DNA of 64,000 nt from Rhodamnia argentea. Taxonomy: Eukaryota; Streptophyta; Magnoliopsida; Myrtales; Myrtaceae. Positions 1 to 64,000 of the stretch are shown one piece after another. A program made the position numbers and the translations under genes. Location of the stretch: assembly GCF_020921035.1 (NCBI RefSeq), contig NC_063152.1, positions 9,438,001-9,502,000 of the forward strand. The letters are read 5' to 3'. The stretch's first letter is position 1, and every line of letters starts with the position of its first letter. The notes under the pieces are model-generated. The model saw only the letters and a list, made by a program, of their open reading frames with translations, did not search any database and was not told the origin of the DNA.

Positions 1-734
1 AAAAAAAAAATCGTGCCTTAATTAGGAGTGTGATGTCAAAACTTTAGTGGAATTTCATAAATGATATTATTTATCCGATAAATAAGATAAATAAGCATGA
101 AGCGGGCGTATCCTTTGCTTTGTTATCGGGCTAGAGTGAACTCATTACTATGACCAAAATATTCCTATCCCGGTACTTCCATAACATATTGACCTCTCAA
201 CGAATTTTCATTTCACAAGAAATTTCAAATTAGCATCCGAAACCTAGATTGATGTCTTTATAACCTGTATGCATGTATTGGAGACAATCGAAACCGCCCT
301 CAATTCTCGAGTTGTGTTCTTGACATCGTCCTCCAATTTCAATACGGCCTTGACGGATCCCCAAACCGGTCCTTGCCCTTTGGACGGTGATTCGGTCTTA
401 GATGCTTGGTCCGAAACCGAACTATCGTCGGGAGATACTTCTGACAACTTATCAGAAGCGACCATTCGTGGAAAGGTCTGCCCAGCACATACGGTCTTTG
501 AGAAGGATTCATCTTCGGATTAGGGTCGGGGATACCGAATCCGGAAGGAAAATTGATTTGAAGGGAGCATACCTTGTGGCATTAGTTTCGAGATTTTTTG
601 CGATGTGAAAATTAGTTTCAAAGATAAATGTGCCGCGGGATACTGATTAATAATTTTTTTTAATACTTTAATTGGTGGGTGCGGATAATAATGAATTTCG
701 CTCCAATGGCAAGCGTGGACGGCGTCGACGTTTT
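1..734. other. Far-upstream region of VAL3 copy 1
   Basis: AT-rich non-coding DNA homologous to 24470-25180 and 40350-41065. It begins inside the tandem unit, so the window opens part way through a repeat. The only coding-like content is a short exon-like ORF on the minus strand (265-477), listed separately. I see no other gene here. Confidence 0.7.
265..477 (-). other. Exon-like ORF, possible captured gene fragment (copy 1)
   Basis: On the minus strand a 213-nt open stretch (71 codons, phase 0 at both ends) is bounded by an AG on its 5' side (plus-strand CT at 478-479) and a GT on its 3' side (plus-strand AC at 63-64 of the 200s, i.e. 263-264). The translation is acidic and Ser/Asp-rich at first, then more helical, and ends in CIQ. 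I do not recognise the family. The AG...GT framing and phase suggest an internal exon of some gene carried here, not a complete gene. The plus-strand frame is also open (269-523), so coding status is uncertain. Copy 3 keeps it open; copy 2 has stops. Confidence 0.3.
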
Positions 735-1166
735 AGAGAGAGAGAGAGAGAGTTTGAAAAAAAAAAAGGAGAAAAAAAAAACCGAAACAAGAAAGGCATC
801 AGTAGAGAGAGAAACAAGAGAGAGAAAGGGGGGGCGAAGCCAAAACTGAGGCACGACTCGACGTGCTTTTAAAGCCTCTCGCGCACACACAACGCACCAC
901 CCACGCACGCACGAATTTCTACTTCTTCTCTCTCTCTCTCTCTTCGCAAAACCCTCTCTGTCTTCGATCTCCTTCTCTCTCTCTCTCTCTCTGCTTTCTC
1001 TCTCTTCTGTGATTGCAGATCAGGCTCGCACGCCACTCCATTGCACATCCCCGAGCTCCTCTCTCCACGGCGACTGCTTCCTCGCTTGAATTTGGGGATT
1101 ATGCATTGCTTCCGGCCGTAGACCGCATCTCCCGCTGCTGCTGCTGCTGCTGCTGCTGCCGCGGCG
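735..1166 (+). promoter_or_regulatory. 5' leader/promoter-proximal region of VAL3 copy 1
   Basis: A GA tract (735-752) is followed by long CT-rich tracts (about 918-1010) and a CTG trinucleotide run (about 1135-1160) just before the ATG. A TTTTAAAG motif near 866 could serve as a weak TATA element. GA/CT tracts of this type are common in plant 5' leaders and can bind BPC/GAGA factors; that role is inferred. Equivalent regions precede copies 2 and 3, with different tract lengths (copy 1 has one more CTG repeat). Confidence 0.55.
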
Positions 1167-4100
1167 ATGGCGGCTCCTGCCCCACCTCCGGCTTCGAGCT
1201 CGGCCTCGGCGAAGGCCTGCTTCAACCCGGAGTGCTCGGAGGCGAAGCCGGAGAGACCTAGGAAGGGCTGGCGGCTCCGCGCCGGGGACTCCGCCGAACT
1301 CTGCGATCGATGCGCGTAAGCCTGGCTTTCTATCTTTTTCTACTCTCTGTTGACCATTTCGGTGTTGTTGACTCTCGTCGTGTTGTTCGCGAGCGTTGGT
1401 CTGGTTGAAGCGTTTTTTTAGTTCTGTTTGGTCAGTGTTTTGTGGTAGTTGAGCTGGGGAGTGACGTTTCTCATGGTAGTTTTGGTTTAACGTTTGTTGA
1501 CTTGGTTTGGAGTTATTGCTACGGGCGCTTTTGTGTGCGCTGGTACGGTCACGTGATGAGTTTAATATTGCGAAAGGATTTGGAGATTCACCGCCTTTTC
1601 TGGTATGTAGAGTCTAATATGGAAGGAGTATTATTGAATTACAGAACTTAAGTGAGTTGCCATCCGCTGTTCCCTTTTGGTACATTCGTCTCTACTTTTG
1701 GAGGGGAGTAGTAGAATCAGAAACGACTTGAATTGCTCTTTGGATTTTGAAGGACTTCTTCACTTTTGGAGAGTGTAGTTTATTGGGAAGCAAAAGAGCT
1801 TCAGCCTGACCCACTCGGAGGGCATGCATGATCTTGTCGTACAATCTGTGGCATCTGCGCTCAAGACCACGCCTCGCTTCCCTAACAGATTCAGTTTTAG
1901 TCCAAGAGAAGATCAAAATTGCTCCTTTTGCTCTTTAAGTGAACTCTCTGCGCAGTCATTTGCACAGGTTAATATGAACCATTTCAGAGTGGTATCTAGC
2001 TAGTCCTGGTTGAGCAAGTAGAAGCATGTTTCAAGGCGGGAAAATGGTTGTGGCTAATGGGAAACGTTTGCCATGTTACTTTCTATGGCCTTGTTCAGTT
2101 CCTTTAGCATTTTGACTACTTCCATCTGAAAGTTTGCAGTGTGCAGAGAGTTTGCATTTTACATATCAGTCAAAGCAAATACTTGGTCCATGGCTCCTCA
2201 AACTATTCGAAAATTTCTGGCTAGAATTTTTTCTTTAATTGAACGTTGTAACTTTTATGAGAGGTTGCAAACATCAGTGATATCACTAGTTGCAGTTTTC
2301 CGTTCTCCGTTCACTGGTGGACCATTATCCCATTCAACGTTCCCTGTTGCCAGTCCATGCTTGCCACATTTTGGTGCTATAACCACTGTGGAAGGGAAGA
2401 AACTGCTTGAAGAGGCACATGTGGAATAATCACTTTTCAATAAGCGTGAAATGGGAAGATCGAAACTTCCCTGCAAATTGGAGTGGTTTCCCTAGAATGC
2501 TTTAAAGCCAAGGCAAGGGGAGTTGTGCTTGCAGTTTGGGCATTATCAAAGCGACTTTGCGGCTCAAAGTCTTTCACATGGTGTTTCCAACACCTCATTG
2601 TTTTTTTCGAGGATATTTGCAACACCTCATTGTTGTCCCAAAGAGCTTGGTGGGCTCAAAGCTCATTTCAAATTTTTTTCCAAACTTACCTTAAATCATT
2701 CCTTTCTCGATTGAAACAGTTCTCTGTGTCCTTAATTTCTTTCTGCTATTCAGTTTGTGTAATCGATAGCTTAATCATGCATAGTCTTGCTATGATAGTT
2801 TTTTTCTTTCCTTAACTTCTTTCTTCAATTCAGCTAGAGGACTATTAATAGATTTTTCCCTTTTAACTTCTTTCTTCAATTCAGCTAGAGGACTATAAAT
2901 AGTTTTTTCCCTTTAGATTTTTGATATTTTTCTTGATTTAATTCAAAGTTTTTCATGTGGTAAACTCAAACTTCATAAATTTTACCCGTACGATTGGATT
3001 GGTTACTATATAAAAGAATTTGACTAGTGGGTGTGACTTGGGAGTGAACAGGTTCTGCAATGATCTATGTTAGATTTAGTCACAATCCCACATCGACTTT
3101 TTAGTTCACTGGGGAGGATGAACACAAAAGCCAAACAGTAAACTTGTAACCTTGAGCCTGAACTAAGGTGTCTTGAAAGAACATTTCTAGTTGAAGTTCC
3201 TTTCTAATATTTGAGGACACTTTAGAGTTAAGGTTTTCTTTATTTCGGCAATTTTGATATCTCAAATAATGGATTTGTTGAAGATCTTACTCCAAGTTCC
3301 TCTCTGCTTCAGGACTGTTTATGAGGAAGGCCGATTTTGCGAGACTTTTCACCCAAATGCTTCTGGTTGGAGATGTTGTGAATCGTGTGGGAAGGTGAGG
3401 AGAAAATTGACCCTAATGATGTATGCTTCTTAGTTGATACAAGTTACGTCAAATCGTTGTTTCGTTCTGTTGTGTTAGATGTCACAGTGATTGCTAAATT
3501 TCTTTTGCAGAGGGTACATTGTGGATGTATTGTCTCAGCTCTTGCATTTGCCCTGTTGGATCCTGGAGGAATTGAGTGCATGTCATGTGCTCGGAAAAAC
3601 TTAGTCTTGGTAATTATGAATCTCACTTTTATTGGGCATCTTTGGCAAGTCTAACTTATTAACCCCCATGTTCTCATCTATCCACCCAAAAATGAAAATT
3701 ACTCAAGTTCTGATCATCTTGTGTGGTTGTTATGCTTATGCTCGGCATTGGAATATACTTTCTTTGTTAGTATTTTACTGAGAGCAGATGTTGAGATGGG
3801 TATTTTCTGTCACCAATGTCCTTTTGAGAGCTATCTGTGAGGGAGCTGAATGGGACATTGTTTATGCACACAGGCTCTGCTTGGTAAACTAAGCAAAGAG
3901 GAGGGAATGAAAGTGGGTGAGGAAAATATGAATGTTCGTACATTTTTGTGAGAGAGATGCGGAGGGAAAATTTTTAATATAGACCAATTTTCATTCCCCA
4001 CCCCAAAATTTCCCCACCTCTTGAGTTGCCGAACGAAGTATAATATTTGAAACTACACACACTTAAGTTCCTCTAATTGGTGGGATATGCCTGGTCTTGG

Positions 4101-7100
4101 AGGTTGGATCACATACAATGTTGGTACATAGAACCAGCAGTTTCTTTAAAGATCACGGGGCACGCAAAGTGAAACTGAATATAGTAGCAAAAGAAAAGAA
4201 GAGCTACTGATGCAGTTTTGTCTCAGATATGCCATATTACTTTTTACTGGTATTTGACTTTTCAGCTTGGAGAACTGATGGACGACTTAGCAAGATAAAC
4301 CATGAGCGTCAGTTACAGTTTGATAAATTTGTTGCTTATATTTTGGATGTCTATTTGTAGCTTAACATGTGAAGCTTTTCCAAACCATCGCGCCTTGTCG
4401 TACAGCGATTATCTTTCCATCATAAGATGTCATTTATAAACATGTTTCTTGCTATAGGACTAAAGATGAAGCCAAAATTCTGGTGCTCTATGAGTTCACG
4501 TGCCAACAGCTAATTTGGGACATATTAAATAAGTTTGTGCTCTTCGCAATAATTTTTTAGCTTTATGTACCAATTAATAAGGTCCCTTGTTCTTTGGTGA
4601 TGAGAATAAAATACTAAGCTGTTATTCCTTCTTGGACTTCACTGCCTCTCTCCCCTCCCCTTCTTTTCACAGTCCTCTGGTAAAGCTAGGGGTATCATTT
4701 CCATATATCGTCTAACTTTAGTGGAACTTTGTTTCTGGCATTAGATTGGTATATGGTCATTTTTATGTACCACTTGAACAGCATATGTGCATGATGTTTT
4801 TCTCCCTATTCACCATCCTTCACTCGTGTGACATGACTTATAGATGAAGATGCCTCTCTTTTAAGTGAAGTACCAATTCCTTTTTCCCTTTCAGACTCCA
4901 AATCTGGCATGGTCACCTCTGCTTTTCCATGCACCTTTTCCTGATAGACTTAAGGAACTTTCTGTGAAAAATTGGAATCAATTAGCTGGATCAGGTCCTG
5001 TACCTTGGAGGCAGGCACCTACTCTTTTCAATACGTCCATTTCCCGTCCTGAGCTGCAGCCTAGGCCACCACACGATGCTTCTACAAGCATTGATCGATT
5101 TGGAGTTGGTGAAAGGTATTCTATTTCTTCCATGGACAGTAGGAGAATAGAAGACTTCTCCAACAGATTTATGAATGGAAATATGAAGCTTGGTGCAGTC
5201 GAGAAACTTGAAAATGGCATTGCAGGTATTGCTTTTCATACTGATGATCATGCGAGGACAATCTAGGGGGTTCTTGAGATAAACTCCCGCATTCAACATT
5301 TTCTTACAGGACCTAACAGCAACGAGCACCTAAATCCATGCAAGATCAATCCTCAACAGTTGACCACTGTGAAGGAGGACCCATCTACTCCAACATATGG
5401 ATTGGCTGTGCCGCTTGCTTCAGGCAATGAATCAAATGGTCACATAGGACTTCCTGGGCCACATTTTCGGCCAGCTCCACCCCCGACGCTGGCAAAGCAT
5501 ATCTATGGAAGTATGCTCAATGATACTAACTCATCTGTTGAAAGTCATACGCGTAATGGAAGGCCTCGAGGGGATGCCAGGGGAAGGAATCAATTACTTC
5601 CTCGTTACTGGCCCAGGATAACAGATCAAGAGCTACAACAAATCTCTGGAGAGTATCCTTTTGTTCTATGTGCTTTTATTGATTTATAGCAGCCCGTAGG
5701 AAGATGAAATGTATACCTTTCTCTATATTATTGTTTTTGGTGTTTTCCCTGAGAAAGTAACTATAACATGTCAATAGAACAAAGGTTACAATTTCAATAG
5801 ACCGGATGAAAATGATTTTCAGTGACTGTTCATCATTTAATACCCAACTCTTTAGCTCATTACGTTTTTTTTACTTTTATTACTTGTTCAGTACAATATC
5901 AGCATGGTGGAAGGTTCAATTTCACCTCTACTAATAATTAGCATTCACGGTCCTATTTCTTAACTTTTATAAGCTCGAACTCTGTAATCACTCCTCTGTT
6001 CGAGAAAATGTTGAGTGCTAGTGACGCAGGTAAAATTGGACGTTTGGTGCTGCCAAAACAATGTGCTGAGGTAAAGACCTTCTTGGCTAAATTCTTACAC
6101 TGCTTTTGTTGTTCTCATTTCCCCTGGGAGAAACATCTTGGAATTGAAGTTTATTGTGGGTCTTTTGACTGTTTTTTCTGTGCAACTTTCAGTCTCAGAT
6201 ATTTCCCTATTTTCTTTGGACTTACCTTAAAACAAATGACACATAAAAACTTCAGCTCGCTGGAAATATGTTAATTTTGTGTTTACTTTCTCGAATTTTA
6301 GTTTATGTCCAGTACTCCCGGGTCTTGGATTGTTTTTTTGAATGATTAATGAGATTTCATTAAGAAGGTACCAAGGGGGTACCGCCCCTATACAAGGTGG
6401 CTTCTATATACACAAAGTTATCCACAAAAGACTGTTTCTAACATTTCCGACCAACTAGAAGTATGAAATTGGACTTCCTGCCATACAAGAAGTGAAGAGA
6501 TAAGGAATTTTTTACATCGCGATCGTATGAAGGCATTATTTGAGCAGTTCCTCCATTGCTTTAGACTAGTGGTTGAGCTTGCATATTGAACCAATTTAGA
6601 GCTGATTGGGGTGGCTTTGGTCTTTAACATTTTGTTTTAGCTTTTAATTGGGCACCGCAAAGCATGAAAACATTATCATCTAAAGTCATTTGGTATTTTT
6701 CCTTAAATGAGTTTTGAAAGTAGAATTAGTGTTCACCATCTGACAAGAGAGTAGAATTATGATGGGAAAGATGTAACAAGTCCTTTTTCTTGCACTTCCC
6801 TTGCGGGCTCTTCAACTTACTCCAGGTGGGGTCTACTTTGTTTAACAGGTGATTAGAGGAATTATATGTGGAGCAGTTAGGTATAAATATATGTTGACCC
6901 TTCAGAATTTGGTTGATAAAGCAAAAGTTATTTTGCTTGTCTCAGATTGAAATATGAATAAGGGCTTTTTGAGAACTTTGGAACATCTCTTGCATTTCCA
7001 AAACTTGGAATATCTCGTGTATGATTTGAATCTTGAAGGATATCTTCATCAAGGTTCTTGGGTGTTGGCATTGATATCAACATTCTTTTTTGAACTTTCG

Positions 7101-8419
7101 TCCATTTCCTGAAGTTGTAAAATGGGTCATTCCTCTTTTGGACCCTCTTCTGAAATTTTTGTCTTTACTTATTTAAAAAAAAAGTTCACGAGTGAAATTT
7201 TGGGACTGTACAGGCCAATTTTCCGCCTATTTCTCAGCCAGAAGGATTGCCTCTCAAAGTTCAGGATGCCAAAGGCTCAGAGTGGATATTTCAATTTCGA
7301 TTCTGGCCCAATAATAACAGTAGAATGTATGTTCTGGAAGGAGTCACGCCATGCATACAGTCCATGCAGTTGCAAGCAGGAGACATTGGTAAGATACTTA
7401 CAGTTGCGGAATAGGATGCCTGAAACTCGGTATTTTATTCTATAGGAACTTTACAGGATTGGATAGTGCAGTACTACACTTATTAAAGCTTGTTGGGCAT
7501 AATGAGTAGGAGCATTGTTGTTCTTGACAAGACCTTTTGTCCTGAGTTACTGCTGCTGACAAATGTCATTGCCTTATTTCTGTGAGTTTTATATCCTTCT
7601 GGCTATAGGACTGAGATTTGATTTTGTTCCCTCTCAGTAACTTTTAGTCGGTTAGAACCAGAGGGAAAATTGGTCATGGGATTCAGAAAGGCTTCAACTG
7701 CTCCCCCATCTGATCAGGTCTGGACTTGCGCAATAATTGACTTTTCCTGGCTTTATTTATGTACATGCTAGACCTCAGAGATATCATACTGGTTTTCCTG
7801 CAATATAAACCTAACACTTTGTTTATATTGCTTAGTTATGCTGTTGGTTATCTGAATCCTATGCCAATGTTGGTTGTTTGAATTTTCTAGAAGAAATAAA
7901 GCTTTATATAGCATGTCTGTTTCAATGTGCTTCAGATTAAATTGAAACATAAATGATTTATTTTCATCTTGCTGCAGGAGAATGAAACGGCTAAGAGTAG
8001 CAATGGAGTTACTGTGCAAGACGTGAGTACGATTCAATGGTTGACATTTTAAATTTGGGATCTTTTGTTCCAAAAGCAGTCCAGTCCATGATTCTAAGCC
8101 TTTTCCCTCCAATCTTTTGCTCTTTGTTCATTGACAAGACTCAAATTCTGTATAATTGCTGTGACTGTCTCATACTGTGAAACGGCAGAATATGTAAGCA
8201 AGCATATTTGTTCTTCCAATGCTGCAGGTCAAAGCATTCGTCTTGGAACCCGGTCCGCGCATTGACGACCCAACTAAGGAAGGCATCATAGATACGGATG
8301 GCGAAGTTTTGGCTAAAGGAAATGGAACATTTAAGTCCGGGCACAAGACAATGATGGCATATGATAGGCTTGTAATTACTGTGGACCAAGGTTTAGCTAC
8401 TGTCTTTTCCCGCATCTGA
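1167..8419 (+). CDS. Chimeric VAL3 (PHD-like + B3) fused to sphingosine-kinase C-terminal exon, copy 1
   Basis: Predicted coding exons: 1167-1315, 3313-3394, 3511-3609, 4895-5225, 5310-5652, 5974-6070, 7214-7388, 7638-7717, 7978-8022 and 8228-8419. All have GT/AG borders and consistent phases, giving 530 aa. Exons 1-3 encode the Cys/His-rich PHD-like module of VAL proteins (CFNPEC ... RVHCGCI). Exons 6-8 encode a full B3 DNA-binding domain ([20 protein letters not shown] ... [17 protein letters not shown] ... GFRKA). After exon 9 the sequence leaves VAL3: the last 63 residues are the C-terminus of a plant sphingosine kinase ([19 protein letters not shown]). CW, Cys-rich and EAR elements are absent. 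In VAL proteins B3 binds RY elements to repress seed genes; the chimera should keep DNA binding but lack the chromatin-reading and repression parts (inferred). The conserved AYFP of B3 is ANFP here. Expression is unknown, and it may be a pseudogene. Confidence 0.75.
2814..2915 (+). repeat. 51-bp tandem duplication in VAL3 intron 1
   Basis: Two adjacent 51-bp copies (2814-2864 and 2865-2915) begin AACTTCTTTCTTCAATTCAG and differ at few positions. The same doublet is present in intron 1 of copies 2 (about 27269-27370) and 3 (about 43172-43273), so it predates the array. Confidence 0.8.
8228..8419 (+). other. SPHK: Sphingosine-kinase last exon captured into VAL3 copy 1
   Basis: A 192-nt exon preceded by a good acceptor (TGCTGCAG) and ending in TGA encodes 63 residues. 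Its motif [11 protein letters not shown] matches the D-x-DGE motif near the C-terminus of sphingosine kinases, and TVDQGLAT fits plant SPHK tails. No upstream SPHK exon lies within the unit, so no kinase catalytic domain is present. It starts in phase 0, matching VAL3 exon 9. The family call rests on recalled sequence plus conserved synteny; a homology search would settle it. Confidence 0.72.
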
Positions 8420-10084
8420 AAACTTCTCGTCCCACATTATGATTGTTTCAATATGTCATTATTCGTTAAGTTATCATGAAAAAGAATTCCCGTTTATTAA
8501 TGGTCTTACCAGATGGGATGTATTGACTAATTCACGTGACCGCGTGGGGGAATTATGCAAAAGAAACACGACAGGATAATATTCATACTAGTCCTGTGTT
8601 GAACAGGCTTGAGAGGCATATCAACTGTCCTCAATGGAAGCATTCCCAGATTATCGGTTGCTTTTGGTTTGATTTTCCTCTACAGCAGATTTTGGTTTTC
8701 ACAAGTTTAGTTCACTGCGATCCCATTTGCTGAGCAAGAGCGTCTTTCTCCTTCCTGAAGGACCGAAAACTGTAATCATGAGTGCATTGAATGGAGAATT
8801 TACAGGTTCAGCTAGTTTGAAGGTTTCTGCTTCTATTGCTTGATCAGGCTAGCTTTTATAGTTTGGAGCAGAATTAGATATTGGGAGATCTCGAATCACT
8901 CTCGGCATGTCCCACGATCGTTCCTCTGCATCGATTGAGTGTCGGTTAAATTTCAATCGCGTTCGGTGGTGCATTGATTGATCAGGCTAGCTTTTTTTTA
9001 ACTTACTTGTTGTACTTCCATTGCAAAAACAAGAATGACTGTTGATTTATACTTTCTAAAGTTGAAACCGAGCTTGAGCTCTCGAAACTAAACTTAAGCT
9101 TGGACTCTAATGAACTTCCCTATCGCTCTGAAGGCTTTTGACAAATCAAGTTACAACGAGTTCAGATCGAGTATCAAACTCGAAGCATTCGCATCGAGTC
9201 AATTCGACTTTGGCTTAAATGAATTACATCCCATTAAAGGATTTAGATATCAATATCACGCATTCAACTCTGTTTAATTACATCAATTGACAATCATCTT
9301 ACTAATTCTACATGATATGTCGGATGTCTGTTTTCAATTCTCTCTAGATCCCTCGATTTGTCACTCCACTTTTTTTTAATATATATATAGTTTTCAACCT
9401 CTAATTTTAGGATAAATGTCGATTAACAAGTGAGGGAAAACATCGGGGTATTTGTAATATTAGGCAGTTGTTTCGTCTAGGAACGGTTTTTTCATTACTT
9501 CCACTCATCTTTACATGAGAAATTTATTGCATGGATCTCGTGTGCATGGGCACAATTAATTTTAATTGTTAAATCATGTGAATTTCACGTGGGATCTGTC
9601 TTTTTTTTTTCATTTGACCGATGAACTCTAATCTCATGTGCTTCAAGGGCATGCAAGTATTGCTTTTGCATCGGAGCGAGGAGATGAACTTCTTCGGTGA
9701 TTGTCTTCGTATCATGCCGTCTATTGCTTTCACCTACCTTTATTGTTCATGCGTCCCGCCCCCGGCAAGTGAAGATAAGCGGGCCCCGTCCCTCTGCGAT
9801 GCGGATTCTCCGTCACGCGATGTGCTTCGATAAACATCTCGATCTATCTCAACCGTCGATACGAATTCGTTTTCGAAAATGAACGCCGGAGCGTTGATCG
9901 AGATATTAATCAAGGCGGCGCGCTGGGGAAATGACCCAAATCCATCCTTCCGCACCTTCAAACATCTCCCCATCCGATCTTGCTTTGACTTTTTGTTCAC
10001 ACAACATTGAGTCGTTCTTTTTTGTCGCATCTCGACTTTTCCGAAATGTTTCCCGTTGACTACAAGAAAGATTTTTCCGATTTA
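8420..10084. other. Intergenic DNA after chimeric copy 1 (SPHK 3' flank)
   Basis: This should include the SPHK-derived 3' UTR and polyadenylation region. It is homologous to 32874-34538. Up to about 9050 the two copies are nearly identical; from about 9100 onward they differ at roughly one base in twenty by eye. Short ORFs around 9600-9990 are not supported as genes. Confidence 0.6.
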
Positions 10085-10089
10085 CTTTT
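10085..10089. repeat. Target-site duplication (left) CTTTT
   Basis: CTTTT abuts the left LTR and is repeated at 17888-17892. The empty homologous site between copies 2 and 3 (about 34536-34550, TTTACTTTTAAATTG) carries a single CTTTT. Confidence 0.92.
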
Positions 10090-10468
10090 TGTTGGATACT
10101 AAATCCGATCTAACACATACTCAAAACAGCGAAAACATGCACAATAGATCACCGGATTCACCGATCGATGAAGATACATCACGAGAACGTACCTTATTGA
10201 TCACCGGTTAAATGCCCTTTGCGATTTCGGAGGATTTCTCTGTCAAACGATAATCGACAATGGGAAGGAGCGTTCTACGTTCTCTATTTTCTTGAAAGTG
10301 ACAGAATGAACTTGTGAGAATGATGGAGAGCACGTCGGTTATTTGACGTTTATTCAACCAACGTGACTTTTCACGTTTGAGCGGATAATTGCTCAATGGA
10401 GTGTGGTTGCCCGTATGGGCGCACACCGTATCTCTTGTGGACCCCACTTTAATATATTTAATCTAATA
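10090..10468 (-). repeat. 3' LTR of copia element
   Basis: 379 bp, aligned end to end with 17509-17887. By eye I count about 19 mismatches (5%), about 16 of them transitions. This is the 3' LTR because the coding strand is minus. Confidence 0.93.
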
Positions 10469-10478
10469 TCTCCCACTC
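10469..10478 (-). promoter_or_regulatory. Polypurine tract of copia element
   Basis: On the coding strand GAGTGGGAGA lies directly before the 3' LTR, the position and composition expected of the plus-strand primer tract. Confidence 0.75.
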
Positions 10479-11572
10479 GCCCATGTAGGACAAACAACTC
10501 CTATTTGTCCACGGAGGACTAACAACTAAACCTTTTATCTTCGCAAAGTTCATATTGGCAAATAACCCGTGCGACTAGCATACACTGAGAGCTTGTTGTC
10601 ATATATCCGTTGGGAGTATATGACAGCTCTAAAATTGGACATAAAAAAGAAATGAATTGTATGTTGTACCCTAGATCGATCAGTCACATGTAAATTTCTC
10701 ACTAGATCTCATTTTAAAATTGACTTATTATATTCACAATTATGATTACACCAAATAATCATAATTGACCGGTCTGTGAATATAATTCATAATGTGACTT
10801 AAAACTCCAAATCAATCTTCCTCATTCATTAGATCTCTCAATCTCGGTTCAGCTCACTTTTCTAGAAATGTCCATTTAGATCGAATTAATTTCATGACCA
10901 TAGGCAACATCCTAAGATAGCAAACACTAAATAGAGATCTTGAGAATAATGAAGAGTCATGAGGGTACAAAAATGAGGAATTCTATCCTCGAGAGTCTCA
11001 CACGGCACGGAGAAGTTGAGATCAAAACTCTTGCCTGCTTTCATTGGTCAATAGTGCATACGTAATATGAAATACGTATTACGGTATGTTCTCCTTCCCT
11101 ATGGAGCGTATGTCTTTCTATTTTAATACCGTACAAATGTTCATCTTGACACACTCAGTATCTAACTTGAGTTCACGTAACAACTCTAGCCACGAGTTTT
11201 TCATCAGAACTCTCATCTGGCATTTAAGACGGATAAAGCGAAATATGTAGGTTATTTCACTTCCGAACATTGTAAGTAATAAGTCTTCATCTTAACATCA
11301 TGTTAAGGCGGTATTACTATTTTAAGCTTGAGCTCTCAATTATCACCTAGATAATAAGCTTAAAATTGCTTCATCTCTATTCACTACATAATAAATAGAG
11401 GTGGTTACCCGTGTGAGTGGGCTAACCTCTCATCCGTCCGACATACCTTTTTAACATATAGTGCACCAAGCATTAATATGCATGGATATCAAATAAACTT
11501 ATAGACTTTAATATTGATAAACAACATCATCAATTATTGACGTTCGGGGAAAAATTGCAAATATTCAATACA
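10479..11572 (-). other. 3' untranslated region of copia element
   Basis: About 1.1 kb between the RNase H stop and the polypurine tract. No ORF or recognisable domain is seen; AT-rich. Confidence 0.6.
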
Positions 11573-12010
11573 TTAAACTCTACGCAGTCCTAGAGTCTTT
11601 ATATGACCAAAGAAAGCATCTCTAGGAATTGGCTTTGTCAGGGGATCTGCTAACATTCTATGCGTAGATATATACTGTAGGTTCACTTCCTTTCGTGCTT
11701 CCATGTCCTTGACATAGTTATACTTAATGTCTATGTGTTTGATCTTACTATGAAACTTAGGATCCTTAGTATAAGCCATTGCTGCTTGACTATCACAATA
11801 AACCTTCACGGGTTTTGCAGCATCTCATGTAACACCCAAATGATCCATAAATCTTCTAAGCCAAACACCTTCTTGTCTTGCCGCTGATAATGCCACGAAC
11901 TCGGCTTCCATGGTGGATAAGGCTATACATTGTTGTTTCTTCTTGCTCCACGATATGGAGCCATTATTCGATAAAAATACATTTCCATAAGTAGATTTTC
12001 TCTCATCCAA
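11573..12010 (-). pseudogene. Copia RNase H region (broken)
   Basis: Two open stretches in one frame (12010-11825 and 11809-11573) are separated by an in-frame stop at 11827-11825. The first has the copia RNase H start (STYGNVFLSNNGSISWSKKKQ) and the Glu in STMEAEFVAL. The second has the Asp in YCDSQAA and the late HIDIKYNYVKD and TKP motifs. A further stop (12022-12020) separates it from the RT. The tail reaches the normal C-terminal LADPLTK motif. Confidence 0.85.
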
Positions 12011-12019
12011 ATCTCCTCC

Positions 12020-13330
12020 CTAGTTAGCATAAGTGTAGCCCTCTAGGTGCAGAACACTTCCTTGATAAGTTAGCGAGTAATCGGCGGTTCCTTTCAGATA
12101 CCTCAAAATTCTCTTAATGGCAATCCAATGTGCTTGACCTGGATTGGATTGGTATCTACTGACCAATCCAACCGCATAACAAATATCAGGTTTTGTACAC
12201 ATCATAGCGTACATGAGACTTCCAATAGCACTGGCATATGGAACGTTTTTCATACGTTCTTGCTCTTGTGGAGTTTTAGGACACATTCTTCGGCTCAACC
12301 CATTACCTTTTGCAATAGGAGTATCAATGGGTTTGCAATCTTGCATACAAAATCGTTTGAGAATTTTATTGACGTACGTCTCTTGCGAAAGAGATAATGA
12401 CATTTTCGAACGATCTCTTGAAATCTTAACTCCGAGAATGTATGTAGTTTCACCCATATCTTTCATTTCAAAATTAGAAGATAGCCAACTTTTGACTGTC
12501 TTCACAAACTCCATATTATTTCCAGCAATCAATATATCATCAACATATAATGATAAAATTACAAAGTGACCTTTGGACCTTTTGATATAGACGTAATTAT
12601 CTTCATTAATTATTTCAAAATCATATGCTACTATGGCATTATTGAAGCGTACATACCATTGTCTTGAAGAGCGCTTAAGGCCATATATCGATCTCAAAAG
12701 TCGACATACTTTTTGTTCTTGGCCCTTTTTAACAAACCCAACGGGTTGTTCCATGTAAATCTCTTCATCTAATTCTCCATTGAGAAAAGCAGTCTTTACA
12801 TCCATATGATGTAATTCAAGATCCAAACTAGCCACTATTACTAGAATGAGGCGAATCGAGGTAAATCTTACCACATGAGAAAAAGTATCTTCATAGTCAA
12901 TTCCTTCATGTTGGTTATATCATTTCGCCACAAGGCGTGCCTTATATTTCTCAATTGAGCCATCAGCCTTGCGCTTTATTTTGAGAACCCATTTGTTCCC
13001 AATGGCTTTGCGTCCTTTCGGAAGATCAACCGGTTCCCAAACTTGGTTTGATTTCATTGACTCCATCTCTTCTTTCATTGCTTTCATCCATTTTTCCTTA
13101 TCGGGGCAAGATAGAGCCCCATTCACATTTCTTGGCTCATCTTCATCTAATGGAGCGATCATGAAAGCTTCCCCTTCAATTTCAAAGCGTCGTCGAGGAA
13201 TGCTTTTGCGACCGGTTCGTCGTGGAGAAGATTGTACCAAGGGTACTTCATCCTCCAATACGCTCCCACTCGGACCGGATAATGGCATTGATTCATCAGG
13301 TGGTTGCAATGGAGATTGGTTTGTATTCAA
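12020..13330 (-). pseudogene. Copia reverse transcriptase region (broken)
   Basis: Open stretches 13330-12920 and 12874-12020 share one frame, interrupted by a stop at 12922-12920. The first carries the integrase-RT linker and RT start (KWVLKIKRKADGSIEKYKAR). The second carries MDVKTAFLNGEL and the catalytic YVDDILIAG motif, followed by the connection domain. The frame differs from that of the integrase because of the 131-bp duplication just upstream. Confidence 0.88.
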
Positions 13331-13506
13331 CTCCCCACCTCTTACATTGCTTCTACTTGGATCATTATCCCCACCACTTCATCCTCCAATACGCTCCCAC
13401 TCGGACCGGATAATGGCATTGATTCATCGGGTGGTTGCAATGGAGATTGGTTTGTATTCAACTCCCCACCTCTTACATTGCTTCCACTTGGATCATTATG
13501 TCCAAC
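13245..13506 (-). repeat. 131-bp internal tandem duplication inside copia pol
   Basis: Two near-identical 131-bp copies (13245-13375 and 13376-13506) lie in the linker between integrase and RT; both contain NTNQSPLQPPDESMP on the minus strand. The period leaves a remainder of two when divided by three, which accounts exactly for the frame change between integrase and RT. Confidence 0.9.
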
Positions 13507-14265
13507 AATCTCATTATCTTGATCCAATATCTCAAATAGGGAACAATCTTCACCTATTTCGCCCTTTCTTGGAAATTCATTCTCTAAGAATGTGACATCT
13601 CGTGATTCAAATTCAGTCACATTTCCACTTTCTTGCTCACTTATGAACACATATCCTTTTGAGTGTTCTGAGTATCTTATGAAGATACTCTTTTTGCCTC
13701 TTGATCCTAATTTTCCATATTTATGTGAGGACTCATGAGTATAGGCAACACAACCCCAAGGTTTGAGAAAGCTTAAATCGGGTTTTCGACATGTCCACAA
13801 TTCATATGGGGTAGAAGTGACCGATTTGGAAGGCACTCGGTTAAGTACATAGGCAGCGGTTAATAAAGCATCGCCCCAAAAGACAATCGGTAAATTAGCT
13901 TGTGCCATCATGGACCTAACCATTTCAAGTAGGGTTCTGTTTCTTCTTTCGGCAACACCATTTTGTTGCGGAGTGTATGGAATAGATAACTGTCTATCTA
14001 TTCCCTTTTCATCACATAGATTTCTGAACTCATCGGATAAATATTCTCGACCTCGATCGGATTTCAAAGCTTTTATTTTCTTATCTAACTGATTTTCCAC
14101 TAAGGTCATAAATTTCTTGAAGCAACTAAATGCTTCTGATTTATGAGATATCATATAGACATATCCAAATCGAGTATAATCATCAATAAATGTGATGAAA
14201 TAAACAGCACCATGCCTTGCCCTAACATTCATCGGGCCACGGATGTCGGTATGGATTAATTGCAA
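13342..14265 (-). pseudogene. Copia integrase core region
   Basis: Carries the catalytic D-D-E triad in context: HTDIRGP, SDRGREY and the Glu of GVAERRN. Chromodomain-free copia C-terminal motifs follow (YELW, KPWGC). It is in frame with gag-protease but separated by stops at 14304-14302 and 14274-14272. It ends early because of the internal duplication. Confidence 0.9.
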
Positions 14266-14301
14266 TGGGAATTAAGCTTTTGTCCCTTTTCCAAATGGTT
14301 T

Positions 14302-15798
14302 TCAAGTTGTTTTTCCCATTAGGCAATGCTCACGGGTAGGCAATTCAACTTTCTCAATATTACCTAATAAGCCATCTTTAGCTAATCTATTCATTCTTTG
14401 TTGGCCAATATGACCAAGTCTAGCATGCCATGTATTCACATCATTCTCATTAGAACTAGAAGATGCAAACAGGGAATAACATACATTTACACTAGCATGT
14501 TCAATATCTAATACAATAAAGCCATCCCCGAAATAACCGGAACCATAAAAAGTTGTTCCTAACAACAAATCCACACCATTATTGTGAAAATTCATACTAA
14601 AACCAAGTTTAACTAATACCAACACGGAGACAAGATTTCGACGAATCTCCGGAGCGTACAGAACATCATGTAGAAATAAAGTGCGTCTACCACGCATAAT
14701 AAGTTGGCAAGTGCCAATTCCTTTCACTTCTACTCTGGAATTGTTTCCTACATAAATCCATCTCGCTCTACTTGGAATTCGTCGAAATTCCACGAACGTA
14801 TTTCGATCTGCGGCTACACGGTCCGTGGCTCCCGAGTCTACAGTCCACAAAGGATGAGATTGAGTTAAAAATACAGAACTTGATACGTAACAAACACTTT
14901 TAAGTTTGTTAAGGGTTTCTACCTTCTTCGGCTCACCACAGTCGCGAGCGAAGTGACCCTTCTTGCCACGGTTGTAACATTTCATCCTCGAAATGTTCTT
15001 CTTCATGGAACGTTTCCCTTTTCCATGCTTCTCAAACTTTGATTTCTTGCTAGATGGTTCAACTCTTTTGCCTGTCCACTTCTTGAACTTTCCAGGATGC
15101 TTGCGCTTGAAGCCCGAAGCTCCATGTGAGCTAGATCCAGTAACATATACATCGGATTGTATCTTAGCCGCCAGAAGGCGGTCCTCCTCTAGCTCCAAAT
15201 GGTGCACAACATCCTCAAAGATTGTGATGTTCACATTGTGGGTTAGGTTCACCTTCATGTGTTCCCAATTGTGAGGTAAAGAGCGAATTACAGCCTGCAC
15301 TTGTTGTTCATTAGACAACACATGTCCAACATCATTTAGCTCACTAATCATGTTCGACATCTTCCTCAAATGTTGCTTTATATTCCGCCCATGTGGCATC
15401 TTATAAGTGTCGAACCCGATTGTAAGTCGCCTCGGCTTAGTGACTGAAGTCCGACCAAATCTAGCCTTCAATGCATCCCACATGTCTTTAGCATTTTCAT
15501 GCTGCCCGAACTCCCTCATGATGTCATTATCCATACTACTCAACAACGTAATGCGAGCAGTAGAGTTCTTTTTCTTCCGGGCGGTGAAGGCTTCTTTGTC
15601 TCTTCTGTGTTGTGCAGTATTGACATCCTCTGGCTCGGTCATGGTCGGGTTAAAAGCTTCCAGTGCCTCTAGTTCTTCAAGCACATACTGGATTTTCATA
15701 CTCCGGATTTCATAATTTTCTCCATTCAATTTCTCATCCTTGTTGAGCTCAGCAACAATATTCTTAGATGCCATTGCCATAGTATCTGAGTATAACAT
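14302..15798 (-). pseudogene. Copia gag - zinc knuckle - protease - GAG-preintegrase
   Basis: A 498-codon open stretch. Order: gag capsid-like region (residues about 15-220), basic Lys-rich segment, zinc knuckle (about 275-288), aspartic protease active site VDSGATD (about 320), and GAG-preintegrase HTH (TWHARLGHIGQQRM, about 450-480). The knuckle reads CYNRGKKGHFARDC, with Arg where the second Cys of CX2CX4HX4C should be, so metal binding should be impaired. Two stops separate it from the integrase. Confidence 0.92.
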
Positions 15799-16125
15799 TT
15801 AACACGTATTTAAAGTCTATTTGTATGCAACAAATGCAATCATATTCATGCATCTCGATTATCTTGGTATATAGTTTCAAAAAAGAATTCTAAAATCAAC
15901 AGTTCACTAAGTTCCCCATCATCATCCAGATTTTCTTATCTAAAACCAATACCAATATAATCATCACTTTGTGTTCATCATACGATTACTAAAACTTGTG
16001 AACACTCCCACTCGAAATATCTACACGTAACATAATGCATATACAAAAAATCATCAATACAACAATCACAAGTCCCTAAAAGTCTCCTAAGATATACGGG
16101 AAAGGAACTAGCTAAAAATAAAAGT

Positions 16126-16593
16126 CTAAATATAATAACGTGTGATCCTCCTAACTCCGGTTACAACATGAGCATATGTAATTTCCTTGGTACAAGGAAA
16201 AGAAACATTAAGGTCTATAGGAGGATTATGAATCAAATCAGGAGCCCAAATCAGCTCCTTTGAAGAAAACCTTTGCGGACCCTTGCCTTTATGCCAGGGC
16301 GCATTCTGTCTGCACCAAGACACATTCATGGCAAGCGATGACGTCTTCATCGCTCCGATGTTTATAAAATCGTGTAAGAAATGTAGCACCGATTTCTTAT
16401 ATGTGGCAACATCATTCCACCACGTGCTATTCATCAAACCATGCCATTCTACGGGTATAGTGTTACGTAGTGCATAAAATGCATCTACTGGAGTCATTTT
16501 TTGTCCAGCCCATACGATTTCTTGGATCATTTCGTTGACTTTAATAACATGGGTTATAATGTCAGAAGCATTATCCCATTTATAAAGACCCAA
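16126..16593 (-). pseudogene. Second gag-like ORF in copia leader
   Basis: A 155-codon open stretch between the 5' LTR and the main gag. The segment THVIKVNEMIQEIVWAGQ followed by DAFYALRNTIPVEWHGL resembles the helical pattern of UBN2-type gag domains (hydrophobic LP/IP spacing), but it is not a copy of the main gag. No knuckle is seen. It could be an extra ORF of this lineage or a remnant of another element. Weak call. Confidence 0.35.
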
Positions 16594-16825
16594 TATTGTA
16601 ATCTTTTCCCTTAGAGCTTGCCGAGATTCAGCTCTCCTTGGCCTTTGGGGTGTTCTCGCATTTCGTCTTACCCATTACATTGTTCCCGCAACGAATGCAG
16701 AACACAAATGGATTACGAAAATCCAATTATTTTGTAACTATTATAAACATATCATAACAAATAAAATAATAGGTAAAACAAGACCCCTTAGTATTGACCA
16801 ACAAGACCTTTTTTTTTTTTTTTTT

Positions 16826-16888
16826 CCGGGTCAACGGTTAAAGTCAACGGTGAACGGGTCAACGGTCAACGATCGCGGGTCAAAGGTC
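16826..16888 (-). promoter_or_regulatory. Cluster of five W-box cores in copia leader
   Basis: Five GTCAA sites in about 55 bp (16830, 16843, 16858, 16865, 16878, approximate), each reading TTGAC on the element's coding strand, four followed by C. TTGAC[C/T] is the WRKY-binding W-box. The cluster lies in the 5' leader downstream of the 5' LTR. Regulatory function is inferred. Confidence 0.45.
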
Positions 16889-17495
16889 GGACCGGGTCGG
16901 GTCCGTAATGGGCTCGGGTCGCGGGCCGGACTTATTGAAAACGAAGTGGGCCGGTCCAGCAAAAAACGAAATGGGCCGGCCCAATTTTTTTTTTTTTAAA
17001 CAAAACGGGGGCTAGTGTGCGTGTTGAGCCGGATCTGGCCCAACACGCCGCGGGCCGGACGCGCCCGCTGCCCGGGCCCCCCACGTGCGCCGCACGCAGC
17101 GGCACCCGCCAGCGCGTGGCCGGCCGTCCGGCCTCCTCCGGCGACCAAATTTTTGCCAAAATTTTTGTCTTTTCGGGACGAACACGATGATATATTCATA
17201 ACTCAAAAATGGTGAACAAAAATAGCATAAAAAGGGACGAAACGCCACGGCCCCGCGGGACTCCGCCCCGTCGCGGCGCGTGGCGAGCGTGCGGTGGCGT
17301 CCGGCGGACCCTCGGGGCCGGCGACCACTCAAAACGATCGTCTCGACGAGCCCGTTCTAATGGTATGTACAATTTACTATTTTGACGAACAAATCATAAT
17401 CAAAATGCTATGAACAGTAACTTCGCAATTAGGGTTAAAAATCTTCAAAACGCACCATATCATCACAAAACGATCGGGAATCAAATAAGCGACGT

Positions 17496-17507
17496 GCTCT
17501 GATACCA
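17496..17507 (-). promoter_or_regulatory. Primer-binding site (initiator tRNA-Met type)
   Basis: The coding strand reads TGGTATCAGAGC one base inside the 5' LTR. This is the standard plant copia primer site complementary to the 3' end of initiator tRNA-Met. Confidence 0.95.
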
Positions 17508-17508
17508 A

Positions 17509-17887
17509 TGTTGGATACTAAATCCGATCTAACACATACTCAAAACAGCGGAAACATGCCCAATAGATCACCGGATTCATTGATCGACGAAGATACATCA
17601 CGAGGACGTACCTTATTGATCACCGGTTAAATGCCCTTTGCGATCTTGGAGGATTTATCTGTCAAATGATAATCGACAATGGGGAGGAGCGTTCTACGTT
17701 CTCTATTTTCTTGAAAGTGACAGAATGAACTTGTGAGAATGATGGAGAGCACGTCAATTATTTGACGTTTATTCAACCAATGTGACTTTTCACGTTTGAG
17801 CGGATAAGCGCTCAATGGGGTGTGGTTGCCCGCATGGGCGCACACCGTATCTCCTGTGGACCCCACTTTAATATATTTAATCTAATA
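17509..17887 (-). repeat. 5' LTR of copia element
   Basis: 379-bp partner of 10090-10468. Its outer edge is followed by the right CTTTT duplication at 17888-17892, after which the sequence resumes the unit found at 34551 onward. Confidence 0.93.
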
Positions 17888-17892
17888 CTTTT

Positions 17893-18857
17893 AAATTGTG
17901 TGCTCGCGTAATTTAACTTTTATTTAGGAGAAAATACTCCAAGCCTTTCAAAATAGTTTTATGGGTGTACTTAAACTTGGTGAATAAAAAAATACAGGAT
18001 TATAACTTAATCGAACGGACATCAACTAATGAATGCACAATTTTTTTTTTTTGTAAAAGCCACAAAAAAAATTCTAAATTATGCTTACTGTGACGCATTT
18101 ATCCAAAACCTTAAACATGTACCCACGTGATATATTTATCCCAAATTAGTATCGGTATGACATATTCACACTAAACTTTTTCTTGTGATACCAAAAACCT
18201 TAAACTTAAGTTTGTGTAACGCATTTACCTTGAAAATTGGGATACATATGCCACATGTCTATAAGTTTGGAGATTTTTAGTGTCGCAAAAAAATAGTTTG
18301 GGGTAAATGCGCCACATGGGTAAAAATTTTAAAATTTTTAGTGTCACAAAAAAAAAAAGTTTGAAGTATATGTGTCACGTGAGTATAAATTTGGAATTTT
18401 TGGTGTCATTAGAAAGAGATTGGGGTAAAATTAAAAGCAAGGGCCATTGATGAACCAAAGGAGTGTAAAACCTACTCGTGCAAAAACTTGTTACATGAAG
18501 TCGATTCATATGAATTCATCGTTAGATCAGGTCGACATCAAATGAACTAACGAAAATGTTGCTAATATTGACGGATTAAACTGACCCCAACTCATTAATC
18601 CACATTTCACTAAACTTTTTTGGATTTTTGAGAGGAAATCGATGAAATTAAACTTGATTTATATCCATATTTGTAACATATCAAATAGAAAACCAGTTAA
18701 AAGATATACTTTCTTAATTAATAGAATCACCATGAAATTGGGAGCGCTTTTCATTTTCCTTTTCATTATGATATTTTTTTATGGGTTTTTACTTTTTTTT
18801 AGCTTAATCTAAATCTTACAATTCATCGATCGACCATTTTGACTGTAGATAAAAATA
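17893..18857. repeat. AT-rich degenerate short repeats
   Basis: No gene. From 18060 to 18420 the sequence is built of imperfect 60-90 bp repeats around phrases such as GTGTCACAAAAA and GGTAAATGCGCCACATG. The homologous tract at 34730-35020 lacks about one repeat, an expected slippage difference. Confidence 0.6.
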
Positions 18858-19298
18858 AGGGTTACTATCACGAAAAACTCAAAATTGGTACAAGTGACAA
18901 ATATAACCCAAACTAATTTTTTGATGACAAAAAAATTACAAACTAGTAAACTTATGATAAATTCACCTCAAACTAATATTTGAACATAAAAAAATCACAA
19001 ATCGGTACACTTGTGACAAATTTACTCTCCGTTAGTTTCTATAAAATTTGGTCAATACCGTGAAAAATTTCAAACCGATACAAATGTGACAAACGGAAGA
19101 TAAAAATCCTAAATAAGTGCATCCGTTAACTTTCATGTGTCATTTAACTCAGTATTTGGCAATAAAATTTAAATAAAACTAACGAAGAGTTAATTTGTCA
19201 TATGCATTCCATTTTAGGATTTTTGGTTGTAAAAAAATTAATTTGAAGTAAATTTGTCATATATGTAGTAATTTTGAGTTTTTCGTGATATTAACCCT
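18858..19298. mobile_element. MITE-like element 1 with 29-bp terminal inverted repeats
   Basis: The left end 18858-18886 and right end 19270-19298 are near-perfect inverted repeats (AGGGTTAcTATCACGAAAAA... against AGGGTTAaTATCACGAAAAA...). Seven-base direct repeats AAAAATA flank it (18851-18857, 19299-19305). Length 441 bp, no ORF. The same element is at 35447-35884. Confidence 0.75.
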
Positions 19299-19305
19299 AA
19301 AAATA

Positions 19306-20982
19306 AAATGTTGTGTTTTCTTCCATCTCTTGTGAGAAATAGTTAACCTCAATATAGGTGGTGACATTCGTCGATATATGTAACTCATCAATTATAATTA
19401 AGAAATTTTTAGTGATTTTCTCTTTTGTTTCCGTCAACTTTATTTTTAGTATTTGATGGATAAGTCGAAGCAAGATACTAATGATGGCCTTTTGTGGGTG
19501 GAATTCTCGATTAGACAAAAGTGGGACAAAACCAAAGAGTGACATCATTCAGTCCAACCGGATCAAAAGTCAACGAAGTCATCGATGGTTAAATCCACGA
19601 AAGATCAAATCGCCCGAGATTCACACGACAACCAAACTAAACTGGGAATTGGATGAGACTCATTCGCTCAAGGATATGTCGCGATGTTAAATTCAAGAAA
19701 CTATCTTAAATTTATCTCTTAGTTTCGACCACCCAAAAATTTTCTTGTATAAGATGTTTGTCATTCGGAAGTTCGAGTTTATAATCTGCAAACCCTATGA
19801 GGATCGTCTCACTTTCTTGCCGATGTGATTGTGTACACGTTAGTGGCCACGTCTACGATCGTAAGTCACATGATCAAGTCGTCTCAAATGATTGAATTGG
19901 TTCGAATCGAATCGAAGAGTACAAATAAGGACCAAATAAGTCGAAGTTAAAATCCAAACGATGAAATTGAACATCGGCTTAGAATTCGGAGACCCCTCTC
20001 GACATCGTCCCCAGTCTTCCCTAGCATTGCACAACCACCTAGATTGATTCAAGTAATTGCATCAACTGTCATCTGTCGTGCCTCGGACCACCGAAACAAA
20101 AGAAGAAACAGAAGAAGAAGATAAGAAGCCGCCGATGCTCGCTATCATTGGAGGGCGTACCCGTCATCCAACAGAAGCTCGCGCTCGCTCTTGTTCGACT
20201 CCCCTTTTGGGGAAAATCGAGAAAACCAGAAGCGTCGTCCGGCATGGCCTAAGACAAGTTCGAGCTCAACAGTTATCAGTAACTACAAAACGATCATGGC
20301 GGGTTCTTGATCGATCCTATGCCTATCTTGCCTCTTGCTTTGTCTCATGCAAACCCATGTCCAAAACCCTAATCTAGTCTTTCCCGACACATCCGCGGAA
20401 GCAACAACCGGCCGCGCTCGTTCTTAACGGGTCATCACATCGCATGATGCGATTCGATCTTCGACGCCTGCTTCGATTTCTTGAGTCTTCTTCTCGAGAC
20501 GAGAATGTTGGTGTCATGTGCGAAACACGCTCGTTGACGTTGCTGTCTTCGAGTGAATAAAACCACGTGAGTTGATGATGCCTTCCATGTTGACTCACAG
20601 CTTTCACAAGATGAAAGGGGAAAGAGTATGATTTTAAGGACGTTTTTACATAGGTAGCTCTTGGGTAGCGACGGATCTGTCTACCATCATCAACGCGATC
20701 GATCTTATCCTAAACCCGAGCCCGCTTTGTCTTGAATATGTTGTAACCTACCGTGCTTGAGACAAGTTCCGCATCCATGGATTCCCGAGCTCATCTCGAC
20801 AACATACTTTGCCCTTGTTTATTTCGCGTGTGCCTCGGCTCTATATTTCTCGAATTGCATGTGCCGTTTTTAATCTGGCTTGCATTTTATAGAGGGTGTT
20901 AAATTATCCCGAATCGCCAATCTATAAAGTTCATATACTCTTGGTTTCCCTCCACCTATTAGTTTAATTTTTTTAGGTTAGA
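19306..20982. other. Intergenic DNA, no supported gene
   Basis: Homologous to about 35892-37555. An open frame at 20057-20377 is retained in the other copy with an in-frame indel but lacks an ATG at its start; it is discussed as a weak finding. No domain is recognised. Confidence 0.5.
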
Positions 20983-20990
20983 TATTCTAA

Positions 20991-21654
20991 GGGAAAATTA
21001 CCAAAACAACTAAACTTATTGCAATTGTGCCACTTCAATCATAACTCTTTTTTTTTTTTCCAATTGAGTCCTAAATCTTTTGCGGTTGTGCCAATTCAGT
21101 CCATTTGGCGGGCCGGCGCTAACGCAGATGATTTTTAATAATATTTTATGAATTTTTAATTATTTTTTCTTTCCTTCTTTATTTTCTGCTTGGGCTAGTG
21201 AGGGGCGCATCCCTCGTCCGGCCTCCCCTAGATTTGGGCAAGGCGAGTAAGGGTGCAGGCGAGGCCATGGCTACCTTTGCCCACGACCGGTGAGGCTAGC
21301 CCTTGCCCGGATCCGAGTGACACCAACCCCGCATGTGACTCGTTGCCTTCCCCAGCGGCCGGCGAGCTCCAACGACCCTTGTCGCCCACAAGAAGAAAAC
21401 AAAGAAGAAGGAAAATAAAATAAAAATAAAATAATTAAAATTTTTGATTTTTTTTATGAAATTAAAGAAAAATAATAAAATATTAGTGGAAATGGCCCAC
21501 GTCAGGGCCGGTGATGCCACGTCGGTTATGATCAGCCAAATTGGCTTAATTAGCATAAATGCAAAAGGTCCATGACTCAATTAGAAAAAAAAATATTTGA
21601 AAATGAATTAACACAATTACAATAAGTTATGAACTATTTTGGTAATTATCCCGC
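20991..21654. mobile_element. MITE-like element 2 with long imperfect inverted ends
   Basis: The left end GGGAAAATTACCAAAACA and right end (reverse) GCGGGATAATTACCAAAATA extend as imperfect inverted repeats for about 35-40 bp. They are flanked by the 8-bp direct repeat TATTCTAA (20983-20990, 21655-21662). The interior holds a GC-rich block (about 21180-21390). No transposase ORF. The copy at 37564-38199 has the same flanks. Confidence 0.7.
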
Positions 21655-21662
21655 TATTCTAA

Positions 21663-23239
21663 TATAATAGTTTTAGTATTGTAATTTGTCGGGTCCGGAG
21701 GCACCGACCAACTATATTCTAAATCGGCTCCAAACTCTATAGCCAAAAGGGCACTCTAAATTCGACCTTAAAATCATCTCGCTATACCAAACACGATTAT
21801 TATCTCATCGAAATTGACGTGGGTCCAAAATCCGATTCATGCAAACTTGTTGCCATGCCTATTTCCATATGGAAAACCAGATTGCTCGTTCACTAAAGAA
21901 ATCGTCACCATCCCCCTTTTTTTTTTTTTTTTGCCGGGGGTGGGGGAGAGAACTGGTTTTGCAAGACTCTTTGGATGATACAAGGCAAAATCGAAGGGCT
22001 CTTTCCTTCAATGGTCTTCGAAACAGTGACATCTCTCTCATCTCCTTGCTTTTATTTTGTCCTTGTTAGGTGGTCGTTGCCGTTGTCCTCAACCCACCAT
22101 CGTCGAGGCTGCCGTGCCTTCTAAACCCCTCGTTGTTTTGCTCAGCTTGTTTCTCTAGGTCCGACTATGTAGAAGCTCATTGGACATCCTTGAAATTCCA
22201 TGGATGAATTGGGTCGGGAGTTTTCATTGGTTGAGATGCGGGTGAGCCTCGCCGGCCCTTGCCTAGGTTGGCAAGGGCAGGCCATCGTTGCGCGGGGCCG
22301 GCATTAGGTGGCGGCAACCCACCATCGGGACCCTGCCATTTTTTTTTTTCTAGTATTGTCTTTTTGAAAAAATAGCTTTCTTTTGTTTTTTCAACATAAT
22401 TTAAAATAATTTTAAAAAAATACCATGTAAGACACAGAAATTAATTTAAAATGCAACATCAACATTTTCCGTTAGATAAATTGATGGTATCAATGGAATG
22501 ATTAGATAGCACTAATTTGACAAGTTCCAAGATTTGATTGTAATTTTTTCAAAATTTTAAGATAAAATTGCACTTTTGGAATATATTTATTTGTTTTTCT
22601 GTCTTTTTGGGACACGAGGGCTATGTTCACATGTTGAGGTTCGAAAGCCAAGCCTGTACTCTTCTCACTTTTTATCATGTCTGTCCAAAACCAAGCACGG
22701 GGACGTCAACGGCCGACGCCGCGAGAGCGCGTCCGTTCCCACCTAAAGGAAGGCACGGCGTCGCCGCTACGTGCAATTGTACCGTGCACGACCTGACCCC
22801 CTCCCTCTTCTCTTCTTCACTTCAGTTTAGTCTTCGCGGGTCCCATGCAGTAACGCCCACGACAGCACTCGCAGCGCATTTTGTCCCCCCGCCCACTCGC
22901 GCGCGTGCGGCTCGCCGTTCCCATGGGTTTTTGCCACGCGTCGCGCGTGTCGCTGCACCACGTGGAGGAGGGGCCATTTTCGGTAAGAAAAACAACCGTT
23001 CAACGCGAGCCCCAGCTCGTAGCGAAATTACGAGAAAACCCTGAGCTCGGTTTTTTCGGTTGGATTTTGTTGGGAAAATGAGAACAGGCAACCAAAAAAA
23101 AAAATAATAATAATTGCTCTAATTTCCGTGGAAGGGTTTTTGTTTTTGTCGGACAATTTACACTTTTTTTTTTAGTGCTTTTAAGACATCCGAAATGATA
23201 CCTATTACTTTGCTTTTTCAATAAATAAGTCTTGACGAG

Positions 23240-23240
<1 letters not shown>
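21663..23240. other. Intergenic region including CpG-rich block
   Basis: No supported gene. A CpG-rich block (about 22725-23055) contains CCACGTGG and GCGCGCG motifs and is almost identical at 39190-39510. Before it lies a segment (about 22632-22720) missing from the other unit. Long frames in this block are open mainly because of base composition. Confidence 0.5.

Positions 23241-23275
<35 letters not shown>
23241..23275. repeat. (TA)n microsatellite
   Basis: About 17 TA repeats. The equivalent at 39714-39733 has about nine. Confidence 0.95.
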
Positions 23276-23278
<3 letters not shown>

Positions 23279-23452
23279 TGTAGGTTCATTTTTCTTTGTT
23301 ATCTTTTCAATGTTACGTAAACGTTAATCGATAAATTGGCACGAGCTTTTTAGTAGAGCCATGATTTTTTTAAAAAAAACGTGATATGCCCACTTATTTT
23401 TAATTAAATTCAAGCAAAAAATATCTCATTTTTTTCTGCCAAAAAATTTAAT

Positions 23453-24600
23453 ATATTTGTTCGAAATTTCAACGAATTTATGAAAAAGATTACACGCAAA
23501 TCAATAGGTTAACATTAACATGATATGAAAACTTCGAGGTGTTTTTTCACTAGAAAAATAAAAAAAGTTTACTCCAAACTTTTAATTTTTTTTTTTTGGT
23601 CGAAAAACTTTCAAATTAACCGGAAAGCAAACGTTAAGTAAAAAGTAGTCTTTACCTTTAAATTAAGCGAAACTAAACGTACTCTTGTTAATTAGTCGGA
23701 TTAAAAAGAGATTTTCTTAGTGTATTTTAAGTAATCAAAATTCGAAATCTTTTAAATATTAGCTTTTCCCTTATAACCGTAATAAATGCTTTGAGAACTC
23801 ATCGTTAAATAAGTGCCCTAAACATATTGATATGACCAGTGACCTATGCAAAAATCTAATCTAGGAAGTGGCCGGACACAAAAAAAAAAAAAATCGTGCC
23901 TCAATTAGGAGTGTGATGTCAAAACTTCACGTGGAATTTCATAGATGATATTATTTATCTGAAAAATAAGCAAGAAGCGGACGTATCCTTTGCTTTGTTA
24001 TAGGGCTATAGTGAACAAAGCAAAGGATATTTGTTCGAAATTTCAACGAATTTATGAAAAAGATTACACGCAAATCAATAGGTTAACATTAACATGATAT
24101 GAAAACTTCGAGGTGTTTTTTCACTAGAAAAATAAAAAAAGTTTACTCCAAACTTTTAAATTTTTTTTTTTGGTCGAAAAACTTTCAAATTAACCGGAAA
24201 GCAAACGTTAAGTAAAAAGTAGTCTTTACCTTTAAATTAAGCGAAACTAAACGTACTCTTGTTAATTAGTCGGATTAAAAAGAGATTTTCTTAGTGTATT
24301 TTAAGTAATCAAAATTCGAAATCTTTTAAATATTAGCTTTTCCCTTATAACTGTAATAAATGCTTTGAGAACTCATCATTAAATAAGTGCCCTAAACATA
24401 TTGATATGACCAGTGACCTATGCAAAAATCTAATCTAGGAAGTGGCCAGACCAAAAAAAAAATAAAATCGTGCCTCAATTAGGAGTATGATGTCAAAACT
24501 TCACGTGGAATTTCATAGATGATATTATTTATCTGAAAAATAAGCAAGAAGCGGACGTATCCTTTGCTTTGTTATAGGGCTAGAGTGAACTTGTTACTAT
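23453..24600. repeat. 574-bp local tandem duplication upstream of VAL3 copy 2
   Basis: Copy A (23453-24026) and copy B (24027-about 24600) share nearly all bases at an offset of 574 bp. Unit B (39900-40480) has this segment once. The join carries a perfect hairpin (23984-24029). Confidence 0.92.
23984..24029. repeat. Perfect 16-bp inverted repeat at duplication join
   Basis: TATCCTTTGCTTTGTT (23984-23999), a 14-nt loop, then its exact reverse complement (24014-24029). Only the left arm exists at the corresponding place in copies 1 and 3, so the right arm was made when the duplication formed. Confidence 0.93.
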
Positions 24601-24755
24601 GACCCAAATATTCCTATCCCGGTACTTCCATAACATATTGACCTCTCAACGAATTTTCATTTCGGAAGAAATTTCAAATTAGTATCCGAAACCTAGATCG
24701 ATGTCCTTATAACCTATATGCATGTATTGGAGATAGTCGAAACCGCCCTCAATTC

Positions 24756-24939
24756 TCAAGTTGTGTTTTTGACATCGTCCTCCAATTTCAATACGGCCTT
24801 GATGGATCCCCAAATTGGTCCTTGCCCTCTGGACGGTGATTCGATCTTAGATGCTTGGTCCGAAACCGAACTATCGTCGGGAGATACTTCCGATAACTTA
24901 TCAGAAACGACCATTCGTGAAAGGGTCTGCCCAACACAA
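24756..24939 (-). pseudogene. Exon-like ORF fragment, copy 2 (broken)
   Basis: Counterpart of the 265-477 exon-like ORF. Here the minus frame has a stop created by CGA to TGA near 24757 and another where the last codon CAG reads TAG just before the GT. If the ancestral sequence was an exon, this copy is dead. Confidence 0.3.
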
Positions 24940-25179
24940 ATGGTATTTGAGAAAGATTCATCTTCAAATTCGAGTCGGGATATTAGATTCATAAAGAAAA
25001 TTAGTTCGAAACGAGCATACCTTGTGGTATTAGTTTCGAGATTTTTTGCGATGCGAAAATTAGTTTCGAAGATAAATGTGCCGCTGGTCATCGATTAATA
25101 ATTTTTTTTAATACTTTAATTGGTGGGTGCGGATAATAATGAATTTCGCTCCGATGGCAAGCGTGGACGGCGTCGACGT

Positions 25180-25621
25180 TTTAGAGAGAGAGAGAGAGAG
25201 TTTGAAAAAAAAAAAGGAGAAAAAAAAAACCGAAACAAGAAAGGCATCAGTAGAGAGAGAAACAAGAGAGAGAAAGGGGGGGCGACGCCAAAACTGAGGC
25301 ACGACTCGACGTGCTTTTAAAGCCTCTCGCGCACACACAACGCACCACCCACGCACGCACGAATTTCTTCTGCTGCTCTCTCTCTCTCTGTCTCTCTCTC
25401 TCTTCGCAAAACCCTCTCTGTCTTCGATCTCCTTCTCTCTCTCTCTCTCTGCTTTCTCTCTCTTCTGTGATTGCAGATCAGGCTCGCACGCCACTCCATT
25501 GCACATCTCCGAGCTCCTCTCTCCACGGCGACTGCTTCCTCGCTTGAATTTGGGGATTATGCATTGCTTCCGGCCGTAGACCGCATCTCCCGCTGCTGCT
25601 GCTGCTGCTGCTGCCGCGGCG
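25180..25621 (+). promoter_or_regulatory. 5' leader/promoter-proximal region of VAL3 copy 2
   Basis: GA tract (25181-25200), CT tracts (about 25375-25465) and a CTG run before the ATG, as in copy 1. Above it the upstream DNA is lengthened by the 574-bp local duplication, so its distal regulatory region differs from copy 3. Confidence 0.55.
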
Positions 25622-28600
25622 ATGGCGGCTCCGGCCCCACCTCCGGCTTCGAGCTCGGCCTCGGCGAAGGCCTGCTTCAACCCGGAGTGCTCGGAGGCGA
25701 AGCCGGAGAGACCTAGGAAGGGCTGGCGGCTCCGCGCCGGGGACTCCGCCGAACTCTGCGATCGATGCGCGTAAGCCGGGCTTTCTATCTTTTTCTACTC
25801 TCTGTTGACCGTTTCGGTGTTGTTGACTCTCGTCGTGTTGTTCGCGAGCGTTGGTCTGGTTGAAGCGTTTTTTTAGTTCGGTTTGGTCAGTGTTTTGTGG
25901 CAGTTGAGCTGGGGAGTGACGTTTCTCATGGTAGTTTTGGTTTAACGTTTGTTGACTTGGTTTGGAGTTATTGCTACGGGCGCTTTTGTGTGCGTTGGTA
26001 TGGTCACGTGATGAGTTTAATATTGCGAAAGGATTTGGAGATTCACTGCCTTTTCTGTTATGTAGAGTCTAATATGGAAGGAGTATTTTTGAATTACAGA
26101 ACTCAAGTGAGTTGCCATCCGCTGTTCCCTTTTGGTACATTCGTCTCTACTTTTGGAGCGGAGTAGTAGAATCAGAAACGACTTGAATTGCTCTTTGGAT
26201 TTTGAAGGACTTCTTCACTTTTGGAGAGTGTAGTTTATTGGGAAGCAAAAGAGCTTCGGCCTGACCCACTCGGAGGGCATGCATGATCTTGTCGTACAAT
26301 CTGTGGCATCTGCACTTAAGACCACGCCTCGCTTCCCTAACAGATTCAGTTTTAGTCCAAGAGAAGATCAAAATTGCTCCTTTTGCTCTTTAAGAGAACT
26401 CTCTGCGCAGTCGTTTGCACAGGTTAATATGAACCATTTCAGAGTGTTATCTAGCTAGTCCAGGTTGAGCAAGTAGAAGCATGTTTCAAGGCCAGAAAAC
26501 GGTTGTGGCTAATGGGAAACATTTGCCATGTTATTTTCTATGGCCTTGTTCAGTTCCTTTAGCATTTTGACTACTTCCATCTGAAAGTTTGCAGTGTGCA
26601 GAGAGTTTGCATTTTACATATCAGTCAAAGCAAATACTTGGTCCATGGCTCCTCAAACTATTCGAAAATTTCTGGCTAGAATTTTTTCTTTAATTGAACG
26701 TTGTAACTTTTATGAGAGGTTGCAAACATCAGTGATATCACTAGTTGCAGTTTTCCGTTCTCCGTTCACTGGTGGACCATTATCCCATTCAACGTTCCCT
26801 GTTGCCAGTCCATGCTTGCCACATTTTGGTGCTATAACCACTGTGGAAGGGAAGAAACTGCTTGAAGAGGCACATGTGGAATAATCACTTTTCAATAAGC
26901 GTGAAATGGGAAGATCGAAACTTCCCTGCAAATTGGAGTGGTTTCCCTAGAATGCTTTAAAGCCAAGGCAAGGGGAGTTGTGCTTGCAGTTTGGGCATTA
27001 TCAAAGCGACTTTGCGGCTCAAAGTCTTTCACATGGTGTTTCTAACACCTCATTGTTTTTTTCCAGGATATTTGCAACACCTCATTGTTGTCCCAAAGAG
27101 CTTAGTGGGCTCAAAGCTCATTTCAAATTTTTTTCCAAACTTACCTTAAATCATTCCTTTCTCGATTGAAACAGTTCTCTGTGTCCTTAATTTCTTTCTG
27201 CTATTCAGTTTGTGTAATCGATAGCTTAATCATGCATAGTCTTGCTATGATAGTTTTTTTCTTTCCTTAACTTCTTTCTTCAATTCAGCTAGAGGACTAT
27301 TAATAGATTTTTCCCTTTTAACTTCTTTCTTCAATTCAGCTAGAGGACTATAAATAGTTTTTTCCCTTTAGATTTTTGATATTTTTCTTGATTTAATTTA
27401 AAGTTTTTCATGTGGTAAACTCAAACTTCATAAATTTTACCGGTACGATTGGATTGGTTACTATATAAAAGAATTTGACTAGTGGGTGTGACTTGGGAGT
27501 GAACAAGTTCTGCAATGATCTATGTTAGATTTAGTCACAATCCCACATCGACTTTTTAGTTCACTGGGGATGATGAACACAAAAGCCAAACAGTAAACTT
27601 GTAACCTTGAGCCTGAACTAAGGTGTCTTGAAAGAACATTTCTAGTTGAAGTTCCTTTCTAATATTTGAGGACACTTTAGAGTTAAGGTTTTCTTTATTT
27701 CGGCAATTTTGATATCTCAAATAATGGCTTTGTTGACGATCTTACTCCAAGTTCCTCTCTGCTTCAGGACTGTTTATGAGGAAGGCCGATTTTGCGAGAC
27801 TTTTCCCCCAAATGCTTCTGGTTGGAGATGTTGTGAATCATGTGGGAAGGTGAGGAGAAAATTGACCCTAATGATGTATGCTTCTTAGTTGATACAAGTT
27901 ACGTCAAATCGTTGTTTCGTTCTGTTGTGTTAGATGTCACAGTGATTGCTAAATTTCTTTTGCAGAGGGTACATTGTGGATGTATTGTCTCAGCTCTTGC
28001 ATTTGCCCTGTTGGATCCTGGAGGAATTGAGTGCATGTCATGTGCTCGGAAAAACTTAGTCTTGGTAATTATGAATCTCACTTTTATTGGGCATCTTTGG
28101 CAAGTCTAACTTATTAACCCCCATGTTCTCATCTATCCACCCAAAAATGAAAATTACTCAAGTTCTGATCATCTTGTGTGGTTGTTATGCTTATGCTCGG
28201 CATTGGAATATACTTTCTTTGTTAGTATTTTCCTGAGAGCAGATGTTGAGATGGGTATTTTCTGTCACCAATGTCCTTTTGAGAGCTATCTGTGAGGGAG
28301 CTGAATGGGACATTGTTTATGCACACAGGCTCTGCTTGGTAAACTAAGCAAAGAGGAGGGAATGAAAGTGGGTGAGGAAAATATGAATGTTCGTACATTT
28401 TTGTGAGAGAGATGCGGAGGGAAAATTTTTAATATAGACCAATTTTCATTCCCCACCCCAAAATTTCCCCACCTCTTGAGTTGCCGAACGAAGTATAATA
28501 TTTGAAACTACACACACTTAAGTTCCTCTAATTGGTGGGATATGCCTGGTCTTGGAGGTTGGATCACATACAATGTTGGTACATAGAACCAGCAGTTTCT

Positions 28601-31600
28601 TTAAAGATCACGGGGCACGCAAAGTGAAACTGAATATAGTAGCAAAAGAAAAGAAGAGCTACTGATGCAGTTTTGTCTCAGATATGCCATATTAATTTTT
28701 ACTGGTATTTGACTTTTCAGCTTGGAGAACTGATGGACGACTTAGCAAGATAAACCATGAGCGTCAGTTACAGTTTGATAAATTTGTTGCTTATATTTTG
28801 GATGTCTATTTGTAGCTTAACATGTGAAGCTTTTCCAAACCATCGCGCCTTGTCGTACAGCGATTATCTTTCCATCATAAGATGTCATTTATAAACATGT
28901 TTGTTGCTATAGGACTAAAGATGAAGCCAAAATTCTGGTGCTCTATGAGTTCACGTGCCTACAGCTAATTTGGGACATATTAAATAAGTTTGTGCTCTTC
29001 GCAATAATTTTTTAGCTTTATGTACCAATTAATAAGGTCCCTTGTTCTTTGGTGATGAGAATAAAATACTAAGCTGTTATTCCTTCTTGGACTTCACTGC
29101 CTCTCTCCCCTCCCCTTCTTTTCACAGTCCTCTGGTAAAGCTAGGGGTATCATTTCCATATATCGTCTAACTTTAGTGGAACTTTGTTTCTGGCATTAGA
29201 TTGGTATATGGTCATTTTTATGTACCATTCGAACAGCATATGTGCATGATGTTTTCTCCCTATTCACCATCCTTCGCTCGTGTGACATGACTTATAGATG
29301 ACGATGCCTCTCTTTTAAGTGAAGTACCAATTCGTTTTTCCCTTTCAGACTCCAAATCTGGCATGGTCACCTCTGCTTTTCCATGCACCTTTTCCTGATA
29401 GACTTAAGGAACTTTCTGTGAAAAATTGGAATCAATTAGCTGGATCAGGTCCTGTACCTTGGAGGCAGGCACCTACTATTTTCAATACGTCCATTTCCCG
29501 TCCTGAGCTGCAGCCTAGGGCACCGCACGATGCTTCTACAAGCATTGATCGATTTGGAGTTGGTGAAAGGTATTCTATTTCTTCCATGGACAGTAGGAGA
29601 ATAGAAGACTTCTCCAACAGATTTATGAATGGAAATATGAAGCTTGGTGCAGTCGAGAAACTTGAAAATGGCATTGCAGGTATTGCTTTTCATACTGATG
29701 ATCATGCGAGGACAATCTAGGGGGTTCTTGAGATAAACTCCCGCATTCAACATTTTCTTACAGGACCTAACAGCGACGAGCACCTAAATCCATGCAAGAT
29801 CAATCCTCAACAGTTGACCACTGCGAAGGAGGACCCATCTACTCCAACATATGGATTGGCTGTGCCGCTTGCTTCAGGCAATGAATCAAATGGTCACATA
29901 GGACTTGCTGGGCCACATTTTCGGCCAGCTCCACCCCCGACGCTGGCAAAGCATATCTATGGAAGTATGCTCAATGATACTAACTCATCTGTTGAAAGTC
30001 ATACGCGTAATGGAAGGCCTCGAGGGGATGCCCGGGGAAGGAATCAATTACTTCCTCGTTACTGGCCCAGGATAACAGATCAAGAGCTACAACAAATCTC
30101 TGGAGAGTATCCTTTTGTTCTATGTGCTTTTATTGATTTATAGCAGCCCGTAGGAAGATGAAATGTATACCTTTCTCTATATTATTGTTTTTGGTGTTTT
30201 CCCTGAGAAAGTAACTATAACATGTCAATAGAACAAAGGTTACAATTTCAATAGACCGGATGAAAATGATTTTCAGTGACTGTTCATCATTTAATACCCA
30301 ACTCTTTAGCTCATTACGTTTTTTTTACTTTTATTACTTGTTCAGTACAATATCAGCATGGTGGAAGGTTCAATTTCACCTCTACTAATAATTAGCATTC
30401 ACGGTCCTATTTCTTAACTTTTATAAGCTCGAACTCTGTAATCACTCCTCTGTTCGAGAAAATGTTGAGTGCTAGTGACGCAGGTAAAATTGGACGTTTG
30501 GTGCTGCCAAAACAATGTGCTGAGGTAAAGACCTTCTTGGCTAAATTCTTACACTGCTTTTGTTGTTCTCATTTCCCCTGGGAGAAACATCTTGGAATTG
30601 AAGTTTATTGTGGGTCTTTTGACTGTTTTTTTCTGTACAACTTTCAGTCTCAGATATTTCCCTATTTTCTTTGGACTTACCTTAAAACAAACGACACATA
30701 AAAACTTCAGCTCGCTGTACATATGTTAATTTTGTGTTTACTTTCTCGAATTTTAGTTTATGTCCAGTACTCCCGGGTCTTGGATTGTTTTTTTGAATGA
30801 TTAATGAGATTTCATTAAGAAGGTACCAAGGGGGTACCGCCCCTATACAAGGTGGCTTCTATATACACAAAGTTATCCACAAAAGACTGTTTCTAACATT
30901 TCCGACCAACTAGAAGTATGAAATTGGACTTCCTGCCATACAAGAAGTGAAGAGATAAGGAATTTTTTACATCGCGATCGTACGAAGGCATGATTTGAGC
31001 AGTTCCTCCGTTGCTTTAGACTAGTGGTTGAGCTTGCATATTGAACCAATTTAGAGCTGATTGGGGTGGCTTTGGTCTTTAACATTTTGTTTTAGCTTTT
31101 AATTGGGCACCGCAAAGCATGAAAACATTATCATCTAAAGTCATTTGGTATTTTTCCTTAAATGATTTTTGAAAGTAGAATTAGTGTTCACCATCTGACA
31201 AGAGAGTAGAATTATGATGGGAAAGATGTAACAAGTCCTTTTTCTTGCACTTCCCTTGCGGGCTCTTCAACTTACTCCAGGTGGGGTCTGCTTTGTTTAA
31301 CAGGTGATTAGAGGAATTATATGTGGAGCAATTAGGTATAAATATATGTTGACCCTTCAGAATTTGGTTGATAAAGCAAAAGTTATTTTGCTTGTCTCAG
31401 ATTGAAATATGAATAAGGGCTTTTTGAGAACTTTGGAACATCTCTTGCATTTCCAAAACTTGGAATATCTCGTGTATGATTTGAATCTTGAAGGATATCT
31501 TCATCAAGGTTCTTGGGTGTTGGCATTGATATCAACATTCTTTTTTGAACTTTCGTCCATTTCCTGAAGTTGTAAAATGGGTCATTCCTCTTTTGGACCC

Positions 31601-32873
31601 TCTTCTGAAATTTTTGTCTTTACTTATTTAAAAAAAAGTTAACGAGTGAAATTTTGGGACTGTACAGGCCTATTTTCCGCCTATTTCTCAGCCAGAAGGA
31701 TTGCCTCTCAAAGTTCAGGATGCCAAAGGCTCAGAGTGGATATTTCAATTTCGATTCTGGCCCAATAATAACAGTAGAATGTATGTTCTGGAAGGAGTCA
31801 CGCCATGCATACAGTCCATGCAGTTGCAAGCAGGAGACATTGGTAAGATACTTACAGTTGCGGAATAGGATGCCTGAAACTCGGTATTTTATTCTATAGG
31901 AACTTTACAGGATTGGATAGTGCAGTACTACACTTATGAAAGCTTGTTGGGCATAATGAGTAGGAGCATTGTTGTTCTTGACAAGACCTTTTGTCCTGAG
32001 TTACTGCTGCTGACAAATGTCATTGCCTTATTTCTGTGAGTTTAATATCCTTATGGCTATAGGACTGAGATTTGATTTTGTTCCCTCTCAGTAACTTTTA
32101 GTCGGTTAGAACCAGAGGGAAAATTGGTCATGGGATTCAGAAAGGCTTCAACTGCTCCCCCATCTGATCAGGTCTGGACTTGCGCAATAATTGACTTTTC
32201 CTGGCTTTATTTATGTACATGCTAGACCTCAGAGATATCATACTGGTTTTCCTGCAATATAAACCTAACACTTTGTTTATATTGCTTAGTTATGCTGTTG
32301 GTTATCTGAATCCTATGCCAATGTTGGTTGTTTGAATTTTCTAGAAGAAATAAAGCTTTATATAGCATGTCTGTTTCAATGTGCTTCAGATTAAATTGAA
32401 ACATAAATGATTTATTTTCATCTTGCTGCAGGAGAATGAAACGGCTAAGAGTAGCAATGGAGTTACTGTGCAAGACGTGAGTACGATTCAATGGTTGACA
32501 TTTTAAATTTGGGATCTTTTGTTCCAAAAGCAGTCCAGTCCATGATTCTAAGCCTTTTCCCTCCAATCTTTTGCTCTTTGTTCATTGACAAGACTCAAAT
32601 TCTGTATAATTGCTGTGACTGTCTCATACTGTGAAACGGCAGAATATGTAAGCAAGCACATTTGTTCTTCCAATGCTGCAGGTCAAAGCATTCGTCTTGG
32701 AACCCGGTCCGCGCATTGACGACCCAACTAAGGAAGGCATCATAGATGCGGATGGCGAAGTTTTGGCTAAAGGAAATGGAACATTTAAGTCCGGGCACAA
32801 GACAATGATGGCATATGATAGGCTTGTAATTACTGTGGACCAAGGTTTAGCTACTGTCTTTTCCCGCATCTGA
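25622..32873 (+). CDS. Chimeric VAL3 (PHD-like + B3) fused to sphingosine-kinase C-terminal exon, copy 2
   Basis: Exons 25622-25770, 27768-27849, 27966-28064, 29349-29679, 29764-30106, 30428-30524, 31668-31842, 32092-32171, 32432-32476 and 32682-32873. Phases are identical to copy 1, giving 530 aa. PHD-like and B3 modules are present, and AYFP in B3 is intact, unlike copy 1. The PHD-like module reads CETFPPN where copies 1 and 3 read CETFHPN, so a conserved His is lost. The last exon is the SPHK tail ([11 protein letters not shown]). By eye, copies 1 and 2 differ at about eight amino acids and about four silent sites, which suggests relaxed constraint, yet no frame is broken. Whether it is expressed or a young pseudogene cannot be told from sequence. 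Confidence 0.75.
32682..32873 (+). other. SPHK: Sphingosine-kinase last exon captured into VAL3 copy 2
   Basis: Same 63-residue tail and acceptor as at 8228-8419, with one amino-acid difference (Thr to Ala within GII-D-x-DGE). Phase 0 join to VAL3 exon 9. Confidence 0.72.
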
Positions 32874-35446
32874 AAACTTCTCGTCCCACATTATGATTGT
32901 TTCAATATGTCATTATTCGTTAAGTTATCATGAAAAAGAATTCCCGTTTATTAATGGTCTTACCAGATGGGATGTATTGACTAATTCACGTGACCACGTG
33001 GGGGAATTATGCAAAAGAAACACGACAGGATAATATTCATACTAGTCCTGTGTTGAACAGGCTTGAGAGGCATATCAACTGTCGTCAATGGAAGCATTCC
33101 CAGATTATCGGTTGCTTTTGGTTTGATTTTCCTCTACAGCAGATTTTGGTTTTCACAAGTTTAGTTCACTGCGATCCCATTTGCTGAGCAAGAGCGTCTT
33201 TCTCCTTCCTGAAGGACCGAAAACTGTAATCATGAGTGCATTGAATGGAGAATTTACAGGTTCAGCTAGTTTGAAGGTTTCTGCTTCTATTGCTTGATCA
33301 GGCTAGCTTTTATAGTTTGGAGCAGAATTAGATATTGGGAGATCTCGAATCACTCTCGGCGTGTCCCACGATCGTTCCTCTGCATCGATTGAGTGTCGGT
33401 TAAATTTCAATCGCGTTCGGTGGTGCATCGATTGATCAGGCTAGCTTTTTTTTAACTTACTTGTTGTACTTCCATTGCAAAAACAAGTATGACTGTTGAT
33501 TTATACTTTCTAAAGTTGAAACCGAGCTTGAGCTCTCGAAACTAAACTTAAGCTTGGACTATAATGAACTTCCTCATCGCTCTGGAGGCTTTTGAAAAAT
33601 CAAGTTACAACGAGTTCAAATCAAGTATCAAACTCGAAGCATTCGCGTCGAGTCAATTCGACTTTGGCTTAAATGAATTACATCCCATTAAAGGATTTAG
33701 ATATCAATGTCACGCATTCAACTCTGTTCAATTACATCAATTGACAATCATCTCACTAATTCTACATGATATGTCGGATGTCTGTTTTCAATTCTCTCTA
33801 GATCCCTCGATTTGTCACTCCATTTTTTTTTTTTTTTGTAATAGTTTTCAACCTCTAATTTTAGGCTAAATGTCAATTAACAAGTGAGGGAAAACATCAG
33901 GGTATTTGCAATATTAGGCAGCTGTTTCGTCTAGGAACGGTTTTTTCATTACTTCCACTCATCTTTACATGAGAAATTTATTGTCCGGATCTCGTGTTCA
34001 TGGGCACAAATAATTTTAATTGTTAAATCATGTGAATTTCACGTGGGATCCGTCTTTTTTTTTTTTATTTGACCGATGAATTCTAATCTGGTGTGCTTCA
34101 AGGGCATGCAAGTATTGCTTCTGCATCGGAGCGAGGAGACGAACTTCTTCGGCGATTGTCTTTGCATCATGCCGTCTATTGCTTTCACCTACCTTCATCG
34201 TTCATGCGTCCCGCCCCCGGCAAGCGAAGATCAGCGGGCCCCGTCCCTCTGCGATGCGGATTCTCCGTCACGCGATGTACTTCGATAAACGTCTTGATCT
34301 ATCCGACCGTCGATACGAATTCGTTTTCGAACATGAACGCCGGAGCGTTGATCGAGATATTAATCGAAGCAGCGCGCAGGGGAAATGACCCAAATCCATC
34401 CTTCCGCACCTTCAAACATCTCCCCATCTGATCTTGCTTTGACTTTTTGTTCTAACAACATTGGGTCGTTCTTTTTTGTCGCATCTCGACTTTTCTGAGA
34501 TGTTTCCCGTTGACGACAAGTAAGATTTTTCCGATTTACTTTTAAATTGTGTGCTCACGTACTTTAACTTTTATTTAGGAGAAAAAACTCCAAGCCTTTC
34601 AAAATAGTTTTATGGGTGCACTTACACTTGGTGAAAAAAAAAATACAGGATTATAACTTAATCGAACGGACATCAACTAATGAATGCACAATTTTTTTTT
34701 TTTGTAAAAGCCACAAAAAAAATTCTAAATTATGCTTACTGTGACGCATTTGTCCAAAACCTTAAACATGTACCCACGTGATATATTTATCCCAAATTAG
34801 TATCAGTATGACATATCCACACTAAACTTTTTTTTATGACACCAAAAACCTTAAACTTAAGTTCGTGTAACGCATTTACCTTGAAAATTGGGGTACATAT
34901 GCCACATGTCTATAAGTTTGGAGATTTTTAGTGTCCCAAAACAAAAAGTTTGAAGTATATGTGTCACATGAGTATAAATTTGGAATTTTTGGTGTCATTA
35001 GAAAGAGATTGGGGTAAAATTAAAAGCAAGGGCCATTGATGAACCAAAGGAGTGCAAAACCTACTTGTGCAAAAACTTGTTACATGAAGTCGATTCATAT
35101 GAATTCATCGTTAGACCAGGTCGACCTCAAGTGAACTAACGAAAATGTTGCTAATATTGACGGATTAAACTGACCCCAACTCATTAATCCACATTTTACT
35201 AAACTTTTTTGGATTTTTGAGAGGAAATCGATGAAATTAAACTTGATTTATATCCATATTTGTAACCTATCAAAGAGAAAACCAGTTAAAAGATATACTT
35301 TCTTAATTAATAGAATCACCATGAAATTGGGAGCGCTTTTCATTTTCCTTTTCATTATGATATTTTTTGACGGATTTTTACTTTTTTTTAGCTTAATCTA
35401 AATCTTGCAATTCATCCGTCGACCATTTCGATTGTGGATAAAAATG
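32874..35446. other. Intergenic DNA, includes copia empty site
   Basis: Homologous to 8420-10089 joined directly to 17888-18857. The uninterrupted site at about 34536-34550 shows the pre-insertion state. No supported gene. Confidence 0.7.
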
Positions 35447-35884
35447 AGGGTTAATACCACGAAAAACTCAAAACTAGTACAAGTGACAAATTTACCCCAA
35501 ACTAATTTTTTGATCATAAAAAATCCCAAACTAGTAATCTTATGATAAATTTACTCTAAACTAATATTTGAACATAAAAAATCACAAATTGGTACACTTG
35601 TGACAAATTTACCCTCCGTTAGTTTCTATAAAATTTGGTTAATACCACGAAAAATTTCAAACCGATACAAATATGACAAATGGATAGTAAAAATTTCAAA
35701 TAAGTGCACCCGTCAACTTTCATGTGTCATTTAACTCAGTATTTGACGATAAAATTTAAATAAAACTAACGGAGTGTAAATTTATCATATGTATTCCATT
35801 TTAGGATTTTGATCGACAAAAAGCTAGTTTGAAGTAAATTTGTCATATATGTATTAATTTTGAGTTTTTCGTAATATTAATCCT
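35447..35884. mobile_element. MITE-like element 1, second copy
   Basis: Counterpart of 18858-19298, with ends AGGGTTAATACCACGAAAAA and its near inverse. Same location in the unit, so it was present before duplication. Confidence 0.72.
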
Positions 35885-37563
35885 AAAAATAAAATGTTGT
35901 GTTTTCTTCCATCTCTTGTGAGAAATAGTTAACCTCAATATATGTGGTGACATTCGTCGATATTTGTAACTCATCAATTATAATTAATAAATTTTTAGTG
36001 ATTTTCTCTTTTGTTTCCATCAACTTTATTTTTAGTATTTGATGGATCATTCGAAGCAAAATACTAATGATGGCTTTCGTGGGTGGAATTCTCGATTAGA
36101 CAAAAGTGGGACAAAACCAAAGAGTGACATCATTCAGTCCAACCAGCTCAAAAGTCAACGAAGTCATCGATGGTTAAATCCACGAAAGATCAAATCGCCC
36201 GAGATTCACACGACAACCAAACTAGACTGGGAATTGGATGAGACTCATTCGGTCAAGGATATGTTGCGATGTTAAATTCAAGGAACTATCTTAAATTTAT
36301 TTCTTAGTTTCAACCACCCAAAAATTTTCTCACATAAGATGTTTGTCATTTGGAGGTTCGAGTTTATAATCTGCAAACCCCGTGAGGATCGTCTCACTTT
36401 TTTACCGATGTGATTGTGTGCACGTTAGTGGCCACGTCTTCAGCCGTAAGTCCCGTGATCAAGTCGTATCAAATGATTGAATTGGTTCGAATTGAATCGA
36501 GGAGTACGAACAAGGACCAAATAAGTCGAAGTTAAAATCCAAACGATGAAATTGAACATCGGCTTAGAATTCGGAGACCCCTCCCGACATCGTCCCCGGT
36601 CTTCCCTAACATTGCACAACCACCTAGATTGATTCAAATAAGTGCATCAACTGTCATCGGTCGTGCCTCGGACCACCGAAACAGAAGAAGAAGAGAAGAA
36701 ACCGCTGATGCTCGCTATCATTGGAGGACATACCCGTCATCCAACAGAAGCTTGTGCTCGCTCTCGTTCGACTCCCCTTTTGGGGAAAACCAAGAAAACC
36801 AGAAGCGTCGTCCGGCATGGCCTAAGACAAGTTCGAGCTCAGCAGTTATCAATAACTACAAAACGCTCATGGCGGGTTCTTGATCGATCCTATGCCTATC
36901 TTGCCTCTTGCTTTGTCTCATGCAAACCCATGTCCAAAACCCTAATCTAGTCTCTCCCGACACATCCGCGGAAGCAACAACCGACCGCGCTAGATCTTAA
37001 CGGGTCATCACATCGCATGATGCGATTCGATCTTCAACGCCCGCTTCGATTTCTTCAGTCTTCTTCTCGAGACAAGAATGTTGGTGTCACGTACGAAACA
37101 CGCTCGTTGACGTTGCTGTCTTCGAGTGAATAAAACCACGTGAGTTGATGATGCCTTCTATGTTGACTCACAGCTTTCACAAGATGAAAGGGGAAAGAGT
37201 ATGATTTTAAGGATGTTTTTACATAGGTAGCTCTTGGGTAGCGACGGATCTGTCTACCATCATCAACGCGATCGATCTTATCCTAAGCCCGAACCCGCTT
37301 TCTCTTGAATATGTTGGAACCTACCGTGCTTGAGACAAGTCCCGCATCCATGGATTCTCGAGCTCGTCTCGACAACATACTTTGCCCTTGTTTATTTCAC
37401 GTGTGCCGCGGCCCTATATTTCTCGAATTGCAAGTACCGTTTTTAATCTGGCTTGCATTTTATAGAGGGTGTTAAAGTATCCCAAATCGTCAATCTATAA
37501 AGTTCATATACTCTTGGTTTCCCTCCACCTATTAATTTAATTTTTTTAGGTTACATATTCTAA
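35885..37563. other. Intergenic DNA, no supported gene
   Basis: Homologous to 19299-20990 at roughly 5% divergence by eye. Includes the open frame 36642-36950 matching 20057-20377. Confidence 0.5.
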
Positions 37564-38199
37564 GGGAAAATTACCAAAACAGTAATAAACTTATTGCAAT
37601 TGTGCCACTTCAGTAATAAATCTTTTTTTTTCTAATTGAGTCCTAAATCTTTTGCGGTTGTGCCAATTCGGTCAATTTGGTAGGCCAGCACTAACGCAGA
37701 TGATTTTTAATTATTTTTTCTTTCATTCTTTGTTTTTTGCTTGGGCCGGCGAGGGTCACATCCCTCGTCCGGCCTCCCCTAGATCTGGGCAAGTTGAGTA
37801 AGGTTGCGGGCGAGGCCATGGCTACCTTTGCCCATGGCCGGTGAGGCTAGCCCTTGCCCGGATCCAAGCGACACCAACCCCGCATGTGACTCATCGCCTT
37901 CCCCAACGGCTAGCGAACTCCAACGACCCTTGTCGGCCACAAGAAGAAAACAAAGAAGAAGGAAAAAAAAATAAAAATAATTACAAATTTGAATTTTTAT
38001 GAAATTAAAGAAAAATAATAAAATATTAGTAGAAATGGCCCACGTCGATTCGCACCATGCCACATTAGTGCTGGTCGATCGGATTGGCTTAATTAGCATA
38101 AATGCAAAATGTCTATGACTCAATTGAAAAAAAAAAAAGACTTGAAACTGAATTAACACAATTATAATAAGTTGTGAACTATTTTGGTAATTATCTCGC
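37564..38199. mobile_element. MITE-like element 2, second copy
   Basis: Counterpart of 20991-21654, flanked by the same TATTCTAA direct repeats (37556-37563, 38200-38207). Internal indels distinguish it. Confidence 0.68.
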
Positions 38200-38207
38200 T
38201 ATTCTAA

Positions 38208-40350
38208 CATAATAGTTTTAGTATTGTAATTTTTCGGTTATGGAGGTACCGACCAACTATATTCTAAATCAGCTCCAAACTCTATAGCCCACAGGGCACT
38301 CTGAATTCGACCTTAAAATCATCACGCTATACCAAACACGATTATTATCTTATCGAAATTGACGTGGGTCCAAAATCCGATTCATGCAAACTTGTTGCCA
38401 TGCCTATTTCCATATGGAAAACCAGATTACTCGTTCACTAAAGAAATCGTCACCATCACAATTTATTTCCGGGGCGAGGCGGGGCGGCGGGCATGAGTCT
38501 TTGGATGATACAAGGCAAAATAAAAGGGCTCTTTCCTTCAATGCTCTTCAAAACAGTGACACCTCTTTCATGCCCGTGCTCTCATTTTGTCCCTTGTTAG
38601 GTGGTCGTTGCTGTCGGTCCTCAACCCGCCATTGTTGAGGCCGCCGTGCCTTCTAAACCCCTCGTTGTTTGCTCGACTTGTTTCTCTAGGTCCGACCGTG
38701 TAGAAGCTCACTGGACATCCTTGAAATTCTATGGATGAATTGGGTCGGGAGTTTTCACCGGTTTGATGGGATTTGAACATGTAATCTCCGGTTGAGATCC
38801 GGGTGAGCCTCGCCGGCCCTTGCCTAGGTTGGCGAGGGCAAGCCGTTCTTGTGCAAGGCCGGCAATAGGTGACGGCAACCCACCATCAGGACCCTGCCAT
38901 TTTTTTCCAGTATTATATTTTTTAAAAAATAGCTTTCTTTTGTTTTTTTCAATATAATTTAAAATAATTTTTTTTAAAAAATACCACCTAAGATATAGAA
39001 ATTAATTTAAAATGCAACATCAACATTTTCCGTTAGATGGTATTAACGGAATGATTAGATAGCACCAATTTGATAAATTTCGGGACTCGATTGTAATTTT
39101 TTAAAAATTTTAGGACAAAACTGCACTTTTGGGATATGTTTATTTATTTTTCTATCTTTTTGGGACCCGAGGGCTATGTTCACAATAAGAGTTGATCGAG
39201 CGCGTCCGTTCCCACCTAAAGGAAGGCACGGCGTCGCCGCTACGTGCAATCGTACCGTGCACGACCTGACCCCCTCCCTCTTCTCTTCTTCACTTCAGTT
39301 TAGTCTTCGCGGGTCCCATGCAGTAACGCCCACGACAGCACTCGCAGCGCATTTTGTCCCCCCGCCCACTCGCGCGCGTGCGGCTCGCCGTTCCCATGGG
39401 TTTTTGCCACGCGTCGCGCGTGTCGCTGCACCACGTGGAGGAGGGGCCATTTTCGGTAAGAAAAACAACCGTTCAACGCGAGCCCCAGCTCGTAGCGAAA
39501 TTACGAGAAAACCCTGAGCTCGGTTTTTTCGGTTGGATTTTGTTGGGAAAATGAGAACAGGCAACCAAAAAAAAAAATAATAATAATTGCTCTAATTTCC
39601 GTGGAAGGGTTTTTGTTTTTGTCGGACAATTTACTCTTTTTTTTTTTAGTGCTTTTAAGACATCCGAAATGATACCTATTACTTTGCTTTTTCAATAAAT
39701 AAGTCTTGACGAGTAATATATATATATATATATTCATGTAGGTTCATTTTTCTTTGTTATCTTTTCAATGTTACGTAAACGTTAATCGATAAATTGGCAC
39801 GAGCTTTTTAGTAGAGCCATGATTTTTTTAAAAAAACGTGATATGCCCACTTATTTTTAATTAAATTCAATCAAAAAATATCTCATTTTTTTCTACCAAA
39901 AAATTTAAAATATTTGTTCGAAATTTCAACGAATTTATGAAAAAGATTACACGCAAATCAATAGGTTAACATTAACATGATATGAAAACTTCGAGGTGTT
40001 TTTTCACTAGAAAAATAAAAAAAGTTTACTCCAAACTTTTAAATTTTTTTTTTTGGTCGAAAAACTTTCAAATTAACCAGAAAGCAAACGTTAAGTAAAA
40101 AGTAGTCTTTACCTTTAAATTAAGCGAAACTAAACGTACTCTTGTTAATTAGTCGGATTAAAAAGAGATTTTCTTAGTGTATTTTAAGTAATCAAAATTC
40201 GAAATCTTTTAAATATTAGCTTTTCCCTTATAACTGTAATAAATGCTTTGAGAACTCATCGTTAAATAAGTGCCCTAAACATATTGATATGACCAGTGAC
40301 CTATGCAAAAATCTAATCTAGGAAGTGGCCGGACCAAAAAAAAAAATAAA
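38208..40350. other. Intergenic DNA upstream of VAL3 copy 3
   Basis: Homologous to 21663-23880. It contains the CpG-rich block (39190-39510) and a short TA microsatellite (39714-39733). Compared with the other unit it lacks about 90 bp near 39185 and carries about 38 extra bases near 38765. No supported gene. Confidence 0.55.
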
Positions 40351-40597
40351 ATCGTGCCTCAATTAGGAGTGTGATGTCAAAACTTCACGTGGAATTTCAT
40401 AGATGATATTATTTATCCGAAAAATAAGCAAGAAGCGGACGTATCCTTTGCTTTGTTATAGGGCTAGAGTGAACTTGTTACTATGACCCAAATATTCCTA
40501 TCCTGGTACTTCCATAACATATTGACCTCTCAACGAATTTTCATTTCGGAAGAAATTTCAAATTAGTATCCGAAACCTAGATTGATGTCTTTATAAC

Positions 40598-40810
40598 TTG
40601 TATGCATGTATTGGAGACAGTCGAAACCGCCCTCAATTCTCGAGTTGTGTTCTTGACATCATCCTCCAATTTCAATACGGCCTTGACGGATCCCCAAACT
40701 GGTCCTTGCCCTTTGGACGGTGATTCGGTCTTAGATGCTTGGTCCGAAACCGAACTATCGTCGGGAGATACTTCTGACAACTTATCAGAAGCGACCATTC
40801 GTGGAAAGGT
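40598..40810 (-). other. Exon-like ORF, copy 3
   Basis: Counterpart of 265-477, open throughout the minus frame. It is closer in sequence to copy 1 than to copy 2. Family not recognised. Confidence 0.28.
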
Positions 40811-41066
40811 CTGCTCAGCACATATGGTCTTTGAGAAGGATTCATCTTCGGATTAGGGTCGGGGATACCAAATCCGGAAGGAAAATTGATGTGAAGTAAG
40901 CATACCTTGTGGCATTAGTTTCGAGATTTTTTGCGATGCGAAAATTAGTTTCAAAGATAAATGTGCTGCGGGATACTGATTAATAATTTTTTTTAATACT
41001 TTAATTGGTGGGTGCGGATAATAATGAATTTCGCTCCAATGGCAAGCGTGGACGGCGTCGACGTTT

Positions 41067-41101
<35 letters not shown>

Positions 41102-41510
41102 AAAAAAAAAAGGAGAAAAAAACAACCGAAACAAGAAAGGCATCAGTAGAGAGGGAAACAAGAGAGAGAAAGGGGGGCGACGCCAAAACTGAGGCACGAC
41201 TCGACGTGCTTTTAAAGCCTCTCGCGCACACACAACGCACCACCTACGCACGCACGAATTTCTTCTTCTGCTCTCTCTCTCTGTCTCTCTCTTCGCAAAA
41301 CCCTCTCTGTCTTCGATCTCCTTCTCTCTCTCTCTCTCTGCTTTCTCTCTCTTCTGTGATTGCAGATCAGGCTCGCACGCCACTCCATTGCACATCTCCG
41401 AGCTCCTCTCTCCACGGCGACTGCTTCCTCGCTTGAATTTGGGGATTATGCATTGCTTCCGGCCGTAGACCGCATCTCCCGCTGCTGCTGCTGCTGCTGC
41501 TGCCGCGGCG
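41067..41510 (+). promoter_or_regulatory. 5' leader/promoter-proximal region of VAL3 copy 3
   Basis: Longest GA tract of the three (41067-41098), CT tracts about 41270-41345, and a CTG run before the ATG. This region drives the only complete VAL3 gene. Confidence 0.55.
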
Positions 41511-44500
41511 ATGGCGGCTCCGGCCCCACCTCCGGCTTCGAGCTCGGCCTCGGCGAAGGCCTGCTTCAACCCGGAGTGCTCGGAGGCGAAGCCGGAGAGA
41601 CCTAGGAAGGGCTGGCGGCTCCGCGCCGGGGACTCCGCCGAACTCTGCGATCGATGCGCGTAAGCCGGGCTTTCTATCTTTTTCTACTCTCTGTTGACCG
41701 CTTCGGTGTTGTTGACTCTCGTCGTGTTGTTCGCGAGCGTTGGTCTGGTTGAAGCGTTTTTTTAGTTCTGTTTGGTCAGTGTTTTGTGGCAGTTGAGCTG
41801 GGGAGTGACGTTTCTCATGGTAGTTTTGGTTTAACGTTTGTTGACTTGGTTTGGAGTTATTGCTACGGGCGCTTTTGTGTGCGTTGGTACGGTCACGTGA
41901 TGAGTTTAATTTTGCGAAAGGATTTGGAGTTTCACTGCCTTTTCTGGTATGGAGAGTCTAATATGGAAGGAGTATTATTGAATTACAGAACTTAAGTGAG
42001 TTGCCATCCGCTGTGCCCTTTTGGTACATTCGTCTCTACTTTTGGAGCGGAGTAGTAGAAGCAGAAACGACTTGAATTGCTCTTTGGATTTTGACGGACT
42101 TCTTCACTTTTGGAGAGTGTAGTTTATTGGGAAGCAAAAGAGCTTCATCCTGACCCACTCGGAGGGCATGCATGATCTTGTCGTACAATCTGTGGCATCT
42201 GCACTCAAGACCACGCCTCGCTTCCCTAACAGATTCAGTTTTAGTCCAAGAGAAGATCAAAATTGCTCCTTTTGCTCTTTAAGTGAACTCTCTGCCCAGT
42301 CATTTGCACAGCTTAATATGAACCATTTCAGAGTGGTATCTAGCTAGTCCAGGTTGAGCAAGTAGAAGCATGTTTCAAGGCGGGAAAACAGTTGTGGCTA
42401 ATGGGAAACATTTGCCATGTTACTTTCTGTGGCCTTGTTCAGTTCCTTTAGCATTTTGACTACTTCCATCTGAAAGTTTGCAGTGTGCAGAGAGTTTGCA
42501 TTTCACATATCAGTCAAAGCAAATACTTGGTCCATGGCTCCTCAAACTATTCGAAAATTTCTGGCTAGAGTTTTTCTTTAATTGGACGTTGTAACTTTTA
42601 TGAGAGGTTGCAAACATCAGTGATATCACTCTATCAGATATCAGTAGTTGCAGTTTTCCATTCTCCGTTCACTGTTGGACCATTATCCCATTCACCGTTC
42701 CCTGCTGCCAGTCCATGCTTGCCACATTTTGGTGCTATAACCACTGTGGAATGGAAGAAACTGATTGAAGAGGCACATGTGGAATAATCACTTTTCAATA
42801 AGTGTGAAATGGGAAGATCGAAACTTCCCTACAAATTGGAGTGGCTTCCCTAGAATGCTTTAAAGCCAAGGCAAGGGAAGTCGTGCTTGCAGTTTGGGCA
42901 TTATCAAAGCGACTTTGCAGCTCAAAGTCTTTCACATGGTGTTTACAACACCTCATTGTTTTTTTCAAGGATATTTGCAACGCCTCATTGTTGTCCCAAA
43001 GAGCTTAGTGGGCTCAAAGCTCATTTCAAATTTTTTTCGAAACTTACCTTAAATCATTCCTTTCTCAATTGAAACAGTTCTCTGTTTCCTTAATTTCTTT
43101 CTGCTATTCAGTTTGTGTAATCGATAGCTTAATCATGCATAGTCTTGCTATGATAGTTTTTTTCTTCCCTTAACTTCTTTCTTCAATTCAGATAGAGGAC
43201 TATTAATAGATTTTTCCCTTTTAACTTCTTTCTTCAATTCAGCTAGAGGACTATAAATAGTTTTTTCCCTTTAGATTTTTTATATTTGTCTTGACTTAAT
43301 TTAAAGTTTTTCATGTGCTAAACTCAAACTTCATAAATTTTACCTGTACGATTGGATTGGTTACTATATAAAAGAATTTGACTAGAGGGTGTGACTTGGG
43401 AGTGAACAAGTTCTGCAATGATCTATGTTAGATTTAGTCACAATACCACATCGACTTTTTAGTTCATTGGGGATGATGAACACAAAAGCCAAACAGTAAA
43501 CTTGTAACCTTGAGCCTGAATTAAGGTGCCTTGAAAGAACATTTCTAGTTGAAGTTCCTTTCTAATATTTGAGGACACTTTAGAGTTAAGGTTTTCTTTA
43601 TTTCAGCAATTTTGATATCTCAAATAATGTCTTTGTTGAAGATCTTACTCCAAGTTCCTCTCTGCTTCAGGACTGTTTATGAGGAAGGCCGATTTTGCGA
43701 AACTTTTCACCCAAATGCTTCTGGTTGGAGATGCTGTGAATCATGTGGGAAGGTGAGGAGAAAATTGACCCTAATGATGTATGCTTCTTAGTTGATACAA
43801 GTTACGCCAATTCGTTGTTTCGTTCTGTTGTGTTAGATGTCACAGTGATTGCTAAATTTCTTTTGCAGAGGGTACATTGTGGATGTATTGTCTCAGCTCT
43901 TGCATTTGCCCTGTTGGATCCTGGAGGAATTGAGTGCATGTCATGTGCTCGGAAAAACTTAGTCTTGGTAATTATGAATCTCACTATTATTGGGCATCTT
44001 TGGCAAGCCTAACTTATTAACCCCCATGTTCTCATCTATCCACCCAAAAATGAAAATTACTCAAGTTCTGATCATCTTGTGTGGTTGTTATGCTTATGCT
44101 CGGCATTGGAATATACTTTCTTTGTTAGTATTTTGCTGAGAGCAGATGTTGAGATGGGTATTTTCTGTCACCAATGTCCTTTTGAGAGATATCTGTGAGG
44201 GAGCTGAATTGTTTATGCACACAGGCTTTGCTTGGTAAACTAAGCAAAGAGGAGGGAATGAAAGTGGGTGAGGAAAATATGAATGTTCGTACATTTTTGT
44301 GAGAGAGATGCGGAGGGAAAATTTTTAATATAGGCCAATTTTCATTCCCCACCCCAAAATTTCCCCACATCTCGAGTTGCCGAACAAAGTATAATATTTG
44401 AAACTACACAGACTTAAGTTCCTCTGATTGGTGGGATATGCCTGGTCTTGGAGGTTGGATCACATACAATGTTGGTATACAGAACTAGCAGTTTCTTTAA

Positions 44501-47500
44501 AGATCACGGGGCACGCAAAGTGAAACTGAATATAGTAGCAAAAGAAAAGAAGAGCTACTGATGCAGTTTTGTCTCAGATATGCTATATTATTTTTTACTG
44601 GTATTTGACTTTTCAGCTTGGAGAACTGATGGACGACTTAGCAAGATAAACCATGAGCATCAGTTACAGTTTGATAAATTTTATTGCTTATATTTTGGAT
44701 GTCTATTTGTAGCTTAACATGTGAGGCTTTTCCAAACCATCGCGCCTTGTCGTACAGCGATTATTTTTCCATCACAAGATGTCATTTATAAACATGTTTC
44801 TTGCTATAGGACTAAAGATGAAGTCAAATTTCTGGTGCTCTATGAGTTCACGTGCCTACAGCTAATTTGGGACATATTAAATAAATTTGTGCTCTCCGCA
44901 ATAATTTTTTAGCTTTATGTACCAATTAATAAGGTCCCTTGTTCTTTGGTGATGAGAATAAGATACTAAGCTGTTATTCCTTCTTGGACTTCACTGCCTC
45001 TCTCCCCTCCCCTTCTTTTCACAGTCCTCTGGTAAAGCTAGGGGTATCATTTCCATATATCGTCTAACTTTAGTGGAACTTTGTTTCTGGCATTAGATTG
45101 GTATATGGTCATTTTTATGTACCATTCGAACAGCATATGTGCATGATGTTTTCTCCCTATTCACCATCCTTCGCTCGTGTGACATGACTTATAGATGATG
45201 ACGCCTCTCTTTTAAGTCAAGTACCAATTCATTTTTCCCTTTCAGACTCCAAATCCGGCATGGCCACCTCTGCTTTTCCATGCACATTTTCCTGATAGAC
45301 TTAAGGAACTTTCTGTGAAAAATTGGAATCAATTAGCTGGATCAGGTCCTGTACCTTGGAGGCAGGCACCTACTCTTTTCAATACGTCCATTTCCCGTCC
45401 TGAGCTGCAGCCTAGGGCACCGCACGATGCATCTACAAGCATTGATCGATTTGGAGTTGGTGAAAGGTATTCTATTTCCATGGACAATAGGAGAATAGAA
45501 GACTTCTCCAACAGATTTATGAATGGAAATATGAAGCTTGGCGCAGTCGAGAAACTTGAAAATGGCATTGCAGGTATTGCTTTTCATACTGATGATCACG
45601 CGAGGACAATCTAGGGGGTTCTTGAGATAAACTCCCGCATTCAACATTTTCTTACAGGACCTAACAGCGATGAGCACCTAAATCCATGCAAGATCAATCC
45701 TCAACAGTTGACCACTGTGAAGGAGGACCCATCTACTCCACCATATGGATTGGCTGTGCCGCATGCTTCAGGCAATGAATCAAATGGTCACATAGGACTT
45801 GCTGGGCCACATTTTCGGCCAGCTCCACCCCCGACGCTAGCAAAGCATATCTATGGAAGTATGCTCAATGATACTAACTCATCTGTTGAAAGTCATACGC
45901 GTAATGGAAGGCCTCGAGGGGATGCCAGGGGAAGGAATCAATTACTTCCTCGTTACTGGCCCAGGATAACAGATCAAGAGCTACAACAAATCTCTGGAGA
46001 GTATCCTTTTGTTCTATGTGCTTTTATTGATTTATAGCAGCCCGTAGGAAGATGAAATGTATACCTTTCTCTATATTATTGTTTTTGGTGTTTTCCCTGA
46101 GAAAGTAACTATAACATGTCAATAGAACAGAGGCTACAATTTCGATAGACCGGATGAAAATGATTTTCAGTGACTGTTCATCATTTAATATCCAACTCTT
46201 CAGCTCATTACGTTTTTTTACTTCTATTACTTGTTCAGTACAATATCAGCATGGTGGAAGGTTCAATTTCACCTCTACTGATAATTAGCATTCACAGTCC
46301 TATTTCTTAACTTTTATAAGCTCGAACTCTGTAATCACTCCTCTGTTCGAGAAAATGTTGAGTGCTAGTGACGCAGGTAAAATTGGACGTTTGGTGCTGC
46401 CAAAAAAATGTGCTGAGGTAAAGACCTTCTTGGCTAAATTCTTACACTGCTTTTGTTGTTCTCATTTCCCCTGGGAGAAACATCTTGGATTGTGGGTCTT
46501 TTGGCTGTTTTTTCTGTACAACTTTCAGTCTCAGATATTTCCCTATTTTCTTTGGACTTACCTTAAAACAAATGACACATAAAAACTTCAGCTCGCTGGA
46601 AATATGTTAATTTTGTGTTTAATTTCTCGCATTTTAGTTTATGTCCAGTACTCCCGGGTCTTGGATTGTTTTTTTGAATGATTAATGAGATTTCATTAAG
46701 AAGGTACCAAGGGGGTACCGCCCCTATATAAGGTGGCTTCTATATACACAAAGTTATTCACAAAAGACTGTTTCTAACATTTCCGACCAACTAGAAGTAT
46801 GAAATTGGACTTCCTGCCATCCAAGAAGTGGAGAGATAAGGAATTTTTCCATGGCGATGGTACGAAGGCATTATTTGAGCAGTTCGTCCATTGCTTTAGA
46901 CTAGTGGTTGAGCTTGCATATTGAACCAATTTAGAGGTGATTGGGGTGGCTTTGGTCTTTAACATTTTGTTTTAGCTTTTAATTGGGCACCGCAAAGCAT
47001 GAAAACATTATCATCTAAAGTCATTTGGTATTTTTCCTTAAATGATTTTTGAAAGTAGAATTAGTGTTCACCATCCGACAAGAGAGTAGAATTATGATGG
47101 GAAAGATGTAACAAGTCCTTTTTCTTGCACTTCCCTTGCGGGCTCTTCAACTTACTCCAGGTGGGGTCTACTTTGTTTAACAGGTGATTAGAGGAATTAT
47201 ATGTGGAGCAATTAGGTATAAATATATGTTGACCCTTCAGAATTTGGTTGATAAAGCAAAAGTTATTTTGCTTGTCTCAGATTGAAATATGAATAAGGGC
47301 TTTTTGAGAACTTTGGAACATCTCTTGCATTTCCAAAACTTGGAATATCTCGTGTATGATTTGAATCTTGAAGGATATCTTCATCAAGGTTCTTGGGTGT
47401 TGGCATTGATATCAACATTCGTTTTTGAACTTTCGTCCATTTCCTGAAGTTGTAAAATGGGTCATTCCTCTTTTGGACCCTCTTCTGAAATTTTTGTCTT

Positions 47501-50500
47501 TACTTATTTAAAAAAAAAGTTCACGAGTGAAATTTTGGGACTGTACAGGCCTATTTTCCGCCTATTTCTCAGCCAGAAGGATTGCCTCTCAAAGTTCAGG
47601 ATGCCAAAGGCTCAGAGTGGATATTTCAATTTCGATTCTGGCCCAATAATAACAGTAGAATGTATGTTCTGGAAGGAGTCACGCCATGCATACAGTCCAT
47701 GCAGTTGCAAGCAGGAGACATTGGTAAGATACTTACAGTTGCGGAATAGGATGCCTGAAACTCGGTATTTTATTCTATAGGAACTTTACAGGATTGGATA
47801 GTGCAGTACTACACTTATGAAAGCTTGTTGGGCATAATGAGTAGGAGCATTGTTGTTCTTGACAAGACCTTTTGTCCTGAGTTACTGCTGCTGACAAATG
47901 TCATTGCCTTATTTCTGTGAGTTTTATATCCTTCTGGCTATAGGACTGAGATTTGATTTTGTTCCCTCTCAGTAACTTTTAGTCGGTTAGAACCAGAGGG
48001 AAAATTGGTCATGGGATTCAGAAAGGCTTCAACTGCTCCCCCATCTGATCAGGTCTGGACTTGCGCAATAATTGACTTTTCCTGGCTTTATTTATGTACA
48101 TGCTAGACCTCAGAGATATCATACTGGTTTTCCTGCAATATAAACCTAACACTTTGTTTATATTGCTTAGTTATGCTGTTGGTTATCTGAATCCTATGCC
48201 AATGTTGGTTGTGTGAATTTTCTAGAAGAAATAAAGCTTTATATAGCATGTCTGTTTCAATGTGCTTCAGATTAAATTGAAACATAAATGATTTATTTTC
48301 ATCTTGCTGCAGGAGAATGAAACGGCTAAGAGTAGCAATGGAGTTACTGTGCAAGACGTGAGTACGATTCAATGGTTGACATTTTTAAATTTGGGATCTT
48401 TGGTTCCAAAAGCAGTCCAGTCCATGATTCTAAAGCCTTTTCCCCCCAATCTGGCAGGCTGAATTGGCAGATCCTAGTTCATGGTCTAAAGTTGATAAAT
48501 CTGGATACATTGCAAAAGAAGTTCTTGGGGCTAAATCTTCCTTGTCTAGAAAACGGAAGAATACTACCTTGGGTTCAAAAAGTAAGCGACTGAGGATCGA
48601 AAATGAGGACGTTATAGAGCTGAAACTAACATGGGAAGAAGCTCAAGGACTGCTTCGTCCACCTCCTAATCACACTCCTAGTGTAGTGGTAATTGAGGGC
48701 TTTGAGTTTGAGGAGTATGAGGTAAAATACTTGTTTAAATTTCTTCATATGAAATGAGCTGTTAACAAATTTTTGCATATTGGCTATGTACATGAATGCT
48801 TTCCCCTTTACCAAAAGGAGAGGCCACCTCTACCGGATAATTGTTCTATTGGAAAGCTATCGAGAATCTAATTAGCTTGGCTGACCAACACCCCGCACTT
48901 TGACTGTTATGGTTTGGGTGAACTGAAGGGGACCAAAAATTGAATGAATTTCTGTATGTGTGTATTGGGTTGTGTTCAGTGGTCCTTTTAGCTCTGAGAT
49001 ATTACACAGGATAAATAATGCTGCATGGAAAGGTTTCATCCTTGTTTGGAGATTGACTCGTTTCTTATGGCAGGATGCTCCAATACTCGGGAAGCCAACA
49101 GTTTTTAGGACAGATACTGTGGGGTAAAGTACTCTGTTTAGAGCTCCAAGCATTCCTTTTGTTTTTGTTAATGTCAGAATCGTGTTACATGAGTAAACTA
49201 CTTTGTTTGGTGCTCCAACCATTTCTTTTCGTAACTGTTCATGTCGAAATCTTGTTACATGAGTAAATGGAGTTGGCGTTCTGAACACATCATCTAGAGA
49301 TTATGGATGTATATTTATGGGATAAGCATGAAAACTAGTACACACCCAATACTAATTAGCATAAAATCTTGGAATCCTGAAACGATAGTGGCATTTTTAA
49401 AAAATCACTATCTTAATGAGAGATTCGTTTAGGTCCTCCATCATCCCTACAAACTTCTTCTTTGTAATGCTGCTGTCTCTGCTAAGAGTGAATCCCTATC
49501 ACTATATATTAAAGTAATATCCAAAGGGTTTGTGTTTGTTTTGTTCAAACATATTCTGAGGCGTATTTTTGTATCCCATGTGTATCAGTAAAAAGATTCA
49601 ATGGGCTCAATGCGAAGACTGCTTGAAATGGAGAAAATTGCCAGCTGATGCCCTTCTTCCCTCAAAATGGACTTGCGCGGATAACAGTTGGGAACCAGAA
49701 AGGTACTGTAGATTCCACTCTTTCCTTGAAATGGGTTATACAGCCGTCATGGCTTAGTCTTAGTGTGCATGCATAAATTTTAATGTCCCCATGAGCTGTT
49801 TGAAACTCATTTTTATTATAAGTTGTAGGATGCATTAGACTTGTAGATCTACAGTAGTCCTTTCTCTCTGTGGTACGAACTGGTAAGCTATTTGCAACTC
49901 TATCAATGAATAGGGAGCTTCGAGGGATATGATATTTCTCTGATTGCTGATTGTCACGACCCATCTGGTTTTACAGTTATAACTGAAAACCGCCGGGCCT
50001 GCTGACATGACCTCCATGTGTCAGACACGTGGCACCGCGTTGGCACCGCGTCACTGATCTATGGCTTTTTTCCTTGTATTGTCTTTGGAGCCTCTGGTTC
50101 TTTTATGCTATACTCATTAGAGAATGTCTTCCTTCTTTTAACTGTTGGTCATTTGGCCATTTAACCTTCACATTAGACAGAAATATGTTTATCACCTTGC
50201 TCATTCAATCCATAGCTCTAAGTATCATGTTTCTTCAGATCATCTTGCTCGGCAGCTCCAGACTTGACAGCAGAAGAGCTTGAAGATATGCTATCTAATA
50301 ATAATCCAGGTATGGTTTGCTTGGGACATGATAGATGGATAGACTTCCTGTACTTTAGTTTAGAACAATGCGACTGCCTGCACACTTATTCCATTACAGG
50401 TTACAGATTGCCTCTGTTGTGGCCTATGACTTTGTCATGTTGTCTTTGAACGGTACTGCATTTATAATCTTGGAAATGGACCATTCTAATGTGGAAACAA

Positions 50501-52372
50501 AATGAGTTAGATCCTTCAAGGAGGGGAAGTTTGGATTTGTTTGAGAAGTTGTTTACATGGCTTTGCCAAATGTGTACATAAGCAAATAGATTTGCGTCAT
50601 ACCGGTATTTAAACAAAAACAAATGTTTAATTGCCATATCCATAGCTATGTGCTATTACATGTGCGCACATATCCAAAAGATGATAACAAGACAAAAGTT
50701 ACTATCTGTTTCATAGCATTATTCGGAGCCTGAGATGTCTTTGCTCACAGAAGACCGCAGTCTTCTATTATGCATGGTACATGCATTACGGTTCATGCAG
50801 ATTAATCACTGTTTGCAATCCAGGATTTGTTTTATCGTCAACCTAATGGCAGTTGAAGGGTTCTGAAAATAGTAGTATTATTGAGTCATCTGGGGATAGC
50901 CCGTGTTCGGTGACTAGATTAACAACAAAATGAGGCTTTTCTTGCAAGAAATCTTATCAATATATGGACCTTGGCCTAGCAGCGAGTTATCCACCTGTGA
51001 CTGGAAAACCTGCAGATTTGAGACAGGGAAGCCTCTTTGGAAAATAGCAAGGGGAGCTGCAAACAGTGGTTAACCGTTGCATAGTGCGGATCCTCATGCG
51101 TGGGTGCTATTTCTAGGATGATGTATGAATGCCTGACAAAATTCCTTGATAGTAACTCACTTCCTTTAGTTTGGTAGCATGGAGTAAGAACTCCCAAGTG
51201 AACAGTGTAATCGGGACTGTCGAGAACAGATCAAGGGGTATTTGGTTGTTGCATAGCTCAGGTCGGAGCAGGGTGCCATATGACCTTGGACCCTGTTCTA
51301 TATTATATTGATCGAAACCTCTATATGGTTCAATAGAGGACCTGCCTAGGATTCTGTTGAATGAATAATAGTACGAGGTCTGAATCCAAAGTGACGAAAT
51401 TCCATCAAGCCTCTTTTTTTATTCTAGGCAACCTTATTCAACTGAGACTTTTCCCCAAAGGATGGGTGTGGGGTATGTTTTACTTTGTTCATGTGTAGGA
51501 AAATGAATGCTCAGCAAAAAGTTTGGTATATTGAATTACTGGTATCTTACGGTTCGATGGTTTTTCAACATTGATCTGATTTCCTATAATCAATCCATCA
51601 TTATGGTCGTGCAGCACCTTCTAAGAAAGCCAAGGCTCCTAAACAAGAGAGTATGGAAGCACTGGAGGGGCTCGACACTCTTGCCAACCTAGCAATCTTG
51701 GGAGAAGGCGAGACACTCCCATCATCTTCTTCGGCATCTCAAGCCACAACAAAGCACCCTCGACACCGACCAGGGTGTTCGTGTATTGTTTGTATACAAC
51801 CCCCTAGTGGGAAGGGCCCAAAACACAAGCAGACATGCACATGCAATGTCTGTCTGACCGTGAAGCGCCGTTTCCGCACCTTGATGCTGAGGCGCGAAAA
51901 GAAACAGTCGGAGAAAGAAGCGGAAGGTTCGCGCAAGAAGCCACAACACCAGAACCTATCACTTGCAGAAAAATCACCAGAAGACGACCCTTCACAGTGC
52001 AATAACAACACTGCAAATAGCAGCCCAAGCCAGAAAAAGATGGGTAATGATGGTTCTGATGACGAAATGAACAGGATTAAAAGCTCGGGTTCGCCTTTTA
52101 AAGGTCAGATCGATCTTAATATTCAGCCAGAGCGGGAGGAGGAGTTCTCGCCTGGGTCAGATTCTGGTGGTATGATGAGGTTGCTACATGATGCCACCCA
52201 GAAACTCAGGCAGAAAATTTCGACCTCAGACAGCTTTAGGAATTCCACAGGCGATCCTGCCAAGCTGGATCCAGATGGAGGCGAAAGGCTTGTCAGCGAC
52301 GTGGTAGAGAGTGGTCATCAAGAGGTCAACGAGGATCGAGCTAAAGCTTTGGCATCTACGGTGCACGAATGA
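41511..52372 (+). CDS. VAL3: VAL-family B3 transcriptional repressor, complete copy (VAL3/HSL2-like)
   Basis: Exons 41511-41659, 43671-43752, 43869-43967, 45246-45573, 45658-46000, 46321-46417, 47549-47723, 47973-48052, 48313-48357, 48458-48721, 49074-49123, 49589-49702, 50239-50309 and 51615-52372. Every phase matches; 884 aa. Order: PHD-like Cys/His module (about 17-110), B3 domain (about 335-445), conserved [14 protein letters not shown] segment (about 515), CW zinc finger (about 571-610: [15 protein letters not shown] and four Cys present), Cys-rich [15 protein letters not shown] (about 686-700), Lys/Arg-rich stretch, and an EAR-type DLNIQP motif (about 798). VAL proteins bind RY motifs through B3 and recruit Polycomb and histone-deacetylase activity to silence embryonic genes after germination. 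VAL3 is chosen over VAL1/2 from recalled similarity (GFRKAS..., FEFEEYE) and synteny with SPHK and VPS28. As I recall, Arabidopsis VAL3 lacks the CW finger that is kept here. Confidence 0.9.
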
Positions 52373-53760
52373 AGTATTGTATGCCTAACACGCATTGCTG
52401 TATTGATCCTGATGTAGTTTTTGCTGTGCTTCCGAGGCAGGCCTGGGACCAGTATTTGTAGTTGTACATTCACCCATTTTGAGATTGGGCTATTTTAGTT
52501 CCTGTACATAGGAAGAGAGTAGGAATTAGACCGAATGGTTGAAGGCCATTGATTTTGCTGATTAATACTCGATGTTATTGCCCCGTTCACTGTAAGAGCA
52601 AAACTGATACGCGTGCGGCTTTTCCTTCCTTTCAAACTGGTGGTTGCGCTTGCTCGAAGCAGCAGCGGACCTAACCAGCACGTTGTTTAGAACTTAAAAC
52701 AGGAGACTGGATTAATACATGTTGCAGAATGCATGTTCGATGCATTGGCTCGGAGAAATTTTGGACTTGTGCATCTGTAATTTTTGAGAGAGATAAAACT
52801 AGGCGTTCGGAATGATAATGCCGCGATGAAGTTACAGTGGATATGATGAGTAAAAGCACTGAAGATTTGACAATTCTCTTTTTTTAATCCTTTCGAAAGG
52901 GCGATCCGTTTCTTACCTTCTCAAAACGATTCTTGATCAGCCGGTCGACCCTCTTCCAGCCTTCCGTTTTCTCGATACTCAGAACGAGTATCTTCACGTT
53001 CTCGTTCATGACAATCAAAGTTGGGATCTTGACCACTTCGGATTCCAATTCAAAAAGCATAGACAATACGCATTAGCCTCCAAATTTCATGATCCAACTG
53101 GTCGCACTTCGCTTTCCTTGAACAAAACCTAACATACGGCGTAGACTAAATCAGTCTCACAGGAGGGACTCTGTAACTTACCAAACCATTTTCAAGTTGT
53201 TTTGAAGATCAGAGCATCATCTCTCCCTGGCCAGCAGCAGAATAAAAGATTCTATGAAGTTTCGGAACCACGTCTTCAATATATGCTATCAGCAGAAACA
53301 TAAACCCCACTAAGGTGTCGGTTGTCTGAACAGGAGCTGTTAATGGCCTACACGACCCACATTGAAGCTTGACTTTGATATTCAAGTTTCTTCTCAGATA
53401 GTTGACATTATACGTGTATCGCCATTAGCTAGCACTGGGGGTCAACCAGGTCAGTCTTAGCAACTTCCCCATCTATTTCTTCCAATTTCCAGAACTTCGG
53501 ATCCCTTAGGTTTGGTCAAACTGGAAAGAATATGTAGCTTAACGTTCTCCCATTTTGGCATTGCAGGTGATAGTTCTGTTCTTCCATCCTCCTTCCTAAA
53601 GCAGGGTAAATACAGAAAGAGGAGAAGGGTCATTTGCCCCAGGCCCACAAGCCATGTACAGTTAGTTACTCTGAACTCTTCGCATTGTCAAGAGTTCACT
53701 CGGACTGACTCCATCGCAGGGAAGGGCACGAGGTAGTGACGAAAAGGGGGATTGGTGAAG
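52373..53760. other. VAL3 3' region and SYP12 upstream region
   Basis: Holds the VAL3 3' UTR and the 5' region of the syntaxin gene. Short ORFs (for example 52884-53066 minus) have no recognisable domain or support. Confidence 0.6.
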
Positions 53761-54678
53761 ATGAATGATTTGTTCTCCAATTCATTCAAGCGATACACTG
53801 ACTTGAAGGAGCAGGTATACCTAGATGACACCGATTCCCAAAAGGAAACTGTCAACCTTGACAAGTTCTTCAAAGACGTTGAAAGAGTGAAGGAGGAGAT
53901 GGCTCAGGTCGAGCAGCTCTACAAGAGATTGCAGGAATCGAATGAGGAGAGTAAAATCATCCATGATGGCAAAACGACCAAGCAGCTCCGGGCCCGTATG
54001 GACTCAGATGTGCAACAGGTCTTGAAACGAGTCAAAATCATCAAAGGCAAGCTCGAAGCACTTGAACATTCCAATGTAGCCGACCGCAATCTTCCTGGAT
54101 GTGGCATCGGTTCATCAGCAGACCGGACCCGGACTTCAGTGGTTATTGGACTGGCGAAAAAGCTCAAAGATATGACGGATGATTTCCAGGACTTGAGGGC
54201 AAAAATGAACGTGGAATATAAGGAAACTGTGGGAAGAAGGTACTTTATGATCACGGGACAGAAGGCGGACGAAGAGACCATTGACAACCTAATATCAAGT
54301 GGAGAAAGTGAGAGTTTTGTTCAAAAAGCAATTCAGGAACAAGGGAGAGGTCAAATCTTGGACACGATATCAGAGATTCAAGAGAGGCGAGATGCAATTA
54401 AGGAGATAGAGAAAAACCTGATAGAGTTGCACCAGATATTCTTGGATATGGCTGCACTTGTGGAGTCACAAGGTCACCAACTCAACGATATCGAGTCTCA
54501 GGTTGCTCAGGCCAGCTCCTTCGTGAGGCGAGGGGCAGATCAGCTTCAAGTAGGCAAGGAATATCAGAAAAGCTCTAGGAACTGGATGTGCATTGCCGTT
54601 ATACTTGGTGCTGTTATTGTCTGCTTCCTGATAATACCAATCTTAACATCAATTCAGTTAGGAAGAAAGGGAATGTGA
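53761..54678 (+). CDS. SYP124: Syntaxin of plants 12 group, Qa-SNARE (SYP124/125-like)
   Basis: A single open exon of 305 aa. The start is the ATG at 53761 because the family begins MNDLF; the upstream in-frame codons at 53752 start with TTG. Order: N-terminal [12 protein letters not shown], Habc three-helix region (about 30-155, with [10 protein letters not shown]), linker with RYFMITGQ, Qa-SNARE motif (about 200-262, EIQER ... [11 protein letters not shown], including the central Gln), and one C-terminal membrane anchor (about 275-297). Qa-SNAREs of this group sit on the plasma membrane and pair with SNAP33 and VAMP72 in secretory fusion; SYP124/125 act in pollen-tube tip growth. Length and the short tail resemble SYP124/125 more than SYP121. 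The gene interrupts the VAL3-VPS28 neighbourhood known from Arabidopsis. The exact orthologue is uncertain. Confidence 0.88.
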
Positions 54679-56207
54679 GTGCAAAGACCCGGTTAAGCCG
54701 TGCGGTGGAGTTTTGCAGAATTCAAGGGGAGAAAATCAGCTAAGGATTTTCCCATACATGGAAGATCTATTATAGTTTTTTCTACTTCCATTTCTCTTTT
54801 CTCTGTCTTTATTGTTTCATTTCCTCTCCTTCAGTAATTCCCTAGATAACCTGATATGTACAACTTTTCGCCAAGTAAACATGGACAGAGCATCTGAATT
54901 GGAAAATGCAAGTTTGATATTCGGCATTCAAGTATATCTCATCTTTCTTTGCCAGTTTCAACTTCTCTGGTAACACCAGAAGAGAAGTCGCCAAAGCCAA
55001 CAACTGGGAGTCTGGGACATGAACACAAGCAACACGTTTTTACTGAATAAAAGATCAGTCTGCTGATCAAATAGCAGTAACCAGCTTAGTTAAGCAAAGT
55101 GCCTAGGGCGATATCGGGTGATATAGAATCGTTATTGATGCTATTGCTTTATCGGAGAGAAACAAATGGCAAAAAGTCGATCAGAATGTAACCGCAGAGC
55201 ATTTCATCCACCGCTTTAGTCAGACTCTGGTTTTCTTGCCCTTGCCAAGACAAATTACTGCAAGATGCAGAACTATAGCCTTCCTTTTCAATAACTAAAG
55301 ATCCGGAGCATCAAGTAAAAGATGGCCATATTTCTCGTAGGTAATAGACTAATGTTTCCCATAATTGCAATGAATAACGTACCAACTAGACAGGGCCAAA
55401 TTGAACTGTGGGCCCGGAACCGGCCCGGAACCGGAACCGGTTCTGGGCCGGTTTCAACCCGTTTTTTTTTTTTAAAAAAAAAGGAGGAAGCTTAGGGAAA
55501 ATAGCCATTGGGCCTAGGAACCGACGGTTCCGAACCGGAACCGGAACCGGCGGTTCCACCTTTTTTAAGAACCGGAACTGCCGGTTCCCTCTAGTACCAA
55601 TTATCATCCAAAGCCAGCTTGAAGCAAGAAAAGTAAAACTATTGCTTTATGTCATCCATGTAATTACCATGAAATCATCTATGAGCTCTGGTAGACCTCA
55701 AGTACAACACCTAGAGACATTTGAAGACTCAAAATAAGCAGCATGTCAACACCCCTGCAACCTATGAATTAAGCATAACTACCAGGCTCAAGGATTTGTT
55801 GGAACCACCATTACAAATATAATTTTCTTTCAATATGAATTCAACTGAAGCCAAGATTATCCTGAAAGGCAAGTATAACAAGTTTCAGCGCTCAAGACAA
55901 GAATTTTATCTTGTAAAGATGGTCCATCGGTTTCGACCCAAAAAAAAAAAAGGTCCATCTGTCATCTCCCAATCTCTATCGAGCGGAGGAAAATAATTAT
56001 AACCATGCAAACATCGGAAGAAACGAAACTATCTCGAAGGGCTTCAAAATCAATAATCCCATCATCACAGATCGCATTTTACAAAATCAAAGCCATCCAG
56101 GCAAGCACTTTCTAATGGTATGATACAAGACAGGCCATAATTTTCTCTCTAACCATTATCCACAAAAAGGAGAAAACGCCCAACTTGTTTTTCCAAGCCA
56201 AAAGATA
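54679..56207. other. Intergenic between converging SYP12 and VPS28
   Basis: 3' regions of two convergent genes. Contains the GGAACC-rich self-complementary repeat at 55395-55595. No supported gene. Confidence 0.6.
55395..55595. repeat. Self-complementary GGAACCGG-rich repeat
   Basis: Multiple GGAACC/GGTTCC and CCGGAACCGG units on both sides of a T/A-rich centre (55460-55485). The left and right parts can pair as an inverted structure. It looks like a small non-autonomous element or foldback sequence. No clear target duplication seen. Confidence 0.55.
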
Positions 56208-56837
56208 TCAAGTACCGGAGTTGGGCAAAGCCGACATAAATGAATTGTATGAGGACTCCAAATCAAAGTGGAGTTGCCGGGCCTGCTGCTCTGTCAGCTC
56301 ATCTGCAGCCCCCATCTTGGAGAGCCTCGAGATCCACTCCTTCATCTTTGTCTTCCCCTCGAAATCCGGAGGCAGTATGGTCAGCTTATTGAGAGAAGCA
56401 AAGAGATCTGAAAGCACTGGATGCACCTGATCCACAGCCACCATATTCAATTTAAGCGAATCCATCGCTGTGATAAAGTTCTGCACGCACTCCGCAACGA
56501 TGGCAGCTGAGGTGGTTGCAGATGTAGCTGCCGCAGCCCGATGCTCCACTGTGGCGGGGACACCCGACACCACCAGGCGGTTTATGGCGGCAGGACAATC
56601 CATCTTGTAAGTATCAGCGAACCGCTCCACGCTGGGAATCGTGTCTTTCAGTGTGGAGGCCAGGGTTTTATAATGCGTAATGAGCTTTTGACACTCGATC
56701 TCGTACTCGGATGGAGGTATTATGTCACGAATATACGCCTTTTCCAACTTCTCAGTGGCTCGAATTATGGCATAGAGCTCAGCAAAGTTCTCATACATAT
56801 CCCTTTCGCGCTTGTCATTCCACAGCTTTACCTCCAT
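56208..56837 (-). CDS. VPS28: ESCRT-I subunit VPS28
   Basis: A single coding exon of 209 aa starting MEVKLWNDKRERDMYENFAE (ATG at 56837-56835). The N-terminal VPS28 core (about 1-100) includes ELYAIIRATEKLEKAYIRD and the C-terminal four-helix domain (about 115-205) includes DFEGKTKMKEWISRL; both are strongly conserved. The length equals that of plant VPS28. VPS28 joins VPS23 and VPS37 in ESCRT-I, which sorts ubiquitinated membrane proteins into multivesicular bodies; its C-terminal domain links to ESCRT-II. The gene converges on SYP12 and is divergent from SYF1. A 5' UTR intron is possible but I could not fix its borders. Confidence 0.95.
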   Translation of the reverse strand: MEVKLWNDKRERDMYENFAELYAIIRATEKLEKAYIRDIIPPSEYEIECQKLITHYKTLASTLKDTIPSVERFADTYKMDCPAAINRLVVSGVPATVEHRAAAATSATTSAAIVAECVQNFITAMDSLKLNMVAVDQVHPVLSDLFASLNKLTILPPDFEGKTKMKEWISRLSKMGAADELTEQQARQLHFDLESSYNSFMSALPNSGT

Positions 56838-59429
56838 TTCAGGTGGACAGATCGGCGTGCAGATTTACTCGTTATGCTAGGGGGCTAACAGAGCAAGTGG
56901 GAATCCCTGGAAGGGCGGGAGGACTGGAGAAGATAACAGGACACGCGCAAAAACCACGCCTTCACCGATAAATCAAATGCCAAGAAAAGAAAAAATTACT
57001 GACGGAAATGCTTATAAGTACTATCTAAGTAGAAACACCAACAATTGATACGCTTGATAAACATAAACACGAAAAGTGATGCGCACGTCCATATGATCAA
57101 GCAAAGCCAATGGCAACAACTCACAAGCTTCATTGCTTCCAAAAAAATCATAAACAAAGGGCAAAAGTAAAACAGAACCAAGTGTTGAATGCCGAAATCA
57201 GAACCTTGCAATGTCATCTCAAGCAAGCAAGGCCGACCCGGATCACCACTCAGAGACACCATCAGCGTGATCATAGCCAGGCGTACCCTATGGAGCTAAA
57301 CTTAACAAAGTGCAATGACATCGATTTCAATGAGAAAACTCAAAGAAACGTCTTTCAATCTCAACCACGTCCTATGCAACCACAGACTCACGATCATCAA
57401 CAATGATCACCACCATCGTCACGAGTCATCAGAGCGATGCTAAACCCAGATCCAGACTCCTCTGTAACTGGAGATTCATCTCATATCATCACCACCCAAA
57501 AGGACAATTTAAAAACCCAGGTGCCACAAGAAAGCATCTTTCACGAGACAGAGAGAGCTTACAGAGAGGGAGAGAGGGAACGCAGCTGGGTCGTCGTGAA
57601 TACCGCCGTCGTGGGAACTGCAGAGAAAGAGAGAGAGAGAGAGAAAGAGGTTGCGGTTGCGTGTGGATTTGCTGAGGTGATTTAATAACGCCGACGCCAT
57701 TTTTGGACAATCTACTTTGTACCGGTTGGGGCCCAAATTACGTTTGTGTCCTCGGTTGGGGACCGGCCCGGTCCGACCGGTTGTAGCCCCGTCACAGAAA
57801 GGCGGCCAGGCGGGTCATCTTAATTGGTCCCCGGCCACGTTGGAGTCGATCTTATTTGTCGACAACAATTCCTTCCTATAAAAAGCCGGGTCGAAGATCT
57901 CCTTCAATCGAATGCGAATCCATTCGGTCGCTTCCTCTTTCTCTCTATTCCTCAGAACCGGTGGTTCACTCGCTCGCTCGTTTAGTATTGCTAACAATTA
58001 TGAAGAGATGCGTGTCGCCCGTGCATTGAGTTCGGAGCACGCGCATCATTCTGAGCCCTCTAATCGACATTTCGAGATAATGCGAATCTCATCGTGTCCG
58101 GCCTTAGACCGAAGCGAAAATTGAATGAGTGTGAAATGGAGGGAGGTAAATTACATCGGCCGGCCAATTTATAAATCCCCTTTGCTCACGGTACCGAAGC
58201 ATAGTGCAATTGTATGAGATATGGCGTAAAATTCTATCTTGTCTTGTCAACGATTTCGATAAAAAAAAATAATTTTGTGACAAATACTAAAGAATTTTTT
58301 TGATAGAAAGTTTAATAGGGAATCAGCTTAGATTTTTGGGCCGAAAACCTCTTGATAAAGAACAATGTTCTTTCCGTTTTTTTCTTTTTTTTTTTGGAAG
58401 AAAATTTGATTTACAGTTGTTTTTTCAGTGCACATTTCTTTTTGGATCGAGTTTTTTCAGTGTACTGTTTTTTTTGGGGGGGTCAAAAAGGTTCTTCAGT
58501 GTACTTTGAAAAAGAAACGGAAAGAGCTTTCCATGCTCATATTTTACTTCCAAAAACTATTCTCCCCATTATAATAATATTTTATTCCTAATAGAGCATA
58601 TTAAGATGATGATAGTAATACATGAAGCAACATAAAAAATGCCATAAAAATAGGAATTACAAATAATTACCAAGCATACTTAATCGTGAGCATGGTTCTG
58701 GAGTAAAACTTGAAACCTAAAACCGGACCGATGGGGTAACTGTCCGGTTCCAAGTTTCAAGGTATGGAAGGTAGGTTTTAGGTTTCAAAAATTGGAAAAT
58801 CTATTCTGACGGGTAAGTTTCGGGTTTCAAGTTCTAGGTAGGTGAAACCTAGAACCTAGAACACTTTTTTTGCAATTTTTTTTACGTATATGTTTTTGCA
58901 TTATCTTGCATTATTCCACGTTGTCCGATGACGAATGTACGATCTGGAACGTCCGAGCAATATTTATGACTGAAACTTTTACTTCGTTAATGTTTCATTT
59001 ATTCGTGTGTCTAAAATATGAGTTGTGGTCAGTGAATTGTAGCAACAAGAGATGATCATTAAATGTGGTGATCATTCACCGCAATAGTTAAATTAAAAAT
59101 ACTCGTGGAACTTGAAAAGACCGTGGAGCCGACCTTGAAACTTGCGATATGATATGCTTAAGGTTTCAAAGTATGCATGATATGTTCCGAGTACCAAAAA
59201 ATAAGAAACCCATTATGATGGGTAGATTTCAATTTCTATGTATAACCTACATGCGAGAATGACTCTTCATTCCATAAAAGTAAAGGAAAAGCGATATCAC
59301 GGCAAACAAAACAAAAAGGTTAATTTTACGATAATCGGATTTTTACAAAATATTTTAACATTTATAGTGTTCGTGAAAAAAATAAAAATAGCTCAAACTC
59401 CGAAGCCCTCTTCTTCCCGCATTTCCACC

Positions 59430-59459
<30 letters not shown>
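56838..59459. other. Divergent promoter region between VPS28 and SYF1
   Basis: Holds the 5' leader of VPS28 (a GA tract at 57623-57645, CT on the VPS28 strand) and the promoter of SYF1. A good TATA-like motif TATAAAAA lies near 57877 on the plus strand, but only a weak 70-aa ORF (57912-58124) follows. A degenerate repeat with GGTTTCAAG/CTTGAAACC units lies at about 58690-58865. No other gene supported. Confidence 0.55.
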
Positions 59460-59465
<6 letters not shown>

Positions 59466-59788
59466 TCGTTGCGGATCCCAAATTCGTCGTCGTCCTCACA
59501 GGAAAGACTAGGGCTTTTCCACACCCCAGTCTCGCCTCGTTCATGGCGTGCCTTCGTTGATTCGCCGGCGAGAGAAAGAGAGACGACTCTCCCCCCGTTC
59601 GCCGGACTCTGAACTTCCGATTGAACCAGGTCCCCCTACTTCTCTCCCCCTCTCTCTCTTTCTAGGTATCATTGCTGCAGCTTCACTCTTCGAGCTTCCG
59701 TTGAGCCGGTATCGTTTGAAAGAGGGTCTGTTCTTGTTTCCCCCCTCTTGGGTTTTTGAGGGTTGTGGTTTTCGAGCGCTACTTCGAG
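59434..59788 (+). promoter_or_regulatory. SYF1 5' leader with GA tract and upstream ORF
   Basis: A GA tract (59434-59459) runs directly into an upstream ATG (59460) that opens a 50-codon ORF ending at 59612. If this is in the mature leader it could reduce SYF1 translation. A GT after CAG near 59628 and AGs near 59667 and 59681 could mark a small leader intron. The start of transcription is unknown. Confidence 0.4.
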
Positions 59789-62700
59789 ATGTCGATACCT
59801 AAGGAGCTATACCCATCGCAAGACGACCTCCTCTACGAGGAGGAGCTCCTGCGAAACCCCTTCAGCCTGAAGCTGTGGTGGCGCTACTTGATTGCGAGGT
59901 CCGGCTCCCCTTTCAAGAAGCGCTTCATCATCTACGAGCGTGCCCTAAAGGCCCTCCCCGGCAGCTACAAGCTGTGGCACGCGTATCTCCGCGAACGCCT
60001 CCAGATTGTCCGTAACTTGCCCATCACGCACTCCCAGTACGAGACCCTGAACAACACGTTCGAGAGGGCGCTGGTGACGATGCACAAGATGCCCCGGATT
60101 TGGATCATGTATCTGCTGACGCTCACGGAGCAGAAGCTGATCACCCGCACGCGGAGGACGTTCGACCGGGCGCTCTGTGCGCTCCCGGTCACGCAGCATG
60201 ATCGTATCTGGGAGCCGTATCTGGTGTTTGTCAGCCAGAGGGGCATGCCGATCGAGACTCCTCTCAGGGTTTATAGGAGGTACTTGAAGTATGACCCCTC
60301 TCATATTGAGGATTTCATTGAGTTCTTGGTTAATTCTAGTCTTTGGCAAGAGGCAGCGGAGAGGCTGGCGTCGGTGCTGAACGACGATCAGTTTTTCTCC
60401 ATTAAGGGGAAGACCAAGCATAGGTTGTGGCTCGAGTTGTGCGATTTGCTCACAAAGCATGCTACAGAGGTTTCTGGTCTTAATGTTGACGCAATTATAA
60501 GGGGTGGGATTAGGAAGTTCACTGACGAGGTCGGGCGGTTGTGGACATCGCTCGCTGAATACTATATCAGGAGGAATTTACATGAGAAGGCAAGGGACAT
60601 ATTTGAGGAGGGTATGAAGACGGTGATTACCGTGAGAGATTTCAGTGTGATATTTGATGCTTATGCGCAGTTTGAGGAGAGCATGCTCGCGTACAAGATG
60701 GAAAACATGGATCTGAGTGATGAGGATGAGGATGAGGAAGACGGAGATGGAGAGGATGGGGTACAGGAGAACGGGTCTGAAGAGGAGGAAGATATCAGGC
60801 TGGATGTGAATTTGTCCGTGGCCAAGTTTGAGAAGAAGATCCTTGATGGGTTCTGGTTACATGATGATAAGGATGTGGATTTGCGGTTAGCTCGATTGGA
60901 GAATTTGATGGTGCGCAGGCCAGAATTAGCAAATAGTGTTCTCTTGCGACAAAATCCCCATAACGTGGAGCAATGGCACAGGAGGGTAAAGCTGTTTGAG
61001 GGTAATCCCTCCAAGCAGATTCTTACATACACGGAAGCCGTGAGGACTGTAGATCCGATGAAAGCTGTTGGAAAGCCTCACACGCTTTGGGTAGCCTTTG
61101 CTAAGTTATATGAGGCCCACAAAGATATTGCTAATGCGAGAGTGATATTTGACAAAGCAGTGCAGGTCAACTACAAGGCTGTTGATCATTTGGCCAGTAT
61201 TTGGTGTGAGTGGGCCGAGATGGAATTGAGGCATAACAACTTCAAAAAGGCACTTGAGTTGATGAGAAGGGCTACTGCGGAACCGTCAGTTGAGGTCAAA
61301 AGAAGAGGTACTCTCTTTGTTTTCTTGTCTACCTGTATCCTTTCCAAATGCTTAATGTTACTGCATTGCAGCTGTGCTGTATGTTTTGTTTCATTTAAGT
61401 TCTCCTTCAGTTATTTTGGGCTGTTCCGAAGGCCATTGAAGTTTTATGAAAATGGCCGATGTACATGTAGTTTCCTATCGACAATGTAGTTTATCATTTG
61501 CTCCAGTGGAATGAAATGCTATTAATTGTGCAATCATATGAAACTCGAGAAGAGACTGCCCTATGCATATAATTAAATACCGAAACCAGACTGTGAATTT
61601 AATTAGCACCTGTCATCCAGGGGATCATGTCATAGGCACACAATTTGGTCAACTGCATCCTGCTTTTAAATCTAGTTTTCCTTAAACAAGTCTTTTTGGA
61701 TCCTGTGATGTGTCCGCGCGACAAAGTTCTGTTGTTTGATAGCTAATATGGCTTATGATGACAAGCACAAGTTTGGCTTTTTCCCTTTTTTATTAGCAAA
61801 AAAATTCTCTCTTTTAATTATTGGTTAACCTCTCCGGATTGCAAACTGAAACATTCTGAAGCACAATGTCATTCTCTCTCAAAATTTCAACTGCGATGAA
61901 AAAAAAATCATGCCCTCTTTGCTCTATAAAAAGAACATTTAGCTATTCATTTCTGAGAAACCATTGTCTGGACAATTATTGGTGGTGATGTTAGAAAGGA
62001 AAATGAACTTCTGTCAAAAGCCATGTGGGGGCTCGGAATCGGCACACTGAATGTAATTGGTTTGTTTGTTTTTGTTGCAGTGGCTGCTGATGGAAATGAA
62101 CCAGTTCAGATAAAGCTGCACAAATCATTGAGACTGTGGACATTTTATGTGGATTTGGAGGAGAGCCTGGGTACCTTGGAGTCCACACGTGCAGTCTATG
62201 AGCGTATTTTAGATTTGAGAATAGCCACTCCACAGATAATAATCAATTATGCAGTTCTGTTGGAAGTATGAATTCATTTTGACAACCTACTTCGTCTCTC
62301 CTTGCTCTTATCTTTGGAGACATCACACTAATGTTTTTTTTTACGTGCAGGATAACAAGTATTTCGAAGATGCATTTAAGGTATATGAAAGAGGCGTCAA
62401 GATATTTAAGTATCCCCACGTGAAAGATGTATGGGTCACTTATCTCTCTAAGTTCGTAAGGAGATATGGAAAGACGAAACTGGAGCGGTCAAGAGAGTTG
62501 TTTGAGCACGCTATTGAAATGGTATGTAAATTAATTTTTCATATTAGCGTGGTTGGTCCATATTTTTCTGTTATTGAGATGTGGCTGCCCTGCTATTTAA
62601 ATTATTGAGCGATGGGGTGGTGCAGTACAGGTTTTCATATTTCCAGCTTTTTTTCTTTCGTCTTCCTTGAGTTACTTGTTGGAGGGATTTTTATTTTTTA

Positions 62701-63893
62701 TTTTTTCCGTTTAAGGAGTACTGCTGAAGAGATTGTTGTATGATAGATGGTATTCTTAGGGAGTTTTACAAAGCAAGCTAATATCTTGGGTGTAGGTACT
62801 TCAGTTTGTTTGCTATTGACAAATTTCAAATAGACGAAGAAATTTAGTCTTAACAAAGTGGGGCTGTGAGTGATGCTATTGTGATGATTCAGTAGGACAG
62901 TTCATTGGAAAAATTCTTGATAAAAGAGACAAGTTTGTCCTGATTGTGTAGGCTTTGACTTGTGATTTAAATCACCTGCCCCAGTGTGTTCTCATCAATC
63001 TGCATGCATTTGAATCACTGTAGACAAAGATGAAAGATTTGACTCCACGGACTGGGATCATTAATAGTCTTACTCTCGAGTGATGTAATTCCGTACAGAT
63101 TGGTTTTCGTCTCATTCGTTGGAAGAATTCTGTTAATGGCACTCCTTACACTACGATTGCATGAGTCATTGTTTCTTGATGTATTTGTTTTCAGTAGCAA
63201 ATGAATTTATAGCATATGAATCTTACTCGTTTCCTTGGATAGTTTTTAACTGTTTGTCAATCTAGGGGTGAATTTGGCAATAGCGCTATCATAAAATTGT
63301 TTAGCCAATCTGTGTATGTTTGTTTTCATGGATTCTGTTTTAATGGTTAAGTGATGTCATACTTTGATGTTATATACCTATAATCATTGAACTAATCCTG
63401 ATAATTGATTACGTGTCATTTTACTTCTGCCCATTAGACCCCTTCTGATCAAGTAAAGCCTCTATACCTTCAATACGCGAAATTGGAAGAGGAGTATGGT
63501 CTTGCGAAGAGGGCAATGAAGGTGTATGATCAAGCCACTAAGGCCGTGCCTAGCAATGAGAAGTTGGCAATGTACGAAATTTACATAGCACGAGCAGCGG
63601 AGATATTCGGTGTCCCAAGAACAAGAGAGATCTACGAGCAAGCGATAGAAAATGGGGGTCTTCCTGACAAAGATGGGAAGGCGATGTGCTTGAAATATGC
63701 CGAGCTCGAGAAAAGCCTGGGTGAAATAGATCGTGCTCGTGGAATTTATGTGTATGCATCCCAATTCGCTGACCCAAGATCTGATGTTGATTTTTGGAAC
63801 AAGTGGCATGAATTTGAGGTGCAGCACGGGAATGAAGACACCTTCCGGGAAATGCTTCGTATTAAGCGCAGTGTTTCTGCAAGCTATAGCCAG
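59789..63893 (+). CDS. SYF1: Pre-mRNA splicing factor SYF1/XAB2 (5' part, runs off window)
   Basis: Exons 59789-61307, 62081-62265, 62351-62521 and 63438-63893, in consistent phase, encode 777 residues; the gene continues past 64000. I chose the ATG at 59789 (MSIPKELYPSQDDLLYEEEL), which fits the family start. The protein is a chain of HAT/TPR-like helical repeats with the typical spaced W, Y and ...YERAL residues (for example FIIYERALKALPGSYKLW). An acidic insertion (about 312-340) rich in Asp and Glu interrupts the repeats. SYF1/XAB2 is a scaffold of the Prp19-associated (NTC) complex in the spliceosome; animal XAB2 also acts in transcription-coupled repair. Family length is about 900 aa, so roughly 140 residues lie outside. 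Confidence 0.93.
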
Positions 63894-64000
63894 GTATGCT
63901 TTCAGAAATCTCTTTCTTCTCTTGTGTTTTCTATTATTTATAGATGAATATTTTCTTCTGGAGAATGTAAGACATCGTTCTTTTGCTCTATTGGCCATTA

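Follow-up and report, generated by a model that had tools for sequence, protein, structure and literature searches.

How the 5′ part of a VAL-type B3 repressor gene came to be joined in frame to the final exon of a gene for sphingosine kinase (SPHK), and what such a gene might do, are the questions raised by a 64,000-nucleotide stretch of Rhodamnia argentea DNA (the window). The hybrid gene is present in the assembled DNA as two copies, and its structure, surroundings and divergence are considered in turn below.

Structure of the two VAL–SPHK genes

The first copy (U1, positions 1167–8419, plus strand) joins VAL exons 1–9 to an SPHK terminal exon and encodes 530 amino acids. On the plus strand, the VAL exons occupy positions 1167–8022 (1167–1315, 3313–3394, 3511–3609, 4895–5225, 5310–5652, 5974–6070, 7214–7388, 7638–7717 and 7978–8022), and the ninth ends in phase 0. 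A hybrid intron of 205 nt follows (8023–8227, GTGAGT...TGCAG), after which the SPHK exon (8228–8419) supplies 63 codons and a TGA stop. Every intron between the ten exons has GT and AG ends, the phases agree and all 530 codons are open. The second copy (U2, 25622–32873, plus strand) has the same ten exons and protein length, with its hybrid intron at 32477–32681. In both copies, the start, splice sites and frames are intact, and there is no stop, frameshift or splice-site loss. The in-frame joining through a 205-nt hybrid intron into a phase-0 terminal exon, with 530 open codons, is therefore present in the sequence just as the original prediction described it.

The donor of the hybrid intron is that of VAL intron 9, and the same exon-9 donor also serves in the gene model that yields the exact R. 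argentea VAL protein. The acceptor appears to be that of the last SPHK intron, since similarity to SPHK begins at the first codon of the terminal exon and the frame just 5′ of it reads ...FVLPMLQ, with stops further up, where SPHK has ...SPRVIYMK. VAL intron 9 and the entry into the SPHK exon are both in phase 0, so that splicing of this intron gives an in-frame protein.

The 63-residue tail matches plant sphingosine kinases (best E 1.2e-29; 92% to Psidium) and carries the C-terminal strip VKAF..LEPG..DGE..DQGLAT of these enzymes. When the tail was searched against plant proteins, as had been proposed, 53 of 62 scored candidates passed at E ≤ 1e-3; by their listed Pfam domains, 51 of these are SPHK-type and two are VAL–SPHK chimeras. 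The chimera thus resembles plant SPHK1/2 in its last 63 residues. Unlike them, it has no DAGK catalytic domain (PF00781) that a Pfam scan of U1 could find, whereas P0001 has one. Kinase activity of the product was rejected on this ground. In a comparison with solved structures, the alignment of human SPHK1 to P0001 covers just the first nine tail residues, and the rest of the tail lies beyond it.

The N-terminal 467 residues are those of a VAL (HSI2/HSL) B3 repressor. The Pfam scan of U1 finds the N-terminal VAL zinc finger (PF25813, zf_VAL1_N; residues 61–108, E 2.2e-23) and the B3 DNA-binding domain (PF02362; residues 344–443, E 3.2e-16), and AtVAL1 B3 structures match the corresponding stretch of intact VAL. 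In contrast to these repressors, the chimera lacks exons 10–14, which encode the CW finger and the C-terminal region. The CW-type zinc finger (PF07496), which P0054 has at residues 575–617, was not found in the U1 chimera by Pfam. Also missing is the C-terminal IDLNIQP, which sits in the last exon of the full VAL copy and which we take to be an EAR-like repression motif.

The prediction holds for the identity of both halves and for their in-frame join, which make this at most a putative working fusion gene. Its statement that no other VAL–SPHK chimera is known was too strong, given the second copy at 25622–32873 and the VAL–SPHK proteins annotated in Eucalyptus globulus and Rubroshorea leprosula.

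A tandem array with a repeated junction

The window also holds a full-length VAL gene (U3, 41511–52372, plus strand) with 14 exons, whose 884-aa product is identical to R. argentea P0054. The alignment of U1 to this gene ends at 8115/8116 in U1 and at 48452 in U3, five bases 5′ of native VAL exon 10 (which starts at 48458). The same breakpoint recurs in U2 at 32569/32570, inside the hybrid intron, and this recurrence places the chimeras at the junctions of an array. Unit 2 (8116–32569) runs from part of the last SPHK intron to VAL intron 9 and includes a later retrotransposon. Unit 3 (32570–48452) covers the same span without the retrotransposon and continues into the remaining VAL. Both units start at an identical SPHK intron position. 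This is the signature of tandem duplication: a common junction at the internal unit boundaries (two in the window) and an intact 3′-side parent at the end of the array. No intact SPHK gene lies upstream of the array inside the 64-kb window. An 11-base near-repeat (8060–8070 and 8112–8122) touches the U1 breakpoint; the parental SPHK intron falls outside this comparison.

The preferred explanation for this arrangement is that, in the ancestor, VAL had SPHK as its upstream neighbor in the same orientation. A segment comprising part of the last SPHK intron, the last SPHK exon and the intergenic stretch, and extending into VAL intron 9, would then have been duplicated head to tail, so that the ends of the duplication seem to have fallen inside two neighboring genes. 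The internal junctions would thereby place the SPHK last exon after VAL exons 1–9, and the last unit does continue into the remainder of VAL. We consider it likely that U1 and U2 arose at the junctions of such a duplication and evolve under relaxed constraint, and that their product, if made, would compete weakly with VAL. The locus offers a clean snapshot of a tandem duplication across two neighbors that gives rise to an in-frame chimeric transcription factor gene, since one 52-kb stretch shows the intact VAL parent together with both junctions and apparent traces of subsequent gene conversion.

A VAL 5′ part joined to an SPHK 3′ part would equally result if VAL had been upstream of SPHK, a local deletion had joined the two and duplication had come afterwards. 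However, gene order disfavors this explanation. Beyond the full VAL copy come a syntaxin gene and VPS28 (56208–56837, minus strand; PF03997, E 7.8e-73), a neighbor on the downstream side of VAL. The Arabidopsis locus numbers run SPHK1 (At4g21540), VAL3 (At4g21550) and VPS28-1 (At4g21560), which places SPHK1 and VPS28-1 on opposite sides of VAL3. Moreover, 8116–10089 has no further copy in the window besides 32570–34543, and both units begin at one SPHK intron position. Fusion by deletion is therefore highly improbable. The same gene order supports the VAL3 identity given in the original prediction, whereas the databases use the name 'Os07g0563300-like'.

Among the matches listed, the locus tags of SPHK and VAL are consecutive for 12 gene pairs from 10 species; the tags are non-adjacent in five species and two apart in Ulmus. 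Such tags show adjacency and say nothing on strand. Judged from them, the SPHK–VAL neighbor pair is found in many eudicots; the layout of the array in the window fits SPHK as the putative upstream same-strand neighbor of VAL.

The retrotransposon of unit 2 (10090–17887, minus strand; LTRs at 10090–10468 and 17509–17887) is presumably of the copia type, from the look of its ORFs. It is flanked by a 5-bp target duplication, CTTTT, and the matching empty site is seen in unit 3.

The two chimeric genes are far more similar to each other than their surroundings are. Over the tract from 1001 to 8900, U1 and U2 differ at 71 of 7895 sites (0.90%), whereas their flanks differ at 131 of 2176 sites (6.0%; p 7e-51), with a range of 3.9–12.1% in 17886–22885. 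This pattern suggests that gene conversion keeps the two copies alike. The similarity of the gene bodies was rejected as a measure of duplication age, because divergence in the flanks is 6–7-fold higher and the two LTRs of the unit 2 retrotransposon differ from each other at 19 of 379 sites.

Gene bodies that are ∼1% apart are also allele-like, and the retrotransposon is present in just one unit, as might be seen if haplotypes of a single locus had been set in tandem by the assembly and the copy number inflated. Against such an artefact, both chimeric junctions have an identical breakpoint and are set amid diverged flanks. One of the chimeras at least is therefore probably genuine, and we regard the artefact as very unlikely.

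Constraint and predicted product

Derived residues number nine in U1 (10 with one ambiguous), eight in U2 (nine) and one in U3, a difference with p values of 0.012–0.039 that is based on small counts. The probable reading is that amino acids change faster in U1 and U2 than in intact VAL, and that constraint is relaxed, although perhaps not absent. Several changes fall at strongly conserved positions: H63P in U2 (H in 119/119 at this column), K364Q in both copies (K in 118/119), Y369N in U1 (Y in 113/119) and tail P62R in both copies (P in 52/52). K364Q may be harmless, since AtVAL1 has alanine at the aligned site. Derived changes at columns with at least 95% conservation are few (2 of 11, where such columns make up 159 of 463), and exons are closer than introns to U3 (1.43% vs 2.33% in U1; 1.22% vs 2.35% in U2), so some remaining constraint on the chimeras is possible. 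Between U1 and U2, exons (0.79%) and introns (0.99%) hardly differ, although a dN/dS of 0.53 again leaves room for some constraint.

Relaxed constraint would also be expected if the units were pure pseudogenes, which share the origin by tandem duplication but are dead by-products, untranscribed or not spliced as predicted. Consistent with this, no R. argentea protein of the chimera architecture occurs among the matches listed (proteins of 292–927 aa), and AATAAA is absent from 8420–8900, which is a weak point in plants. A bacterial promoter and terminator scan of 8400–9000 gave nothing informative. However, neither copy has suffered a stop, frameshift or splice-site loss, and 1001–1500 of U1, a stretch that comprises the 5′ leader, exon 1 and the beginning of intron 1, differs from U3 by 1.2%. 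We doubt that the units are pure pseudogenes, while granting this a substantial chance.

If the two junction genes do yield a product, transcription would start from the duplicated VAL promoter. The protein would have the N-terminal zinc finger of VAL and its B3 domain but neither the CW finger nor the C-terminal region, and would end in an orphan SPHK strip. It would be expected to bind VAL target sites without recruiting CW-domain partners, and thus to act as a weak competitor of VAL and not as a lipid kinase. According to two reports (PMC9266683, PMC4232687), the VAL1 CW domain binds SNL co-repressors, the VAL2 CW domain binds HDA19, and VAL1 can pair with itself and with VAL2. These interactions make it plausible that a protein without CW would compete with VAL.

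A bolder proposal is that selection maintains an expressed, truncated B3 protein as a dominant-negative form of VAL, relieving the repression of seed-maturation or flowering genes. The retention of zinc finger and B3 with loss of CW, the CW partners and pairing just described, the exon–intron difference from U3 and the proteins of like polarity in E. globulus and Rubroshorea all fit this proposal, as do the intact frames, start and splice sites of both copies. However, chance often leaves frames open: in 68% of 4000 simulations (10 random exonic substitutions each, no indels) the frame stayed open, and the open frame was rejected as a sign of selection. The changes at H63 (U2), Y369 (U1) and K364 (both), the faster amino-acid change relative to U3 and the lack of a matching R. 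argentea protein among the matches listed also argue against it, and such a selected regulator is unlikely. Given this faster change and the absence of the chimera among the database proteins listed, decay or weak competition with VAL seems more likely than a new function that has become established. The case for function is weak, and caution is advisable with gene models at loci of this kind. The locus could serve to test whether truncated VAL proteins compete naturally with an epigenetic repressor.

Comparable chimeras and annotated VAL–SPHK proteins

Chimeric gene structures created by tandem duplication are described for Drosophila yakuba in one study (Rogers et al. 2017, PMC5460883). The present genes resemble them in this origin, and differ in being plant genes known here from sequence, with two junction copies apparently homogenized by gene conversion. 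For Oryza fusion genes, another report (Zhou et al. 2022, PMC9199173) names as the chief mode of origin the duplication of a parental gene with subsequent fusion, and finds >44% of the fusion genes expressed. That study concerns other genes in another lineage and used RNA-seq and knockouts. Among the literature matches listed, no title concerns a VAL–SPHK fusion, and the literature search found no paper naming both At4g21540 and At4g21550.

Since SPHK and VAL are neighbors in many eudicots, a like accident can recur, and two other species have annotated VAL–SPHK proteins. These are P0004 (E. globulus ACJRO7_021542) and P0012 (R. leprosula SLE2022_013470), both known as gene models alone. Like U1 and U2, they combine VAL sequence with a C-terminal portion of SPHK that comes after it. 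Unlike them, P0004 consists of parts of exons 1 and 4, exons 5–8, a 31-residue linker and a replaced end, whereas in P0012 VAL stops after residue 208 and SPHK resumes at residue 289 (S. laevis numbering). No further protein with both VAL and SPHK domains was found among the best 120 of 466 matches to P0012.

It could be proposed that the SPHK–VAL pair, old in eudicots, repeatedly yields VAL-5′/SPHK-3′ chimeras (in Rhodamnia, in Eucalyptus and separately in Rubroshorea), and that some are retained as B3 proteins that lack CW, compete with VAL and thereby weaken seed-gene repression, and that gene conversion holds uniform. We consider this general scheme quite unlikely. On a shared origin of the E. 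globulus and Rhodamnia chimeras, the evidence points both ways. At the three comparable stem sites (249, 256 and 364), the E. globulus VAL part is without the derived residue of U1 and U2. Pieces from the ends of the E. globulus protein, on the other hand, match two parts of the window: the intergenic stretch upstream of VAL, with a piece-level E of 5e-5 (7e-4 taken over the entire protein), and the 3′ flank of SPHK, with a piece-level E of 0.005 (0.25 over the entire protein).

Chimeric genes in a tandem array

The original prediction described an in-frame gene (U1, 1167..8419, + strand) in which exons 1–9 of VAL (1167–8022), a B3-domain seed-gene repressor gene (VAL3 by gene order), are joined through a 205-nt intron to a 63-codon sphingosine kinase (SPHK) terminal exon (8228–8419). 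Reading of the sequence and translation of the ten exons confirm these coordinates, the GT–AG introns, the matching phases and the open frame of 530 codons. The predicted SPHK character of the tail is supported by a protein search with residues 468–530. Among 62 candidates scored, 53 had E ≤ 1e-3; by listed Pfam domains, 51 of these 53 are SPHK-type, and the other two are VAL-SPHK chimeras. The top match is from Psidium guajava (E 1.2e-29, 92% identity). The SPHK-side exon boundary probably lies at the start of the terminal exon, since similarity begins with codon 1 of that exon and the translation immediately before it does not resemble SPHK.

When the window is compared with itself, positions 1–10089 recur at 24458–34543 (97.7% identity) and positions 1–8115 at 40342–48452 (96.8%). 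A second chimera, U2 (25622–32873, +), has ten exons as in U1 and an open 530-codon frame. The full-length VAL gene, U3 (41511..52372, +), continues beyond the breakpoint through exons 10–14, and its 884-residue translation exactly matches the R. argentea VAL protein P0054. The match between U3 and U1 ends at 8115, five bases short of native VAL exon 10, and the U2 breakpoint (32569/32570) falls at the equivalent position. By the same comparison, repeat units 2 (8116–32569) and 3 (32570–48452) start within the SPHK last intron and finish within VAL intron 9, which is the layout expected from head-to-tail duplication. If SPHK lay upstream of VAL on one strand, such duplication would place a VAL 5′ part before an SPHK 3′ part at every internal junction, and the last duplicated unit would run on as intact VAL. 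An intact SPHK parent would lie on the VAL strand beyond the upstream edge of the window. We conclude that the chimera, in-frame and present twice, probably arose at tandem-duplication junctions, a known kind of event of which this is a new and possibly recurrent example. At the boundary upstream of U2, a 564-bp segment is also duplicated locally in direct orientation (23453–24016 and 24027–24590, 98.4% identical); no second copy was found upstream of U3, where a single copy occupies 39910–40474.

The SPHK–VAL neighborhood and related proteins

Downstream of VAL are a syntaxin gene (53752–54678, +), VPS28 (56208–56837, −) and a SYF1-type splicing factor (59756–61489, +), the last seen as part of its ORF. 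The Arabidopsis loci are named in the cited text as At4g21540 for SPHK1 (PMC4327526), At4g21550 for VAL3 (PMC8136769) and At4g21560 for VPS28-1 (PMC13280217). Given this order and the position of VPS28 in the window, SPHK is expected upstream of VAL.

The adjacency of SPHK and VAL is old. Among the matches listed, locus tags read by eye are consecutive for 12 gene pairs in 10 species: Xanthoceras, Craigia (two), Pterospermum (two), Shorea laevis, Corchorus, Reevesia, Nyssa (where a second SPHK has a tag not beside the listed VAL), Pistacia (where VAL is represented by a short VAL-zinc-finger protein), Gossypium darwinii and G. mustelinum. The listed tags are two apart in Ulmus and not adjacent in five species (Camellia, Diplodiscus, Fragaria, Salix suchowensis and Hibiscus sabdariffa). 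Tags were drawn from the 53 tail matches, the best 120 of 1252 and the best 120 of 466, only some of which carry them.

The original prediction knew of no described VAL-SPHK chimera, but uniqueness would be too strong a claim, as the tail matches include two annotated examples. P0004 (Eucalyptus globulus ACJRO7_021542, 531 aa) comprises parts of VAL exons 1 and 4, exons 5–8, a 31-residue linker and an SPHK tail. It looks like a chimera with the Rhodamnia layout that is degraded or mispredicted. One segment at its start is similar to the window's intergenic DNA upstream of VAL (E 5e-5), and one at its end shows weak similarity to the SPHK 3′ flank (E 0.005). The linker is without explanation, and the last residues of the tail are replaced. 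P0012 (Rubroshorea leprosula SLE2022_013470, 470 aa) carries VAL residues 1–208 followed by a match to SPHK residues 289–488; these parts are 97% and 94.5% identical to S. laevis VAL and SPHK, respectively. Its polarity is like that of the Rhodamnia chimeras, whereas its breakpoints differ, and therefore, provided that its gene model is correct, it apparently has an independent origin. No further chimera was present among the best 120 of 466 matches to P0012.

Predicted product and constraint

A Pfam scan of U1 found the N-terminal zinc finger of VAL and a B3 domain, and neither a CW finger nor a kinase domain. The cited accounts of the Arabidopsis proteins state that the VAL1 CW domain binds SNL co-repressors, that the VAL2 CW domain binds HDA19, and that VAL1 can pair with itself and with VAL2 (PMC9266683, PMC4232687). 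By analogy, a putative CW-less B3 protein could compete with VAL. Among matches listed within 292–927 aa, where 90%-identity clusters give one name, there is no R. argentea protein of VAL-SPHK architecture, which weighs against annotated expression.

The chimeras are likely under relaxed constraint. Across exons 1–9, replacement and silent changes number 7 and 4 for U1–U2 (dN/dS 0.53), 11 and 9 for U1–U3 (0.36), and 10 and 7 for U2–U3 (0.43). Exons differ from U3 less than introns do (1.43% versus 2.33% for U1; 1.22% versus 2.35% for U2), whereas between U1 and U2 the exon value is hardly lower (0.79% versus 0.99%). Polarized with Syzygium and Corymbia, and with a one-codon deletion in U3 set aside, derived residues number 9 in U1 and 8 in U2 (10 and 9 with one ambiguous site each) and 1 in U3, an excess in the chimeras with p values of 0.012–0.039 in exact tests. 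Altered residues include H63 in U2 (H in 119/119 listed VAL proteins), K364 in both chimeras (K in 118/119), Y369 in U1 (Y in 113/119) and tail P62 in both (P in all 52 other tail matches, P0012 among them). The K364 change may be mild, since AtVAL1 has alanine at this site. Full decay of the chimeras is disfavored because only 2 of 11 derived sites fall at columns at least 95% conserved, compared with 159 such columns among 463. The open frames themselves are little proof of constraint, since in 4000 simulations of 10 random substitutions, indels excluded, 68% kept an open frame.

Probable later exchange, and insertion

Within 1001–8900, a tract whose limits were set after the profile was seen, U1 and U2 differ at 71 of 7895 sites (0.90%), versus 131 of 2176 (6.0%) in the pooled flanks (1–1000 and 8901–10089; p = 7e-51). 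This likeness is most simply explained by gene conversion, or some equivalent exchange, between the two chimeras, and not by coding selection, because the tract spans the unit junction and takes in introns. Positions 7001–8000 of U1 differ from U3 by only 0.2–0.6%. Intergenic divergence per 500 bases is 3.9–12.1% over 17886–22885 and 0.2–2.3% beyond.

The first intergenic unit contains an LTR retrotransposon at 10090–17887 (10085–17892 with its target duplication), presumably copia-type from the look of its ORFs. It inserted into unit 2 with a 5-bp target duplication (CTTTT), and unit 3 keeps the empty site. The two LTRs show 19 differences over 379 sites, and its coding part, on the minus strand, is broken into several ORFs.
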